Shown here piece by piece: positions 1-64,000 of a DNA stretch of 64,000 nucleotides. The notes beneath the pieces are model-generated. The model saw only the letters and a list, made by a program, of their open reading frames with translations. It had not been told where the DNA came from and did not search any database. The DNA is taken from the NCBI RefSeq assembly GCF_036226745.1, contig NZ_CP109013.1, positions 5,642,001 through 5,706,000 on the forward strand, read 5' to 3'. The stretch's first letter is position 1; every line of letters starts with the position of its first letter. Source of the stretch: Streptomyces sp. NBC_00683 (GTDB lineage Bacteria; Actinomycetota; Actinomycetes; Streptomycetales; Streptomycetaceae). The translations under genes and the position numbers were made by a program.

Positions 1-2
1 AC

Positions 3-458
3 CGGACAGCCGTCAGCGCGGACTGGGCCAGCGTGTACGACAGCGTCGGCGTGAGCCCGCCCCTCAACATCATGCCGGTCTCCTGCACGGGCGAGTCCGA
101 GGACAGCTGCAAGGTGATCAAGGTCAGTGATGCCGAGCTGTGCAATCAGGCAAAGCCCGACTGCCACCCTCAGCGCGGCGAAGAGGTACCCGTGCTCTGT
201 TCGGCCGTGGACAAGCTGAACTCCGACAGGCCGTACTACGGCGTGCTCCTCGACAGCAAGCGCCTGCTGTCCATGGGGACGGATCACGACCGGAGCTACA
301 CCAAGGTCTTCACCGACAAGGGAGACATCCCCGTCGGCTACGTGGATGCCGAGAAACTGGAGAAGGTGCAGGGCCAACTGCCCTCCTGTGACGGCACCCT
401 GCTCCATGGCTCGGGAGCCCGCACCCTCGGGCAGATGCAGGGCCTTCCCCTCGACTGA
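3..458 (+). CDS. C-terminal part of an unrecognised cysteine-rich protein (5' end outside window)
   Basis: The reading frame is open from the first bases of the window (codons from position 3) to a TGA at 456-458, so the true start lies upstream; the GTG at 33 is only an internal candidate and has no convincing ribosome site. The visible part has six cysteines arranged as three closely spaced pairs, which suggests a disulfide-bonded exported protein, but the signal peptide would be outside the window. A stretch near the end (GDIPVGYVDAEKL) looks like an SH3-type or surface beta-domain edge, but I do not recognise the family. A hairpin 66 bases downstream probably terminates the transcript. 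Coding assignment is fairly safe, function unknown. Confidence 0.6.
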   Translation, partial: RTAVSADWASVYDSVGVSPPLNIMPVSCTGESEDSCKVIKVSDAELCNQAKPDCHPQRGEEVPVLCSAVDKLNSDRPYYGVLLDSKRLLSMGTDHDRSYTKVFTDKGDIPVGYVDAEKLEKVQGQLPSCDGTLLHGSGARTLGQMQGLPLD

Positions 459-524
459 CTCCGCGTGGGACGCGTCACCGTGTATTCACCGTGACCTCCC
501 ACAAGAACCCGGCGACAACCGGAC

Positions 525-568
525 AGCGCCGGACCCTCCCCACCGTGACCTGGGGGCGGTCCGGCGCT
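525..568 (+). terminator. Hairpin terminator after the first gene
   Basis: An 11-bp perfect stem (525-535 with 558-568), extended inside by C-run/G-run pairing, lies downstream of the stop at 458. It lacks a strong T-run, which is usual for Streptomyces terminators. It separates the first gene from the oppositely oriented tRNA. Confidence 0.55.
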
Positions 569-611
569 TACGCGGTCGCTACGCCGCCCTCGCTACGGTG
601 CTGTGACCTGC

Positions 612-635
612 AAAAAAGACCCTCCCGAGGGAGGG
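612..635 (-). terminator. Intrinsic terminator of tRNA-Arg
   Basis: Read on the minus strand, a 7-bp stem (635-629 with 626-620) with a two-base tip is followed directly by six T residues (612-617 are A on the plus strand). It starts 22 bases past the tRNA 3' end, the classic position for a monocistronic tRNA terminator. Confidence 0.8.
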
Positions 636-656
636 CCTGACGTCGTACGGGATGTG

Positions 657-729
657 TGCCCCCGGCAGGACTCGAACCTGCGGCCAAGCGCTTAGAAGGC
701 GCCTGCTCTATCCACTGAGCTACGGGGGC
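657..729 (-). tRNA. tRNA-Arg (anticodon UCU)
   Basis: The minus strand folds as a full cloverleaf of 73 nt. The acceptor stem pairs GCCCCCG (729-723) with CGGGGGC (664-658), with discriminator A at 657. The D arm is TAGCTCAGTGGATAGAGCA, the anticodon loop is CTTCTAA with anticodon TCT, and the T arm contains GGTTCGAGTCC. CCA is not encoded. It reads AGA/AGG-type arginine codons (AGA mainly), which are rare in high-GC genes, so it is a minor tRNA. The sequence past the 3' end shows no integrase or duplicated 3' end that would indicate an integrated element. Confidence 0.95.
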
Positions 730-1048
730 CGGTGTCGGCCTCGATGGTCCGGAGGGCGCTGAATCAAGCCATCCGTGACCTTGCCGGGACAAGGATAGGG
801 CTCAGATCGCCTCGTCCCGGTTGCTTCACCTGCGTGGCACGATGTGGAGGTTCGGTGAAGCGAACCGATAATCGCAGGTGGGTGCGATTCATGCACCGCT
901 TTTGACGCCTCACGCCCCGGGTGTTGTGCACTCGTTATGCCTGCGCCCCACTCGTCCCCTCTGTCCCCCAACGTGGATCCGCCGCGCAGAGGGTGCCTAT
1001 ACGCTTCAAAAAGGCGTCAAAATTGGGCATTCTTCACATGTGGTAACC
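730..1048. other. Intergenic region ahead of dynA, with a long inverted repeat
   Basis: These 319 bases separate the divergent tRNA-Arg and dynA. The main visible structure is an inverted repeat: 13 bases at 818-830 (CGGTTGCTTCACC) match the complement of 854-867 with a single bulged base, around a 23-base loop. The dynAB promoter should lie in the second half, but I cannot place a -10/-35 pair with confidence. A short frame across 740-1048 in phase with dynA is probably not translated because the conserved GTPase sequence and its start lie at 1049. Confidence 0.5.
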
Positions 1049-2689
1049 ATGGACGTACGGCCCCAGCTCATCGACGCACTTTCCGCCCTGCGCGACCGTG
1101 TCGCTGCCGTGCGTCTTCCACTCCCGCTGCCGGGAGCCGCGCGCTCCCGGCAGACGAGGACCGAACTGCTCGCCCAGCTCGACGACTATCTGGTGCCCAG
1201 GCTCAAGGATCCCGATGCGCCGCTCCTCGTGGTCATCGGGGGATCCACCGGCGCCGGCAAGTCGACGCTCGTCAACTCGCTCGTGGGATGCCGGGTCAGT
1301 GAGGCCGGTGTGCTGCGGCCGACCACCCGCACCCCCGTACTCGTCTGCCACCCGGACGATCACCACTGGTTCGCAGGGGTACGCGTGCTGCCGCAGCTGA
1401 CCCGGGTGTGGCTGCCGCCGGGGCAGGCCCCGGATCCGGACGGGCTCGACCACCTCGGCCCGGAGGGCGAGGACGACACCGTCCTGCGCGTGGAGACCGC
1501 GGCGACCCTGCCCCGGGGACTCGCGCTGCTGGACGCCCCGGACATCGATTCGCTCGTCGTACGGAACCGGGTGCTGGCCGCCGAACTCATCTGCGCCGCC
1601 GACGTATGGGTCATGGTGACCACCGCGTCCCGGTACGCCGACGCGGTGCCGTGGCATCTGCTGCGTACCGCCAAGGAGTACGACGCCTGCCTGGTCACCG
1701 TCCTGGACCGGGTACCGCACCAGGTGATCGGCGAAGTGTCCCGGCAGTTCGCGGCGCTGCTCACCCGGGCCGGACTGGGCGAGGTGCCCCGCTTCACCAT
1801 CCCGGAGCTGCCCGAGTCCGCGGAAGGCGGCAGCGGACTGCTGCCCACCACCGCCGTCGCGCCGCTGCGCTCCTGGCTCACCCACCGGGCACAGGATCCG
1901 GCGGCCCGTCAGCAGGCGGTGGGGCGTACGGCGTCCGGGGTCATCGAGTCGCTCAACGTGCGGATGCCCGAACTGGCCGGGGCGGTTGCCGCTCAGTACG
2001 CGGCGGCGGTGCGGCTGACCGGCGTGGTCGAGGAGGCGTACGGGACGGAGTCCTCGCGCGTACGCCGACGGCTCCAGAACGGTGCCGTGCTCGCCGGTGA
2101 CGCCCGCACCCGGTGGCGCGGATATCCGCTGTACAGCACCGCCGGGGAACTGCTCGACGCACTCGTGGAGAGCCTCGCGGCCCTGCTCCAGTGCGCCGTG
2201 GCGGCCGCCGACGAGCAGATCCGCACCACCTGGCAGCGCGAGCCCGCGGCAGGGGACTTCAGGTTCGAGGAGGCGGGCCGGGAAGCCGGTGGGTGGGGAC
2301 CGGCCGAGGACATCCAGGGCCGTATCGCCATGGCCGTACGGCGGTGGCGGCGGGTCCTGGAGGAGCTGGCCGAGGAGGAGGCGCGGCTGCTGGAACGCAA
2401 TGCCGCACCCGACGCCGAGACGGTGGCGGCGCTGCTGGCGGCCGCCCTGCTCGGCGGGCGCCGCGCCCGGGGTGCCGGGGAGCAGCTCGCCGAACGGATC
2501 GGAGCCCAGGGCGCACTGAGGCTGCGCGACAAGGGCGGGGCGCTGCTCACCAGCTATCTGGACCAGGTACTGCACGGCGAACGCGACCGGCGGCTCGCCC
2601 CGCTCGATGCGCTCGAGGTGGCCCCGGAACCGCAGGCCGAACTGATTGCCGCGCTGTCCGTACTGCAGAAGGAGAGGTGGAAGCGATGA
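1049..2689 (+). CDS. dynA: Dynamin-like GTPase DynA
   Basis: A 546-residue protein with an N-terminal GTPase domain. The P-loop GGSTGAGKS is at residues 64-72, a conserved TT switch I follows about 25 residues later, the G3 motif DAPD starts near residue 162 and a TVLD-type G4 motif follows. The rest is alpha-helical and has no membrane segment. Pairing with a second GTPase that has two C-terminal membrane spans, followed by an ssb gene, matches the Streptomyces dynAB locus, whose products stabilise FtsZ rings at sporulation septa. ATG 1049 is chosen because the domain begins just after it; an in-frame upstream extension to 878 is low-complexity and not conserved-looking. Its stop overlaps the dynB start by four bases (ATGA), so the two are translationally coupled. 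Confidence 0.85.
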
Positions 2690-4776
2690 CCGCTGTCACT
2701 GACCAGGGCCGGGACCGGGGGCAGGGCCCCGAGCACGGAGGGGCCGGTGGGGCGGCCGACGGCGAGGCCGGTGGAGCCGGGCGCGCCGAAGGAGCGGAGG
2801 AGGCGGCGGGCCGGCGCTGGGACGACGGGCTCATCGCACGACGGGCCGCGGACGCCCTGCAGGAGGGCGTCGAGAGGGAGCGTCCGCCGGACGACGACGT
2901 ACGGCCCCAGGTCGAGGCGTACGGACTGCCGGGCAGCCCTCTGCGCCCGCGACTCGATGCGCTGCGCGAGCTCGTCGGCCTCTCCCGCGCCAGGCTCGAC
3001 GGAGACACCCTCGCCGAGGCGGGGCGCGTCCTGGACGAGGCATCGGCCCGGCAGCGGCTCTCCTCCCGGCACACGGTCGTCGCCATCGCCGGGGCCACCG
3101 GCAGCGGGAAGTCGACCCTCTTCAACGCCCTCGCGTGCTCACAGATCTCCGAAACCGGGCTGCGCAGGCCGACCACGTCCGCGCCGATCGCCTGCAGCTG
3201 GACCGACGGAGCCGCCGGGCTGCTGGACCGGCTGGCCATTCCCGGCCGGCTGCGGCGCAGGCCCGTGCAGGGAGGCACGGACGTCGACGAGGCGCTGCAA
3301 GGGCTCGTGCTGGTGGACCTGCCCGACCACGACTCGGCCGCGACCGGGCACCGGGACCAGGTGGACCGGGTCCTCGCGCTGGTCGACGCGGTGATCTGGG
3401 TCGTCGACCCGGAGAAGTACGCCGACGCGGCCCTCCACGAACGCTATCTGCGACCGCTCGCCGGACACGCGGAGATCACCTTCGTCGTTCTCAACCAGAT
3501 CGACCGGCTCCCCGGAGAGGCCGCCGACCTGGTCCTGGACGACCTGCGCAGGCTGCTCGACGAGGACGGCATGGCGGTGGGCGAGCACGGCGAACCGGGC
3601 GCCACCGTCATGTCCCTGTCCGCGCTCACCGGTGACGGGGTGGCGGAGCTGCGCGAGCTGCTCGGCCGGTTCGTCCAGGACCGTACGGCGGCTGCGGCGC
3701 GGCTCTCCGCCGACGTGGCCGCGGCAGCGGCGCGGCTCAGGCCCGTGTACGTCGCCGAGGGGCGGCCCGGACTCGGTGAACGCACGCGTGAGGAATTCGC
3801 CGACCGGCTCGCGGAAGCCGTCGGTGCGGCAGCCGCGGGACAGGCCGCGGAGCGCGAGTGGCGCAGGAACGCGGGACGGGCCTGCGGGACGCCGTGGCTG
3901 CGGCTGTGGCGCTGGTACGAATCCACCCGGCAGCTCGGCGGCCTGGACCTGATGGCGCAGGCGCTCGCGCCGCCGGAGGAGGAACTCACCGCCCGGCAGC
4001 GCGTGGAGCAGGCCGTACGCACGCTGGCGGACGACGCGGTCGTCGGGCTGCCCGCGCCCTGGGCCCAGGCCGTGCGCGAGGCGGCGGTGAGCGGGGCGAA
4101 GGGGCTGCCTGAGGCGCTGGACGAGCTCGCACGGAACGCTCAGGCCGGGGCGGGAGCGGCCGGCCGGGGGCGTGCGGGCGGCGGGCACAAAGGTGCCGCG
4201 GATCACGGCGCGGCTGCCTCGGGCGCGAGGGGTGCGGGTGCGCAGGGAACACCGGGGGCGCGGGGGACGCTCGGCGGGCCGGCCGGGGCGAGGGCTCCGG
4301 GCTCAGGGGCCCTCGGCTCAGGACCTCTTGGCTCCGGCGCTCTCGGTTCCGGGGCTTCGGGCAGGGCCGTCGCTCCTGCCGCGGGGGCGCTCGGCGGCCG
4401 GCCCGTCAGGCCTCCGCGACCCGCGTGGTGGCCCGCAGCGGTGCTCGCGCAGGCGTCGATGACGCTGCTTCAGATCTTCGGTGGACTGTGGCTGCTCGGC
4501 CAGATCGTCGGCGTACTCGAACCGGGCCTGGTCGCACCCGCGCTGCTCATGCTGGCCGGGGTCGTCGGCGGACCGCTCGTGGAGTGGTCCTGCGCGGCTG
4601 CCGCACGGGGCCCCGCGCGACGGTACGGGCAGGAGGCCGAAAGGCGTCTGCGCGAGGCCGCGTCCGGATGCGGCCGGGCCAGGGTCCTGGACCCCGTCGC
4701 GGCGGAACTGGCGCGCTATCGCGAGGTGCGCGAGCGGTACGTGGCGGTGACGGAGTTTTCCACAACCGGCCGGTAG
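2686..4776 (+). CDS. dynB: Dynamin-like GTPase DynB, membrane-anchored
   Basis: A 696-residue protein. After a Gly/Ala/Glu-rich N-terminus of about 45 residues comes the GTPase domain with P-loop GATGSGKST at 136-144, a G3 motif DLPDHDS and a G4 motif NQID. A low-complexity Gly/Ala/Ser linker (roughly residues 490-575, with repeated LGSG units) leads to two hydrophobic helices at about 584-605 and 613-633, then a charged helix. Membrane spans in this partner but not in the upstream one fit the described DynA/DynB division, in which DynB recruits DynA to the septal membrane. ATG 2686 overlaps the dynA stop and has GGAGAGG just upstream. The ssb gene follows after 92 bases. Confidence 0.85.
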
Positions 4777-4868
4777 TCCACAGGCGCCGGCAGGATCCCC
4801 GATTTCCGTCCAGCATGGGATCACACCGGATCCCACCGGACCGGTGCAGGACGGATACGGGGGACGAA

Positions 4869-5474
4869 ATGAACGAGACCTTGGTGACGCTGGTGGGAAA
4901 TGCCGCGACCGCAGTGGAGTTCCGGGAGACGGCCACCGGGGGAATGGCGCGATTCCGGATGGCGGCGACTCCGCGTCGATGGGACCGCGAGAAGCAGCAC
5001 TGGGCGGACGGGCACACCAGCTTCTACACGGTGTGGGCATGGCGGACGCTGGCATCGAATCTGGCCGGTTCCGTTTCCGTCGGAGAACCCCTCGTCGTGC
5101 ACGGTCGTCTGAAGGTGCGTGAGGAGGAACGGGATGGGGCCTGGAAGACGTCCGTGGACATCGAGGCCGTGGCGGTGGGACACGACCTGACCCGCGGGAC
5201 GGCGGCGTTCCGGCGGGTGGTGAGGGGTGAGCCCTCGTTGACGGCCCGTCGGCCGCGTCCACCGGGGAGCTCGGACAGAGGCGAGGCGGACAGCAGGGAG
5301 GCCGGCAGCAGCGAGGCCGGCAGCAGCGAGGCCGGCAGTGCTGCGGCGAGCAGGGGTGCCGCAGGCAGGGGCGGGGCAAGTACGGGCGGGGCGAGCGGCG
5401 GCGCGGCAGGCTGGGCCCCGGAAGAATCGGCGCCTCGTCAGAAACAGGCCACGGAGATGGTGTCGGTGTCCTGA
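4869..5474 (+). CDS. ssbB: Single-stranded DNA-binding protein, SsbB type
   Basis: A 201-residue protein whose first 110 residues are a bacterial SSB OB-fold (MNETLVTLVGN start, FRMAATPRRWD and FYTVWAWRTLA strands). It differs from the essential SSB in its tail: the last 90 residues are Gly/Ala/Ser/Glu-rich, include tandem EAGSS units, and end in TEMVSVS instead of the acidic DDDIPF-type tip that binds replication partners. That is what I know of the Streptomyces paralogue SsbB, which acts in chromosome segregation during sporulation. Its place behind dynAB, a septation operon, supports that. GGGGGACGAA precedes the ATG. Confidence 0.85.
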   Translation: MNETLVTLVGNAATAVEFRETATGGMARFRMAATPRRWDREKQHWADGHTSFYTVWAWRTLASNLAGSVSVGEPLVVHGRLKVREEERDGAWKTSVDIEAVAVGHDLTRGTAAFRRVVRGEPSLTARRPRPPGSSDRGEADSREAGSSEAGSSEAGSAAASRGAAGRGGASTGGASGGAAGWAPEESAPRQKQATEMVSVS

Positions 5475-5662
5475 AATAGGCAGGACGCGCCGGAGAAGGC
5501 GATAACGATTACGAGTCGGAATGGTTATCCAACGGTATGACGGGGGACTGCCCCTCGCCCGCTCCTTAGGATTCCTCAGTACTCATGCGGCACTTGAGTC
5601 TGCTGGCGAGGCAATCCCCACACACGCACCATGCGTGAAGGCCTCGCCCGGAGGGGAATTCT

Positions 5663-7222
5663 GTGTTTTCTGTGTTTTCTGCGTCCGCAGCGTCTGCTTC
5701 GCCGTCCACCGCGGCGACGGAGCACTCCGCACGGAGCCGAAGCCGGGGTCGGAAGCGCGACCAGGTGCCGGGCCGGAGCCGGAGAGCCGGCCGAGGACGC
5801 GGTCTCGCCCGGCTGGCCGCCGCGGTGATGGCTTCCGGTCTCGTCGCGGCCGGCACCCTCGCCGGTGCGACGACGGCGGCAGCGGAGGAGACAGGTCAGC
5901 ACCAGGGGGGCGCGACCGCCGTTCTGGACGGGCTGAAGACCTTCGACCGTGCGCTGCTCCACACCGGCGGCGAAGGCGGCAAGGAGCGCACGACACAGGA
6001 GCTTCCCGCAGGCCTGTTCGAGATGACCGTCGACGGCGGCGGCAGGCTCAAGACCTACTGCATCGACATCCACAACCCCACCCAGGACCAGGCCAAGTAC
6101 CTCGAGACCCCCTGGATCCAGACCTCGCTCGGCGCCAACAAGAACGCCGGGAAGATCCGCTGGATCCTGCAGCACTCCTACCCCCAGGTCGACGACCTCG
6201 CGGTGCTCGCCGAGAAGGCCGGCACGGGGCCGCTCACCGAGCGGACCGCTGCCGCGGGCACCCAGGTCGCCATCTGGCGCTACTCGGACGACGCCGAGGT
6301 CGAGGCGGCCGACAAGCAGGCAGAGAAGCTCGCCGACTGGCTGGAGGACGAGGCCGTCAACATGGCGGAGCCCAAGGCATCCCTCGCGCTCGACCCGGCC
6401 GCGGTCTCCGGACGGGCCGGTGGGCGTCTCGGCCCGGTCACCGTCCGCACCGACGCGGGCCAGGTCTCCGTCGCGCCGCCCGCCGACGCCGCGGCCAGCG
6501 GGATCACCGTCACCGACAAGGACGGCAAGCCCATAACGGAGGCGGTCGACGGCACCGGCCTGTACTTCGACATCCCCGAGGACGCCGCGGACGGCTCCGC
6601 CTCGCTGACCGTCCAGGCGACCACCTCCGTGCCCGTCGGCCGGGCGTTCGCCGGGGTCACCAGGAGCCAGACGCAGATCCTGGCCGGCTCCAGCGAGTCC
6701 ACGGTCTCCGCGACGGCGACCGCCACCTGGGCCGAGACGGGCGCCGTACCCGCTCTCACGGCGAAGAAGAACTGCGCCAAGGGCGGCGTGGACATCACCG
6801 CGGCCAACAAGGGGGACGCCCCGTTCACCTTCGAGCTCGCCGGCTTCCAGCACACCATCGAAGCGGGAGCCACCAGGACGGTGACCATCCCGGTCGCCGA
6901 GGACCAGGCGTACGACTTCACCATCACCGGGCCCGGCGGCTTCCGCAAGAACTTCAAGGGCGTCCTGGACTGCGCCACCTCGGGCAGCACCGTGACGGGT
7001 GACGGCGTGGGGACGCAGAGCGCCAAGCAGCCCGTGCCCGCCTCGACCGGCACCAGCTCCACCGGCATCGAGGGCGACCTCGCCGAGACGGGCGGGTCCA
7101 GTGCGACGCCGCTCATCGCGGGCATCGCCATCGGCCTCGTCGTCCTCGGCGGCGGTGCGGTCTTCCTGCTCCGCAAGAAGAAGCCGGCCGGCGAAGGCGA
7201 TGACGGCGGAAACGCCGGGTGA
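5663..7222 (+). CDS. Thioester-domain (TQXA) surface protein with LAETG sortase signal
   Basis: A 519-residue cell-wall protein. A long Arg-rich N-terminus leads to a hydrophobic signal segment (about residues 49-74, AAA cleavage region). The thioester domain has Cys133 (in TYCIDIHN) and the TQVA motif at 200-203, whose Gln forms the internal Cys-Gln bond with that Cys. A beta-rich stalk follows, then LAETG at 473-477, a hydrophobic helix and RKKK. LAXTG is the motif used by Streptomyces class E sortases, which attach long chaplins to the wall. The GTG at 5663 has GAGGGG six bases upstream; a second GTG nine bases later is possible. A hairpin follows the gene. Confidence 0.85.
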   Translation: MFSVFSASAASASPSTAATEHSARSRSRGRKRDQVPGRSRRAGRGRGLARLAAAVMASGLVAAGTLAGATTAAAEETGQHQGGATAVLDGLKTFDRALLHTGGEGGKERTTQELPAGLFEMTVDGGGRLKTYCIDIHNPTQDQAKYLETPWIQTSLGANKNAGKIRWILQHSYPQVDDLAVLAEKAGTGPLTERTAAAGTQVAIWRYSDDAEVEAADKQAEKLADWLEDEAVNMAEPKASLALDPAAVSGRAGGRLGPVTVRTDAGQVSVAPPADAAASGITVTDKDGKPITEAVDGTGLYFDIPEDAADGSASLTVQATTSVPVGRAFAGVTRSQTQILAGSSESTVSATATATWAETGAVPALTAKKNCAKGGVDITAANKGDAPFTFELAGFQHTIEAGATRTVTIPVAEDQAYDFTITGPGGFRKNFKGVLDCATSGSTVTGDGVGTQSAKQPVPASTGTSSTGIEGDLAETGGSSATPLIAGIAIGLVVLGGGAVFLLRKKKPAGEGDDGGNAG

Positions 7223-7257
7223 GTGACCGGCGGCGCACCGTGACGATGCGCCGGTGA

Positions 7258-7289
7258 CGGGCCCGGTACGCACCCGCGTACCGGGCCCG
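7258..7289 (+). terminator. Hairpin terminator after the thioester surface protein
   Basis: A perfect 14-bp stem (7258-7271 with 7276-7289) with a four-base loop begins 36 bases after the stop codon. It separates this gene from ettA. Confidence 0.7.
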
Positions 7290-7408
7290 GTGCGTTCCGG
7301 GCGGAAGAACAGGGGGTACCGGGGACCGGACTGGTTTCCGTCCGGGTGCGGACGTCAGGCAAGATGGGTGTATCTGCCCACACCTCTATTGCTGCCGGAC
7401 GGTTTCTC

Positions 7409-9073
<1,665 letters not shown>

Positions 9074-9075
9074 TC

Positions 9076-9498
9076 GTGGCTCGTCATATCTACAGCTGCC
9101 CGCTGCGCTGGTCGGACATGGATGCCTTCGGCCACGTGAACAACGTGGTCTTCCTCCGCTACCTGGAGGAGGCGCGCATCGACTTCATGTTCCGGCTGGC
9201 GCCGGGGGACGGTTCGCCGTCCTTCGCCGGCGGGTCCGTCGTGGCACGGCACGAGATCGACTACGTGCGGCCGCTGGTCCACCGGCACGCGCCGGTGACC
9301 GTCGAGTCGTGGGTGACGAAGATCGGTGCCGCGTCGCTGACGATCGCCTACGAGATCAAGGACCCCGAACAGGTCTACGTACGGGCGTCGACGATAGTCG
9401 TGCCCTACAACCTGGTGGAGGAGCGGCCCCGGCGGATCACTGCCGAGGAGAAGCTCTTCCTGCAGGAATACCTCGATCAGGAGCCTGCCGCCGCATGA
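9076..9498 (+). CDS. Hot-dog fold acyl-CoA thioesterase (4HBT family)
   Basis: A 140-residue protein with the YbgC/4-hydroxybenzoyl-CoA thioesterase pattern: SDMDAFGHVNNVVFLRYLEEAR at the N-terminus, in which Asp16 and the GHVNN turn form the active site, followed by HEIDYVRPL and a central helix. It hydrolyses acyl-CoA thioesters; the substrate cannot be read from sequence. The GTG start at 9076 lies two bases after the ettA stop, and the stop overlaps the next start (ATGA), so it is part of an ettA operon. Confidence 0.85.
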   Translation: MARHIYSCPLRWSDMDAFGHVNNVVFLRYLEEARIDFMFRLAPGDGSPSFAGGSVVARHEIDYVRPLVHRHAPVTVESWVTKIGAASLTIAYEIKDPEQVYVRASTIVVPYNLVEERPRRITAEEKLFLQEYLDQEPAAA

Positions 9499-10193
9499 CG
9501 GTGCCCGTACGGTCGCTGCAGTTCGCCGACGCGAGGGAGGCGGCGGATCTCGCCGCCTTCCTCGGCCGGCTGCTCCACTACGACCGGGCCGCCGCTGTCC
9601 GCCTCCAGGCGGGCGGCGGCGCGCTCGCGGTGTTCGGCCGGCCGCCGTCGTTCGAGGTCCTCGCGATCCGTACGGCCCGGCTGGCCGACACGCACGACTT
9701 CGACACCACCGTCTCGGCCGGTGAGCTCCTGGAATCCCTGGACACCGGGGAGAGCGCCGAGGGGGGCGCCGGCTCGGGCTCCCTGCCCGCCCCCGTGACC
9801 GGTCCGCCGTGGGCCGGCGTGCTGCCGCCTCGCGGCGGCTGGGAGGAACGGCCCGGGCTGCCGGGGCCGTTGGCCCTGCGCACCGCCCTCACGGAGGCCG
9901 TCGCGGAGTTCCGGGCGCGCGACGAGGCGCTGCCCGAGGACCGCCGTACCCGGGCGGAACGCGATCAGATCGGCCGCGACATCTGGTCCCGCACGGTCGG
10001 CGACACCGAACTCCCGCTGCGCGCCGTCCATGCCGCCCAGTCGCTGGGCTTCCTGAGGCCTGCCCCGGACTTCCCCGTCGCGCTGCTCGGTGCCGGATCG
10101 TGGCTGCGGCTGCGCACCCCGTTCGGCTCGATCGCGCTGAGGGGCGCGGGCGGCGGACTCGGCAACCTCGCGGTGACGGTCGGGACTGCCTGA
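9495..10193 (+). CDS. Uncharacterised actinobacterial protein, 232 aa
   Basis: I do not recognise the family. The protein starts MTVPVRSLQFADAREAADLAAFLGRLLHYD and continues with alternating hydrophobic strands, an acidic/Gly-rich loop near residues 85-120 and a C-terminal half that ends in a Gly-rich segment. It has no signal peptide, membrane helix, cysteine cluster or evident catalytic motif. ATG 9495 overlaps the thioesterase stop by four bases, so it is translationally coupled to it. It ends nine bases before the convergent ABC ATPase gene, leaving no room for a separate terminator. Confidence 0.7.
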   Translation: MTVPVRSLQFADAREAADLAAFLGRLLHYDRAAAVRLQAGGGALAVFGRPPSFEVLAIRTARLADTHDFDTTVSAGELLESLDTGESAEGGAGSGSLPAPVTGPPWAGVLPPRGGWEERPGLPGPLALRTALTEAVAEFRARDEALPEDRRTRAERDQIGRDIWSRTVGDTELPLRAVHAAQSLGFLRPAPDFPVALLGAGSWLRLRTPFGSIALRGAGGGLGNLAVTVGTA

Positions 10194-10202
10194 GCCCGCG
10201 TA

Positions 10203-11171
10203 CTACTTCGCCGGTGTGTCCTTCGGGTCGTCCGGCCACACCCCGATGTGGTCCTGCTCCAGCTCCAGCATCACCCGGTGCTCCATACCCAGCGCCTCGG
10301 TGTAGTCGGCGGGCAGCTGCAGCCGGCCCGCCCGGTCGAGCATCGCGTACTCCCGCGCCACCTGCGACTCCTGGCCCGTAGCCGCGTCGACCTCCGTGCG
10401 CCGCAGCACCTCGGAGGACGTACGGCCGTCACGGATCGCCACCGTGCGGCGTACCTCGCCCGCCACCGCCAGGTCATGGGTGACGATCACGATCGTGGTG
10501 CCGAGCTCCTCGTTGGCCCGGCGGAACGCCGCGAACACCTGCTCACCGGTGGCCGAGTCCAGCTCACCGGTCGGCTCGTCGGCCAGCAGCACCGACGGGT
10601 TGTTGGCCAGGGCCACCGCGATCGCCACCCGCTGCTGCTGGCCCCCGGACATCTGCGCCGGGCGCCGGTCGCGGCAGTCCGCGACATCGAGCATCTGCAG
10701 CAACGACTCGGCACGCGCGGCCCGTTCACGGTTCCGGCCGCCGCCGCGCAGTTGCATCGGAAGGGTGATGTTCTGAACGGCGGTCAGATACGACAGCAGA
10801 TTGCGGGAGGTCTGCTGCCAGACGAAACCGACCACGTCGCGGCGGTAGCGCAGGCGCTCCTTCGACCCCATCGCCAGCAGATCGCAGCCCGCCACCTTCG
10901 CCGACCCGGCAGTGGGCACGTCGAGGCCCGCCAGGATGTTCATCAGGGTGGACTTCCCGCTGCCCGAAGCGCCCACCAGTGCCATCAACTCGCCCTCGGT
11001 GACGAGCAGATCGAGCCCCTGCAGGGCCTGCACCTCCACCCCGTCCGCGGAGAAGATGCGCACCAGCCGGTCGCACGCGATCAGCGCGTCATGCCCGTAC
11101 GAAGGACGGTCGCGGCGGGCGGAGGCCCGCTGTTCGAGCTCCGCCAAGGTGGTCTCTGTCGACGACGTCAT
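10203..11171 (-). CDS. ABC transporter ATP-binding protein (MacB/LolD type)
   Basis: A 322-residue ATPase with Walker A GASGSGKST at 67-75, Q-loop WQQ, signature MSGGQQQRVA, Walker B VLLADEPTGELDSATG and H-loop VTHD. The DEPTGELD form and the partner permeases place it in the MacB/LolCDE type VII group, which drives extrusion or lipoprotein release rather than solute import. About 60 extra residues at the C-terminus are not part of the cassette and resemble an AbrB/regulatory-like tail (MLDRAGRLQLPADYTEALG). ATG 11171 overlaps the upstream permease stop by four bases. It is the last gene of a three-gene operon. Confidence 0.9.
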   Translation of the reverse strand: MTSSTETTLAELEQRASARRDRPSYGHDALIACDRLVRIFSADGVEVQALQGLDLLVTEGELMALVGASGSGKSTLMNILAGLDVPTAGSAKVAGCDLLAMGSKERLRYRRDVVGFVWQQTSRNLLSYLTAVQNITLPMQLRGGGRNRERAARAESLLQMLDVADCRDRRPAQMSGGQQQRVAIAVALANNPSVLLADEPTGELDSATGEQVFAAFRRANEELGTTIVIVTHDLAVAGEVRRTVAIRDGRTSSEVLRRTEVDAATGQESQVAREYAMLDRAGRLQLPADYTEALGMEHRVMLELEQDHIGVWPDDPKDTPAK

Positions 11172-13939
11172 CGGGTGTCTCCTGCCCTGAGTTCCTTGAT
11201 CGATCCACGGCGGCTCGCCCACCAGGCCTGGACGCCGGCCACGGCTGCGGCGAGGACGACCACCCCCAGTGCCGGAACGGCCAGCGACCAGAGGTCGGCC
11301 CGCAGTGAAGCGGTGTTCGGTGATCCGGATTCCCCGCCCGCCAGCGCCAGCGCGGCCAGGTCGACACCGGGTGCCAGCAGTTCGATGGTCGTCCAGCCGA
11401 CGAGGAGTCCGCCGAACGCGGCCAGCAGCGCCTGCGGCATGGCCTCGAACGCGAGCAGCCGCCGGCCCTGCCGGGTGGTGAGCCCCATGGTGCGTAGCCG
11501 GGCCAGCAGCGTCCTGCGCTCCGGCGCGGTCTGCAGCAGGGAGAGGAGCACGGCGAGCAGCGCGTATCCGGCGCCCGCCGCGACAGCCGCCCCGTAGATC
11601 CGCTCGGCGCCCGACTGCATCGGGGTGTCGACGAACGCCTCGCGCTCCTCCGACCGCAGCCGGACGGTGAACTGGCCCGCGCCCTGCGCGGCGGCCCGCA
11701 GCTCCTCGCCGTCCGCCCCCGGGCCCGTGACCATCAGCGTCGTGGGCTGCCGTGCCGGGAGCCCGGCGGAGTCGACGATCAGGAAGCCGGAATCGGTCAC
11801 CGCGGACGTGCGCGGGCGGACGGCGGCGACCCGCACCGTGATGTCCCCGCCCTCCGACCGGATCGTGTGCGGCTCGTCGCCGAGCAGCTTCGCCACCTCG
11901 GGGGAAGCGATCGCCGGCAGCACCTCGTCCTGTCCCCGGCCGGCCTTCAGCAGGCCGACGGGCAAGGCGGGCTGACCCGTTTCCCGGGCCAGCCGGGCGT
12001 ACGAACCCGGCTCCACACCCAGCAGGGTCGCCCGCTCGGTGTCCCCCCTGACGTCCAGGTCGGCGGCCAGCGGAACGCTGTACTCGATGCGTACGGCCGC
12101 CACGTCCTCGACACCGTCCATGGCCCGCACCGAGCGGACCAGGCTGTCCGGGACCGCCGTCAGCCCGACGTTCTCGCCGCTGATCCGGGCGTCGGCGCCG
12201 ACCGCGCGCAGCGCCGCCGCGTCGCGGGCGTCGGCGACCCCGGCCAGCACCGAGCCGCCGAAGGCCGCCGTCGTCAGCGCGATCAGCAGGGCCAGCAGCG
12301 GCAGCGTGCCGCTCGCGCCGGTCCGGCCCGCCCTGGCCAGCGACAGGAAGCCGACCGCTCCGCGCAGCCGCGCGACGGGACGGGCCGCCAGCCGCAGCGG
12401 CAGCGGATAGAGCCGTACGAGAACGAGAGCGGCGATCAGCCCCACCAGCACGGGGGCCGAGCTGACCAGGAGATCGGCGTCCGAGCCCGTTGCCGTACCC
12501 CGACGGCGCAGGGCGGCGACCGCGCCGATCGCCAGGACGAGCAGGGTCAGTTCGGCGACCGTGCGCCGCCGGGACGGCTTCGCGTTCACGACGTCCTCGC
12601 GGGCGCCGTGCAGCAGCGGCCTGCGGTGGTACAGCGTCGTGCGGAGCGGCAGCGCCACGCAGACCAGTACGGCGACCGAGGCGGCACCGACGACGGGGGG
12701 CCACCACCGGGCCTCGCCGATGACGAGGACGGCCAGCAGCAGCCCGAGCGCCGCCGCGGGCAGGACGGACACCGCCGTCTCGGCCAGCAGCCGTCCGCCG
12801 ATGCCCCGCAGCGAGCCGCCCCGGGAGCGCAGCAGGGCGAGTTCGCCGTGGCGGCGGGCGCCGATGAGCCCGCCCGTCATCAGCAGGACCACGGCGGCCA
12901 CCGCTCCGATCCCCACGGCCGCGACCGTGACGACGGGGCTGATCGCCGCACGCATCGACGTGTAGGCGTCGAGAATGGCGTCCAGATCCGTGGTGAGCGT
13001 CGTGTTGGGCCCCGCCAGCGCGCGCAGTTTCAGCAGCTCCGGGCCGTTCTCCAACGAGGCGACGGCGTCCCGCAGCCGGGGGACCTCGTTCGCGGTCAGG
13101 CCGGAGGGGTCCGGAGCGATGCGCCAGTACAGCTCCGGCTCGCCCGACGTGTCCAGCAGGGCCGGCCCGGTGTCGGGAGCAAGGAGCAGCGTCGCCGTCC
13201 AGTAGAAGACCGGCGTCGGCGAACCCGGGTCCGCGACCAGCGACGGGGCGCGGTAGAGGGGGTCGACCGACCAGTAGCCGCTCTTCGGATGCAACGGGGT
13301 CACGAGGCCCGTGACGCGTACGGTCAGCGCCTTCCCACCCTGGGTGGGCACCGTGATCGTGGAGCCCGGCTTCATCTTCAGCTCCGCCGCGGTCTCCTCG
13401 GTGACGGCCGCCTCCACCTCACGGGTGCCGGTGGTCACCTCGCCGCGCGAGACCGGCCAGCGGCCCGCGGTCAGCCTGCTGTGATCGCCGAGCGCCGACG
13501 GGACGGCGTAGTGCAGCTGCGGCGGCATCGCGTTGGGGCGGGGCAGCCACTCCTCGTCCGCGACGATCGGCTTCGCCGTGTGCACCCCGTAGGAGGAGAG
13601 CGGCAGATCGGCCCGTACGGGTGCGGGAAGCCCCTTCACGAGCGCACGGTCGATCGCGGCCAGGGTCTCCTCGCGCAGGGCCTGCTCACGCGCCGGTCGC
13701 GGGTCCGCGAGCGAGGGCGGGGGTGTGGTCACTTCGAGCACGCTCTGGCCCGGCGACGCGGTCGAGACGTCATGGCGCAGCGCCTTCGCCTCGTACGCGT
13801 CCACGGAACGCGGGAACGCGGCGGCGAGGAACGCCGTCAGGAACACCAGGACCGCGAGGGCGGCGCTGATCCCTGGAGCGGTACGCAGCCGCGTACGGAC
13901 CCACGGGGCGCAGGCGGCCGAGATCTTGTCGGCGGTCAT
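11168..13939 (-). CDS. FtsX-like (MacB-type) ABC permease, smaller partner
   Basis: A 923-residue integral membrane protein. An N-terminal membrane helix (about residues 22-42, following APWVRTRLRTAPG) precedes a large extracytoplasmic domain of some 280 residues. Helix clusters follow around 330-480 and 520-590, then a second extracytoplasmic region and a C-terminal FtsX helix bundle (AVAAGAGYALLAVLLSLL onward). This duplicated FtsX layout is common in actinobacteria. It should pair with the larger permease upstream and the ATPase downstream, forming a mechanotransmission-type exporter; the substrate is unknown. ATG 13939 lies one base after the upstream stop. Confidence 0.85.
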   Translation of the reverse strand: MTADKISAACAPWVRTRLRTAPGISAALAVLVFLTAFLAAAFPRSVDAYEAKALRHDVSTASPGQSVLEVTTPPPSLADPRPAREQALREETLAAIDRALVKGLPAPVRADLPLSSYGVHTAKPIVADEEWLPRPNAMPPQLHYAVPSALGDHSRLTAGRWPVSRGEVTTGTREVEAAVTEETAAELKMKPGSTITVPTQGGKALTVRVTGLVTPLHPKSGYWSVDPLYRAPSLVADPGSPTPVFYWTATLLLAPDTGPALLDTSGEPELYWRIAPDPSGLTANEVPRLRDAVASLENGPELLKLRALAGPNTTLTTDLDAILDAYTSMRAAISPVVTVAAVGIGAVAAVVLLMTGGLIGARRHGELALLRSRGGSLRGIGGRLLAETAVSVLPAAALGLLLAVLVIGEARWWPPVVGAASVAVLVCVALPLRTTLYHRRPLLHGAREDVVNAKPSRRRTVAELTLLVLAIGAVAALRRRGTATGSDADLLVSSAPVLVGLIAALVLVRLYPLPLRLAARPVARLRGAVGFLSLARAGRTGASGTLPLLALLIALTTAAFGGSVLAGVADARDAAALRAVGADARISGENVGLTAVPDSLVRSVRAMDGVEDVAAVRIEYSVPLAADLDVRGDTERATLLGVEPGSYARLARETGQPALPVGLLKAGRGQDEVLPAIASPEVAKLLGDEPHTIRSEGGDITVRVAAVRPRTSAVTDSGFLIVDSAGLPARQPTTLMVTGPGADGEELRAAAQGAGQFTVRLRSEEREAFVDTPMQSGAERIYGAAVAAGAGYALLAVLLSLLQTAPERRTLLARLRTMGLTTRQGRRLLAFEAMPQALLAAFGGLLVGWTTIELLAPGVDLAALALAGGESGSPNTASLRADLWSLAVPALGVVVLAAAVAGVQAWWASRRGSIKELRAGDTR

Positions 13940-13940
13940 G

Positions 13941-16900
13941 TCAGTTGTCCCCCTGGTGGCGCAGCGAAACGGCGGGGTCTGCCCGCCGCAGCGTGATGGC
14001 GGCCACGATCACCAGCGGGAACACCGCGACGGCGGCCAGCAGCACGGCGACCTGCCCAGCAGGCAGCAGCACCAGGACATCCGGCACCGGCCGGGCAGCC
14101 TGTCCCGTCAGCACCACGAGCGGTACGACGGCCCTGGTCAGAACAGCCCCCAGAGCGAGCCCGATCACCATGGCGAGGGCGATCAGGATCCCCTGCTCCG
14201 CGGCGACCATCCGGGCCAGCCTGCGGCGGGGCGTGCCCAGGGCCCGCAACACGGCGAACTCGGCGGACCGTTCGCGCTGCGAGCCCACGAGGCCGACCGC
14301 GTAACCGACTGCGGCCAGCGCGGCGGCGACCGCGGCGACCGCCAGCAGCGCGGACTGCGGACCCGCTCCCAGCGGGTCGTCCGCCAGCTCCCGGGCCGTC
14401 TCGTCCCGCACCAGCACCTGGGCCGGATCCGTACCCGGCAGCTTGCGCAGCTCGGCCGCCACGTCCGGCCCGTCGCCGGGCGCCGTGCTCAGCCACCACT
14501 CGGTGGGCGCAAGGGCGGCCCCGGACCGGTGGGCGAGCACCTCGGACACGGCCTTGAGGTCCAGGAGCAGGCTTCCGCCGGGCTTCGTCGACGACTCCGC
14601 ACCGCTCACGGCCACGGGAGCACCAGTGGTGGGCAGCTGCCGCACCGCCTTCGCCAGGGTCACCCGGACCGTCTGGCCCGCCAGCGTGAGGTCGACGTCC
14701 TGGCCCAGCTTCGCCCCCGAGTACGTCAGGTACGCGTCGGTCGCCACCGCCTTCAGCGCCGGAGCCGGTGCGCGGACCGCGGTGATCCGGAGCGTGCCGA
14801 CCGGGCCGCCGCCGAAGAACGGCTCCGGGGTCAGGACGGCCCCGGTGCCGTACCGGAAGGAGGGCGAGGTGCCCGAGCCGCTCACCGTCCGCGGTGTCTC
14901 GCCCGGCCTCTCCTCCCCGGCCTCGGTGACGGTCGTGGCGGCCCGCCACCGGACCCCGTCCACGACCGGAACCGGCTGCTCGCTCCCACTGCCGGTCTGC
15001 GCCCTGAGGCCCGTCACCGAGACCAGCCGCTTCTGGGAGCGGCCCGCGGGCACATCGCCGTCCACCTCGAATCCGGTCACGGCCAGTTCGCCCGACGGGG
15101 ACACGGGGACGGAGACGGTGTGCTCGCGCCCGTCGACGGGAACGGTCCCGGCACCGACCCGGTAGGCGATGCCGTAGCGGTCCTCCAGCAGAACGCTGAC
15201 CAGCGGAGCCGGACCGGCCGGCTTCTTCGCCCCGGGGGCCGTGGTGTCGAGGATCCGCAGATCGAACACCGCACGGGTGCTGCCCTTCGGCAGCGTCACC
15301 CCGGTACGGGCGGCCTTCGGCGGGGTGATCGCGTCGAACAGCTTCTGCGGTGCCGAGCCCGCGAGGTCCTCTCGCATCAGCATCCGCTCGTCCGCATGCG
15401 CGGTGTCCAGCGCCAGCACCTCGGCCGTCCGTCCGCCGGACAGCTCGGCCGTGGCACGGAACGCCGGAGCCGCCTCGCGTACGCCGGGCAGATCCGTGTA
15501 CGGCGCGGCCTTCGCCGGGTCATTGCCGAGCCCCGCCACGATCCGTACCGAAGCACCGGACCTGAAGTCGGCCTGGTCGCTCTGCGAGCGGTCCCAGGAA
15601 GCGGCCTGGCCGATGGCCAGCATGCCCGTCGCCACGGCCAGCACCAGCAGCAGCACCGGACCCGCACCGCGCAGCGGCCGGCGGCTGAACTGCCATCCGG
15701 CCAGCGCCGAGGACAGCCCCCTGCCGCCCGCCGCACGGCGCTCCGCGAGCCTCGCCGCGGGCGGCAGCAGCCGCAGAGTCAGCACGGTTCCCGCGAGGAG
15801 GGCCAGGGCGGGCGCGGCTACCAGCAGCGGATCGATGCCGAGATCGCCCTCCCGGTCGCCACTGAGCGCGCCGCTGCCCGACAACCCGGTCTGCCGGTCC
15901 AGCTGCCAGTACGCCACACCGGCGACCAGCAGCAGCCCGAGGTCGGCGCCCGCACGCACCGGAGTGGGCAGCGCCGCGGCGCGGGAGCCCCGCCGCCCGC
16001 CCGCACTCGCGGCCAGCGCCGGTGCCACCACGGCCAGCGCACAGGCCAGGGCGACGGCGGCGGCCACCAGCCACACCGAGCCGTTCACACCGTCGCCGAG
16101 CCGCAGGCCGATCCGGGTGAGCCCGCTCCGGTCCGCGAGCAGCCGGGTCAGCGGACCGGCGACCAGCGGGGCGACGAGGGCGGCCGGTACGGCGAGCAGC
16201 AGTGCCTCGGTCGCGGCCAGCGAGGCGATCCGGCCCCGCGAGCCGCCCCGGGCCCGCAGCAGTTCGGTCTCGCCGGCTCGCTCGCTGCTCAGCAGCCTGG
16301 CCACGAGCAGCAGGGCGTAACCGGCGAGCAGGACCAGCTGGACGGCGACGATCATGATCGTCGAGCGGGACACCAGCAGCGCCCGGTCGATCTGCTCGAT
16401 GACGGTGGGCAGCGAGGTCCGCACCGTGATCCCGCCGTCGAACACGGGGGCGGCCGACAGCGCCTTCGGACCGTCCGTCGAGGTGCTATGCAGGTCCCCG
16501 GTCCGGCCGGTGGTCACCGTACGGAAGTCGGCGCCGGCCAGCCAGGACACCCCGCCGGGACTGAGCCTGCCGGAGGCGAGCACCGCGGGATCGGCGAGCA
16601 GCGGACCGTACGTAGTGAAGACGACCTTGCGGACCCCGCGCCCGCCGAGCGCGTCCAACTGCCAGTACGGGTCGGCCTGGTCGGACACCTCGTACAGACC
16701 GGTGATCTCGACCTGGAGCGGTGCACCGCCCAGTCGGTCGGCGAGGGTGAGACGCGCACCCGGCTTCAGCTTCAGGGCCTCGGCGGCGGCGCGGGGGAGC
16801 GCCACCTGCACCGGCCCGGCGGCGTTCCCGGCTCCGGCGGCGGGCATGCGCCCCTCGGCCAGGCGGACGCGGCTGCGGTCGAGCGCAGCGAGGTGCGTGA

Positions 16901-17255
16901 GGTCGGGTTCGCCGCGCCGCCCGGTCGGGGCCTGGAGACCGCGGGGCAGCGCGTACGGTCCCGAGGTCTCCAGCTTCCGTACCGTCACCGGCAGTCCGTC
17001 GAACGTCGCGCGGGCCGCCTCGCGGACCGCCTCGTCGGCCTCCTCACGCTGCTCCCGGTCCACCTCGGCGGACACGAAGAGCGAGGCGGACTCGGCGGAG
17101 CGGTGGGTCAGCGTGTGCCGCAGGGCGGCGTCCCCGACGGAACCGGAGAAGGCGGTCAGCGCGGCCAGTACACAGGTGGTGAGCAGCACGGCCAGGAGGG
17201 CGGCCGCGAGAAGCAGCCGGTGCGCACGCACACGCAGAAAGACGAACCCCGTCAC
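13941..17255 (-). CDS. FtsX-like (MacB-type) ABC permease, larger partner
   Basis: A 1104-residue membrane protein, first gene of the operon. It starts MTGFVFLRVRAHR followed by an N-terminal helix (about 13-35), then an extracytoplasmic domain of about 250 residues. Helices cluster around 310-500 and 520-560, and the middle of the protein (about 570-950) is a second, unusually large extracytoplasmic domain. The final 150 residues hold the conserved FtsX bundle with GSQRERSAEFAVLRALGTPRR, the coupling-helix type motif. Size compared with the usual 400-850 residues reflects the extra outer domain. ATG 17255 is used; upstream 172 bases should hold the promoter. Confidence 0.85.
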   Translation of the reverse strand: MTGFVFLRVRAHRLLLAAALLAVLLTTCVLAALTAFSGSVGDAALRHTLTHRSAESASLFVSAEVDREQREEADEAVREAARATFDGLPVTVRKLETSGPYALPRGLQAPTGRRGEPDLTHLAALDRSRVRLAEGRMPAAGAGNAAGPVQVALPRAAAEALKLKPGARLTLADRLGGAPLQVEITGLYEVSDQADPYWQLDALGGRGVRKVVFTTYGPLLADPAVLASGRLSPGGVSWLAGADFRTVTTGRTGDLHSTSTDGPKALSAAPVFDGGITVRTSLPTVIEQIDRALLVSRSTIMIVAVQLVLLAGYALLLVARLLSSERAGETELLRARGGSRGRIASLAATEALLLAVPAALVAPLVAGPLTRLLADRSGLTRIGLRLGDGVNGSVWLVAAAVALACALAVVAPALAASAGGRRGSRAAALPTPVRAGADLGLLLVAGVAYWQLDRQTGLSGSGALSGDREGDLGIDPLLVAAPALALLAGTVLTLRLLPPAARLAERRAAGGRGLSSALAGWQFSRRPLRGAGPVLLLVLAVATGMLAIGQAASWDRSQSDQADFRSGASVRIVAGLGNDPAKAAPYTDLPGVREAAPAFRATAELSGGRTAEVLALDTAHADERMLMREDLAGSAPQKLFDAITPPKAARTGVTLPKGSTRAVFDLRILDTTAPGAKKPAGPAPLVSVLLEDRYGIAYRVGAGTVPVDGREHTVSVPVSPSGELAVTGFEVDGDVPAGRSQKRLVSVTGLRAQTGSGSEQPVPVVDGVRWRAATTVTEAGEERPGETPRTVSGSGTSPSFRYGTGAVLTPEPFFGGGPVGTLRITAVRAPAPALKAVATDAYLTYSGAKLGQDVDLTLAGQTVRVTLAKAVRQLPTTGAPVAVSGAESSTKPGGSLLLDLKAVSEVLAHRSGAALAPTEWWLSTAPGDGPDVAAELRKLPGTDPAQVLVRDETARELADDPLGAGPQSALLAVAAVAAALAAVGYAVGLVGSQRERSAEFAVLRALGTPRRRLARMVAAEQGILIALAMVIGLALGAVLTRAVVPLVVLTGQAARPVPDVLVLLPAGQVAVLLAAVAVFPLVIVAAITLRRADPAVSLRHQGDN

Positions 17256-17427
17256 CTGATCCCCCGAACCCTCAGCAGCCGCACGCCCCCCGACGTTCCC
17301 AGGATGCTTTCAGAGTGCACGGGCTCCTGGAAACCGCTTGCGGTCGCTATTGATGGGATCGTGACCGTTATCCGGCGGCGGAGCACCGGATTCCGCACGT
17401 GCGCGAGGAGGCGCGAGGAGCCGCGGG

Positions 17428-17832
17428 TCAGCCCTCGGTGTTGATCATCGAGGCGGCGGCGTACGTGAGGTAGTCCCACAACTGCCGCTCGTGCGCGGGG
17501 GACAGCCCGAGCTCGTCGAGCGCCACCCGCATATGGCCGAGCCAGGCGTCGTGAGCCGCCCGGTCCACCCGGAACGGAACGTGCCGCATCCGCAGCCGGG
17601 GGTGCCCCCGCTCGTCGCTGTAGGTGCGCGGACCGCCCCAGTACTGCATGAGGAACAGGGTGAAGCGCTCCTCGGCCGGACCCAGATCCTCCTCCGGGTA
17701 CATCGGCCGCAGCAGCGGGTCGTCCGCGACCCCCTGGTAGAAGCGGTGGACCAGGCGCCGGAAGGTCTCCTCGCCGCCGACCTGCTCGTAGAAGGTCTGC
17801 TCCTGAAGCGTGTCGCGCGGAATCTCTGTCAC
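17428..17832 (-). CDS. glbO: Group II truncated haemoglobin (GlbO type)
   Basis: A 134-residue globin with the group II signature: FYEQVGGEETFRRLVHRFY at the front, the YWGGPRTYSDERGHPRLRMRH block with the proximal His near the end of that motif, and a conserved Trp in the G helix (DAWLGHM). It binds haem and oxygen or NO; GlbO-type proteins are often linked to respiration and redox protection. The start is the GTG at 17832 (VTEIPRDT); an open frame continues upstream but reads into unrelated sequence. It is the last gene of the signalling block, 74 bases after the FHA gene, and may be read through from it. Confidence 0.88.
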   Translation of the reverse strand: MTEIPRDTLQEQTFYEQVGGEETFRRLVHRFYQGVADDPLLRPMYPEEDLGPAEERFTLFLMQYWGGPRTYSDERGHPRLRMRHVPFRVDRAAHDAWLGHMRVALDELGLSPAHERQLWDYLTYAAASMINTEG

Positions 17833-17906
17833 CCGTCCATGGTCGCAGACGCACCGGCCGAGTACCGGAGTCCTAGGACCCCGCTCCTCGGCCGGTGCGT
17901 ACCGGA

Positions 17907-19229
17907 TCAGTCGCGGCGCACCGTGATCGTCGTCCAGGCCCCGACATGCACCTGGTCGCCGTCCTGGAGCGGCACGGGCACATAGGGCTGGATCGGATCC
18001 TCGGCGCCGTTGAGCGTGGTGCCGTTGGTGGAGTTCTGGTCGACGACGGCCCAGTTGCCGTCCGGCTGCTGCACCAGCACGGCGTGCTGGTGCGAGACGC
18101 CCGGGTCCTCCGGCGGCACGGCCAGGTCGATGTCGGGGGACTCGCCGGTGCTGTGCCGCCGACGGCCGATCGTGATCTGGTTGCCCGTGAGCGGAAGGTG
18201 CTGCTCCGGGGAGTACGCGGGCAGGTTGAGCCCGGTCGCCTCGGGGCCGCTGCGCTGCATCATCGCCAGGAAGTACTCGCGGTCCGGCGCGATCACGGCC
18301 GACCAGCTGACCGGCTGCCGGCTCTGGCCCGGAACGGGACCCTGTCCCTGAGCCTGACCTGGGCCCTGGCCGGGGAAGTGCTGCTGCGGGGCCTGAGGCG
18401 TCTGCGGTCCCTGCTGGAAAGCCTGCGGGGGCTGCTGCTGCTGCGAGGGCGGCGGCAGCATCCAGTCGTCCCCGCCGGTCTGCGGAGCCTGCGGCTGCGG
18501 CGGCGCGGACTGCTGCTGGAACGACGGGGGCGGCGGCGGACCCTGGCGCTGCGGGTCGAACGGCGAGGGGTGACCCTGCTGTCCCTGCGGCCCCGGCTGT
18601 CCCTGCGGGTCGAACGGCCCCGGCTGTCCCTGCTGACCCTGCGGGTCGAACGGCGAGGGCTGCCCGGGCTGACCCTGCTGTCCCTGTCGCTCGAAGGGGG
18701 ACGACGACTGCTGCTGGAATGCGGGCGGGGGCGGCGGCCCCTGCTGGAACGACGGGGGAGGCGGCGGGCCCGGCCTGCCTGCCTGCTCCGGCGAGAGCGG
18801 CTCGGCGGGCCGGTTCATCTGCGAGGGCCGCGAGCTCTGGTACTCGAACGGGTCGCGCTGCTGCGGAGGCTGCGGCGGGCCCTGCTGGGCCTGGAAGCCG
18901 GGCGGCAGATTCAGCCCGGGCACCGGGCCCCCGGCGCCACCCTGCGGGGCGAGCGGGGTGTACGACGTCGCCGTGTTCGTGAGGAAGTTCCAGCGGCACT
19001 CCTCACAGAACGGCGCCATCGCCTCACGCGGGGTGCGGCACTGCGGGCAGAGCTCGGCCTGGGCGGTCGGCTCCCCGGAACCCTGCGGGTAGCCGTAACC
19101 GGGCGCGGGCGGCGGGGGAGGCGGCGGGGGGACTGCGCCCGCGGGCGCGCCCGCCCCGGCCATGCGATGTCCGCAGACCTCGCACCAGTCCTCGGAACCC
19201 GACTGGTGTCCGTTCGGGCAGGTCGGCAT
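17907..19229 (-). CDS. FHA-domain protein with two N-terminal zinc ribbons
   Basis: A 440-residue protein in three parts. First, two zinc ribbons: Cys4/Cys16/Cys19 with CEVCGH (residues 1-22) and CPQCRTP...CEECRWN (about 61-80). Second, a long Pro/Gln/Gly-rich linker (about 85-295) built from repeated FDPQGQQGQPG-like units. Third, a C-terminal FHA domain with TIGRRRHSTG, GVSHQHAVL and NSTNGTTLNG, the phosphothreonine-binding loops. It probably docks phosphorylated partners of the neighbouring kinase. Unlike GarA/OdhI, it has no short N-terminal ETTS-type phosphorylation segment, so it is not a simple GarA orthologue. It lies 111 bases after the VWA gene. Confidence 0.85.
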   Translation of the reverse strand: MPTCPNGHQSGSEDWCEVCGHRMAGAGAPAGAVPPPPPPPPAPGYGYPQGSGEPTAQAELCPQCRTPREAMAPFCEECRWNFLTNTATSYTPLAPQGGAGGPVPGLNLPPGFQAQQGPPQPPQQRDPFEYQSSRPSQMNRPAEPLSPEQAGRPGPPPPPSFQQGPPPPPAFQQQSSSPFERQGQQGQPGQPSPFDPQGQQGQPGPFDPQGQPGPQGQQGHPSPFDPQRQGPPPPPSFQQQSAPPQPQAPQTGGDDWMLPPPSQQQQPPQAFQQGPQTPQAPQQHFPGQGPGQAQGQGPVPGQSRQPVSWSAVIAPDREYFLAMMQRSGPEATGLNLPAYSPEQHLPLTGNQITIGRRRHSTGESPDIDLAVPPEDPGVSHQHAVLVQQPDGNWAVVDQNSTNGTTLNGAEDPIQPYVPVPLQDGDQVHVGAWTTITVRRD

Positions 19230-19340
19230 GTCGGCGCTTCCCCCTCTCCTCGTCCGGCCCGGAGGCCGCCATGCTCGTAGGTGCGCCGTCCGGCCGGCCG
19301 GGTGGCCTTCCGCACGGCTGTCTCGCTGTCGTACGTGCTG

Positions 19341-20702
19341 TTATTTCTTGACGCGAACGGTCTTGGTGGAGCGAGTTTCGAGTGTCATCTCGTCCGCTTC
19401 CGCCACCCTCGCTTTCAGTCGCACAGTACCGGTCGCTGCATCGACAACGTCGACCACCTTCGAAAGCAGTTTCGCAGTATCCGCGTTCCCGGAGGCCGAT
19501 GCGAGCTGCACCGCACGGCCGAGTTTCGCCGTCGCGCCGTCGAAGTCTCCCGATTTACGCGCATCCAGCCCCTGTTGGATGACTTGCGCCAGTTCTGCCT
19601 GACCTGTGTAGTGGGCAACCTGCGGGTTGATGGACGTGGACGCGGCCATGTCGTCCGTCCAGACCGCCCGTACGAGTCCCTGGGACAGGGTCTGCGGGGC
19701 CTCGCCGGCCGAGGGGGCGGGAAGGATCAGCGAGACCCGGGCCGCAAGCATCTCCTGACCGATGCCGGCCTCGGGAACCCGTACACACACGTGATAGTCC
19801 CGGGACTCGTCGCCCCAGGAGCCCGTCGGATAGTCCCCGGCGCGGGGTCCCGCCACGGTGCGCCGGTCGGTCAGTTCGGCGACCGTGGGCGCCACCTGCT
19901 TGACGAACACGATCTCGACCCCGACGGGCGTCCAGAGCCGCAGCGCCACGTCCGCGACCTCCTTGCCCATCGCGTTCTCCATCATCTGCGTGAAGTCCGC
20001 GGCGAGGCCCGCCGGATCGGCGACGATGTCCGCCGTGCCGAGCAGCGCGGAGGCGATGGCTGTGACCTCTTTCACTTCCCAGTCGGTGCCCACGCCACGC
20101 GCGTCACAGGTGAAGCGGCCCGCACACGCGTCCAGAGCGGCCCGCAGATCCTCGGGCGACTCGTGCTCGTTACGGCCGTCGGTGAGCAGGATGCCGTGCC
20201 TGATATCCACATCGGCCGCGCCCAGCAGCCGGTCGGCCAGCCGCAGCCACGTACCGATCGCCGTACCGCCGCCCGAGCTCAGCCGCCGCAGGGCGTCCTT
20301 CGCCTGGGCCTTCGTCTGCGTGTCGGCGGTCGCGAGCCGTCCGTTGCCCGGGTACACATCCTTGGCCACATGGGTTCCGGCCACCACCGCGAACTGCGTG
20401 CCGTCACGCAGGGTGTCGATGGCCGCCGCCGTCGCGTCGCGGGCGTTGCGCATCTTGGTCGGCGGGTACTCCATCGAGCCGGAACAGTCGACCATGAGCA
20501 CCGCCGCGGCGTTCGGCGCCTGTCCCGGTGCGTGTGCGGCCGTCGCTGACGCGCCGGTCAGCGGCACACGGCCGGTGGTGCCACCGCCCGTCGAGGTCAC
20601 GGTGACGATCGCGTTGACCTCACGCCCGCCCTCGGGCAGATATTCGTTCTGGTAGACCTCGACGGAGAACTGCGGCACGTTCGACTTGGAGAAGTTGGCC
20701 AT
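19341..20702 (-). CDS. VWA-domain protein with MIDAS motif
   Basis: A 453-residue cytosolic protein. Residues 1-60 form a beta-rich lead, then a von Willebrand A domain begins with the metal-site motif DCSGSM, with the supporting GGGTAIG threonine loop and LLTDGRNEH further on. The C-terminal 130 residues include helices with LDARKSGDFDGATAKLGRAVQLA, resembling a TPR-like or domain-swap region. VWA domains bind divalent metal and a protein ligand. ATG 20702 follows GGAGCCGATCAG; an in-frame start eight codons earlier is less likely. Its position between a PP2C and an FHA gene suggests a scaffold or target in the phosphorylation circuit. Confidence 0.85.
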   Translation of the reverse strand: MANFSKSNVPQFSVEVYQNEYLPEGGREVNAIVTVTSTGGGTTGRVPLTGASATAAHAPGQAPNAAAVLMVDCSGSMEYPPTKMRNARDATAAAIDTLRDGTQFAVVAGTHVAKDVYPGNGRLATADTQTKAQAKDALRRLSSGGGTAIGTWLRLADRLLGAADVDIRHGILLTDGRNEHESPEDLRAALDACAGRFTCDARGVGTDWEVKEVTAIASALLGTADIVADPAGLAADFTQMMENAMGKEVADVALRLWTPVGVEIVFVKQVAPTVAELTDRRTVAGPRAGDYPTGSWGDESRDYHVCVRVPEAGIGQEMLAARVSLILPAPSAGEAPQTLSQGLVRAVWTDDMAASTSINPQVAHYTGQAELAQVIQQGLDARKSGDFDGATAKLGRAVQLASASGNADTAKLLSKVVDVVDAATGTVRLKARVAEADEMTLETRSTKTVRVKK

Positions 20703-20868
20703 CTGATCGGCTCCTTGAGGCTCCACGTATGTCAGATGAAGACAGATATGCGGACAGAGTTCAGGACAGGAGGGGCAAGAGGAAGTGGAAGGGTGAGGAG
20801 AGGGCGGAAGGCGGCTGGCAGTACGGAGTGACAGGTGGACCGGCGGGGACCGGCGGACCGAACGCGGC

Positions 20869-22269
20869 TCAGGCGGTGCTGTAGGCCGATCCTGCCCCTT
20901 GCGTCGGCACGGCGAACGGGAGCAGGGCCACTGTTACGTTGTCGTGGCCCCCGCCGTCGAGCGCATGGCCGACCAGCACCTGGGCGCCGTGCAGCGGCCG
21001 TTCGTACGCCTCGGGCGGCACGGCCGTCGCCATCTCCACCGCCGACTCGGCGTAGTTCCACAGTCCGTCGGTACACACCACCACCAGACCGGGCCGGTCC
21101 GGTTTGAAGGAAGCGGTGTGCGGCTCCAGTTCGTACGCGTCGGCGCCGAGCCAGCCCGTGATGGCGTGGGCGCGCTCGTCGGCGTACGCCTCCGCCTCGT
21201 TCATCAGGCCCGTCGCCACCATCTGCGCGGCCCAGGAGTCGTCCTCCGTGAGCCGGGCGGGCGGATTCGTGCGGTCCTCGGGCACCCAGTAGACACGGCT
21301 GTCACCGACCCACCCGACGACCAGCAGACCGCCCGCCATGATCGCGCCGACCAGCGTGCACGCCGGGGCGTTCTGATGGCGGTGCGGATCGTGCTCCATC
21401 GCTTGACCGGGTTCCTGCGCAAGGGAGTTGACCGCCTCGGCGGCGGCGAGAATCGCCTCGTGCATCGCCTGCTGCGGATGCGTGCCCCGCGGCAGCGACT
21501 CCAGCAGCGTCTCGTTGGCGGCGCTCGCGGCCGCGGCCGAGGCCTCGTCCGGGCGGCTCGCCGACGAGACCCCGTCGCACACGATCGCCACGACGGCCGG
21601 TGACCCGTCAGGGAGCGCGGTGGAGGACACCGCGAACGCGTCCTCGTTGCGGTGGTGGCGCAGGCCGCGGTCGCTGACGGCGGCCACGGAACCGAGCTCC
21701 TGCTCCATGTGGTCGCGCTCGCGGGGCTGGGCGTGCCCGCAGTTCTCGCAGTAGCCGTCGGTGTCCACGTGGCCGGAGCGGCACGCCACACAGACCTTCG
21801 CACCGGCCGGGACACCGGCACCGGAGTGCTCCGCGGTACGGGGGTCGGGTGCCGTCGCCCCCGGAGCGGCCAGCTCGAAGTCGCCCGAGGCGGCCGGGCG
21901 GTCCGCGTCGGGGCGGGCCGTGTCCGGATGCTCCGCGGCAGGGGCGTCCGGTTCGTCGAAGCGGACGGCCGAAGGGGCAGTGGTGGGCAGGGGCTTCCCG
22001 CCCGAGTCCAGGCCCGGAAGATCGGCAGGACGGTGCGTGGGCGCGGGCAGGTCCGAGCTGTCGGCCTCGGAAGCGGGCGGCCATTCCACCGGACCGGCGC
22101 CCGCGCTCTGCGCGGGGACGGTGATGGCGACCGTCGGACGGTCGCCCGGCGGGGCGGGTACGGCCGAGAGGTCGTACCCGCACGCTCCGCAGAACAGGTC
22201 GCCCGACTCCAGCGGTTCCTCACAGCTGGGGCACCCCGGCAAGGAGGCCTGCTGGTGGATCTGTGACAT
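20869..22269 (-). CDS. PP2C-family serine/threonine phosphatase with zinc ribbons
   Basis: A 466-residue protein. A zinc ribbon starts near residue 13 (CPSCEEP...CGACGYDL), followed by a Pro/Asp-rich linker and a second ribbon (CVACRSG...CENCGHA, about 160-180). The PP2C domain then carries all core motifs: RHHRNEDAF, CDGVSS, GDSRVYWV, CTDGLWNY and GGHDNVTVAL, giving the Asp residues for two metal ions. It should dephosphorylate Ser/Thr, most simply counteracting the adjacent PknG-like kinase. ATG 22269 gives MSQIHQ; a GTG six bases upstream (22275) overlaps the kinase stop as GTGA and is also possible. Confidence 0.88.
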   Translation of the reverse strand: MSQIHQQASLPGCPSCEEPLESGDLFCGACGYDLSAVPAPPGDRPTVAITVPAQSAGAGPVEWPPASEADSSDLPAPTHRPADLPGLDSGGKPLPTTAPSAVRFDEPDAPAAEHPDTARPDADRPAASGDFELAAPGATAPDPRTAEHSGAGVPAGAKVCVACRSGHVDTDGYCENCGHAQPRERDHMEQELGSVAAVSDRGLRHHRNEDAFAVSSTALPDGSPAVVAIVCDGVSSASRPDEASAAAASAANETLLESLPRGTHPQQAMHEAILAAAEAVNSLAQEPGQAMEHDPHRHQNAPACTLVGAIMAGGLLVVGWVGDSRVYWVPEDRTNPPARLTEDDSWAAQMVATGLMNEAEAYADERAHAITGWLGADAYELEPHTASFKPDRPGLVVVCTDGLWNYAESAVEMATAVPPEAYERPLHGAQVLVGHALDGGGHDNVTVALLPFAVPTQGAGSAYSTA

Positions 22270-22271
22270 CT

Positions 22272-25166
22272 TCACACCCAGGTCCGGGGGCGGAAACGGT
22301 TGGCCCGCTCCACCAGTTCGATCCTCTCGTCGCCCCGCTGCGCGAGCCGGGCGAGCATCCGGTACGAGCGTTCGAGACCGAACCTGAGGCCTCGCTCGTC
22401 CAGCTCACTGTCCAGCAGCGTCCTCGGTCCCGCGGTCGCGGGGGAGGCCGTGGCCGGTGACTGAGCTGTGGGACTACCGGAGAGTACCCAGTCAAGTGCC
22501 GTCCCCAGCACCTCGGTCGACAACTGCTCGCGCCGGACCGCGTCCAGCCCGTAGCCCTTGAGGGCCGTCACCTGGTCCGCCGCGGCGAGGAGATCGTCGA
22601 TCAGGGGATCCTGCGGGACCCTCTCGCGCAGCCGGGCCCGCACCGCGGCCACCCGCGCCGCCGTGTAGTGGATCGACGACTCCGGTACGGACTCCAGGGT
22701 CCGCACCGCCCCGACCCGGTCACCCGCGGCGATCTGTACCCGGGCAAGACCGAACGCGGCGCTGACGAAGCTCGGATCGGTCGCCCACACCAGGCGGTAG
22801 TACTCCGCGGCGTTGTCCAGCTGGCCCAGCACCTCCGCGCAGATCCCCAGGGCCAGCTTCGGCGCGGGCTCACCGGGGAACGCGTCGTAGACCGCGTCGA
22901 AGGACAAGGCCGCGATCTCGTTGTCGCCGGTCACCAGCGAGGTGACACCGCGGTACCAGACCACCCGCCAGTCGTCCGGATGCTCGGCCTCCAGCGCTCC
23001 CAGTGCCCGGGCGCCGGCGTCGAGTTCGCTCATCTCCAGGCGTGCGCGCAGCTCGCGCAGCCGCGTCTCCAGCGAGGCGGCGGGCACGGTCCCCAGAGCG
23101 GAGATCAGTTCGGCGGGTGCCGACGCCATCAGCCCGGCGAGGAAACCGGCGTTGGGATCGTTCGCGTCGACCCGGGGGACCGGCAGGGCGAGCGAGGTGG
23201 CCCGCGCGTCGAAGACCCCCAGCCGGGGCCCGCCCCGGCCGGTGTACGCCCCCGGGAGCGTGGCGGGATCCGGGACCGCCGCGCGCGGAGCCGGAACGGC
23301 CGCCTGCGGTGGGGCGTACGCGAGCGGGCTTCCCCCGCCGCCCGGCGTGCCGCCCCCGCCGGCCCGGACATGGGTGTCGGGCGCGTACACCGCACCGGCG
23401 CCCGGAGCGCTGTACGGGTAGGCGGCCGGTGGGGGCACAGCCCCTGCGGGCCGGGTGCCGACCGGCAGCGCGCCGGCCACAGCGGTCGCCACCGCACCCT
23501 GTGCGGGGGCCACGGCCGAACCGTTCCGCCGCCGCGCGAAGCGCCCGCCGCCGGCCGGAGCCGACCGGACGCCCAGCCGCGACACCTCGTCCGTCAGCTC
23601 CGCGAACAACGCCGTGTCCGTGACCCGCAGTTCCGTACCGAAGAGCGTCGAGAGCGACGGGCGCGGGCGCCCCGTCTGCAGGGCCACCACCTCCCGGAGC
23701 ACGCCCGTCAGTTGCTCGGCCATCTCCGTGGCCGAGGCGAACCGCCGCGCCGGATCCGGGTCCGTGGCCCGCACGAGCAGCCGGTAGAACGACTCGTACC
23801 GCCGGAAGACCTCGATGTTGTCCGGGTCGGGCAGCGAGTCCACGAAGACGTTCGTGTACCCCTGGAAGTCGAAGGTGAGCACCGCCAGCGTCCGCGCGAC
23901 CGTGTACAGGTCGGAGGCGACGGACGGGCCGACCTCGGCCACCTCCGGCGCCTGGTAGCCGACCGTGCCGTAGATGGCCGACTCGTCGTCGTCCATCCTC
24001 CGCACCGCGCCCATGTCGATCAGCTTGAGCTGGTCCTCGGTCTGGATCGCGTTGTCGACCTTGAAGTCGCAGTACAGGAGGTTGCGGCTGTGCAGATGGC
24101 CCAGCGCCTCCAGCGCCTCGATGCCGTAGGCGCACGCCTGCTCGACCGGCAGCGGATCCCGCTTCCCGGCCGGTGTGCGGCGGTCGTTGGCGATCTCCTT
24201 GAGCGCCTTGCCGCCGACGTACTCCATCACGATGTAGCCGTCGAGCGAACCGGTCCGCTGGTCCAGGTGCTCCACGAAGTTGTAGATGCGGACGATGTTG
24301 GAGTGCTCGATCTCCGCGAGGAAGCGCCGCTCGGAGATGGCCGCGGCCATCGCGTCCTGGTCGCCCGTGTCCAACAGGCCCTTCAGCACCACCCAGCGGT
24401 CGGATACGGCACGGTCCACGGCGAGGTACACCCAGCCCAGCCCGCCGTGCGCCAGGCAGCCCGCGACCTCGTACTGCCCGTGGACGACGTCGCCGCTCTG
24501 CAGCTTCGGCACGAAGGAGTAGGGGTGGCCGCACTTGGTGCAGAATCCCTCGGTCCGGCCCGGCCGTTCCCCGCGGGCCCGGCCCACCGGCGCTCCGCAG
24601 TCGGAACGGGAGCAGAACCGCTTCCGCTCCGGGACCTCGGGGTTCTCCATGACCGCGGTCCGCGGATCGGGCCGCGGCACATCCGGTACGAGTACCAGAC
24701 CGGCACCCAGCCTGCCCCGGCCCGAGACGCCCGTCGACGTGCCCGAGGAGCGCACCGACACCGAACGGGACGCCGAGGCGCCCGACAACGAGCGGGAGAG
24801 CCGCCCGGACACCGAGCGCCGCGAGGTCGACGAGCGGGACGAGGACCGCGAGGACGCGCGCGAACTCGACCGCTGAGAGCTGCTGCTGCTCCCCTTGCCG
24901 CCGCCCGCGATACCCGTGGGCGGCGAGCTCAGCATGCCCGTCGAGGAAACGACCGGCGCGAGGCCGCAGGTGTCGCAGTACAGCTCACCGCCGCCCATGT
25001 CCTCGTAGCTGCCCTCGCACGCGGGGCGCTGGCACCGCGGACTCCCGGGGTCCTGCGCCGGAGGCGACTCCACCGGCGCGAGGCCGCAGGTGTCGCAGTA
25101 CAGCTCACCGCCGCCCATGTCCTCGTAACTGCCCTCGCACGCGGGGCGCCGGCACTGTGTACTCAC
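22272..25166 (-). CDS. pknG: PknG-like serine/threonine protein kinase
   Basis: A 964-residue soluble kinase (mycobacterial PknG is about 750). Two near-identical zinc ribbons (CEGSYEDMGGGELYCDTCG) fill residues 5-70, a Ser/Arg-rich linker runs to about 140, and a third, rubredoxin-like ribbon (CSRSDC...CTKCG) precedes the kinase. The kinase has GGLGWVYLA, catalytic Lys262 in VVLKGLL, Asp367 in the CDFKVDN loop and Asp384 in DMG, replacing DFG as in PknG (DLG). A linker leads to a C-terminal TPR region with the PknG pattern (WRVVWYRG, PGEPAPKLALG). PknG phosphorylates GarA to steer 2-oxoglutarate and glutamate flux. The GTG start overlaps the upstream stop (GTGA). Confidence 0.92.
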   Translation of the reverse strand: MSTQCRRPACEGSYEDMGGGELYCDTCGLAPVESPPAQDPGSPRCQRPACEGSYEDMGGGELYCDTCGLAPVVSSTGMLSSPPTGIAGGGKGSSSSSQRSSSRASSRSSSRSSTSRRSVSGRLSRSLSGASASRSVSVRSSGTSTGVSGRGRLGAGLVLVPDVPRPDPRTAVMENPEVPERKRFCSRSDCGAPVGRARGERPGRTEGFCTKCGHPYSFVPKLQSGDVVHGQYEVAGCLAHGGLGWVYLAVDRAVSDRWVVLKGLLDTGDQDAMAAAISERRFLAEIEHSNIVRIYNFVEHLDQRTGSLDGYIVMEYVGGKALKEIANDRRTPAGKRDPLPVEQACAYGIEALEALGHLHSRNLLYCDFKVDNAIQTEDQLKLIDMGAVRRMDDDESAIYGTVGYQAPEVAEVGPSVASDLYTVARTLAVLTFDFQGYTNVFVDSLPDPDNIEVFRRYESFYRLLVRATDPDPARRFASATEMAEQLTGVLREVVALQTGRPRPSLSTLFGTELRVTDTALFAELTDEVSRLGVRSAPAGGGRFARRRNGSAVAPAQGAVATAVAGALPVGTRPAGAVPPPAAYPYSAPGAGAVYAPDTHVRAGGGGTPGGGGSPLAYAPPQAAVPAPRAAVPDPATLPGAYTGRGGPRLGVFDARATSLALPVPRVDANDPNAGFLAGLMASAPAELISALGTVPAASLETRLRELRARLEMSELDAGARALGALEAEHPDDWRVVWYRGVTSLVTGDNEIAALSFDAVYDAFPGEPAPKLALGICAEVLGQLDNAAEYYRLVWATDPSFVSAAFGLARVQIAAGDRVGAVRTLESVPESSIHYTAARVAAVRARLRERVPQDPLIDDLLAAADQVTALKGYGLDAVRREQLSTEVLGTALDWVLSGSPTAQSPATASPATAGPRTLLDSELDERGLRFGLERSYRMLARLAQRGDERIELVERANRFRPRTWV
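24952..25155 (-). repeat. Direct repeat encoding tandem zinc ribbons of PknG
   Basis: Bases 24952-25035 and 25072-25155 are 84-base copies exactly 120 bases apart with two mismatches (at the TAGCT/TAACT and GCGCT/GCGCC positions). Each encodes one C-terminal-cysteine zinc ribbon at the start of the kinase. The near identity at synonymous positions points to recent duplication or gene conversion. Confidence 0.9.
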
Positions 25167-26506
25167 GATGTCTCCCCCTGTTCGCCCCGGCCCTGTCCGT
25201 CCCGGCGTTGCGGCGTCAGCAGATCCGCCGCCGCCTGCTGATAGCGCAGCACCGTCTGTTCGGCGACGCGCAGATCGCACGGCGCGCTCCACAGGACCCG
25301 GCGCGCCGCGTCGTACCGCTCGATCAGCACCGGGTCCTCCGCCATGCCGTGCCGGGCCACCTTCGCCTTGTACGCGTCGAGCCTGCCCCGCAGTTCCGCA
25401 CGGACCGCGAGCGGCGCCGTGACGGACGTCAGGGACTCCCGTGCGCGCAGCAGTTCGTCCTCGGCCTCCCGCTCCAGCGAGTCGAGCAGCGGCGAGAGGC
25501 GGTTCCACTGGGCGTGCCTGCGGTACTCCGACGCCGCGGCCAGCCGCTCCTGCAACGCGGTCGACGGGCCGCTGACCGCGGGTACCTCCGAGGCGGCGAT
25601 CTTCGCCAGTACCTCGCCGCGCGCCGAACGTGCCTCGGCGAGCGTACGGTCGGCCCGCGACAGCACGTCGCGGAGCTGGACCAGGCGCTGCTCCGCGTCC
25701 TGCCGGACCGCGAGCACCGCCTCGATCTCCCGCCGTACGTCCTCCAGGGCGCGGGCCGCCCGGTCGTAGCGCGTGGTGTCGGGACGCCCGCCGCCGGGCG
25801 CCGCGCTGCCGGGACCCGGCAGCCAGAACGCCAGCGGATCGGAGATCACCTGCACCCGCAGGGTGGTCAGCTCCTCGGTGATCGACTCCAGGTCGTCACC
25901 CGCCGGATGCTCCCCGGGCCGCACACCGACGGAGTGCGCCAGCGAGCGGGTGCGGCGCAGCTCCGCGGCGAGCAGGTCTATCCGGGCGGGCAGTGCCGAC
26001 CAGACGGAGTCCGAGGCGACGACCATGTCCAGCGAGCGTGCGTACAGGTCGTTCATCCGGGCGACGAGCTCCTCCAGCGTGAACCGCTCGGAGAGCCTGG
26101 CAGGGCCGGTCAGCCCCGGCTCGGGGCTCACCGCGGCCGTGTTCGCCACGGTCACACCGTCGCCGCGCAGCAGCTCGGTGAGGGCCACCAGGTCGTCCTT
26201 GCTGGGGTAGCGGCGCCTGGCCCGGACCTCGCGGGCCGCGGAGAGCGCCCCCGCATAGGCGTCGAAGTACCCCCACAACAGGGTGATCGACTGCTCGGCG
26301 GAGGCCCAGCGGTCCTTGGTGACACCGGTCAGATCGGCGCCCTCCAGGAGCCGGCGGCCGGCATGGTCCTGCAGGGCGAGGAGCGAGGTCTCGATCGCCT
26401 CGTGCTCCGCACCGAGCCGGGCCAGCGCACGGTCCGCCTCGTCCCGGTCCATGACCGGGCCGGGGGGCCTCCCCGCGAAGCTGGGGAAGGATCCCGCGAC
26501 GCCCAT
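25163..26506 (-). CDS. Alpha-helical coiled-coil protein of the pknG operon (unrecognised family)
   Basis: A 447-residue protein with no signal peptide or membrane helix. From about residue 18 it is almost entirely charged helix with heptad-like spacing: DRDEADRALARLGAEHEAIE, a central region around LDMVVASDSVWSALPARID, and a long coil from ARALEDVRREIEAVLAVRQD to the C-terminus. I cannot assign a family. It sits between glnH and pknG, overlapping the kinase start by four bases, so it is translated together with the kinase and may link membrane sensor and kinase. ATG 26506 has GAGAGG eight bases upstream. No equivalent lies between glnH and pknG in the mycobacterial operon as I recall it. Confidence 0.75.
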   Translation of the reverse strand: MGVAGSFPSFAGRPPGPVMDRDEADRALARLGAEHEAIETSLLALQDHAGRRLLEGADLTGVTKDRWASAEQSITLLWGYFDAYAGALSAAREVRARRRYPSKDDLVALTELLRGDGVTVANTAAVSPEPGLTGPARLSERFTLEELVARMNDLYARSLDMVVASDSVWSALPARIDLLAAELRRTRSLAHSVGVRPGEHPAGDDLESITEELTTLRVQVISDPLAFWLPGPGSAAPGGGRPDTTRYDRAARALEDVRREIEAVLAVRQDAEQRLVQLRDVLSRADRTLAEARSARGEVLAKIAASEVPAVSGPSTALQERLAAASEYRRHAQWNRLSPLLDSLEREAEDELLRARESLTSVTAPLAVRAELRGRLDAYKAKVARHGMAEDPVLIERYDAARRVLWSAPCDLRVAEQTVLRYQQAAADLLTPQRRDGQGRGEQGETS

Positions 26507-26548
26507 CGATCACCTCTCCGCTCTCGCGCCGGGCATGGCCCGGCAGGT

Positions 26549-27589
26549 TCAGTTGGTCCGGTACTTGGGCGCCGGCGGCGCCGTGATCCCGGGAAGTCCC
26601 GTAGCCAGCCACGTGCGGTACGACCGCATCCAGGGGCTGTCGGCACCGCCCTGGCGATAGTCGTCCAGCACCTTGTTGACCCGGGCCACGAGATCGTCGG
26701 CCCCGAGCTTCGCCGCGACGCCGTAGTACTCGGTGGTGAACGGCTTGTCGCCCTTGAGCTCCACCGCCGGGTCCTGAGCGGCCTGGCCGGCCGCCAGCGC
26801 GTTGTCCGTGACGACCGCGTCCACCTCGCCGAGCTGCAGCCGCACCAGGCAGTCCAGCTGGTTGGGGACGGTCAGCTGGTCCAGGTCCTGCTCGCTGCCG
26901 TCGTGCTCGTCCTTGAAGGTCGCACCGTAGGACTCCTTCTCCAGCGCTTCGTACGCCGTGGAGCCCTCGGCGGTGCAGACCCGCTTGCCGGCGAGCGACG
27001 TGTCGTACCCCGTGATCGTCGACTCCTTGGGGGCCAGGACCTGCTGGCCCGCCTGGAAGTAGGCGGTGGAGAACGAGACCTGCTCCAGGCGCTTGCAGTT
27101 GATCGTCATCGTCCGCACGACGACGTCCACCCTGTCGTTCTCCAGGGCGGCGATGCGCTGGTTGGTGGGGATCGCACGGAAGATCACCGCCTCGGGGTCG
27201 CCGAGGATGTCCTTCGCGATCGCCCGCACCAGATCGATGTCGAAGCCTTCGAGTGTGCCGGTCTCCGTCTCCGGATTGCGGTAACCCCACTGGAAGCTGT
27301 TCTGGTCGACACCGGCGATCAGTTTCCCGCGCTCCTGGATCTTCTTGATGGTCGGGCCGTCCGCGCTCGACGGCGCCAGGCTCGCCTCCGGATCCGTGCA
27401 CGAGTCGGCCTTGGCGGCCACCGCGGACGTCGCGCCCTGCCCCGTACTCTGCCCGTCCGAAGAGCCCCCGCCGTGCGTCAGCGGCAGCAGGGTGAGCGAT
27501 GCCGTCAGGGCACAGGCCACCGCCATGCCCGTCACACCTCCCCAGCCACGCAGCCTGCCGCGGGCGGCCCAGACCTCGGCCCTGGTCAT
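26549..27589 (-). CDS. glnH: Glutamate/aspartate-type solute-binding protein GlnH
   Basis: A 346-residue extracytoplasmic binding protein of the PBPb/SBP_bac_3 family. An N-terminal hydrophobic segment (about residues 20-42, GGVTGMAVACALTASLTLL) acts as signal or anchor; the Cys there lacks a clean lipobox. The binding-domain motifs are IKKIQERGKLIAGVDQN, LEGFDIDLVRAIAKDILGD, NDRVDVVVRTMTIN and a closing KVLDDYRQGG. No permease or ATPase gene is nearby, so this is a sensor rather than an importer, as described for GlnH with GlnX in mycobacteria. ATG 27589 has GAGAGGGG six bases upstream and is preferred over the GTG 27604 that overlaps glnX. Confidence 0.88.
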   Translation of the reverse strand: MTRAEVWAARGRLRGWGGVTGMAVACALTASLTLLPLTHGGGSSDGQSTGQGATSAVAAKADSCTDPEASLAPSSADGPTIKKIQERGKLIAGVDQNSFQWGYRNPETETGTLEGFDIDLVRAIAKDILGDPEAVIFRAIPTNQRIAALENDRVDVVVRTMTINCKRLEQVSFSTAYFQAGQQVLAPKESTITGYDTSLAGKRVCTAEGSTAYEALEKESYGATFKDEHDGSEQDLDQLTVPNQLDCLVRLQLGEVDAVVTDNALAAGQAAQDPAVELKGDKPFTTEYYGVAAKLGADDLVARVNKVLDDYRQGGADSPWMRSYRTWLATGLPGITAPPAPKYRTN

Positions 27590-27600
27590 CGCTGCCCCTC

Positions 27601-28989
27601 TCACCGGTACTCCGAGAGCCTGCGGTTGACCCCGGCGATCGCCGCTACCGCACCCAGTACGGCGAGGACGGCTGCCCCGATCGGCATCCCGCCCAGCGCT
27701 CCGCGCCCGTCCTTCGCCGCCGCGGTGAACTCGCCCTGTTCATGGGCGAGCGCCTGCTGCAGCGCCCGGTCCACCAGTTCGAAGCACTCTCCCGTGGAGC
27801 CCTTCGAACCGATGATCTGCTGCAAGGCGCTGTTGTAGTCGCCCTGGTCGTCCGTCGCGCGGGCCTTCTTGTGGCGGCCCTGCCACTCGTTCACACTGCT
27901 GATGGCCTTCGCCACCGGATCGCTCCCCCGGGAGTCGTCGGCGAGCTTCTCGGCGCTCTTGAGCTGCGATCCGAGGGACTTCATGCCCGTGCTGTAGTCG
28001 GTCTCGTACTTGTCCTTCTGACCATCGGCGGTCAGGACCGCGCCACGGGCGACCAGTGTGAGGTTCTCATTGGCGCGCGCCTTCAGCGAGTTGATCCGCG
28101 CGTTGTTGAGGACGTCGAGCGACTCCTGCCCGTGGGCCATCGCCTCACGCAGTTCGGCCCGCGCCACCGTGTGCCCCACGGCCAGCCACAGCAGCACCAC
28201 CGTGGCCGCCGCGGTCGCAGCGAGCAGCCCGCGGTTGAGGACGCGGTTGGTCCTGCGGTAGTTGCGCCGCTGCATCCACACCAGTGCGGTCAGTGCCACG
28301 ATCCCGGCACCCAGGGAGAAGAACGGCCACTGCCGGGCGTCGGTCGAGTCGGTGCCGAGCCGGCCGGTCTCCGCCGCGTACAACCGCTCGGCCGCCGGGA
28401 GGAGTTCGTTCGTCATCTTCTGGTTCGCGTACCGGAGATAGGCGCCGCCGAGGGGCAGCCCCTGCCGGTTGTTGGCGCGGGCACGCTCGATCAGACCCGT
28501 GTACTCGGGAAGCAGCTTGTTGAGCGTCGTGATCTCGTTCCACGACGATGACGACGCGTCGGTGCTCGCCGCGGCCTTCACCAGGAGCCTGGCGGCTTCC
28601 CTGATGTCCTTCTCGTACTGCTCGTGAACGGCCTTGGGCTCCTGCGCACCTGCCAGGAAGCCGCTCGCCGCCATCGTGTCCGCGTCGGCGAGCGAACGGT
28701 AGATGCTCGCCGCGTCCGCGCTGAGCGGCTGACTGCGGGTCACCACGTCGTCGGCGGCCGAGGCCCGCCCGGAGATCTCCAGGGCCGTGACCGCCCCGAA
28801 CGCCACGACCAGCAGCGCCAGTACGGCACCGATGATCTGCAGCCTGCCCGGCTCGGTCATCGCCGCGGCCCGAAGCCGCTCGGCGGCCACCGCCCCGGCG
28901 CCACGACGCTGCGCGGGTACGGTCGTCGCCGCGGCCTCGCGATCCGGCGCACGCTCCCGCTGCGAGTCCCCGTTCGGCGGGTATGTCAC
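27601..28989 (-). CDS. glnX: Membrane sensor GlnX (partner of GlnH and PknG)
   Basis: A 462-residue membrane protein. Hydrophobic helices are visible at about 50-72 (LQIIGAVLALLVVAFGAV), two near the middle (FFSLGAGIVALTALVWM and LLAATAAATVVLLWLAVG) and one at the C-terminus (GAAVLAVLGAVAAIAGV). Between them are two extracytoplasmic helical domains of about 140 residues that resemble four-helix sensor bundles (DAASIYRSLADADTMAASGFL). This arrangement and its position directly ahead of glnH and pknG fit GlnX, which relays amino-acid binding by GlnH to the kinase. GTG 28989 has a strong GGGGGAGG site; an ATG at about codon 44 would still leave all helices. Confidence 0.85.
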   Translation of the reverse strand: MTYPPNGDSQRERAPDREAAATTVPAQRRGAGAVAAERLRAAAMTEPGRLQIIGAVLALLVVAFGAVTALEISGRASAADDVVTRSQPLSADAASIYRSLADADTMAASGFLAGAQEPKAVHEQYEKDIREAARLLVKAAASTDASSSSWNEITTLNKLLPEYTGLIERARANNRQGLPLGGAYLRYANQKMTNELLPAAERLYAAETGRLGTDSTDARQWPFFSLGAGIVALTALVWMQRRNYRRTNRVLNRGLLAATAAATVVLLWLAVGHTVARAELREAMAHGQESLDVLNNARINSLKARANENLTLVARGAVLTADGQKDKYETDYSTGMKSLGSQLKSAEKLADDSRGSDPVAKAISSVNEWQGRHKKARATDDQGDYNSALQQIIGSKGSTGECFELVDRALQQALAHEQGEFTAAAKDGRGALGGMPIGAAVLAVLGAVAAIAGVNRRLSEYR

Positions 28990-29312
28990 TTGACCTCCCC
29001 CTCGGTCACTGACGGTGGCCCCGACCCCCGGCCGATCGGAGGACTGGTACCCGGCCAGAAGTATGGCCGCAGGGAGCGGCATCCACCAGGAATGACTGGA
29101 TCCCGCATCGATCCCCGAAGTCGATCAGGTGCATTCGATCAGGACGAACGCGGCCGATCAAGACAAGTCCCGGTGCAATTCCCGATGCATCCCCCGAAGC
29201 GGATCGATCTCCCCATCATGAACACGTTCGGGACATCTGATCGGTTCCCGTGCTGATGGGGCGTCTCGCGGCGCCGGAGCCGCGGGACGCCCCATCAGGT
29301 GCGACCGATGTG
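28990..29312. other. Intergenic region between csnK and glnX
   Basis: These 323 bases contain the start region of the glnX operon on the right and the csn operon terminator on the left (29254-29297). The middle has several GATC-containing words (about 29100-29180) but no repeat or promoter that I would assign with confidence. No coding frame looks real. Confidence 0.5.
29254..29297 (-). terminator. Terminator of the csn operon
   Basis: A 19-bp stem (29254-29272 with 29279-29297, one G-U in RNA) with a six-base loop begins 16 bases past the csnK stop. It is the longest hairpin in the gap and should end the csnR-csnK transcript. Confidence 0.75.
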
Positions 29313-30281
29313 TCAGTTGTAGTGCGTACGCAGCCTGCTGTGCACCTCCGGCGCCGCCCCCGTGCGGTCCAGACCCAGCAGGCCGGCCCCCAGCACAGGA
29401 GGTTGCGAGACCACCCGGACCACCGCCTTCGGGGCGCGTTCGGCCAGGAGCCCGGCGATCCGCTCGTCCAGCCGTGTGTGCCGCGCGGCGAGGACACTGC
29501 CGCCCAGGACCACCGGCACCTCCTCGTCCAGCAGTTCCAGCCGGCCCAGCGCGACCGACGCCAGGGCGACGACCTCATCGGCCAGCCGGTCCACCAGGGC
29601 GCTCGCCACCGGATCCCCGGCCGTACTCGTCGCGAACAGCACCGGAGTCAGCTCGTGCCGGCGCTCGTACGGGATCCGCCCCCGGTGCAGTGCCTCGATC
29701 AGCTCGTACACCGAGCCGAGCCCGAAGTGCCCCGGCAGCGTACGGACCAGCTCCGTCGGCCCACCACGGCCGTCCTCGGCCCGCGCCGCGAACCACATGG
29801 CCTCCTCGGCGAGCCCCGAACCGCCGCCCCAGTCACCGGATATCCGGCCGATGGCGGGGAAGCGGGCGGTACGCCCGTCCGGCACCATGCCCACGCAGTT
29901 GATCCCGGCGCCGCAGACGACTGCCACACCGCGCGGCTCGTCGACCCCGGCCCGCAGGATCGCGAAGGTGTCGTTGCGGACCTCCACCGTGCGGCCCCAC
30001 CCACGCTCCAACAGAGCCTGGGTGAGTTCCTCCTCCTCCACCGGGAGGTCGGCGTTGGCCAGGCACGCCGACACGTGCCCGATGCTCCCGACGGGCTCGA
30101 CGGCCGCCGCGAGCGCCTGGCCGAGTACCGAGGCCAGCACATCCACCGCGGCCTCCACACCGACCGTCGGCGGCTGGAAGCCGCCTCCGCGGGCCGTGGA
30201 CAGGACCGAGCCGTCCTCGCCGATCAGTGCCACATCGGTCTTGCTGTTCCCCGCATCGATGGCGACGACCGAAGCGTTCAC
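29313..30281 (-). CDS. csnK: Glucosamine/N-acetylglucosamine kinase of the csn operon (BadF/BadG ATPase family)
   Basis: A 322-residue sugar kinase of the ASKHA fold: phosphate-1 motif IDAGNSKTDVAL at residues 8-19, NDTFAILRAG, VVCGAGINCVG and ISGDWGGGSGLAEEAM, then the adenosine loop VVLGGSV. These match the BadF/BadG/BcrA-type N-acetylglucosamine kinase group. In this operon it would phosphorylate glucosamine released from imported chitosan oligosaccharides. The GTG start at 30281 overlaps the csnH stop as GTGA. The symbol follows the S. coelicolor csnR-K naming as I recall it. Substrate (GlcN versus GlcNAc) is inferred from context. Confidence 0.82.
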   Translation of the reverse strand: MNASVVAIDAGNSKTDVALIGEDGSVLSTARGGGFQPPTVGVEAAVDVLASVLGQALAAAVEPVGSIGHVSACLANADLPVEEEELTQALLERGWGRTVEVRNDTFAILRAGVDEPRGVAVVCGAGINCVGMVPDGRTARFPAIGRISGDWGGGSGLAEEAMWFAARAEDGRGGPTELVRTLPGHFGLGSVYELIEALHRGRIPYERRHELTPVLFATSTAGDPVASALVDRLADEVVALASVALGRLELLDEEVPVVLGGSVLAARHTRLDERIAGLLAERAPKAVVRVVSQPPVLGAGLLGLDRTGAAPEVHSRLRTHYN

Positions 30282-31543
30282 GCCCACGCGAGGTGCTCCC
30301 GGTTGTGCGCGACCAGCCGGTCGGTGAGCGCCTCGGCGTACTCGTACTGGCCGATGAGCGGGTGCGAGAGCAGGGCCTTGAAGACGCGGTCCCGGCCGCC
30401 CCGGAGCGCCGCTTCCAGGGCGAGGTCCTCGTACGCCGTCACGTTCGCGATCAGTCCCGCGTAGAGCGGGTCGAGCGCCGGCACCGCGAGCGGCGTGGCA
30501 CCCGTGCGGTCCACCCGGGCCTGGACCTCGATCACGGCGTCGTCCGGCAGGAACGGGAGCGTCCCGTTGTTGTAGGTGTTGACCACCTGTACCGCGGAGC
30601 CGCCCCCGCCGAGCAGGGCGGCGGCCAGGTCCACGGCCGCCTCCGAGTAGAAGGCGCCGCCGCGCTTGCCGAGCAGCGCCGGTTTCTCGTCCAGCGCCGG
30701 ATCGCCGTACATGGCCAGGAGTTCCTTCTCCATCGCGGCGACCTCGGCCGCCCGCGAGGGCTTCGTACCGAGCTCCCGTACGACCTCGTCGTGCGCGTAG
30801 AAGTACCGCAGGTAGTACGAGGGGACGACGCCGAGCCGGTCGATGATCTGGCGCGGCATGTGCAGATCGTCGGCGATCGTGTCGCCGTGCTCGGCGAGCA
30901 GCTTCGGCAGGACGTTCTCGCCGTCCGGACCGCCGAGCCGCACCCCGAGCTCCCACGACAGGTGGTTGAGCCCGACATGGTCCAGGTGCACCTCGGCCGG
31001 GGTGACGTCGAGCAGCCGCGCGAACTTCCGCTGGAAGCCGATCGCCACGTTGCACAGGCCGACGGCCTTGTGCCCGGCCTGCAGGAGCGCCCTGGTCACG
31101 ATGCCGACGGGGTTGGTGAAGTCGATGATCCAGGCGTCGGGATTGGTGCGCCGGACCCGCTCGGCGATGTCGAGGACGACCGGCACCGTACGAAGGGCCT
31201 TGGCGAGGCCGCCGGCCCCGGTGGTCTCCTGACCGACGCAGCCGCACTCCAGCGGCCACGTCTCGTCCTGGCCGCGGGCGGCCTGCCCGCCGACGCGCAG
31301 CTGGAGCAGGACCGCGTCGGCGCCGTCCACCCCGGCGTCCAGGTCGGACGTGGTGGTGATCTTCCCTGCGTGGGCCTGCTTGGCGAAGATCCGTCGGGCG
31401 AGACCGCCGACGAGCTCCAGCCGGTCGGCCGCCGGGTCGATGAGCACCAGCTCCTCGACCGGCAGGGTGTCCCGCAACCGTGCGAATCCGTCGATCAGTT
31501 CAGGTGTGTAGGTGGACCCGCCACCCACTACTGCGAGCTTCAT
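30278..31543 (-). CDS. csnH: Family 4 glycoside hydrolase (6-phospho-beta-glucosidase type)
   Basis: A 421-residue cytosolic enzyme. The N-terminal Rossmann motif VVGGGSTYTPELIDG binds NAD. GH4 metal-site motifs are present as CNVAIGFQ and DHVGLNHLSW. Family 4 enzymes cleave by an NAD- and Mn-dependent redox-elimination mechanism, usually on 6-phosphorylated disaccharides. Because the operon imports through an ABC system, the substrate is likely an unphosphorylated or kinase-modified glucosamine oligosaccharide, so the standard name may mislead. ATG 31543 is three bases before the upstream stop-codon neighbourhood; a TTG one codon earlier is also possible. Confidence 0.85.
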   Translation of the reverse strand: MKLAVVGGGSTYTPELIDGFARLRDTLPVEELVLIDPAADRLELVGGLARRIFAKQAHAGKITTTSDLDAGVDGADAVLLQLRVGGQAARGQDETWPLECGCVGQETTGAGGLAKALRTVPVVLDIAERVRRTNPDAWIIDFTNPVGIVTRALLQAGHKAVGLCNVAIGFQRKFARLLDVTPAEVHLDHVGLNHLSWELGVRLGGPDGENVLPKLLAEHGDTIADDLHMPRQIIDRLGVVPSYYLRYFYAHDEVVRELGTKPSRAAEVAAMEKELLAMYGDPALDEKPALLGKRGGAFYSEAAVDLAAALLGGGGSAVQVVNTYNNGTLPFLPDDAVIEVQARVDRTGATPLAVPALDPLYAGLIANVTAYEDLALEAALRGGRDRVFKALLSHPLIGQYEYAEALTDRLVAHNREHLAWA

Positions 31544-31546
31544 CAA

Positions 31547-32446
31547 TCAGCCCTTTACTCCGGTCAGTGTGACGCCCTCGACAAATGCCTTCTGGGCGAA
31601 GAAGAAGACGGCGATCACGGGGGCCATGACCAGAACGGTCGCGGCCATGGTCAGGTTCCAGTCGGTGTGGTGTGCGCCCTTGAAGGATTCCAGGCCGTAA
31701 CTGAGCGTCCAGGCGGCCGGGTTCTCGGAGGCGTAGATCTGCGGGCCGAAGTAGTCGTTCCAGGCGGCGAAGAACTGGAACAGGGCGATCGCCGCGATGC
31801 CGGGCTTCGCCATCGGCAGGACGACCCTGATCAGGGTACGGAATTCACCGCACCCGTCGACCTTCGCCGCGTCCAGGTACTCGTCCGGGATGGTGAGGAG
31901 GAACTGCCGCAGCAGGAAGATGCTGAACGCGTCGCCGAAGGCCATCGGAATGATCAGCGGCCAGAGCGTGCCGGACAGGTCCAGCTCCTTCGCCCAGAAC
32001 AGGTACATCGGGATGATGACGACCTGCGGTGGCAGCATCATCATCGAGATGACGAGCATCAGCGAGAGCTTGCGGCCCCGGAAGCGGAACTTGGCCAGCG
32101 CGTACGCGACGGGCACCGACGACAGGACGGTCAGGACGGTGCCGACCCCCGCGTACAGCAGGGTGTTGCGCCACCAGGTGAGGAAGCCGGGGGTGTCGAG
32201 GACCCGCCGGTAGTTGTCCCACTCCCAGGTGTCGGGGGTGAGGTCGCGGGTCAGCGCCTGCTGGTCGCTCATCAGTGACGTCAGGACGACGAACACGAAC
32301 GGGAGCACGAAGAACAGCGCGGCCGCGATGCCCAGCGAGTGGACGGCGATCCAGTGCAGCAGTGCCTTGCGGCGGGCTGTGCGCAGGGCCGGCGTGGAGG
32401 TGTCCGTGGCCGGCACCGGGCGGGGCTTGTCGAGGAGTTGGGTCAT
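31547..32446 (-). CDS. csnG: Carbohydrate ABC permease (MalG type)
   Basis: A 299-residue CUT1-type permease with six helices, the first at about 33-57 (SLGIAAALFFVLPFVFVVL). The EAA loop reads EYLDAAKVDGCGEFRTLIRVVLPMAKPG, which contacts the ATPase. It ends with the TLTGVKG-type tail common in MalG homologues. The ATPase is not in the operon; Streptomyces sugar importers usually share MsiK, encoded elsewhere. It starts three bases after the csnF stop. Confidence 0.88.
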   Translation of the reverse strand: MTQLLDKPRPVPATDTSTPALRTARRKALLHWIAVHSLGIAAALFFVLPFVFVVLTSLMSDQQALTRDLTPDTWEWDNYRRVLDTPGFLTWWRNTLLYAGVGTVLTVLSSVPVAYALAKFRFRGRKLSLMLVISMMMLPPQVVIIPMYLFWAKELDLSGTLWPLIIPMAFGDAFSIFLLRQFLLTIPDEYLDAAKVDGCGEFRTLIRVVLPMAKPGIAAIALFQFFAAWNDYFGPQIYASENPAAWTLSYGLESFKGAHHTDWNLTMAATVLVMAPVIAVFFFAQKAFVEGVTLTGVKG

Positions 32447-32449
32447 GGC

Positions 32450-33391
32450 TCAGTCACCGGCCTGGATCAGGTTGTTGCGGCCCCGCATCAGCAGCGCGGT
32501 GAAGGCCATGGCCAGGGCGAACAGGACGAGGGCGACGACACAGGCGGAGCCGTAGTCGAAGCGCTGGAAGCCGAGGTTGTAGACGAGCTGGGGAAGCGTC
32601 AGGGTCGACTTGTCCGGGTAGCCCGGTTCGAACTGCTGCCCGGAGCCGCCGATCACGCCCGAGGCGACCTTCCCCGCCACCAGCGGCTGGGTGTAGTACT
32701 GCATCGCCTGGATCACCCCGGTCACCACGGCGAACAGCACGATCGGCGAGATGTTCGGCAGCGTGACGAAGCGGAACCTCTGCCATCCGGACGCGCCGTC
32801 CAGCTCGGCCGCCTCGTACTGCTCCTTCGGTACGTCGAGCAGAGCGGCCATGAAGATCACCATCAGGTCGCCGATGCCCCACACCGCGAGCATGGTGAGC
32901 GCCGGCTTCGAGAAGGAGGCGTCGTTGAACCAGCCCGGTGTCGGCAGCCCCAGGTCGCCGAGGATCGAATTGACGGGCCCCGTACCCGGGTTGAGCAGGA
33001 AGACGAACGCCAGTGTCGCGGCGACCGGCGGTGCCAGGTAGGGCAGGTAGAAGAAGGTGCGGAAGAGCCCCGTCCCCGTCCTGATCTTCGTGATCAGCAT
33101 GCCGATGCCGAGGCCGAACACCACCCGGCAGGTGACCATGACGAGCACCAGCCAGAGCGTGTTGCGCAGGGACGGCCAGAACATCGGGTAGTCGCTGAAG
33201 ACGTACGTCCAGTTCGCCGCCCCGTTGAAGGACGGCACCCCGAAGCCGTCGTACTTCATGAAGGAGAAGTACACGGTCGAGACCATCGGGTACGCGAAGA
33301 AGACGGTGAACCCGATCAGCCACGGCGACATGAAGGCTGCCGTCCGCAGCGCCGACCGGCGGTGCTTGGAGCGGAGTGTGTGCGTGGTCAT
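32450..33391 (-). CDS. csnF: Carbohydrate ABC permease (MalF type)
   Basis: A 313-residue CUT1-type permease with six helices (first about 20-42, MSPWLIGFTVFFAYPMVST). The EAA loop is EQYEAAELDGASGWQRFRFVTLPNISP. It forms the heterodimeric membrane channel with csnG, fed by the binding protein csnE. Its ATG lies six bases downstream of the csnE stop. Confidence 0.88.
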   Translation of the reverse strand: MTTHTLRSKHRRSALRTAAFMSPWLIGFTVFFAYPMVSTVYFSFMKYDGFGVPSFNGAANWTYVFSDYPMFWPSLRNTLWLVLVMVTCRVVFGLGIGMLITKIRTGTGLFRTFFYLPYLAPPVAATLAFVFLLNPGTGPVNSILGDLGLPTPGWFNDASFSKPALTMLAVWGIGDLMVIFMAALLDVPKEQYEAAELDGASGWQRFRFVTLPNISPIVLFAVVTGVIQAMQYYTQPLVAGKVASGVIGGSGQQFEPGYPDKSTLTLPQLVYNLGFQRFDYGSACVVALVLFALAMAFTALLMRGRNNLIQAGD

Positions 33392-33397
33392 CGGGAT

Positions 33398-34732
33398 CTA
33401 CTTGGCCTTGGCGATGTCGGTGTCGATCTGCGCGGCGGTCTTCTCCAGACCGGCCTTCAGGTCCTTCACCGCGCCCTTCTCGTACTGGAAGCCGAAGTCC
33501 TGGAGGGTCTGCTGGTACGCCGACCCGTTGACCGCACCGTCGGGCGTGTTGGACTTCGGGTGCTGGGCGATCTCCAGGAAGGTCTTGAACCGCGGGTCGA
33601 ACTTCAGGTCGGGGGACTTCAGCGCCGCGAAGGTGGAGGGCACGTTGCGGATGCCGTTCGCGAAGTCGACCACGGCCTGCGTGTCGCTCGTCATGAACTT
33701 CACGAGCTCCCACGCCGCGTTCTGCTTCTTGCTGGCCGGGGCGATCCCCATGATCGTGCCGGAAAGGAAGCCCTTGCCGTAGCTGTCGGCCTCGTCGTCG
33801 GCCACCGGCATCGGCGCCACACCGATCTCGAACGGCACCTTGGCGTCGGTGGCCATCCCCAGCCGCCATTCGCCGTCCAGCTGCATCGCGACCTGACCGG
33901 TGTGGAACGGGTGCTTGGCGCCCCACTCGTCGCCGAAGGTGCCGCGGAACTTCTCCAGCTTCGCGTATCCGCCGAGGTCCTCGACCAGCTTCTTCTGGTA
34001 CGTGAACATCTTGGCGAAGGCCGGGTCCTTGGCGATGTTCGACTTGCCGTCGGCGTCGAAGTACGTGTGGTCCCACGAGGACAGGTAGTGATCGGCGACC
34101 GTCTCGTAGCCGTGGTAGGTCGGCATGAAGCCGAGCTGCTCGTAGCTGTCGCCCTTGGAGACCGTCAGCTTCTTCGCGACCGCTGCCAGCTCGGACATCG
34201 TCTTCGGCGGCGCCGTGACGCCGGCCTTCTCGAAGGCGTCCTTGTTGTAGTAGAGGCCGTAGGCGTCCGCGAGCAGCGGCAGGGCGCAGCGCTTGCCCTC
34301 GAACTGGGTGTAGTCGAGCAGGACCTCGGGGAAGGTCTTCTCCAGGTCCAGCTTCGACTTCTCTATGAAGGGCTTCAGGTCGGCGAAGGCGCCGGACGAG
34401 CAGAACTTGCCGACGTTGGAGGTCGTGAAGGACGACACGACGTCGGGGCCGTTCGAACTGCCGGTGCGCAGCGACTGGTTGAGCTTGTCGTCATTGATGT
34501 TGCCGACGACGTTGACCTTGATGTTCGGGTGGGTCTTCTCGAAGCGGTCGACGTTGTCCTGGACAGCCTTCACTTCGGCGGGCGCGCTCCAGCCGTGCCA
34601 GAAATTGATCGTGGTCTTCGCGTTCGGGTCGTCGTTCGCACCGGACTCGGCCTGGCCCGTACAGGCGGTGGCGAGGACCGAGATCGCGGCGACGGCGACA
34701 GCGGCGGTGGTGGTCAGTCGGCTTCTGCGCAT
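33398..34732 (-). CDS. csnE: Lipoprotein solute-binding protein for chitosan oligosaccharides
   Basis: A 444-residue family 1 extracellular binding protein. The signal peptide MRRSRLTTTAAVAVAAISVLATAC ends in a lipobox-like TAC with Cys24 as the lipidation site. Binding-domain motifs include INFWHGWS, PDVVSSFT, ALPLLADAYGLYYN and MQLDGEWR. It delivers sugar to the csnF-csnG permease. ATG 34732 has GGGAGCTTT upstream. The 53 bases between csnR and csnE are purine-rich with no evident terminator, so both genes probably share one transcript. Confidence 0.85.
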   Translation of the reverse strand: MRRSRLTTTAAVAVAAISVLATACTGQAESGANDDPNAKTTINFWHGWSAPAEVKAVQDNVDRFEKTHPNIKVNVVGNINDDKLNQSLRTGSSNGPDVVSSFTTSNVGKFCSSGAFADLKPFIEKSKLDLEKTFPEVLLDYTQFEGKRCALPLLADAYGLYYNKDAFEKAGVTAPPKTMSELAAVAKKLTVSKGDSYEQLGFMPTYHGYETVADHYLSSWDHTYFDADGKSNIAKDPAFAKMFTYQKKLVEDLGGYAKLEKFRGTFGDEWGAKHPFHTGQVAMQLDGEWRLGMATDAKVPFEIGVAPMPVADDEADSYGKGFLSGTIMGIAPASKKQNAAWELVKFMTSDTQAVVDFANGIRNVPSTFAALKSPDLKFDPRFKTFLEIAQHPKSNTPDGAVNGSAYQQTLQDFGFQYEKGAVKDLKAGLEKTAAQIDTDIAKAK

Positions 34733-34785
34733 GGCAAAGCTCCCAGGGACAGGGGGAAGAGGAGGAGGCAGGAGTGGGAAAGGGT

Positions 34786-36000
34786 TCAGCGGGAGGTGTC
34801 GAACACTTCGTCGCGGGTGTCCGCGAGGGCCCGTTCCAGGGCACCTCGCAGGACCGGGTGCCGGCTGATCCCGCCGAGTACGAGACGGGGCCGGGATGCC
34901 GCGAGCTCGGCGAGCTCGGACTGGATCAGGGACCGCAGCAGCTCGCCGCCCGAGGCGACGAGCTCGCCGGAGAGCACGATCAGGCCGGGGTCGAGAACGG
35001 CGGTGACGGACGCGAGACCGGTGGCGAGCCGCTGGGCGTACTGGCGGAGCAGCTCGGTCAGTGCGGGGTCCTGTTCGTACGCGGCGGCGGCCCGGGCCAG
35101 CAGCCCGGCCGCGACCTCCGCGTACGGCTGGTGCGGGGTGTCGATGCCGAGCGAGGTTGCGAGCCGGGGGACCGCCTGCGCGCCGGCCAGCTCCTGGAAG
35201 CCTCCGGCGTTGGCCTTCACGACCTGGCGCACGAGAGGGGTGCCCGGCACCGGCAGGAACCCGACCTCGCCCGCGCCGCCGGTGAAACCGCGGTGCAGCC
35301 GGCCGTTGATGACGAGGGCGGCACCGAGGCCCTCCTCGTTCCACAGCAGGACGAAGTCCTCGTGGCCCCGGGCCGCTCCGAGCCGCTGCTCGGCCACGGC
35401 GACCAGGTTCACGTCGTTCTCGTACTCCACCGGCATCGGCAGGGAGGCGGCCAGCTCGTCCAGCAGCGTGGGGGAGTGCCAGCCGGGCAGGTGCGAGGCG
35501 TAGCGCAGCCGTCCCGTGCCGGGATCGAAGGCGCCCGGGGTGCCGATGACGACACGGTGCACATCGGCGCGGGCGAGCCCGGCCTCCTTGACCGCGCCGT
35601 CCAGGGCGTCCGTGACCTGTCGCACCACGCTGTCGGCGCGCCGTCCGGGGGTGCGGAGCTCGTACTCACCGACTGTCCGGCCGGTCACGTCGGCGACCGC
35701 CGCGACGATCCGCCGGGCGGTCACATCGAGCCCCGCCACGTGCGCGGCCCGCGCGTTCACCGCGTACAGCTGGGCGCTGGGGCCCGGCCGTCCCTCGCTC
35801 GTACCGGTGGCCACGACGAGCCCGGCAGCCTCCAGCCGGGCGAGGAGCTGGGAGGCGGTGGGCTTGGACAGGCCCGTCAACTTCCCGATCCTCGTACGGG
35901 AGAGGGGGCCGTGCTCCAGGAGCAGGTCCAGGGCGGCGCGGTCGTTCATGGCGCGAAGGACGCGCGGTGTGCCCGGCGTGCCCGGTGTGGTTCCCGCCAT
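34786..36000 (-). CDS. csnR: ROK-family repressor CsnR
   Basis: A 404-residue regulator: winged helix-turn-helix at about 20-75 (LSRTRIGKLTGLSKPTASQLL), then a ROK sugar-kinase-like domain with GLDVTARRIVAAVADVTG and GGAGEVGFLPV. The usual ROK zinc motif CxCGxxGC after that block is absent, and the protein contains no cysteine at all. Together with the operon behind it and the palindrome ahead of it, this fits CsnR, the chitosan-responsive repressor described in S. coelicolor/lividans. It probably represses its own operon until glucosamine oligosaccharides arrive. Confidence 0.85.
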   Translation of the reverse strand: MAGTTPGTPGTPRVLRAMNDRAALDLLLEHGPLSRTRIGKLTGLSKPTASQLLARLEAAGLVVATGTSEGRPGPSAQLYAVNARAAHVAGLDVTARRIVAAVADVTGRTVGEYELRTPGRRADSVVRQVTDALDGAVKEAGLARADVHRVVIGTPGAFDPGTGRLRYASHLPGWHSPTLLDELAASLPMPVEYENDVNLVAVAEQRLGAARGHEDFVLLWNEEGLGAALVINGRLHRGFTGGAGEVGFLPVPGTPLVRQVVKANAGGFQELAGAQAVPRLATSLGIDTPHQPYAEVAAGLLARAAAAYEQDPALTELLRQYAQRLATGLASVTAVLDPGLIVLSGELVASGGELLRSLIQSELAELAASRPRLVLGGISRHPVLRGALERALADTRDEVFDTSR

Positions 36001-36022
36001 GACGGATGCACCTGCCCTCTGT

Positions 36023-36037
36023 TAGGAAAGTTTCCTA
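36023..36037. promoter_or_regulatory. CsnR/ROK operator palindrome
   Basis: TAGGAAA-G-TTTCCTA is a perfect 7+1+7 palindrome, 23 bases upstream of the csnR start. The core AGGAAAGTTTCCT is, as I recall, the operator recognised by CsnR at chitosanase genes. Its place suggests autoregulation of the whole csn operon. Confidence 0.85.
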
Positions 36038-36130
36038 TTCGGTGGGAGGAACGTATGGCGCACGTCACCGGCACGTCAATGGTGTCCACCCCTGCGGCAA
36101 TCAAAGCGTTACCTGAGGCCGGGCGGACGA

Positions 36131-36169
36131 CGAAGGGGCGCCGCGCGGAGTCCGCGCGGCGCCCCTTCG
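36131..36169 (-). terminator. Strong hairpin terminator after the MscS gene
   Basis: A perfect 19-bp inverted repeat (36131-36149 with 36151-36169) starts 19 bases beyond the mscS stop. It separates mscS from the csn operon promoter region. Confidence 0.8.
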
Positions 36170-36187
36170 CCCGTGTCCGGGCCGGTG

Positions 36188-37252
36188 CTACTTGGTCAGG
36201 TTCGGCGGCGCTATCGGCGTGGCCGCCAGCGACTGCGGCGATGTCGTCGACGCGTACGCCGACGGGGCGGCGACGCCCGCCGTCGGGTCCGGGGCCGACT
36301 CGCCGTCCGCCTGGAGGGGGACGGCGCCGACCATGCGGATGCCGGCCGAGTCGAGCGCCTGCTTGATCCGCCAGCGCAGCTCGCGCTCCACGCCCAGCGC
36401 CTTGCCCGGCATCGTCTTCGCGGTGACCCTCACGGTCATCGAGTCGAGCAGGACGGCGTCCAGGCCGAGGATCTCCACCGGGCCCCACAGGCGCTCCGAC
36501 CAGGGGTCCTCCTTGGCCATGACCTCGGCCGCCTCGGTGATCGACGCGCGGACCCGGTCCAGGTCCTCCGTCGGGCGCACCGTGACGTCGACACCGGCCG
36601 TCGACCAGCCCTGGCTGAGGTTGCCGATCCGCTTGACCTCGCCGTTCCGGACGTACCAGATCTCGCCGTTGTCGCCGCGCAGCTTGGTGACGCGCAGACC
36701 CACCTCGATGACCTCGCCGGAGGCGACACCCGCGTCGATCTGGTCGCCGACCCCGTACTGGTCCTCAAGGATCATGAAGACACCGGACAGGAAGTCGGTG
36801 ACCAGGTTGCGGGCGCCGAAGCCGAGCGCCACACCGGCGACGCCCGCGGAGGCCAGCAAGGGCGCCAGATTGATCTGGAACGCGCCCAGGATCATCAGGG
36901 CGGCCGTGCCGAGGATCAGGAACGACGTGACCGAACGGAGTACGGAACCGATGGCTTCCGAGCGCTGACGGCGTCGTTCCGCGTTGACCAGCAGACCGCC
37001 GAGAGCCGTGCCCTCCACCGCTTGGGCGCTGCGGTTCATCCGGTCGATGAGATTGGTCAGGGCACGCCGGATCACGTACCGCAGTACGAGCGCGATCGCC
37101 GCGATGAGCACGATGCGCAGACCGGTGTTGACCCAGGTGGACCAGTTCTCCTCGACCCAGCCGGCGGCGTTCCCGGCCCGCTCGGCGGCTTCGTCCAGAG
37201 AGCCGCCGGGCGCTGGGGACGGGGCTGCGGCCAGGAGGGCGGACAGGGACAC
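36188..37252 (-). CDS. Mechanosensitive ion channel, MscS family
   Basis: A 354-residue membrane protein. A short Ala/Pro-rich lead is followed by helices at about 45-68 (LRIVLIAAIALVLRYVI) and 105-125 (VTSFLILGTAALMILGAF), then the pore-lining TM3 ASAGVAGVALGFGARNLVTDFLSG, whose Gly/Ala pattern is diagnostic. The beta domain (DQYGVGDQI, RNGEVKRIGN) and a C-terminal alpha/beta domain come next, with a Pro/Ser/Ala-rich tail. It opens under membrane tension to release osmolytes. The GTG at 37252 has GGAGG seven bases upstream. Frames extending farther upstream run into the divergent promoter region and are not credible. Confidence 0.88.
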   Translation of the reverse strand: MSLSALLAAAPSPAPGGSLDEAAERAGNAAGWVEENWSTWVNTGLRIVLIAAIALVLRYVIRRALTNLIDRMNRSAQAVEGTALGGLLVNAERRRQRSEAIGSVLRSVTSFLILGTAALMILGAFQINLAPLLASAGVAGVALGFGARNLVTDFLSGVFMILEDQYGVGDQIDAGVASGEVIEVGLRVTKLRGDNGEIWYVRNGEVKRIGNLSQGWSTAGVDVTVRPTEDLDRVRASITEAAEVMAKEDPWSERLWGPVEILGLDAVLLDSMTVRVTAKTMPGKALGVERELRWRIKQALDSAGIRMVGAVPLQADGESAPDPTAGVAAPSAYASTTSPQSLAATPIAPPNLTK

Positions 37253-37569
37253 GACGGGGACCTCCAGGTGGGGCGACAGCAGACCAACCACAGTAACGAA
37301 GCCGGAGGAGTGGTTCGTTGCCGCTGCGAGGGGAGAGACACGTCTCACCCGGGGATACAGAGGGTGTGGCCGATCGCACAGGGCGATCGGCTGCCGTGGT
37401 GAAGCGCCTGTTCCGCTGTCTTCCGGCGGTGCGTCCGGCCGGTGGTGAGAAAAATCCCTCCGGCCCGTTACCCGGACGTGGTGGCGCTTCGACCAGGCAT
37501 GAGGAGAGACTGAGATCGGATCGTCCCGGCGCGAGCCACGCGCCGCCGGCGTACAAGGAGGCATCCACC

Positions 37570-38106
37570 GTGCCGCATGTCCTGGTTCTCAACGCGTCGT
37601 ACGAGCCCCTCGGCGTCGTACCGCTCCGCCGCGCGCTCGTCCTCGTCCTCGAGAACAAGGCCATCTGCCTCGAGGAGTCCGGCGCCTTCATGCACAGTGC
37701 CACCCGTGCCGTGCCGGCGCCCAGCGTCGTCCGCCTCAAGCGGTTCGTGCGGGTTCCCTACCGGGGGCCCGTTCCACTGACCCGCCGGGCGCTCTTCGCC
37801 AGGGACGGAGGGCGCTGCATGTACTGCGGTGCCGCCGCGACCAGCGTCGACCACGTCATTCCGCGCAGCCGCGGGGGCCAGCACGCCTGGGACAACGTGG
37901 TGGCGGCCTGCCGCCGCTGCAATCACGTCAAGGCCGACCGCCACCTGCCCGAGCTCGGCTGGCGGCTGCGCCACGCGCCCGCCCCGCCCAGCGGCCTGGC
38001 CTGGCGGATCATCGGGACCGGACACCGCGATCCGCGCTGGCTGCCCTACTTGCAACCGTTCGGCGCGGACGACGTGATGGCCCGGATCGATGGCGTTTCC
38101 GCCTGA
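37570..38106 (+). CDS. HNH endonuclease
   Basis: A 178-residue protein. The N-terminal half (VPHVLVLNASYEPLGVVPLRRA) is the conserved lead of a widespread actinobacterial HNH family. The HNH domain has CMYCG, the His-bearing DHVIPRSRGG and the second metal/zinc pair CRRCNHVKADR, so catalytic and zinc residues are complete. Function in these single-copy, chromosomally conserved proteins is unknown; no restriction or phage genes are nearby. GTG 37570 follows an excellent AAGGAGG. Confidence 0.88.
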   Translation: MPHVLVLNASYEPLGVVPLRRALVLVLENKAICLEESGAFMHSATRAVPAPSVVRLKRFVRVPYRGPVPLTRRALFARDGGRCMYCGAAATSVDHVIPRSRGGQHAWDNVVAACRRCNHVKADRHLPELGWRLRHAPAPPSGLAWRIIGTGHRDPRWLPYLQPFGADDVMARIDGVSA

Positions 38107-38154
38107 GAACCCGGGCCTCTGTCGTCCCGGGGCTGGTCGCGGGGCAGGTCGCGG

Positions 38155-38174
38155 GGCGGGCCCGGAGGCCCGCC
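38155..38174. terminator. Bidirectional hairpin between HNH and GH84-like genes
   Basis: An 8-bp perfect stem (38155-38162 with 38167-38174), four-base loop, ends just before the stop of the convergent GH84-like gene and follows a direct repeat of GGTCGCGGGGC at about 38135-38160. Confidence 0.5.
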
Positions 38175-38177
38175 GCG

Positions 38178-41174
38178 CTACTCGGCCACGGCGTAGGCCT
38201 CCACCGACCACAGCGAGTAGCCGTACTGCGTGGCCCGGGCGTCGCCCTGCACCCTGATGAAGCGGGTGTCCTTCGCGTCCATCCGGACCGATTCGCGCCC
38301 GCCGCCGCCCTCCCGCACGGTCGCCGCCGTACGCCAGGTGCGGCCGTCCGCGGAGACCTGGACGCGATAGCGGGAGGCGTACGCGTCCTGCCAGTGCAGC
38401 ACCACCTGGCCCAGCCTGACGGGCCGGGGCAACTCGGCCTGCCACCAGGCGCCGTCCTCCACGGGCGAGGACCAGCGCGTCCCGGGATCGCCGTCCGAGG
38501 CCGCCGATGCCGGGAAGTCCGGGGTCTCGTCGCCGGACGAGGAAGCCGTGGCCGTACGCGCCAGATCGGGGCCCGCGGTGCGCGGGTAGGCCCGCACGGT
38601 CAGCGTGCTCTCCTCGCCGCCGAAGCTCAGCGGCACCTCGTACTCGCCGGCCGGGGTGTCCGCGGGGACGGTGATGTCCACCGGGACATCCGTACGGGAA
38701 CCGCGCGGCACCGTCGTCTGCTTCGGCACCGTCACCTTGATGCCCTTGGGCGCCTTCGCGGTCAGGGACCCCTTCACCTCGGCGGGGCGCCCGCCGGCCA
38801 GTCGCGCCTCGACACGCTGCGGAGCGCCGCCGATCACCGCGTCCGTCTCGCCGCGTACGAGATCGAGCCGGGCAGCCGGCTCGTCGCCGAACCACGGCAC
38901 GAGCGCACGCACGGCCGCGGGGCCGAGGCCCGCACCCGCCACGACGGAGGGCGCGCCCGTGACACCCGGGGGCAGGGGCCCGGTGAGGACGGGGCGGGCT
39001 GCCGGGACGGTGACCCGGAGCGCGTCCGCCCGCAGGCCCGTCGCCGGTGTGTGCGTCCATCCGGCCGTCGACAGCGGGCCTAGGCCGCGCCAGCCCTCGC
39101 CCGGCACATGGGCCTCCAGGACCGCGCCCGCGGCCCCGCTGCCCGGCGCGGTCAGCGTGGTGACGGCCTGGACCGGGCGGGCACGGTCCAGGCGGACCGT
39201 GTAGGTGTTCGTGTCCCGGCTCACCGTGCCGGCATCGCGGTCGGTGCCGTTCCAGCCGTCGGCCTCCTTGCGGACCCGGTCCAGGAACGGGCCGAGCACG
39301 CCCTTGCCGATCGTCGCGCCGCTCGCCCCGATCTCCTTGCGCAGCGGCTCCAGCGCCAGCTGGGCCTTCCAGGCGGCCGCTCCGTCGCCGCGCGCCTGCG
39401 CCTGCAGGAGGTCGACGGCGAGTTCACCCGCACGGCCGTACCTGGCCAGCTGCTCGGTCCACGGGCGCACCTCGTCGTCCAGCCGCCCGTCCGCCGGGGT
39501 CCTCAGCTGCTGCGGGGCCCGGCGCATCACGGAGAACGCCGCCCGCAGCTCACGCGCCGCGTCGTCACGGGCCGTCGCGTCCGTCGTCGCACGGGATGCC
39601 CAGAACGCGGCGAACAGCGGTTGCAGATAGGCGGACTCGTCGCCCCCGAGCACCGATGCGGCGCTGTTGCCGGCCAGCGCGCGCAGCGCCGCCCGGGTGT
39701 CGGCGTCGGCGCCCGCCAGGTCGTCCATCGCCGCCTGCCAGGACTCCTGCGGCCGGTACCCCTTCGGGTTCCAGGCGAAGTCCGCGGCTGTGAAGAGCGG
39801 AATGCGGGAGGCCGACGACTGCTCCATCGCGTTGGCCAGCAGCGCCGCGGAGCCGCCGGCCACGGCCGGGTCCCGGCCGGTGTACGGACCGAGGAAGATC
39901 CGGTCCTGTGCGTAGTCGTTGACCGGGTAGTTGTCCATGGTGACCAGCGGATGGCGGAAGGCGGCCCGCGCGCCGGCCAGCTCACGCCCGGTGATGGTCT
40001 TCGGTACGACGCCGACCCCGGTCCAGGCCACCTGTACCCGGTCGTCCAAGTCGGCGGCGAGCGCGGTGCGGTAGTCGGTGGCGCCGTCCTGGTAGAACTC
40101 CGTCGGCATCACCGACAGCGGCTCCGCGCCCGGGTGGCGCTCGGCCAGATGCCGGGCGACCGCGCTCGCGACCCTCGCCTGGGCCTTGGCCGCCGCCCGC
40201 GGGCCGCTGCCGAACGTCTCCGCGTCCCGGTCGCAGTGCCACTCGCTGTAGCTCACGTCCTGGAACTGCAGCTGGAAGACCCGGACGCCCAGCGCCCACA
40301 TCGCGTCGATCTTCCGTGTCAGCGCCTTGACGTCCGCGTCGGACGCCATGCACATCGCCTGTCCGGGGGAGACGGCCCAGCCGAGCGTCACATGCTCGGC
40401 TCGCGCCTTCTCGGCCAGCGCCCGGAAGTCCGCCCGGAGCCCGGCGGGATACGGGTCGCGCCAGCGGGCCTGCCGGTAGGGGTCGTCGCCGGCCGCGTAG
40501 AGATAGCGGTTCTGCTTCGTGCGTCCCATGAAGCCGAGCTGGGCGAGCCGCTCCTCGCGGGTCCACGGCTGCCCGTAGAACCCCTCGGCCATTCCGCGCA
40601 CGGCGGTGCCCGGCCAGTCGCGGACCACGGCCGGGGCGACGGTGCCGTCGGTGATGAGCTGGCGCAGGGTCTGGACGCCGTGGAAGAGGCCGTCCTCGCC
40701 GATGCCGTCGAGAGCGACGGTGGAACGGCCCCGCACCTCGCCCACGGCGAGCCGGTAGCCGCCGGACGGAAGGTCGGCGCGCTCAGGTGCGCGAAGGTCC
40801 CGCAGTGCCTGACCGGCGCCCGTACCGCCCAGCCTGATCACCGGGCCGCGGCCCGGCAGGGCGTCGTGCACGGTCCGCACGCCGGCGTCGCCCAGGACCT
40901 TCCTGAGCTCGGCCACGGCATAGCGGTCCGCGTCCGCGTCGGCGAGGAGGGTGACCTCCGTGCCGAGGGACACGGCCCGGCCGGAGGCCTTGATCGCCTG
41001 GGGCCGTGGCCAGACGGAGGGCAGCTGTGTTCCGTCGGCGCGGTCGGGCGTGGTCGCGGCGGGTGTGCCGGGGACGACGGGGGCCGCGACCGCTGCCGGT
41101 GCGGCCGAGCCGAGCAGTCCGCCGATCACGGCGACGGCGACGGCCGTCGCACGCCTTCTGCGCCCGAACTGCAC
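38178..41174 (-). CDS. Secreted GH84-like beta-N-acetylglucosaminidase-domain protein
   Basis: A 998-residue exported protein. Signal peptide 1-30 (TAVAVAVIGGLLGSAAPAAVAA). An alpha/beta GH20b-like domain (about 50-190) precedes a GH84 barrel with GMAEGFYGQPWTREERL, WAVSPGQ, MPTEFYQDG, DNYPVNDYAQDRIFLGPY and FAWNPKGY. A helical domain, a CBM-like NEW3-type module and a C-terminal F5/8 discoidin domain (RYRVQVSADGRTW) follow. The catalytic DD pair of GH84 is QD here (Gln305-Asp306), and the substrate-binding Lys of the YxxPKDDP motif is Gly229. Chitin- or glycoprotein-GlcNAc processing is the family role; activity may be altered. Confidence 0.82.
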   Translation of the reverse strand: MQFGRRRRATAVAVAVIGGLLGSAAPAAVAAPVVPGTPAATTPDRADGTQLPSVWPRPQAIKASGRAVSLGTEVTLLADADADRYAVAELRKVLGDAGVRTVHDALPGRGPVIRLGGTGAGQALRDLRAPERADLPSGGYRLAVGEVRGRSTVALDGIGEDGLFHGVQTLRQLITDGTVAPAVVRDWPGTAVRGMAEGFYGQPWTREERLAQLGFMGRTKQNRYLYAAGDDPYRQARWRDPYPAGLRADFRALAEKARAEHVTLGWAVSPGQAMCMASDADVKALTRKIDAMWALGVRVFQLQFQDVSYSEWHCDRDAETFGSGPRAAAKAQARVASAVARHLAERHPGAEPLSVMPTEFYQDGATDYRTALAADLDDRVQVAWTGVGVVPKTITGRELAGARAAFRHPLVTMDNYPVNDYAQDRIFLGPYTGRDPAVAGGSAALLANAMEQSSASRIPLFTAADFAWNPKGYRPQESWQAAMDDLAGADADTRAALRALAGNSAASVLGGDESAYLQPLFAAFWASRATTDATARDDAARELRAAFSVMRRAPQQLRTPADGRLDDEVRPWTEQLARYGRAGELAVDLLQAQARGDGAAAWKAQLALEPLRKEIGASGATIGKGVLGPFLDRVRKEADGWNGTDRDAGTVSRDTNTYTVRLDRARPVQAVTTLTAPGSGAAGAVLEAHVPGEGWRGLGPLSTAGWTHTPATGLRADALRVTVPAARPVLTGPLPPGVTGAPSVVAGAGLGPAAVRALVPWFGDEPAARLDLVRGETDAVIGGAPQRVEARLAGGRPAEVKGSLTAKAPKGIKVTVPKQTTVPRGSRTDVPVDITVPADTPAGEYEVPLSFGGEESTLTVRAYPRTAGPDLARTATASSSGDETPDFPASAASDGDPGTRWSSPVEDGAWWQAELPRPVRLGQVVLHWQDAYASRYRVQVSADGRTWRTAATVREGGGGRESVRMDAKDTRFIRVQGDARATQYGYSLWSVEAYAVAE

Positions 41175-41470
41175 GCCGTTCTCCCTTCGTCCCGCCCGTG
41201 GGCTCCGAGCCCACCACCCGGGCGCGAGGGTGTCAATGCGCGTGGCCGTTGTGACGCATATGCCGGATGTGTCGCATGATGCGGTCGGCGCGCATCACCG
41301 AGAGGGGCGTCGAGTGGCCGAAAACAGCCCATACCCGACGTACGCGGGAACGGTATGTGACCCACGGCACGTTGGGCTCGTTGTCATAACGCCTACGTCA
41401 CGTCCACGCCTGCTCCCGCGCCCGCTGGGTAGGCCTGCTGTGTCCTGTTGTCCACGGCCAGGAGGCCACC
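41175..41470. other. Divergent promoter region between GH84-like gene and malQ leader ORF
   Basis: These 296 bases serve two divergent transcripts. A cluster of CGCAT words lies at 41265-41297: CGCAT-G-ATGCG at 41273-41283 is palindromic, and TGATGCG (41277-41283) pairs with CGCATCA (41291-41297). This could be an operator for either side. Otherwise I see no defined promoter. Confidence 0.45.
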
Positions 41471-41800
41471 GTGCCCGCTTCCGCGCAGCTTCTGCTCTCC
41501 GCCCTCTCCAAACAGGTACCGAGCCCCACGGGTCCTGATCCGCTCACCGGTGATCCGCTGACCAGCGAACCGCCCCTGAGCGATGTCGTGCCCCTCATGA
41601 TCAGCGAGCTGCCGCTCGCCGATGTCTCCCACCTCGTCGGCGAGCAAGGGTTCGCCGAAGACGCCCCGCTGACCAGCGAGCCACCGCTCGCCGATGCAAC
41701 CCCGCTCACGAGCGAGCCACCGCTCGCCGCCGTCGCCCCTCTGACCAGCGAGCCGACAGCACCCGGCACCGCAGGGGGCATGGAGTCCCCAGGAGTCTGA
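41471..41800 (+). CDS. Small repeat protein preceding malQ (109 aa, unrecognised)
   Basis: The frame starts with GTG 41471 behind AGGAGG at the right distance (five bases) and stops with TGA immediately before the malQ ATG, with no gap. From residue 29 to about 101 it consists of six degenerate copies of a 12-residue unit of the type PLTSEPPLADAT; three at 66-101 are in exact register (36-base DNA period). There is no signal peptide or membrane segment. The good ribosome site and tight coupling argue that it is translated; the sequence itself matches nothing I know. It may be a real small protein or a translated leader for malQ. The opposite strand is also open here, so coding potential alone is not decisive. 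Confidence 0.5.
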   Translation: MPASAQLLLSALSKQVPSPTGPDPLTGDPLTSEPPLSDVVPLMISELPLADVSHLVGEQGFAEDAPLTSEPPLADATPLTSEPPLAAVAPLTSEPTAPGTAGGMESPGV

Positions 41801-43927
41801 ATGGGCTTGTCCCGGCTCGCCGCACTGCACGGCGTCGCCACCTCCTTCTCCCCGTCCGCGGATGTCACGGTGTCCGTCCCCGACGACACGGTCAAGGCCG
41901 TGCTCGCCGCGCTGGGCGTCGACGCCGCCACTCCCGCGGGGGTGGGGAGATCACTCGTCGCCGCCGAATCGGCAGCGGCCTCCCGCCTGCTCCCGCCGAC
42001 GGTGGTGACCTGGGCCGGGGAGCCGCTGCCGCCCGCCCTGGCCGCGCTGCCGCCCGGCGTGACCCTGACGATCGAGCCCGAGAGCGAACCGGGAAGCACG
42101 GAGGCGCCGCCCCCGCTGCGGATGAAGGTCCCGGCGGCCGTCGCGGCACCCCGGGCCGGGAACGCGCCGCGCACGCCCTCCTGGTGGAGCGAACCGCCCC
42201 TGGGCGTCCACCGGCTGACCGTCCGTGCCCCGGACCACCGCTACGCCACGGCCACGCTCGTCGTCGCACCCGACCGCGTACCCCAGCCGCCCGCCCGCAC
42301 GCACGGCTTCCTCGTCCAGCTCTACTCCCTGCTCTCCGCCCGGTCCTGGGGCATGGGCGACCTGGCGGACCTGGCCGACCTCGCCGCCTGGTCGGGACGG
42401 ACCCTGCAGGCCGGCTTCGTCCAGGTCAACCCGCTGCACGCCGCCGTGCCCGGCAGGCCCACCGACCCGTCCCCCTACCGCCCCTCCTCGCGGCGCTTCC
42501 CCGACCCCGTCCACCTGCACATCGAGTCGGTGCCGGAGTACGGGCACGTATCGGAGCGGGCGACGCTGGACGACCTGCGCCAGGACGCCGCGTCACTCTG
42601 CGAGGCCGTCCTGAACAAGGGGGCGCTCATCGACCGTGACGCCGTCTGGGAGCTCAAGAAGCAGGCACTGGAGCTCATCGTCCAGGTCCCGCTGACCCCC
42701 GGCCGCCGCGCCGCCTACTGCGACTTCCTGGCCGAGCAGGGGCAGGCCCTGGAGGACCACGCCCTGTGGTGCGCCCTGGCCGAGGTGCACGGCTCGAACT
42801 GGCGCGGCTGGCCCGAGGGGCTCCGCGACCCGCGCTCCCCGCAGAGCGCCCGCGCCCGCACCGATCTCCTGGAGCGGGTCGACTTCCACTGCCGGCTCGC
42901 CTGGCTGACGGACACCCAGCTCGCCGCGGCCCAGAGCGCCGCGCGGGACTCCGGGATGGCCGTCGGGATCGTCCACGACCTCGCGGTCGGCGTCCACCCC
43001 GACGGGGCCGACGCCTGGGCCCAGCAGGACGCCTTCGCGCACGGCATGTCCGTCGGAGCGCCCCCGGACGCCTTCAACGCGCACGGCCAGGACTGGGGGC
43101 TGCCACCCTGGCGCCCCGACGCGCTCGCCGCATCCGGCTACGCCCCCTACCGCGGCCTCCTGCGCGGCCTCCTCGCTCATGCGGGCGCCCTGCGCATCGA
43201 CCACGTCATGGGCCTGTTCCGGCTCTGGTGGGTGCCCGAGGGCAGCCCGCCCACCGAGGGCACCTATGTCAGCCATGACGCCGAGGCGATGCTCGCCGTT
43301 CTCGTCCTGGAAGCGCACCGCGCGGGTGCCGTCGTCATAGGGGAGGACCTGGGCACCGTCGAGCCCGGAGTGCGCGAGGCGCTCGCCCGGCGCGGGGTGC
43401 TCGGCACGTCCGTGCTCTGGTTCGAGCGCGACTGGGACGGCACCAGGCGCCCGCTGCCCCCCGAGCGCTGGCGCCGGGACTGCGTGGCCACCGCCACCAC
43501 CCACGACCTGCCCTCCACCGCCGCCCGGCTGACGGGTGAGCACGTGACGCTGCGCCACCGGCTGGGGCTGCTCACCCGCCCCCTGGAGCAGGAGCTGGCC
43601 GAGGACGCCACGGACACCGCCGAGTGGCTGGCCTATCTGGCGAGGCTCCGGCTGCTGCCCGAGGGCGACGGCGACGAGGAGGCCGCCGTGCGCGCCGTCC
43701 ACCGCTTCCTGCTGCTCACCCCGGCCCGGATGGCAGGGGTCTGGCTCCCGGACACCGTGGGCGACCGCCGCCCGCAGAATCTCCCCGGCACCTGGGACCA
43801 GTACCCCAACTGGCGCCTGCCCATCGCCGATGCGGAGGGCCATCCGGTCACCCTGGAGGAGATCGCCGCATCACCCCGGCTGCACAGGCTGATGGAGGTT
43901 CTGAGACCTGGCGCGGACCGGCCGTAG
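41801..43927 (+). CDS. malQ: 4-alpha-glucanotransferase (amylomaltase)
   Basis: A 708-residue GH77 enzyme, the usual length for actinobacterial MalQ, with an extra N-terminal domain of about 160 residues. Motifs: LLSARSWGMGDLADL, VNPLHA, PSSRRFPDPVHLHIE, the nucleophile region ALRIDHVMGLFRLWWVPEG, acid/base GEDLGTVEPGV and stabiliser THDLPSTAARLTG. It transfers alpha-1,4-glucan segments in maltodextrin and glycogen metabolism. ATG 41801 follows AGGAG and abuts the preceding small frame. Confidence 0.95.
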   Translation: MGLSRLAALHGVATSFSPSADVTVSVPDDTVKAVLAALGVDAATPAGVGRSLVAAESAAASRLLPPTVVTWAGEPLPPALAALPPGVTLTIEPESEPGSTEAPPPLRMKVPAAVAAPRAGNAPRTPSWWSEPPLGVHRLTVRAPDHRYATATLVVAPDRVPQPPARTHGFLVQLYSLLSARSWGMGDLADLADLAAWSGRTLQAGFVQVNPLHAAVPGRPTDPSPYRPSSRRFPDPVHLHIESVPEYGHVSERATLDDLRQDAASLCEAVLNKGALIDRDAVWELKKQALELIVQVPLTPGRRAAYCDFLAEQGQALEDHALWCALAEVHGSNWRGWPEGLRDPRSPQSARARTDLLERVDFHCRLAWLTDTQLAAAQSAARDSGMAVGIVHDLAVGVHPDGADAWAQQDAFAHGMSVGAPPDAFNAHGQDWGLPPWRPDALAASGYAPYRGLLRGLLAHAGALRIDHVMGLFRLWWVPEGSPPTEGTYVSHDAEAMLAVLVLEAHRAGAVVIGEDLGTVEPGVREALARRGVLGTSVLWFERDWDGTRRPLPPERWRRDCVATATTHDLPSTAARLTGEHVTLRHRLGLLTRPLEQELAEDATDTAEWLAYLARLRLLPEGDGDEEAAVRAVHRFLLLTPARMAGVWLPDTVGDRRPQNLPGTWDQYPNWRLPIADAEGHPVTLEEIAASPRLHRLMEVLRPGADRP

Positions 43928-43984
43928 GGCCTGTACGGCACCCCCGGGCGCGCGCCGCTCGCAGGCGTTCGCTACGTTTGCACC

Positions 43985-44215
43985 GTGGACAAGAAGAACG
44001 CTATGCGCGCCGGCGCCGTCGCGGCCGGTACGACGCTGATGATGCTGCTCATGTCGTCCCCCGCGCTCGCTCTCACCCGCGACGACGGTGACGACCCGGG
44101 TACGGGGCTGAACGTGATGGAGACCCTCGGTCTCTTCGTCGCGGCGCCCATCGTCCTGTTCCTGGCGATCGTGGGCCTCGTCATGGTCCTCGACAAGTCC
44201 AAGAAGCAGGCCTAG
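43985..44215 (+). CDS. Small membrane protein, 76 aa
   Basis: A short protein with an N-terminal signal-like helix (residues 8-29, AGAVAAGTTLMMLLMSSPALA), a 16-residue Asp/Gly-rich loop and a second helix (about 47-68, GLFVAAPIVLFLAIVGLVMVL) ending in DKSKKQA. It is probably an exported single-span protein with the tail in the cytoplasm. Function is unknown. GTG 43985 starts it, 57 bases after malQ, and a hairpin follows. Confidence 0.75.
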   Translation: MDKKNAMRAGAVAAGTTLMMLLMSSPALALTRDDGDDPGTGLNVMETLGLFVAAPIVLFLAIVGLVMVLDKSKKQA

Positions 44216-44239
44216 CACCTCTCGCCACTCCGCTCTTCA

Positions 44240-44279
44240 CGGGTGCGCCGCCGGTACGCAGTACCGCGCGGCGCACCCG
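44240..44279 (+). terminator. Hairpin terminator after the small membrane protein
   Basis: A 12-bp perfect stem (44240-44251 with 44268-44279), with an additional GGTAC/GTACC pairing inside the loop, begins 25 bases after the stop codon. Confidence 0.65.
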
Positions 44280-44307
44280 CATGTCCGGATCCCGGTAGGT
44301 TTCGGCC

Positions 44308-45222
44308 ATGACCGAGTGGGACGTCAAGAAGCTCCGCATCCTGCGTACCCTGCGCGACCGGGGCACGGTGACGGCGACGGCCGAGGCTCTCCTGATGACC
44401 CCGTCGGCCGTCTCGCAGCAGCTCACGAACCTGGCCAAGCAGCTCGGCGTCCCCCTGCTGGAGGCACAGGGCCGCCGCGTCCGGCTCACCGACGCCGCGC
44501 ACCTCGTGCTGCGCCATGCCGAAGCGGTCTTCGCCCAGCTGGAGCAGGCCGACGCCGAGCTGACGGGCTATCTGCGCGGTGAGGCGGGCCAGGTGCGGGT
44601 CGGCGCCTTCTCGACGGCTGTCCCCGCCCTCGTCGTACCGGCCGTCCGGCTCCTGGCCGCCGACCGCCGGCCCTCGCCCCAGGTCCGCGTACGGGAGGCG
44701 GAGGCGGCACAGGCGTACGAGCTGCTCTCTGCGGGCGAGGTGGACCTCGCGCTCTCCCTGGCGGCGCACGCCCCCACGGCCCGCGACCCCCGCTTCACCC
44801 TCGTTCCGCTGCTGGCCGACCCGCTGGACGTGGCACTGCCCGCGGACCACCCCCTCGCCCGGACCCCGGGCCTGCGCCTGGCGGACCTCGCCGCCGAGCC
44901 CTGGATCTTCGGCGGTTCGGGCCCCTGGTCGCAGATCACGACGGCCGCCTGCGAAGCGGCCGGCTTCGTCCCCGAACAGGCACACAGCGCGTCCGGCTGG
45001 ACCGCGATCCTCGCCATGGTGGAGGCGGGCATGGGCGTCGCGCTGATTCCCCGCATGGCGTCGGCCGCCGACCGGCCGCGCGAGGGTGTGGCCATGCGGG
45101 TCCTGGACGCCGACCGGCCACGCCGCCATGTGGTGGCGGCGGTACGGCAGGGGGCCGAGCGGGGGCCGGCGGTGGCACGGGTACTGGCAGCGCTGGAGCA
45201 GATCGCTGTTAAGCAGAACTGA
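44308..45222 (+). CDS. LysR-family transcriptional regulator
   Basis: A 304-residue regulator. The N-terminal helix-turn-helix is KLRILRTLRDRGTVTATAEALLMTPSAVSQQLTNLAKQLG, followed by the linker helix and a periplasmic-binding-like effector domain (VRVGAFSTAVPALVVPAV; PLLADPLDVALPADHPLAR). The co-oriented allantoicase gene begins 60 bases downstream, so purine or allantoin catabolism is one possible target, but no divergent partner gene is present. Ligand unknown. Confidence 0.9.
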   Translation: MTEWDVKKLRILRTLRDRGTVTATAEALLMTPSAVSQQLTNLAKQLGVPLLEAQGRRVRLTDAAHLVLRHAEAVFAQLEQADAELTGYLRGEAGQVRVGAFSTAVPALVVPAVRLLAADRRPSPQVRVREAEAAQAYELLSAGEVDLALSLAAHAPTARDPRFTLVPLLADPLDVALPADHPLARTPGLRLADLAAEPWIFGGSGPWSQITTAACEAAGFVPEQAHSASGWTAILAMVEAGMGVALIPRMASAADRPREGVAMRVLDADRPRRHVVAAVRQGAERGPAVARVLAALEQIAVKQN

Positions 45223-45232
45223 ACGAACTGTA

Positions 45233-45244
45233 CGAAAACTTTCG
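45233..45244. promoter_or_regulatory. Small inverted repeat ahead of allantoicase
   Basis: CGAAA-AC-TTTCG lies 38 bases before the allantoicase start and just after the LysR stop. It is a plausible operator but short, and no known binding consensus is matched with confidence. Confidence 0.35.
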
Positions 45245-45281
45245 ATGGACCTGATGGGTCTCCCCGTACGAGAGTCGTCGC

Positions 45282-46430
45282 ATGAACTTCGACGCGAACG
45301 AGAGCACATTCCAGGACACCGACCCCCACGCCAATGACGCGGCCCCCTACGGCGGCGGCGACCCGTACGCCGACTACCGCACCGCCACCGGCCTCGCGTT
45401 CACCGACCTCGTCGACCTCGCGGACCGCCGCCTCGGCGCGGGCGTGATCGCCGCCAACGACGAGTTCTTCGCCGAGCGCGAGAACCTCCTGATCCGTGAA
45501 CCCGCCGTCTTCGACCCCGAGCGCTTCGGCCACAAGGGCAAGATCATGGACGGCTGGGAGACCCGCCGCCGCCGTGGAGCGGACGCGGACCACCCCTTCC
45601 CCGCCCCCGGGGAGCACGACTGGGCGATCGTCCGCCTGGGCGCCCCCGGCATCATCCGCGGCATCGTCGTCGACACGGCCCACTTCCGCGGCAACTACCC
45701 GCAGCGCGTCTCGGTCCAGGCGACGGCCGTCGAAGGTGCCCCGAGCCCCGAGCAGCTCCTCGCCGACGACGTGAAGTGGGAGGAGATCGTCCCGCAGACC
45801 CCCGTGCGCGGCCACGCGGCCAACGCCTTCGAGATCACCGGCGACCGGCGCTACACCCACGTCCGCCTCTGCCAGCACCCCGACGGCGGCATCGCCCGCC
45901 TCCGCGTCCACGGCGAGGTCGTCCCCGACCCGGCCTGGCTCGCCGCGCTGGGCACGGTCGACCTGCTCTCGATCCTCAACGGCGGTACGTACGAGGACGC
46001 CTCCGACCGCTTCTACTCCTCACCGGCCCAGATCATCCTGCCCGGCACCTCCCGCAAGATGGACGACGGCTGGGAGAACCGCCGCCGCCGGGTCCGCGAC
46101 ACGAACGACTGGGTACGCTTCCGGCTTCCCGCCCAGGGCGCGGTGCGCGCGGTCGAGATCGACACGGCCTGCCTCAAGGGCAACGCGGCCGGCTGGATCG
46201 CCCTCCACGGCCGGGACGGCGACACGGGCGAGTGGTTCGAGATCCTCCCGCGCACCCGGCTCCAGCCGGACACCCTGCACCGCTTCGTCCTGGACACCGA
46301 GGCCGTGGTCACCCACGTCCGCCTCGACACCTTCCCCGACGGCGGCGTGGCCCGGATGCGCCTGCACGGCACGCCGACGGAAGCGGGAGCGGCCGAACTG
46401 GCCCGCCGCTACGAGGAGTCGGCCGGCTGA
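45282..46430 (+). CDS. alc: Allantoicase
   Basis: A 382-residue enzyme made of two homologous jelly-roll halves (about 30-200 and 210-370). Both repeats carry the family pattern: KIMDGWETRRRR with DWAIVRLG and RGIVVDTAHFRGNYP in the first, KMDDGWENRRRR with DWVRFRLP and RAVEIDTACLKGN in the second, plus paired THVRL...FPDGG/PDGGIARLRVHG ends. It splits allantoate into ureidoglycolate and urea. No allantoinase or urease gene is in the window, so the rest of the pathway lies elsewhere. ATG 45282 is preceded by a weak GAGAG. Confidence 0.93.
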   Translation: MNFDANESTFQDTDPHANDAAPYGGGDPYADYRTATGLAFTDLVDLADRRLGAGVIAANDEFFAERENLLIREPAVFDPERFGHKGKIMDGWETRRRRGADADHPFPAPGEHDWAIVRLGAPGIIRGIVVDTAHFRGNYPQRVSVQATAVEGAPSPEQLLADDVKWEEIVPQTPVRGHAANAFEITGDRRYTHVRLCQHPDGGIARLRVHGEVVPDPAWLAALGTVDLLSILNGGTYEDASDRFYSSPAQIILPGTSRKMDDGWENRRRRVRDTNDWVRFRLPAQGAVRAVEIDTACLKGNAAGWIALHGRDGDTGEWFEILPRTRLQPDTLHRFVLDTEAVVTHVRLDTFPDGGVARMRLHGTPTEAGAAELARRYEESAG

Positions 46431-46464
46431 CGGCTGCGCCCCCGGCTCCCTCTCCCCCCCGACC

Positions 46465-46508
46465 CCGCCCGGCGGACGGCTGCGCAACAGCGCCTGCCCG
46501 CCGGGCGG
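46465..46508. terminator. Hairpin between convergent allantoicase and pepN
   Basis: An 11-bp perfect stem (46465-46475 with 46498-46508) lies in the 88-base gap and can serve both transcripts. Confidence 0.6.
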
Positions 46509-46518
46509 TTTCCACCGC

Positions 46519-49095
46519 CTACGCGGTCGCTGCCGCCGAGTCGGCAGCCTGAGCCCTGAGCGCGCGCTCGACGCCCGCCCTGGACTCCGACATCAGCCGG
46601 CGCAGCGCCGCGCTCGGCCCGGCCGAGTCCAGCCAGGCGTCCGTGGCGTCCAGCGTTGCCCCGGAGACCTGGAGGGACGGGTACAGACCGACCGCGATCT
46701 GCTGGGCCATCTCGTGGCTGCGCGAGTCCCAGACGTCCTTCACCGCGGCGAAGAACTTCTCCGTGTACGGGGCGAGCAGCTCACGCTGGTCGGTCTGGAC
46801 GAAACCGCCGATGACCGCCTCCTGGAGGGAGTTCGGCAGCTTGTCGGACTCGACGACCGAGGCCCACGCCTCGGCCTTCGTCTCCGCGGACGGCTGCGCC
46901 GCACGTGCGGTCGCCGCGTGGCGCTCACCCGCCGCCGTCCTGTCGCGCTCGTACTCGGCGGCGATCTCCTCCTCGTCCAGGAGGCCCGTCGCGGCGAGCC
47001 GCTGCACGAACGCCCAGCGCAGCTCCGTGTCGACGGCCAGGCCCTCGATGTCCTCCGTGCCGTCCAGCAGGGACTGCAGCAGGTCGAGCTGCTGGGGGTT
47101 GCGGGCCGTGGCCGCGAACGCGCGGGCCCAGGCCAGCTGGTGGTCGCTGCCCGGCTCCGCCGCGCGCAGGTGCGCGAGCGTCGCCTCGGTCCACTGGGTC
47201 AGACCCGCCTCGCGCCACTCTGGCGCCGCGTACAGGTCCAGCGCCAGCTTCACCTGGCGGTGCAGCGACTGGACGACGCCGATGTCCGTCTCCTTGCTGA
47301 TCCCGGAGAGGACCAGCGCCAGGTAGTCGCGCGTCGCCAGCTCGCCGTCCCGCGTCATGTCCCAGGCGGAGGCCCAGCTCAGGGCGCGGGGAAGGGACTC
47401 GGCGAAGTCGCCCAGGTGCTCCGTGACGACGGCCAGCGACTCCTCGTCGAGGCGGACCTTCGCGTACGACAGGTCGTCGTCGTTGAGCAGGACGACCGCC
47501 GGGCGTGCCGTGCCCGCCGGGAACGGCACGGTCGTGCGCTCGCCGTCCACGTCCAGCTCGATCCGGTTCGTACGGACCAGCTTCCCGGCCTCGTCGAGGT
47601 CGTAGCAGCCGATCGCGATCCGGTGCGGACGCAGCGTCGGCTCGCCCTTCGCACCGACGGGGAGGGCGGGGGCCTCCTGGAGAACGGTGAAGGAGGAGAC
47701 GTGGCCGTTCGCGTCCGTCTCGATCTCCGGGCGCAGGATGTTGATGCCGGCCGTCTCCAGCCACGCCTTCGACCAGGTCTTCAGGTCACGGCCGGAGGTC
47801 TCCTCCAGCGCGCCCAGCAGGTCGGACAGGCGCGTGTTCCCGAAGGCGTGCGCCTTGAAGTACGCCTGGACGCCCTTGAAGAACGCGTCCTTGCCGACGT
47901 ACGCCACGAGCTGCTTCAGGACCGAGGCGCCCTTCGCGTACGTGATCCCGTCGAAGTTCACCAGGACGTCGTCGAGGTCCCGGATGTCCGCCATGATCGG
48001 GTGCGTCGAGGGCAGCTGGTCCTGGCGGTACGCCCACGTCTTCATGGAGTTGGCGAACGTGGTCCAGGAGTGCGGCCACTTCGATCCCTCGGCGTCCGCC
48101 TGGCACGCGATGGAGGTGTACGTGGCGAACGACTCGTTCAGCCAGAGGTCGTTCCACCACTCCATGGTGACCAGGTCGCCGAACCACATGTGGGCCAGCT
48201 CGTGGAGGATCGTCTCGGCGCGCGTCTCGTACGCCGCGTCCGTGACCTTCGAACGGAACACGTACTGGTCGCGGATGGTGACCGCGCCCGCGTTCTCCAT
48301 CGCGCCGGCGTTGAACTCCGGGACGAAGAGCTGGTCGTATTTGGCGAACGGGTACGCGTAGTCGAACTTCTCCTGGAACCAGTCGAAGCCCTGCCGCGTG
48401 ACCGCGAAGATGTCGTCCGCGTCGAGGTACTCGGCGAGCGACGGACGGCAGTAGATGCCGAGCGGCACCGACTGGCCGTCCTTCTCGTAGCTGCTGTGCA
48501 CCGCGTGGTACGGGCCGGCGATCAGGGCCGTGATGTACGTGGAGATACGCGGCGTCGGCTCGAAGGACCAGACGTCGTCCTTGGGCTCCGGCGTCGGTGA
48601 GTTGGAGATCACGGTCCAGCCGGACGGCGCCTTCACGGTGAAGGTGAACGTCGCCTTCAGGTCGGGCTGCTCGAAGCTGGCGAACACCCGGCGGGCGTCC
48701 GGCACCTCGAACTGGGTGTAGAGGTAGGCCTGCTCGTCGACCGGGTCGACGAACCGGTGCAGTCCCTCACCGGTGTTCGTGTACGAGCAGTCGGCGACGA
48801 CCTTCAGCTCGTTGGAACCCGCCTGCAGGTGCTTCAGCGCGATCCGGGAGTCGCGGAAGACGGCGGCGACATCCAGCGCCTTGCCGTTCAGAACGACATC
48901 GTGCACGGCCGGGGCGACCAGGTCGATGAAGGTCTCCGCGCCGGCTTCGGCGGAGTCGAAGCGCACGGTGGTGACGGACCGGTAGGAGCCGCCCTCCTGC
49001 GCTCCGGAGAGGTCGAGATCGATCTCGTACGCGTCCACGGTCAGCAGGCGCGCCCGCTCCTGTGCCTCTTCGCGGGTCAGATTCGTGCCAGGCAC
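46519..49095 (-). CDS. pepN: Aminopeptidase N (M1 metallopeptidase)
   Basis: An 858-residue cytosolic zinc peptidase. GAMEN substrate motif at 264-268, zinc motif HELAH at 298-302 with the distal Glu in NESFATYT, and an ERAP1-like C-terminal helical domain. Length and start (PGTNLTREEAQERARLLTV) match the Streptomyces lividans PepN I remember (about 857 residues). It removes N-terminal residues from peptides. GTG 49095 follows AAGGAG with eight-base spacing; an in-frame upstream extension is not conserved-looking. A second copy lies at 57486-60068. Confidence 0.95.
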   Translation of the reverse strand: MPGTNLTREEAQERARLLTVDAYEIDLDLSGAQEGGSYRSVTTVRFDSAEAGAETFIDLVAPAVHDVVLNGKALDVAAVFRDSRIALKHLQAGSNELKVVADCSYTNTGEGLHRFVDPVDEQAYLYTQFEVPDARRVFASFEQPDLKATFTFTVKAPSGWTVISNSPTPEPKDDVWSFEPTPRISTYITALIAGPYHAVHSSYEKDGQSVPLGIYCRPSLAEYLDADDIFAVTRQGFDWFQEKFDYAYPFAKYDQLFVPEFNAGAMENAGAVTIRDQYVFRSKVTDAAYETRAETILHELAHMWFGDLVTMEWWNDLWLNESFATYTSIACQADAEGSKWPHSWTTFANSMKTWAYRQDQLPSTHPIMADIRDLDDVLVNFDGITYAKGASVLKQLVAYVGKDAFFKGVQAYFKAHAFGNTRLSDLLGALEETSGRDLKTWSKAWLETAGINILRPEIETDANGHVSSFTVLQEAPALPVGAKGEPTLRPHRIAIGCYDLDEAGKLVRTNRIELDVDGERTTVPFPAGTARPAVVLLNDDDLSYAKVRLDEESLAVVTEHLGDFAESLPRALSWASAWDMTRDGELATRDYLALVLSGISKETDIGVVQSLHRQVKLALDLYAAPEWREAGLTQWTEATLAHLRAAEPGSDHQLAWARAFAATARNPQQLDLLQSLLDGTEDIEGLAVDTELRWAFVQRLAATGLLDEEEIAAEYERDRTAAGERHAATARAAQPSAETKAEAWASVVESDKLPNSLQEAVIGGFVQTDQRELLAPYTEKFFAAVKDVWDSRSHEMAQQIAVGLYPSLQVSGATLDATDAWLDSAGPSAALRRLMSESRAGVERALRAQAADSAAATA

Positions 49096-49208
49096 GCGGT
49101 CATCTCCTTGATATGCGATGTTTTTGGCCATCCTTCCACGTGGGGTACGCGCAGCGCGATGTCCGTTTTCCGCCGGACCGGTGGAGGCGTTCGGGCCACC
49201 CTCGGAGC

Positions 49209-49709
49209 ATGACCACCTATGAGGCACGACCGATCGCCCCCACCGCCCTCGACGACCTCCGCAAGACCGACGACGCGGACCGGCCCTGCGTCCCGTACAC
49301 GGCGCAGGAGGGCGGCGAACCGCTGCGCTGCTGCCTGCGCGCCGCCGGGCCGGGGGAGCGGATCGCCCTCGTCTCGTACGCCCCGCTGAGGCGCTGGGCG
49401 GCGGAGACCTGGGCCCGGCCGGGGGCGTACGACGAGCAGGGCCCGGTCTTCATCCACGCCGAGGAGTGCGAGGGGCCGGCGGCGGACCCGGACGGCTACC
49501 CGTTCTCGCGGGCGGGCTCGCTGCGCACGGTCCGCCGCTACGACGCGGACGGCGCGATCGTGGGCGGCCGCCTGCTGGAGATCCCGGCCGACGAGGAGCG
49601 TGGCTACGACGAGGCCCTCGCGGAAGCCTTCGCCGACCCGGAGGTGGCGCTGGTGCACGTGCGGGCCGTGGAGTACGGCTGCTTCCACTTCGAGGTGCGA
49701 CGCGGGTAG
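49209..49709 (+). CDS. DUF1203 family protein
   Basis: A 166-residue protein matching the DUF1203 pattern: an N-terminal PIAPTALDDLRK, CVPYTAQEGGEPLRCCLR, ERIALVSYAPL, GPVFIHAEECEG, and the ending VRAVEYGCFHFEVRR. Function of the family is unknown. It is divergently transcribed from pepN across a 113-base gap. ATG 49209 is used. Confidence 0.85.
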   Translation: MTTYEARPIAPTALDDLRKTDDADRPCVPYTAQEGGEPLRCCLRAAGPGERIALVSYAPLRRWAAETWARPGAYDEQGPVFIHAEECEGPAADPDGYPFSRAGSLRTVRRYDADGAIVGGRLLEIPADEERGYDEALAEAFADPEVALVHVRAVEYGCFHFEVRRG

Positions 49710-49743
49710 TACCCGCACCTTGCTGCTCCGGTAGCCAGCTAGT

Positions 49744-49760
49744 TCCTACCCTTGGTAGGA
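49744..49760. promoter_or_regulatory. Toxin-antitoxin operator palindrome
   Basis: TCCTACC-CTT-GGTAGGA is a perfect 7+3+7 inverted repeat ending eight bases before the antitoxin start. Its place between promoter and first gene fits autorepression by the ribbon-helix-helix antitoxin or the complex. Confidence 0.7.
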
Positions 49761-49768
49761 TAGAGGGC

Positions 49769-49999
49769 ATGAAGATCAGTGTGAGCTTGCCGCAGGAGGA
49801 TGTCGCCTTCGTCGACGAGTACGCCGCGAAGACCGAGGCGGATTCCCGGTCGGCGGTGATACACGCCGCCATCGAGCTGCTGCGTTCCGCCAACCTGGAG
49901 GCCGATTACGAGGCCGCCTTCGCCGAGTGGGACGCGAGCGAGGACGCCGTGTTCTGGGACCGGTTCTCGGGGGACGGGATCGCCGATGAAACGCGGTGA
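49769..49999 (+). CDS. Ribbon-helix-helix antitoxin (MazE/ParD-like)
   Basis: A 76-residue protein starting MKISVSLPQEDVAFVDEYA, a typical RHH DNA-binding strand and helix, then SRSAVIHAAIELLR. The acidic C-terminus (DYEAAFAEWDASED) should wrap the toxin. It overlaps the toxin gene by 14 bases. GAGGG precedes the ATG. Confidence 0.85.
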   Translation: MKISVSLPQEDVAFVDEYAAKTEADSRSAVIHAAIELLRSANLEADYEAAFAEWDASEDAVFWDRFSGDGIADETR

Positions 50000-50333
50000 C
50001 ATCTATTTGGTCGACTACGAGCCCGTCCGCGGCAGTGAGGTCAACAAGGCCCGCCCCTCGGTGATCATCTCCAACGACGGAGCGAACGCCGTGGTGGCGC
50101 GAACGGGGCGAGGAGTGGTCACCGTCGTACCACTGACCTCGAACGTTGCTCGGATCTATCCCTTCCAGGTGCTGTTGCAGGCCGGGGAGACAGGTTTGAC
50201 GAAGGACTCCAAGGTGCAGTGCGAGCAGGTACGCGCGATGGCTGAGGAGCGGTTCGTACGGCAGGTCGGCACCGTTCCCCGTCAGCGCATGACGGATATC
50301 GACGCGGCTCTGCGGCGGCACCTCGCCCTCTGA
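49986..50333 (+). CDS. MazF/PemK-type endoribonuclease toxin
   Basis: A 115-residue toxin with the family core MKRGDIYLVDYEPVRGSEVNKARPSVIIS, TVVPLTSN and a DSKVQCEQVRAM segment, which supply the catalytic Arg/Thr region. It cleaves mRNA unless bound by the upstream antitoxin. The start lies inside the antitoxin gene, so both are translated together. The cluster of core-metabolism genes around it suggests a chromosomal, possibly resident, module. Confidence 0.9.
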   Translation: MKRGDIYLVDYEPVRGSEVNKARPSVIISNDGANAVVARTGRGVVTVVPLTSNVARIYPFQVLLQAGETGLTKDSKVQCEQVRAMAEERFVRQVGTVPRQRMTDIDAALRRHLAL

Positions 50334-50340
50334 GGCATGC

Positions 50341-50377
50341 GAAAGGGCGGCCCCCGGACACCGGGGGCCGCCCTTTC
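50341..50377. terminator. Bidirectional terminator between mazF-type toxin and asd
   Basis: A perfect 17-bp stem (50341-50357 with 50361-50377) with a three-base loop sits eight bases after the toxin stop and 14 bases beyond the asd stop. Confidence 0.85.
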
Positions 50378-50390
50378 ACGAGTGGGAGGG

Positions 50391-51569
<1,179 letters not shown>

Positions 51570-51586
51570 TCAGGGGGAGGAACTCC

Positions 51587-52117
51587 TTGCTGGGAAGGAA
51601 GGCGGCCGGTGCGGGGGACGACCCCCTGGGCCCGGCACAGGTGAACCGCGTCAGGGCGGTTCTTTCTCTGGGCGGAGTTCCGTACTCCGACCTGCAGGAC
51701 GGTGTGCAGCAGATACGGCTGCGCCTCCTGGAGCGCTCGGCGAGCGGCCGGGAAGCCCCCCGGGAGATCGGCGCCTGGGCGGCCGTGGTCGCCTCGAACC
51801 TGGCCGCCGACTGGCACCGGAGCAGGAACCGACAGGAACGGGTCGGCGCCCGGCTCGCCGCGCTGAGCCCGGCCGATTCCGGGACCGAGGGCGGTCAGGA
51901 GGCCCGCCTGCTGGCTCTCACGGTGGCCGAGGGGCTGGACGAACTGCCGGCACCGCAGCGCCAGGCCCTGGTCCTGCGGTTCTACGCGGACCTCTCGGTA
52001 CCGCAGATCGCGGCGGAGCTGGGCATCCCCGAGGGAACGGTCAAGAGCCGCCTGCACGTGGCGGCCCGAGCGATGCGCGAGCGGCTCGCGCGGGTTCACG
52101 CGGACGAGGTGGTGTGA
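51587..52117 (+). CDS. ECF-like RNA polymerase sigma factor
   Basis: A 176-residue sigma factor. Region 2 covers roughly LQDGVQQIRLRLLERSA to WHRSRNRQERV, and region 4 is a clear helix-turn-helix, LPAPQRQALVLRFYADLSVPQIAAELGIPEGTVKSRLHVAARAM. Start choice is uncertain: TTG 51587 has a perfect GGGGGAGG six bases upstream and is preferred; GTG 51641 would shorten it by 18 codons. It is co-transcribed with a membrane protein overlapping its stop. It runs divergently from asd. Confidence 0.85.
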   Translation: MLGRKAAGAGDDPLGPAQVNRVRAVLSLGGVPYSDLQDGVQQIRLRLLERSASGREAPREIGAWAAVVASNLAADWHRSRNRQERVGARLAALSPADSGTEGGQEARLLALTVAEGLDELPAPQRQALVLRFYADLSVPQIAAELGIPEGTVKSRLHVAARAMRERLARVHADEVV

Positions 52118-52764
52118 CGATGGACACGGACGGGTCCGACGAGCTGATGGCCGTACTGCTGGGGCAGTCCGCGCCCGACCCGGGCGACGCACCGGCCGCT
52201 GCGCGGTACGACGCCGCGAGGCGTGACATGACGGAGCTCCGCGAGCAGCTGCACCTCATCGGGGACCGGCTGGCCGCCCCGGACGGCGCACAGGGCACCC
52301 TCACGCCTTCGCGTCCCCGGTGGGTGCGGAAGGGGCCCCTCGCGCTCGCCGCCTCTGTGGTGATCGCCGCGGGCCTGGCCGGCACCGGAATCCTCTGGTC
52401 GGTCGCCCAGCCGTCCGGGGAGCACGGCGACGCCAAACTGGGCCGGGAGGGAATGATGGCCTGCGCGCGGGTCGTCGCGGACGGCACGGTCAGCCGGAAG
52501 GAACGGGTCGGCGGCCTCGTACGGGTCGTACTGACCGTCGACCGGTACCTCAAACCGGACCGGGGGCCGCGGGAGACCTCGTTCGTCGTCCCGGGCGAGG
52601 AGGCGGACTACTTCCGGCCGGGCAGGCCCATGGTCGTGATCGTCTCGCGCTTCCCGGGCGAGCCGGTGGATTCCTTCACCGGTGAGGACCGGGCCACCGC
52701 CTGGCAGTGGATGTCGGCCGCGCTGCCCGCCTCGCGCACCCTGGAATGCACGGACCCCGGATGA
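52114..52764 (+). CDS. Single-span membrane partner of the sigma factor (putative anti-sigma)
   Basis: A 216-residue protein with a cytoplasmic N-terminus of about 75 residues, one helix (about 75-97, LALAASVVIAAGLAGTGILW) and an extracytoplasmic C-terminus of 120 residues. It lacks the HxxxCxxC zinc motif of ZAS anti-sigma factors, so anti-sigma function rests on topology and on overlap with the sigma gene (GTGA at 52114). ATG 52120 is an alternative start two codons later. Both cysteines are in the outer domain (CARVV and ECTDPG) and could form a disulfide. Confidence 0.7.
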   Translation: MTMDTDGSDELMAVLLGQSAPDPGDAPAAARYDAARRDMTELREQLHLIGDRLAAPDGAQGTLTPSRPRWVRKGPLALAASVVIAAGLAGTGILWSVAQPSGEHGDAKLGREGMMACARVVADGTVSRKERVGGLVRVVLTVDRYLKPDRGPRETSFVVPGEEADYFRPGRPMVVIVSRFPGEPVDSFTGEDRATAWQWMSAALPASRTLECTDPG

Positions 52765-52768
52765 CGCA

Positions 52769-52808
52769 CAGCGGGGCGGGAGCTCCCGGAAGAGCGCCCG
52801 CCCCGCTG
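52769..52808. terminator. Hairpin between convergent sigma operon and protease gene
   Basis: A 12-bp perfect stem (52769-52780 with 52797-52808) with a 16-base loop starts five bases after the stop at 52764 and ends 19 bases before the protease stop. It can terminate both transcripts. Confidence 0.65.
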
Positions 52809-52826
52809 CTCAGGTACTTCAGACCG

Positions 52827-55800
52827 TTACGGCGTGACCTTCTCGATCACGACGCTGCCGGTGCCCGCCGCGGTGCCGCGGGAGTTCACCAGGTGTACCT
52901 CGCCGAAGAACTGACGGCCCTCGGGAGCCGCTCCGGCGACCACGACCTCGGCGCCGACCTGCGCGGACGCGCCGTTGGCCAGGGTCACGACCTTCGACTC
53001 GTCGACGTTGATCGCGCCGAGCGACGGTGCGTAGTACACATCGCGGTAGTCGTACTCGGTGGTCCCGGCCGGGACCGCGTAGCCGTCGATGACGACGGTG
53101 TAGGTACCGGCGGCCGGCTTCACCAGGCTGACCGACTCCTCCGAGCCGGCCGTCGTGGACGCACCGACCTCCGTGTCGCCGTTGTAGACGTACAGGTCGA
53201 TGTCGGCGTTGGCGTCCGAGGTGCCACCGATGGCGAAGTCGAGCTTCTCGACGCCCTCACCGATGGTGACCGTGGTCTCGTACGTCTCACCTGTGGAGAT
53301 CGACGGACGCTCGACCTTGGCCGAACCCAGCGAGCCGCCCTTGAGCGAGCCCTCGAGGTCACCGGCGTTGTTGGTGACCTTCCAGTCCACCGCGGCCGGG
53401 GTGCCGATCTTCGCCTCGGCGATGGTCTTCACCGCCGGGTCGAAGGACGCGCCGAGCAGCGAGACATCCAGCTTGTACGGGTTGTCCAGCAGCGGCGACG
53501 TACGACGGGACTCGACCTCGATCTCCCAGACGCCGGGCTGCGGGGCCTTGTAGGACCGCGTGTCCGGACGGCAGGTGTTGGCCGGGTTCTCGTAGTTCGG
53601 GTAGCAGAAGATCGTGGAGCTGTCCTCCACCGCGACCCCGTAGGGGTGGATGGAGATGAACCGCGTCTGGCTGCCCGAGCGCAGGGCGCTCATCGCGACC
53701 TCGAGCGTCTCCGCACCCTCGGGGACGTTCACGAAGTACGACGTGGTGCCGTTGCGCTGCACCGAGCCGGTCGTCGAGAACGCGTAACCCGGCTTCACCA
53801 GGTCCTTGGAAACGATGACGGTGGCCAGAATCTGCTGGTCGACACCGACGGTCTTGGCGTCGTCCACCTGCAGGATCGCGCTGTGCACACCGGCGGTGCC
53901 GGGCTTCGCCTCGACCTTGACGGTCACGGGCTTGCCGAGCGGCAGCGAGACGGTGCTCGAACCGGCCAGCTTGAAGGTGCCGTCGTTGTTCTTCCACGAC
54001 AGCTTGTGCGCGACGGCGCGGTCCGGACCCGTGGTGCGGGTGACGGTGACGTCGTACGACTTCTTCTGGCCGGCCTTCAGGCCGCCCTCACGGTCGTACA
54101 GGCCGGTGCCGAAGCCCGGGGTCTTCAGCGCGAAGTCGATCGCGGTGTCGACCGGGGCCTTGACCGAGAACTCGTGCGCCGGGGCGCCCTGCTTCTCGAT
54201 CTGCTTCCAGGCACCGACGATGTTGATCAGACCGGCACCCTGGGCGTGCGCGGGCACGCCGTCGATGTGGGTGGCGGTGCTGGTCAGCGCGGTGCGCAGG
54301 TCGGCCGGGGGCAGTTCGATGTTCTTCTGCTTCGCGGCGGACAGGAGCAGCGCCGTGGCGCCCGCGGCCTGCGGCGAGGACATCGAGGTGCCCTGCAGCA
54401 TGGAGTAACCGGCGGGCAGCGTGTAACCCGCCTCCTTGACCGGACCGCCGGGGAACCAGGTCTGGGTGGTGTTGATGGACGCACCCGGAGCGGTCAGGAT
54501 CGGCGCGAAGCCGCCGTCCTCACGCGGACCGCGCGAGGAGAAGGGCAGCATGTCGTACTTCTTGGTGACGTTCGAGCCGTAGTTCGCGGCCCAGGTCTCC
54601 TTGGAGATGGACGCGCCGACCGAGATGACGTGGTCGGCGAGGCCGGGGTCACCGATCGTGTTGACACCCGGGCCCTCGTTGCCGGCCGAGATGACCAGCT
54701 GGACGCCGTAGATGTCGATGAGCCGCTTGTAGAGCTCGGCGCGCGCGTTGTTGCCGTCGTTGAGCGGCGGCAGGCCGCCGATCGACATGTTGACGACGTC
54801 GACACCGCGGTTCACGACGAGGTCGATCATGCCCTCGGTCAGCGCGATGTTGGTGCAGCCGCCGGACCAGGTGCAGGCACGCGAGGAGACGACCTTGGCG
54901 CCGGGCGCCGCGCCGTTCATCTTGCCGCCGAACAGGCCGTTGGCCGCGGTGATGCCCGCGACGTGCGTGCCGTGCTCGCTCTCGATGACGCCGATGTTGA
55001 CGTAGTCGGCCTTGGTGCCGGCCGCGTCGAAGACGACGTCCTTGCGGGTCTCGACGACGAACGGGATGCGCTCGACGATCTGCGTCGCCGGGTTGTCCGT
55101 ACCGAAGTAGCCGACCTGGTGCTTGTCCTTGTACGGCTGGAGCACGGCGTCGTTGGCGAAGTTCGCGTCGTCGTTCAGGTCGACGCGGACGGTACCGGCG
55201 GTCGGGTCGTAGAGCACGGCCCACTTGTCGGTGGTGTCGCCGTCCCGGTTCAGGTCCCCGGCCATGTCGCCACCCAGGGTGGCGGCCTCGGAGAAGATCT
55301 GGATCTTGTAGGACCCCTCCGGCGCCGAGTAGGTGCGGCCGCCGATGGTGAACGTCGGACCCGCCACGGCCGCGGTCATCCGCAGCCAGGTGCGGTCGCC
55401 GTCGCTCACGGGGTCGGTGGCGGTCACCCAGTCGACGATCTTGCGCTCGCCGGTGGTGGTCTTCTGCAGCGCCGGGTGCGCGATGTCGACACCGGAGTCC
55501 AGGACACCGATGGTGATACCGCGGCCGTCGGCCTTCGGGTGCTGCTGGACGAAGTCGACCGCGCCCGTCTCGAAGGACGGGTTGTACGGGTTCTTCGCCG
55601 GCGTGTTCTTGCCGGGCGCCGGGTAACTGCCCGTGGACTTCGTCTGCTTCGCACCGGCGGCCCGGTCGCCCGTGGGCGTCGGGTCGTCGAGCTTGATCTC
55701 CTGCTTGAGATCGATGCCGTACACCGAGGACAGCTTCTGGGCCGCCTTGATGGTGGCCTCGGCCGTCGCGGTCGGCACGGTGGCCCGGACATAGCCGAGC

Positions 55801-56135
55801 TTGTCGTACGTCTGCCCCAGCACGGACCCCTTGACGGCGTCCAGTTGCTCGGTGACCTGCTCGGTCGCACCGGGGGCGGTGGCGACCATCATCGTGATGT
55901 TCTTCTCGCCCTTGGCCTCGGCCTTCGCCAGCACATCGGCGTCGGCCTCACCGAGCTTGTCGCCCTTGTCGCTGGTGGCGGCGGGCTTCACCGGAGTGGT
56001 CACCGGGGCGTCGGCGGCGAAGACCGGGGCGGCGCCGGAGGCGGCCAGTGCGGCCACCAGACCGGCAGCGGCTGCGATGCGCGCCGCGCGTCTCGCCCCG
56101 GGTATGGAGCTGGGGGATTCCTTGGTCATCAGCAT
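52827..56135 (-). CDS. Large secreted subtilisin-like serine protease (S8)
   Basis: A 1102-residue exported protease. Signal peptide about 1-41 (AARIAAAAGLVAALAASGAAPVFAA), propeptide to about 200, then the S8 catalytic domain with Asp213 (GVLDSGVDIAH), His388 (EHGTHVAG), the oxyanion Asn in SAGNEGPG and Ser584 (GTSMSSPQAAG). The 175-residue Asp-His spacing holds an insert containing a calcium-like DLNRDGDTTDKW segment. The C-terminal 500 residues are beta-domains, including a pre-peptidase-like region (DADIDLYVYNGDTEVG style). It probably degrades extracellular protein. ATG 56135 or 56129 starts it. Confidence 0.92.
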   Translation of the reverse strand: MLMTKESPSSIPGARRAARIAAAAGLVAALAASGAAPVFAADAPVTTPVKPAATSDKGDKLGEADADVLAKAEAKGEKNITMMVATAPGATEQVTEQLDAVKGSVLGQTYDKLGYVRATVPTATAEATIKAAQKLSSVYGIDLKQEIKLDDPTPTGDRAAGAKQTKSTGSYPAPGKNTPAKNPYNPSFETGAVDFVQQHPKADGRGITIGVLDSGVDIAHPALQKTTTGERKIVDWVTATDPVSDGDRTWLRMTAAVAGPTFTIGGRTYSAPEGSYKIQIFSEAATLGGDMAGDLNRDGDTTDKWAVLYDPTAGTVRVDLNDDANFANDAVLQPYKDKHQVGYFGTDNPATQIVERIPFVVETRKDVVFDAAGTKADYVNIGVIESEHGTHVAGITAANGLFGGKMNGAAPGAKVVSSRACTWSGGCTNIALTEGMIDLVVNRGVDVVNMSIGGLPPLNDGNNARAELYKRLIDIYGVQLVISAGNEGPGVNTIGDPGLADHVISVGASISKETWAANYGSNVTKKYDMLPFSSRGPREDGGFAPILTAPGASINTTQTWFPGGPVKEAGYTLPAGYSMLQGTSMSSPQAAGATALLLSAAKQKNIELPPADLRTALTSTATHIDGVPAHAQGAGLINIVGAWKQIEKQGAPAHEFSVKAPVDTAIDFALKTPGFGTGLYDREGGLKAGQKKSYDVTVTRTTGPDRAVAHKLSWKNNDGTFKLAGSSTVSLPLGKPVTVKVEAKPGTAGVHSAILQVDDAKTVGVDQQILATVIVSKDLVKPGYAFSTTGSVQRNGTTSYFVNVPEGAETLEVAMSALRSGSQTRFISIHPYGVAVEDSSTIFCYPNYENPANTCRPDTRSYKAPQPGVWEIEVESRRTSPLLDNPYKLDVSLLGASFDPAVKTIAEAKIGTPAAVDWKVTNNAGDLEGSLKGGSLGSAKVERPSISTGETYETTVTIGEGVEKLDFAIGGTSDANADIDLYVYNGDTEVGASTTAGSEESVSLVKPAAGTYTVVIDGYAVPAGTTEYDYRDVYYAPSLGAINVDESKVVTLANGASAQVGAEVVVAGAAPEGRQFFGEVHLVNSRGTAAGTGSVVIEKVTP

Positions 56136-56305
56136 CCCTGTAGGTGAAAGAAAGAGAGAGTCCGGAATTCGGTACCGGATGACCGCTCAGCCTTTCCTAA
56201 AAGGCAGGGGTTTGTGGAGACTTGGCGGCGGCGAGTAGTGGACATGGCGTACATTCGCCACCGGTGCTGATGCGTCATGTGGGACGAAAAGGGTGAATAT
56301 TCCGC

Positions 56306-57313
56306 TCATCGCGGCAGGACCACCACGTACGCGGCCGGTTCACGGTCGTCCGCCGCCATCAGGGCCGTACGCACCACCACCGCCTGCTGCGCCATCCTCT
56401 CGCGCAGCTTCTTCGCCGTGACGCGGACGACGGTCACCCCGAGCCCCTCCAGGTGCTCCCGTTCCGCGGTGTACGTGATGTGCTCCTGGCGGGGGCTGCG
56501 GGTGCCGAGTTCGAGCGCGACGGCCTGGTCCGGCCAGTACGCGTCCACCCCGCCCAGGAACGTGCCGCCCCGCAGGTACAGATCCACGTTCCACACCGGC
56601 TCCGGCAGACCGTAGCTGCGCACCATCTCGTACAGCCGGTCCTCCGCCACCGCCCTGCCCTCCATGAGCAGCGCGTCGACGGCCTCCACCACATGGGGCC
56701 TGCCCAGCAGCTTGGCCGCACTCAACTCCCGTACGACCGTGGCGGGTTCGCAGTGCCCTTCGCGGACCGCCTCCGTCAGCATCCGGCGCACCGTGGGAGC
56801 ATCCGTGAGCCCGGCCACCGCATCCGCCAGGGCCCGCTCCACCGGGGCCACGGGCACTCCGAGCCGCCGGTCGGGCGCGGGCAGCGAGGCCGCCCGCTTC
56901 ACATCGACGAACCGGGTGGAGCGCAGCCGCCTCGTGCGTGGCACCAGCACATCGATCCGGTGGAGAGCGATCATCGGCGGGGCCGACGCGAAGCCGTGCA
57001 GGGCCAGCGCCGCCAGCCCGGTGACCATCGCCTCGCCGTACCCCGGCCCGGACTGGGCCGGCACCGTCCGCCGCGCGGAGACCGGTGGCCGGCCGGCGTA
57101 CAACAGGGCGCCGTGCACGCGCTCCTGGCTCGTGGGCGGGCCCGGGTGCAGGAGGTACACGCCGGGCAGCAACTGCTGCCACGGCCCGCCCGGCAGGCAC
57201 TGCGCGGCGGTCTGGGCGGCGGACACACCCTGGGCGCGCAACTGCGCGGCGGACTGCACGCGTTGCCGCACATCGTGAAGGGGACGGGGGGACAGCGGGG
57301 TGTTCTGGGTCAT
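56306..57313 (-). CDS. AbiEi-like / DUF559-type protein
   Basis: A 335-residue cytosolic protein. The N-terminal half has the AbiEi/type IV antitoxin-like pattern (GVSAAQTAAQCLPGGPWQQLLPGVYLLHPG, ALYAGRPPVSARR, ALALHGF). The C-terminal part (DAYWPDQAVALELGTRSPRQ, then a helix and LGVTVVRVTAKKL) resembles the DUF559/Vsr-type nuclease fold with Asp and Glu at metal-site positions. Such fused proteins are common and uncharacterised in actinobacteria; there is no AbiEii toxin beside it. ATG 57313 is used. It could equally be a transcriptional regulator. Confidence 0.65.
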   Translation of the reverse strand: MTQNTPLSPRPLHDVRQRVQSAAQLRAQGVSAAQTAAQCLPGGPWQQLLPGVYLLHPGPPTSQERVHGALLYAGRPPVSARRTVPAQSGPGYGEAMVTGLAALALHGFASAPPMIALHRIDVLVPRTRRLRSTRFVDVKRAASLPAPDRRLGVPVAPVERALADAVAGLTDAPTVRRMLTEAVREGHCEPATVVRELSAAKLLGRPHVVEAVDALLMEGRAVAEDRLYEMVRSYGLPEPVWNVDLYLRGGTFLGGVDAYWPDQAVALELGTRSPRQEHITYTAEREHLEGLGVTVVRVTAKKLRERMAQQAVVVRTALMAADDREPAAYVVVLPR

Positions 57314-57444
57314 GCCCCGGAGGTTCCCGCACCTCTCAGGAGCACCAACCTCTGTTACAAGGCCGTCGGCATTTCGGGACAACGCCGTCCTAAAGTACGG
57401 CAGTTCGACTGCCGAAAAGAGCGGGCACGCCGGGGATTGTGCGA

Positions 57445-57476
57445 CGGCCGCCCCGCACGGATGTACGGGGCGGCCG
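57445..57476 (-). terminator. Hairpin terminator after the second pepN
   Basis: An 11-bp perfect stem (57445-57455 with 57466-57476), ten-base loop, begins ten bases after the stop. A separate small hairpin, CGGCAG-TTCGA-CTGCCG (57398-57414), lies between it and the AbiEi-like gene start. Confidence 0.7.
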
Positions 57477-57485
57477 GGTCACCGA

Positions 57486-60068
57486 TCAGACCGCGGCGTC
57501 GCACTCCTGGCCGCGCAGCGCCCGCGCCAGGTCGTCCCGGGCCTCCAGGACCAGCCGCCGCAGCGCCGGGGCCGCGTCCGGGCGGGAGGTCAGCCACGCG
57601 TCCGTCGCCGCCAGCGTCGCGGGGTCGTCCTGCAGCCCCGGGAACAGGCCCTTGACGACATCCATGCCGATCTGGATGGACCGCTCGGCCCACACCCGTT
57701 CGATCGCCTCGAAGTACGAGGCCGTGTACGGCGCCAGCAGCTCGCGCTGCGAGGGCTGCACGAAGCCCGCGATCGTCGCCCCGGCGAGCGCGTTGGACAG
57801 CTTGTCCGACTCCACGACCGCCGCCCACGCCTGGGCCTTGACCGCGTCCGAGGGGCGCGACGCCAGGCACCGCACGTGGTGGCGCTTGCCGGACGCCGTG
57901 TCGTCGCGGGTCAGTTCGGCGTCGATGGCCGGCTCGTTGGCCACCCCGTGCGAAGCCAGCGGCGACAGGAAGGCCCAGCGCAGCTCCTGGTCGACATCCA
58001 GGCCCTCGATCACGGCCGTGCCGTCCAGCAGGCCCGTCAGCAGCTGGAAGTCCGCCTCCGAGGTGGCGACCGCCGCGAAGAACCGCGCCCAGGTCAGCTG
58101 GTGCTGACCACCCGGCTCCGCGAGGCGCAGCTCCCGCAGCGCGCCCTCGGCCAGCGCCCGGCCGCCCTCCTCGCGCCACGCCGGCGCGGCGTAGTGCACG
58201 AGCGCGGACTGGGCCCAGGCGTGCAGCATCTGGAGCACGCCGATGTCCGACTCCCGGCCGGCGAACGCCAGGACCAGGGAGACGAAGTCGCGAGCGGGCA
58301 GCAGTGCGTCCCGGGTCAGGTTCCACAGCGCGGACCAGCACAGCGCGCGGGCCAGCGGGTCGGTGATGTCGCCCAGGTGGTCCCGCAGGGTGGCGAGGGA
58401 TCCCTCGTCGAAGCGGACCTTGCAGTAGGTGAGGTCGTCGTCGTTGACCAGGACGAGGTCGGGCTTCTCGGCCCCGGCCAGCTCCGTGACCACGGTGTGC
58501 GGCCCGGCGACATCCACCTCGGCACGCGCGTACCGCACCAGGTCACCCTCGGGGGTGCGGCGGTACAGGCCCACCGCGACCCGGTGCGGGCGCAGCTCCG
58601 GGTGGGAGGCGGCGGCCCCCTGGAGCACCACCAGCTCCGTGATCCGGTCCGCGGTGTCGTACGTCACCGCCGGCGTCAGGACGTTGACGCCCGCCGTCTG
58701 CAGCCAGGACCGGGACCAGGACGTCATGTCGCGCCCGGACGTCTCGGCGAGCACCGAGAGCAGGTCGCCCAGCTGCGTGTTGCCGTACGCGTGCTGCTTG
58801 AAGTACCGGCGCGCACCCTCCAGGAACGCGTCCCGTCCCACGTACGCCACCAGCTGCTTGAGCACCGAGGCGCCCTTGGCGTACGTGATGCCGTCGAAGT
58901 TCAGCTTGGCGTCCTCCAGGTCACGGATGTCGGCCGTGATCGGGTGCGTGGACGGCAGCTGGTCGGCGCGGTACGCCCAGGACTTGCGGTTGTTGGCGAA
59001 GGTGATCCAGCCGTTGGTGAAGCGGGTGGCCTCCACCATCGAGAGGGACCCCATGAAGTCGGCGAAGGACTCCTTCAGCCACAGGTCGTCCCACCACTGC
59101 ATGGTGACCAGGTCGCCGAACCACATGTGCGCCATCTCGTGCAGGATGACGTTGGCGCGGCGTTCGTAGGACGCCGAGGTGACCTTGCCGCGGTAGATGT
59201 ACTCCTCGCGGAAGGTGACGCAGCCCGGGTTCTCCATGGCGCCGAGGTTGTACTCGGGCACGAACGCCTGGTCGTACTTCCCGAACGGGTACGGGTAGTC
59301 GAAGTGGTCGTGGAAGAAGTCCAGTCCCTGCTTGGTGATCAGGAAGATGTCGTCCGCGTCGAAGTGCCGCGCGAGCCCCTTGCGGCACATCGCGCCGAGC
59401 GGGATCTCCAGCTTCGAACCGTCGTCGAACGTGCGGGTGTAGAGGTCGCTCTCGCAGTGGTACGGACCCGCGACGACCACCGTGATGTACGTCGAGATGG
59501 GCTTCGTCTCGGCGAAGCGCCACTCCTCGCCCTCGTGGAACTCCTCGGCGCCGTTGGACCGGACCGTCCAGCCCTCGGGTGCCTTCACCTCGAAGCGGTA
59601 GGGCGCCTTCAGGTCGGGCTGTTCGAAGTTCGCGAAGACGCGCCGGGCGTCGGCCGGCTCGTACTGCGTGTAGAGGTAGACCTCGCCGTCCTCCGGGTCG
59701 ACGAAGCGGTGCATGCCCTCGCCGGTCCGGCTGTACGCGCACTGCGCGTCGACCACCAGGACGTTCTCGCCCTCGACGAGGCCGTCCAGCGCGATCCGGG
59801 TGCCGTCGAAGACGGCCGCCGGGTCCAGGGCCTTCCCGTTCAGCGTCACCGCGCTCACGGCCGGGGCCACCAGGTCGGCGAAGGTCGAGGCCCCCGCACG
59901 CGCGGCGCGGAAGCGGATCGTGGTCAGCGAGCGGAACGTGCGCGGACCGGCGCTCCCGTCGGGCTCACCGACGGCGGAACGCAGGTCGAGGGCGACCTCG
60001 TAACCGTCGACGGTCAGCAGCTCGGCCCGCTCACGGGCCTCGTCGCGGGACAGGTTCTCACCGGGCAC
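57486..60068 (-). CDS. pepN: Aminopeptidase N paralogue (M1 metallopeptidase)
   Basis: An 860-residue zinc aminopeptidase with GAMEN at 276-280, HEMAH at 310-314 and the distal Glu in KESFADFM. It is collinear with the first pepN over its whole length, but differs at many positions (YNLGAMENPGCVT versus FNAGAMENAGAVT), so it is an older paralogue, not a recent copy. Differences after GAMEN suggest a different N-terminal residue preference. GTG 60068 has AAAGGAG upstream and gives PGENLSRDEARERAELLTV, matching the other copy. Confidence 0.94.
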   Translation of the reverse strand: MPGENLSRDEARERAELLTVDGYEVALDLRSAVGEPDGSAGPRTFRSLTTIRFRAARAGASTFADLVAPAVSAVTLNGKALDPAAVFDGTRIALDGLVEGENVLVVDAQCAYSRTGEGMHRFVDPEDGEVYLYTQYEPADARRVFANFEQPDLKAPYRFEVKAPEGWTVRSNGAEEFHEGEEWRFAETKPISTYITVVVAGPYHCESDLYTRTFDDGSKLEIPLGAMCRKGLARHFDADDIFLITKQGLDFFHDHFDYPYPFGKYDQAFVPEYNLGAMENPGCVTFREEYIYRGKVTSASYERRANVILHEMAHMWFGDLVTMQWWDDLWLKESFADFMGSLSMVEATRFTNGWITFANNRKSWAYRADQLPSTHPITADIRDLEDAKLNFDGITYAKGASVLKQLVAYVGRDAFLEGARRYFKQHAYGNTQLGDLLSVLAETSGRDMTSWSRSWLQTAGVNVLTPAVTYDTADRITELVVLQGAAASHPELRPHRVAVGLYRRTPEGDLVRYARAEVDVAGPHTVVTELAGAEKPDLVLVNDDDLTYCKVRFDEGSLATLRDHLGDITDPLARALCWSALWNLTRDALLPARDFVSLVLAFAGRESDIGVLQMLHAWAQSALVHYAAPAWREEGGRALAEGALRELRLAEPGGQHQLTWARFFAAVATSEADFQLLTGLLDGTAVIEGLDVDQELRWAFLSPLASHGVANEPAIDAELTRDDTASGKRHHVRCLASRPSDAVKAQAWAAVVESDKLSNALAGATIAGFVQPSQRELLAPYTASYFEAIERVWAERSIQIGMDVVKGLFPGLQDDPATLAATDAWLTSRPDAAPALRRLVLEARDDLARALRGQECDAAV

Positions 60069-60201
60069 GGAACACTCCTTTGTGTCTCTTTCGAACAGCT
60101 TTGATCCTCGCATGCGGCCGAAGACCCCGGCACCCGGGAATGGCCGGAGTGCCCCGTGGCGTTCTGGAACCCAGGTGCGAGACGACCTCATGAGGAGAGA
60201 C

Positions 60202-60852
60202 ATGCCCGAGAACAGCACGTCGAACGGCAGGACCCCGGCGGACTTCTGGTTCGACCCGCTCTGCCCCTGGGCCTGGATGACCTCACGCTGGATGCTGGAA
60301 GTGGAGAAGGTCCGCGACGTCGAGGTCCGCTGGCATGTGATGAGCCTGGCCGTGCTCAACGAGGACAGGCTGGACGAGCTGCCCGAGGAGTACCGGGAGA
60401 TGCTGGCGACCAAGGCGTGGGGCCCCGTCCGGGTCGTCGTCGCCGCCCAGCAGAAGCACGGCGACGCCGTCGTCGGCCCCCTTTACACCGCGCTCGGTAC
60501 CCGCTTCCACAACAAGGGCGAGGGCCCGACCCGCGAGGCCGTCGTGGGCGCCCTCGAAGATGTCGGCCTGCCGGTGGAGCTCGCGGAGTACGCGGACTCG
60601 GACACGTACGACAAGGAGTTGCGCGCCTCCCACAAGGAGGGCATCGAGAAGGTCGGCCAGGACGTCGGCACTCCGGTCATCGCGGTGCCCGGCGCCGACG
60701 GCGAGCAGATCGCCTTCTTCGGCCCGGTCGTGACCCCGGCCCCGAAGGGCGAGGACGCGGCGAAGCTGTGGGACGGCACGCTGCTGGTCGCGTCGGTCCC
60801 CGGCTTCTACGAGATCAAGCGGACCCGTACGCAGGGCCCGTCCTTCGACTGA
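60202..60852 (+). CDS. DsbA-family, mycothiol-linked oxidoreductase (Rv2466c-like), monothiol variant
   Basis: A 216-residue thioredoxin-fold protein with helical insertion. The active site is DPLCPWAW with Cys21 as the only thiol of the motif, whereas the mycobacterial homologue has CPWC. Other family features are VRWHVMSLAVLNE, the cis-Pro loop VGTPVIAVPG and FFGPVVTPAPKGE. With a single cysteine it would work through a mixed disulfide with mycothiol. ATG 60202 has GAGGAGAG five bases upstream; ATG 60190 is possible. It is divergent from the second pepN. Confidence 0.85.
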   Translation: MPENSTSNGRTPADFWFDPLCPWAWMTSRWMLEVEKVRDVEVRWHVMSLAVLNEDRLDELPEEYREMLATKAWGPVRVVVAAQQKHGDAVVGPLYTALGTRFHNKGEGPTREAVVGALEDVGLPVELAEYADSDTYDKELRASHKEGIEKVGQDVGTPVIAVPGADGEQIAFFGPVVTPAPKGEDAAKLWDGTLLVASVPGFYEIKRTRTQGPSFD

Positions 60853-60885
60853 CGTACCCGCACGACCCCGCACGGCCCCATGGAA

Positions 60886-60918
60886 GAACCCCCGCGAGTC
60901 ATGTCCTCGCGGGGGTTC
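60886..60918. terminator. Bidirectional terminator between DsbA-like gene and sodF
   Basis: A 12-bp perfect stem (60886-60897 with 60907-60918), nine-base loop, is followed by CTCTTT on the plus strand, giving a recognisable intrinsic terminator for the plus gene. Confidence 0.8.
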
Positions 60919-60983
60919 CTCTTTGATCCGCCTGCCGGGTGAAGGTTGAGAAGACGATCACGAGGCAGGACGTCTGAGGACCG

Positions 60984-61625
60984 TCAGGGGGCGAGCATGA
61001 GCACGTCCGCGCGCTCCTTGGCGGCCGCGTACCGCTTCGCCACGTCCTGCCAGTTGACGACGCGCCACATCGCCTCGATGAAGTCGACCTTCTGGTTCTT
61101 GTACTGGAGGTAGAAGGCGTGCTCCCAGGCGTCGAAGACCAGGATCGGGACCGAGCCCTGGCCGACGTTGCCCTGGTGGTCGTAGACCTGCTCGACGATC
61201 AGCCGGCCGCTGACCGGCTCGTAGGCGAGGACGCCCCAGCCGGAGCCCTGCGTGGTGGCCGCGGCCTTCGTCAGCTGGGACTTGAAGCCGGCGTACGAGC
61301 CGAAGGACTCGGCGATCGCGTCGGCGAGGTCGCCGACACCGTCCGCCGCGAGGGGCTCGCCGCCGCCGTCGCCGGTCATGTTGTGCCAGTAGATCGAGTG
61401 CAGGATGTGGCCGGAGAGATGGAACGCGAGGTTCTTCTGGAGGCCGTTGATCGCGCCCCAGGCCTCCTTGTCGCGGGCCTCTTCCAGCTGCTCCAGGGTG
61501 TCGTTCGCGCCCTTCACGTACGCGGCGTGGTGCTTGTCGTGGTGGAGCTCGATGATCTGCGGGTTGATGACCGGTTCGAGCGCCGCGTAGTCGTACGGGA
61601 GTTCCGGGAGCGTGTACGTGGCCAT
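60984..61625 (-). CDS. sodF: Iron superoxide dismutase
   Basis: A 213-residue Fe/Mn-type SOD starting [18 protein letters not shown]. Metal ligands are the His in [14 protein letters not shown], the His in [12 protein letters not shown], and Asp and His in [13 protein letters not shown]. It dismutates superoxide in the cytosol. In Streptomyces, sodF is the iron enzyme that is switched off when nickel allows the Ni-SOD (sodN) to be used; a matching Nur box lies just upstream. Confidence 0.95.
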
Positions 61626-61659
61626 AGGTTCGAACCCTCCAACTGCTGTCCTGTTGTTA

Positions 61660-61676
61660 TTGCAAGTCGTTCGCAA
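61660..61676. promoter_or_regulatory. Nur box (nickel-dependent repressor site) for sodF
   Basis: TTGCAA-GTCGT-TCGCAA fits the Nur consensus tTGCaa-N5-ttGCAA with one mismatch, 35-51 bases upstream of the sodF start. Ni-bound Nur repressing sodF is described in S. coelicolor. Confidence 0.8.
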
Positions 61677-61722
61677 TTGCAGGCTAGCAGGAGGAGGGTC
61701 CGAAAGTGATCAGCCCCTGGTC

Positions 61723-62781
61723 CTAGGACCCGGAACCGCCGCGTGCGGCCGCGGCCAGGTCCGGGAAGTCGGTGACGACCGCGTCCACGCCCTGCCCGAA
61801 GTGGAAGGCGTACTCGGCGAACGCGTCCCCGAAGTCGTTGGGCGCGGCGCCCCTCCGGTACTGGGCAGGGAGGTACTGGTTCTCCGCGCGGAAGGTGTAC
61901 GCGCCGACCTTCAGCCCCGCCGCGTGGGCATCGGCCAGCAGGGTCAGCGGCGGGACGAGCGAGGACTTGTCCGGGCCGATCCACTGCGCGTACGAGGCGA
62001 TCTCGCGCAGCCCGGCCGGCGTCATCATCTCCTTGTACGTGACCGGGTGGCCGTACGGGCCACCGCTCGTGCCCAGCGCCTGCCAGAGCGGGAGGCCGAG
62101 CCGGGCCTCGGCCACCCGGTGCAGGCTGGACGGCTCGAAGGACTGGACGACGCAGTCGCGGGCGGTGAGGCGGTTGCGCCGGATCACCCGTATCAGCTCC
62201 GGCTCCAGCGGCAGGCCGATCGAGCGGAAGTACGTCGGGTGCTTCGTCTCGGGGAAGACCGCGATCCGGCGGCGGTGCTCCCTGGACAGGGTGCGGGCCA
62301 GATCGACGACCTCCTGGAACGTCATGATCTGCTCGCGGCCGTCGAAGACCGTATTGCGGTTACGGATCAGCGGCAGCCGCTCCACGGCGCGCAGCGTCTT
62401 CAGCTCCGCCAGGGTGAAGTCCTCGGTGAACCAGCCGGTGACGGCCCTGCCGTCGACCGTCTTCGTGGTGCGGCGGCCGGCGAACTCCGGGTGCCCGGCC
62501 ACATCCGTCGTGCCGGAGATCTCGTTCTCGTGGCGCACGACCAGGACGTGATCCTTCGTCGGGACGAGGTCGGGCTCGATCCAGTCGGCTCCGGCCCGCA
62601 CCCCGAAGGTGTAGGCGGCGGCGGTGTGTTCGGGCCGCCAGCCGGCGGCGCCGCGGTGGCCGATGACGACGGGCCCGCGGGGGCGTCCGGAGCCGGACGA
62701 CGCGACGGCGGGGGTCGCGGCGGCGGCCGACACCGCGGCCGTGGCCAGGAGGATCGAACGGCGTCTCGGGTGCTGGGACAT
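61723..62781 (-). CDS. Secreted glycerophosphodiester phosphodiesterase (GlpQ type)
   Basis: A 352-residue enzyme with a Tat-type signal (RRRSILLATAAVSAAAATPAVA, residues 6-27). The GDPD domain has VIGHRGAAGWRPEHT with the catalytic His-Arg, the metal pair in IEPDLVPTKDHVLVVRHE, and the GlpQ-type insertion up to about 190. It hydrolyses glycerophosphodiesters outside the cell to glycerol 3-phosphate and an alcohol, supplying phosphate or carbon. ATG 62781 is used. Confidence 0.92.
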   Translation of the reverse strand: MSQHPRRRSILLATAAVSAAAATPAVASSGSGRPRGPVVIGHRGAAGWRPEHTAAAYTFGVRAGADWIEPDLVPTKDHVLVVRHENEISGTTDVAGHPEFAGRRTTKTVDGRAVTGWFTEDFTLAELKTLRAVERLPLIRNRNTVFDGREQIMTFQEVVDLARTLSREHRRRIAVFPETKHPTYFRSIGLPLEPELIRVIRRNRLTARDCVVQSFEPSSLHRVAEARLGLPLWQALGTSGGPYGHPVTYKEMMTPAGLREIASYAQWIGPDKSSLVPPLTLLADAHAAGLKVGAYTFRAENQYLPAQYRRGAAPNDFGDAFAEYAFHFGQGVDAVVTDFPDLAAAARGGSGS

Positions 62782-62938
62782 GCGAGCTCCTCGTACGGGC
62801 CGGATCGTGCGAAGGAACCACCAAAGCCACGAGGGGTTACAACAGGGCGGACAGAGGCTTGCCGCCTCATGTACGGACGTGGGTAGGGTCGTCGGAGGGC
62901 GTCGGACACCGATGGAGCGGAACGGGAGGCGGTGCCGG

Positions 62939-63391
62939 ATGAAGGTTCGAAAGGGCCGCCCCGAGGAAGCCGCGGCACTGACCGAGCTGGCGCTGCGGTC
63001 GAAGGGGCACTGGGGTTACGACGAGGAGTTCCTCGCCCCCTGCCGTGACGAACTCACCGTCCGCCCCGCCGATATGGGCCCCCGACGGACCGAGGTCGCC
63101 GAGGAGGACGGGCGCATCCTGGGGTTCACCACCCTCGACGGGGAGCCTCCCAGGGGAGCCCTCGGCATGATGTTCGTGGAGCCGGACACGATCGGCCGAG
63201 GTGTGGGCAGGACGCTGTTCGAACACACGATGGCGCAGGCCCGCCGGCTCGGATTCGCGGCGCTTACCATCGACGCCGACCCGAACGCCGAGCCGTTCTA
63301 CGTGGCCATGGGGGCGGTCCGCATCGGCGCGACCCCGTCGGGTTCGATCCCGGGGCGCGAACTGCCCTTGCTCCGCATCGGACTCGGCTGA
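62939..63391 (+). CDS. GNAT-family N-acetyltransferase
   Basis: A 150-residue acetyltransferase: KVRKGRPEEAAALTELALRSKGHWGY lead, TTLDGEPPRGALGMMFVEPDTIGRGVGRTLF with the acetyl-CoA loop GRGVGR, and the C-terminal DADPNAEPFYVAMGAV motif typical of small-molecule acetyltransferases. Substrate unknown. ATG 62939 has GGGAGG; an upstream ATG 62912 adds nine Arg-rich residues and is less likely. Confidence 0.88.
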   Translation: MKVRKGRPEEAAALTELALRSKGHWGYDEEFLAPCRDELTVRPADMGPRRTEVAEEDGRILGFTTLDGEPPRGALGMMFVEPDTIGRGVGRTLFEHTMAQARRLGFAALTIDADPNAEPFYVAMGAVRIGATPSGSIPGRELPLLRIGLG

Positions 63392-63402
63392 TCCCCCGGG
63401 CG

Positions 63403-64000
63403 TCACGCCTCCACGGGGACGTGACCGGCCGGTGCCCCGCGATCCCGCCGCAGCCCCGGTGCCAGGGCCGCGGTGACCGCGACGGAAGCCGCCGCCATCA
63501 GGGCGATCGCCGTCGCGGTGGAGGTCTGCTGGGCGAGGGTGCCGGCGAGCGCGGCCGCGACGCCCTGCATGGCGAGCATCCCCGAGGAGTGCAGGCCGAG
63601 GGCCTGGCCGGTCATCGCATCCGGTGTCATCGCCATCAGGCGCTCCTGGAGCAGCAGGCTCGCCGAGAACCCGGCCGAGGCGAGGGCGGCGAGTGCCAGG
63701 GCCAGGGGGAGCGCGGGCCGAAACGCGAACATTACATAGGGCGCCGCGAGCAGCAGGAGCAGGGGAGTGGCCAGTTGACCCCTCCACCGCAACGGGATGA
63801 ACCGGCCCGTCACGGTGTCCCCGATGAGCATCCCGAGGGCCGCGAAGGCGAAGAGCAGTCCCGCGTGATCCGGCATGTAGGGGACGAAGAGCGATTCGCA
63901 GCCGACGATCAGCCCGTTGGGCAACCAGAGCGTGAGGTACACGCGGCGCCGGGGTGCGGACGACAGCAGGACCTTGTTGGTCCGCCATGTCTCGCCGACC
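63403..64000 (-). CDS. MFS transporter (partial; start outside window)
   Basis: The frame is open from the window end to a TGA at 63403, giving 198 residues. It contains about six hydrophobic helices and the loop ETWRTNKVLLSSAPRRR that precedes LTLWLPNGLIVGCESLFVPY, as in the second half of actinobacterial MFS exporters. The N-terminal half is missing only because the window ends. Substrate unknown. Confidence 0.85.
   Translation of the reverse strand, partial: VGETWRTNKVLLSSAPRRRVYLTLWLPNGLIVGCESLFVPYMPDHAGLLFAFAALGMLIGDTVTGRFIPLRWRGQLATPLLLLLAAPYVMFAFRPALPLALALAALASAGFSASLLLQERLMAMTPDAMTGQALGLHSSGMLAMQGVAAALAGTLAQQTSTATAIALMAAASVAVTAALAPGLRRDRGAPAGHVPVEA

Follow-up and report, generated by a model that had tools for sequence, protein, structure and literature searches.

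A conserved seven-gene PknG locus in Streptomyces encoding a GlnX-GlnH sensor pair, kinase, PP2C phosphatase, VWA and FHA proteins

We identify seven adjacent Streptomyces genes, encoding GlnX, GlnH, a coiled-coil protein (CC), the kinase PknG, a PP2C phosphatase, a VWA protein and an FHA protein, as a conserved unit whose arrangement is more than chance gene order. We propose, with a probability of about 0.6, that these genes encode a phospho-switch in which a kinase/PP2C/VWA triad resembling TerY-P would be joined by a reader and by a sensor that can be exchanged. A GlnH-GlnX-PknG-GarA/OdhI cascade has been described in mycobacteria and Corynebacterium (PMC6069109, PMC9769921, PMC8546545), and PMC9769921 treats the GlnH-GlnX and GlnX-PknG contacts of C. 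glutamicum as still undemonstrated in 2022. The PknG literature that we found concerns mainly mycobacteria and corynebacteria, whose operon comprises three genes and whose phosphatase gene lies at another site.

Gene content and layout

The window, meaning the whole 64,000-nucleotide stretch analysed, carries eight minus-strand genes at 17428-28989 (Table 1). A first-pass annotation had named these eight co-directional genes, and its coordinates hold and its identities agree with the family profiles. The GlnX start is ambiguous (29082, 28989 or 28860), and the VWA open frame extends to 20726.

Table 1. Genes of the locus, with coordinates in the window and supporting matches
Gene product	Coordinates	Strand	Support
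GlnX-family membrane signal transducer	27601..28989	-	NF058618 482 bits
GlnH, family-3 solute-binding protein	26549..27604	-	SBP_bac_3 5.9e-22; PDB 6h1u 4.9e-47
CC, helical/coiled-coil protein without named family	25163..26506	-	Family kept beside pknG
PknG	22272..25166	-	PknG_TPR 1.2e-84, PknG_rubred 2.4e-32, Pkinase 3.6e-24; PDB 2pzi 4.5e-162
PP2C phosphatase, N-terminal Zn-ribbon pairs	20869..22275	-	PP2C_2 5e-14; Zn_Ribbon_1 26.2 bits vs 25
VWA protein, complete MIDAS motif and VWA_3_C domain	19341..20702	-	VWA_3_C 1.4e-22; PDB 4fx5 1.9e-174
FHA protein, C-terminal FHA	17907..19229	-	FHA 1.3e-15
Truncated haemoglobin, neighbour judged outside the unit	17428..17832	-	Bac_globin 6.1e-35

Four-base overlaps join GlnX/GlnH, CC/PknG and PknG/PP2C in the window. 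The coiled-coil protein and kinase had been considered the most tightly tied pair; their overlap is present, but the other two junctions overlap equally. Across the Streptomyces group, in gap statistics from which ten loci were left out, all three junctions are close and overlap is not constant, with a median of 14 bases for GlnX/GlnH (a -4 overlap in 10 of 27), 7 for PknG/PP2C (1 of 23) and -4 for CC/PknG (5 of 23). The downstream gaps, annotated as 74-166 bases, measure 166 before VWA, 111 before FHA and 74 before the globin, and the first two make separate promoters possible for VWA and FHA. A promoter and terminator scan of the locus returned 0 promoter-like sites and no minus-strand terminator, which was no better than shuffled sequence and is uninformative.

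The haemoglobin had been counted as part of the module. We reject it as an eighth member because it does not stay attached to its neighbours across loci: an opposite-strand gene separates it from FHA in 21 of 26, and a globin this near FHA is unusual among relatives.

Conservation of the module and its relation to PknG

Loci were sampled from the window, 59 of 70 other places above the cut-off, one addition and the best 80 of 580 matches. We analysed 126 loci, these being 141 minus 15 with weak PknG scores, namely the decayed L070, L075-L080 (six paralogue loci from Streptomyces), L106-L112 (seven paralogue loci from f69) and L118, where PP2C, VWA and FHA are nonetheless present. The pknG-PP2C-VWA-FHA module occurs in 77 of the 126. 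Gene order is that of the window in 58 of these 77, which argues that the arrangement is more than chance, and in 11 others glnX-glnH lie downstream, still co-directional, while CC-pknG-PP2C-VWA-FHA stays whole. Seventeen loci are 'partial': in ten of these a contig end is only a few kb away, and the others are L093, L100, L207, L210, L242, L253 and L265. The initial proposal that writer, eraser, reader and VWA protein are encoded together withstands this neighbourhood survey, as PP2C, VWA and FHA adjoin pknG in 15 of 16 primary Streptomyces loci, the window included (the sixteenth is the decayed L070), and accompany PknG in many other families.

These data bear on the view, which we consider unlikely, that two independent units lie side by side: the canonical GlnX-GlnH-PknG-GarA pathway, and a PP2C-VWA-FHA set serving other kinases and joined to it by chromosomal habit. 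Such an arrangement would fit the 166- and 111-base gaps, which begin at VWA, as well as the GarA gene in the same genome and a published pathway that requires GlnX, GlnH, PknG and GarA/OdhI alone. Against it, the five genes from CC to FHA remain intact in the 11 loci with relocated sensor genes, PP2C overlaps pknG by four bases in the window, and VWA genes also adjoin the PknG-like paralogues L078-L080. The VWA_3_C domain, moreover, is rare without PknG. Among 197 Actinomycetes genomes, 36 have both, 19 PknG alone, 1 VWA_3_C alone and 141 neither (Fisher p 2.6e-24, kinship ignored); the PknG set leaves out one weak hit (G292), and the 1 of 142 PknG-free genomes with VWA_3_C becomes 4 of 142 when three hits of 23-26 bits (G283, G313, G333) are counted. 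Within these genomes, 34 of 43 VWA hits lie within 5 kb of a PknG. We favour a single seven-gene phospho-switch over two adjoining units.

On the PknG tree, the three-gene glnX-glnH-pknG form falls in two or more separate branches, and its origin as a single clade is rejected (AU p 0.00033). Three-gene loci of Mycobacteriaceae and Rhodococcus are sister to loci with the full module. Occurrence in at least two branches looks like repeated reduction, and the mycobacterial operon is probably a reduced derivative of a larger one; we infer reduction over gain from this pattern, and the unrooted counts do not settle it.

Sensor, kinase and partner proteins

GlnX lies well above the cut-off of 250 bits for the NCBIfam GlnX subfamily NF058618 and reaches 185 bits against a cut-off of 780 for the equivalog of kinase-G-activating GlnX, NF041460. 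The ligand contacts given for Mtb GlnH (R147, K161, T162, S164, R169, W232 and D250; PMC6069109) correspond in the window to R, R, T, T, R, Q and D. Trp occupies the W232 position in all 27 module-free loci that have GlnH, and 28 of 29 Streptomyces loci have Gln there, so the Asp/Glu specificity of the window GlnH is uncertain. By a simple pattern, GlnH of the window has no lipobox, and the same is true of 28 of 29 Streptomyces loci; the pattern also fails to find one in 7 of the 27 loci that lack the module. The protein may have an N-terminal helix as its anchor instead of a lipid. In some relatives the partner of GlnX or PknG is a family-1 binding protein: SBP_bac_1 adjoins GlnX in L109 and L260, and its relatives lie near the PknG-like genes of L075-L080. 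The description of the circuit as amino-acid-responsive is uncertain: the sensor pair is conserved, but there are the altered contact position, the missing lipobox pattern and the family-1 partners.

CC has no Pfam or NCBIfam match at E 0.001, and sequence search of the PDB gives weak matches, mostly to coiled coils and helical bundles. It is fused to the kinase in L260; an apparent fusion in L060 is a probable frameshift and was left uncounted.

PknG comprises two N-terminal Zn-ribbon-like units, a Ser/Arg linker, a rubredoxin-like domain, the kinase and a TPR domain, and its profiles exceed their cut-offs (PF16918 PknG_TPR, 284 bits against 27; PF16919 PknG_rubred, 111 against 28.5; PF00069, 86 against 31.7). 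The catalytic K, D, N and D are kept in 126 of 126 loci. By our own pattern, 68 of the 77 PknG proteins encoded with the module carry the N-terminal Zn ribbon and nine do not, versus 2 of the 32 encoded in module-free loci. Phosphothreonine docking of the kind known for GarA/OdhI (PMC8546545) is not obvious here, because the Streptomyces linker is rich in Ser and Arg and has few Thr.

Key residues are nearly invariant across kinase, PP2C, MIDAS and FHA. Alignment across loci shows conserved metal-site residues in PP2C and conserved binding residues in the FHA protein, which has two N-terminal Zn-ribbon pairs and a Pro/Gln linker ahead of its FHA domain. The MIDAS motif is present in 81 of 82 aligned VWA rows, the remaining row being a gap. 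The VWA protein is a separate protein with, by eye, no evident signal peptide; its near full-length homologue PDB 4fx5 is named 'von Willebrand factor type A', which gives no function. It matched 0 families among the PADLOC models.

Proposed circuit, related systems and origin

We propose a circuit in which the steps and the direction of each interaction are predicted from sequence. GlnH, outside the membrane, would bind a solute, an amino acid and probably an acidic one, and GlnX would relay the signal across the membrane. PknG, held via its TPR domain and possibly CC, would phosphorylate targets on Ser/Thr; the co-encoded PP2C would strip the phosphate and the FHA protein would read phosphothreonine. 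The VWA protein may gather these partners through its MIDAS metal site, possibly aided by the Zn ribbons common to PknG, PP2C and FHA. A likely second target is GarA, whose gene lies outside the operon; this would give two outputs, one of them central metabolism. The operon FHA protein was rejected as a replacement for GarA/OdhI, as its OdhI-profile score of 23.4 bits is the lowest of nine matches in the genome. A probable GarA ortholog with an ETTS motif lies 1.6 Mb from the operon; its score of 190.6 falls short of the profile's cut-off of 200.

Compared with the mycobacterial and Corynebacterium GlnX-GlnH-PknG operon and GarA/OdhI, the sensor, transducer and kinase families and the ETTS-bearing GarA ortholog are alike. 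The window adds CC, PP2C, VWA and a second FHA protein, its PknG carries N-terminal Zn-ribbon pairs, and its GlnH differs from the mycobacterial protein in the Trp contact and the lipobox pattern. Kinase, VWA, PP2C and FHA proteins also act together in the threonine phosphorylation pathway of type VI secretion (PpkA, PppA, Fha1, TagR; PMC3224232). That pathway shares the joint logic, but its VWA is an extracellular domain of PpkA, a membrane kinase, whereas in the window VWA is a separate protein and the sensor is GlnX-GlnH.

The composition also resembles TerY-P, described as a kinase, PP2C and VWA triad with a Zn ribbon (PMC11090510), and a complete-MIDAS VWA is likewise co-encoded with kinase and PP2C here. 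This raises the reading, less likely than that of two adjoining units, of a stress module of TerY-P/Ter type that has a main output other than glutamate metabolism, with GlnX-GlnH one of several pluggable sensors and a TelA/AAA+ effector arm in one branch. Beyond the shared composition, this reading draws on the SBP_bac_1 partners noted above and on TelA: 15 loci have strong hits to a co-directional TelA relative upstream, 14 of them together with an AAA+ relative (an assignment Pfam-checked on L240), and in f77 genomes TelA lies about 8 kb from pknG in five of five with PknG and in none of nine PknG-free. However, the TelA link is confined to one branch of the PknG tree, no TelA was found in the window's own genome, and the VWA protein lacks a PADLOC match. 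Ribbons are C-terminal on TerY-P kinases, whereas here the ribbon is N-terminal and the TPR domain C-terminal, and the window adds the FHA reader and a periplasmic sensor.

Gene order in the Streptomyces core is generally conserved, yet it is very improbable that these genes are simply conserved neighbours that share no function, since the order recurs over many families, CC, PknG, PP2C, VWA, FHA and GlnX occur together in the cyanobacterium Tolypothrix (L234), and the adjoining globin fails to stay attached.

Returning to the seven-gene phospho-switch, we tentatively suggest, as a possibility to which we give lower odds than to the switch itself, that the ancestral PknG system was not originally a dedicated amino-acid/GarA pathway. 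It may have been a modular TerY-P-like switch of CC, kinase, PP2C, MIDAS VWA and FHA whose periplasmic sensors could be exchanged, one branch having a TelA/AAA+ effector arm; the mycobacterial operon would then be what remained once eraser, scaffold and reader had been lost repeatedly, GarA having become the main known output. Should the larger operon prove older, CC, PP2C, VWA and FHA become candidate missing partners of PknG signalling, and Streptomyces would be tractable hosts for asking by what means a solute outside the cell controls a Ser/Thr kinase. PknG metabolic signalling and TerY-P/TelA systems would then also be linked, two subjects that no paper in our literature search treats together.

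A Zn ribbon also occurs on GarA, and we rejected it as a mark of the module since it is found in genomes without PknG. Among genes found by pattern, GarA carries the ribbon in all 13 non-mycobacterial loci with PknG (the pattern missed GarA in 15 more), in 11 of 12 loci without PknG (GarA missed in 5) and in none of 14 loci of Mycobacteriaceae type. This distribution points to a lineage trait. Together with the nine module loci whose PknG lacks the ribbon by our pattern, the occurrence of the GarA ribbon without PknG weakens the suggested role of shared Zn ribbons in the circuit, the ribbons being partly a mark of lineage.

Layout and spread of the PknG module

The first-pass annotation had described eight co-directional genes from GlnX to a truncated globin, and all eight were found on the minus strand at 17428-28989 (window coordinates), in a host genome that is a single contig of 8.52 Mb. 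The coupling it had called tightest, between the coiled-coil (CC) and kinase genes, does involve an overlap, but GlnX/GlnH and PknG/PP2C overlap by four bases as well. The remaining gaps are 42, 166, 111 and 74 bases in gene order, the last three matching the 74-166 base gaps reported before the later genes. Median gaps across the Streptomyces group are 14 (GlnX/GlnH), -4 (CC/PknG) and 7 bases (PknG/PP2C).

Genes of the window locus, in order of transcription
Product	Position	Strand
GlnX	27601-28989	minus
GlnH	26549-27604	minus
CC, unnamed coiled-coil protein	25163-26506	minus
PknG	22272-25166	minus
PP2C phosphatase	20869-22275	minus
VWA protein	19341-20702	minus
FHA protein	17907-19229	minus
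Truncated globin	17428-17832	minus

Of 197 Actinomycetes genomes, 55 have a PknG_TPR match above cut-off. We sampled 60 regions and 80 named loci (the best 80 of 580), sought module genes in open frames of at least 90 codons with profiles built for this analysis, and dropped 15 of 141 loci, leaving 126 with well-scoring PknG. The suggestion that PP2C, VWA and FHA belong beside pknG extends beyond the window: all three lie on PknG's strand in 77 of the 126 loci, across many families. Another 32 lack CC, PP2C, VWA and FHA altogether (glnX and glnH in 27, glnX alone in 2, neither in 3), and 17 carry a partial module, 10 of them close to contig ends. Gene order is identical to the window's in 58 of the 77 module loci, CC-PknG-PP2C-VWA-FHA-GlnX-GlnH in 11 and otherwise arranged in 8.

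Named module loci come from Streptomycetaceae, Micromonosporaceae, Cellulomonadaceae, Nocardioidaceae, Propionibacteriaceae, Thermomonosporaceae, Nocardiopsidaceae, Streptosporangiaceae, Nocardiaceae and Pseudonocardiaceae, with one bin labelled Mycobacterium and one cyanobacterium, Tolypothrix, the one cyanobacterial neighbourhood read. The Tolypothrix VWA is not a stray, because Calothrix, Cylindrospermum, Nostoc, Stigonema and other cyanobacteria hold relatives at 76-92% identity among the 120 matches listed. Separately, a bin called Granulicella (Acidobacteriota; L254) carries CC, pknG, PP2C and VWA up to a contig end, reflecting either real spread or contamination.

Across the 197 genomes, VWA_3_C and PknG occur together in 36, PknG only in 19, VWA only in 1 and neither in 141 (Fisher p 2.6e-24, with genomes treated as independent though related, and with three PknG-negative genomes bearing VWA matches of 23-26 bits left out). 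Of 43 VWA matches, 34 have a PknG no more than 5 kb away.

The three-gene operon: reduction or gain

The three-gene operon probably derives from the larger unit by reduction. Two PknG trees group the three-gene loci from Mycobacteriaceae and Rhodococcus as sister to loci with the full module, namely two from Nocardia and the one in the Mycobacterium bin, and put those of Amycolatopsis and relatives elsewhere; a topology constrained to a single three-gene clade is 41.9 log units worse (p-AU 0.00033). Two Nocardia loci with pknG and glnX only are sister to Nocardia seriolae, whose locus has CC, PP2C, VWA and FHA. Genome families were assigned by PknG placement among named PknGs in the tree (f1, Streptomyces; f3, Mycobacteriaceae in the wide sense). 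VWA_3_C is absent from all 14 PknG-bearing f3 genomes, so there the gene is missing rather than relocated. The tree counts are unrooted and do not themselves tell gain from loss; a gain reading would need repeated arrival of one cassette at one place.

Two further loci are of note. The Mycobacterium bin (L247), a metagenome bin with a full module that groups with two Nocardia, is either a deep branch or mis-binned. A Streptomyces locus with a weak PknG score (L070, genome G334) is a module in decay, with pknG, glnX, glnH and VWA fragmented and CC, PP2C and FHA still open.

Components of a putative phospho-switch

In the proposed circuit, GlnH would bind solute, GlnX would transfer the signal and the PknG TPR domain would be used to receive it, steps modelled on the cascade described for mycobacteria and Corynebacterium (PMC6069109, PMC9769921 and PMC8546545). 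From family knowledge and co-conservation, PP2C would act as eraser, the operon FHA protein as reader and VWA as a metal-dependent scaffold. That CC is a bridge is a guess from its position and from one locus (L260:7689-9956) where a second Ser/Thr kinase domain is fused to a CC domain immediately before pknG. The nearest worked example of such logic is type VI secretion (T6SS) regulation by PpkA, PppA and Fha1 (PMC3224232). Literature covered mainly outside subscription journals yielded no paper on the larger PknG unit.

Functional residues are retained: the catalytic Lys, Asp, Asn and Asp of PknG in 126/126 loci, VWA MIDAS residues in 81 of 82 aligned rows (with a gap in the remaining row), the metal-site Asp of PP2C in 87-88 of 89, and FHA binding residues in 79 (Arg) and 81 (Ser and Asn) of 81. 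A simple pattern finds N-terminal Zn-ribbon pairs in FHA (77), PP2C (66) and PknG (68) of the 77 module loci, and in PknG of 2 of 32 module-free loci, both glnX-only Nocardia. The PknG linker (window 24650-25166) is variable apart from a Ser/Arg string, SRRSVSGRLSR, present in 24 of 26 Streptomyces module loci and in no non-Streptomyces locus among the 126. The window's PknG gene also holds a tandem in-frame 120-base duplication (24952-25052 and 25072-25172; two copies of 101 bases, 92% identical) that doubles its N-terminal Zn ribbon; L073, the nearest relative read for it, has a single unit.

A likely GarA/OdhI ortholog, by profile score, lies away from the operon (G000:C1:7255435-7255767, host genome; 190.6 bits against a cut-off of 200; next FHA gene, 52 bits), and its product carries an ETTS motif and a Zn ribbon. 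Because the operon FHA protein scores 23.4 bits, ruling it out as GarA, and a separate ortholog exists, it is predicted to be a second, distinct reader. Of the 197 genomes, 188 have GarA-like genes, and most of these 188 lack PknG.

Compared with the solved Mtb GlnH (6h1u; ligand contacts as given in PMC6069109), the window GlnH keeps or conservatively changes the amino-acid-backbone residues and keeps Arg147; Gln replaces Trp232. Here the 27 module-free loci that encode GlnH all have W; among 29 Streptomyces loci, 28 have Q and L233 has H, and other groups are mixed. A GlnH lipobox pattern is missing from 28 of 29 Streptomyces loci, L233 being the sole exception. Family-1 binding proteins follow GlnX in L109 and L260, and relatives are encoded on the same strand at a distance of 2.7-4.1 kb in Streptomyces PknG-like paralogue loci (L075-L080), which suggests that sensors are exchangeable. 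Three of these loci (L078-L080), which have a VWA neighbour of their own as well as a family-1-type binding protein, are possibly a second module version with a different ligand. Beside the PknG-like locus L109, a single protein (L109:3245-6091) combines TIR, kinase and NMT1_3 solute-binding domains.

Neighbouring genes

Strong matches place a TelA relative upstream of the module, on its strand, in 15 loci, and a weak match adds L258; all 16 fall within one 17-row PknG tree branch. An AAA+ relative separates it from glnX in L258 and in 14 of those 15 loci (a fragment only in L203); the Pfam check was made on L240. In one family (f77), TelA lies ~8 kb from pknG in 5/5 PknG-bearing genomes, and none of 9 PknG-free genomes carries it. 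In other families TelA is also found apart from PknG; the genome to which the window belongs lacks it. According to PMC11090510, the TerY-P triad, linked to tellurite resistance, joins VWA and PP2C to a kinase whose Zn ribbon is C-terminal, and some extended systems include SpoVK-type AAA+ genes; PMC7159879 describes a like set of kinase, Zn ribbon, PP2C and VWA. The ribbon is C-terminal in the TerY-P kinase, whereas those of the module's PknG are N-terminal.

Operon membership of the globin, as first read, was not upheld: of 26 loci that encode both FHA and globin, 21 have an opposite-strand gene of ~333 codons between the two. This intervening gene is missing from the window, where globin begins 74 bases past FHA, and was not found in L208, L212, L233 or L235. 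Its product looks methyltransferase-like by eye (L073:4218-5219, L061:14942-15943). Upstream of the module on the same strand, window 29313-35344 encodes a family-1 binding protein, two permeases, a family-4 glycosidase and a BadF/NagK-type kinase, likely a sugar-uptake operon.
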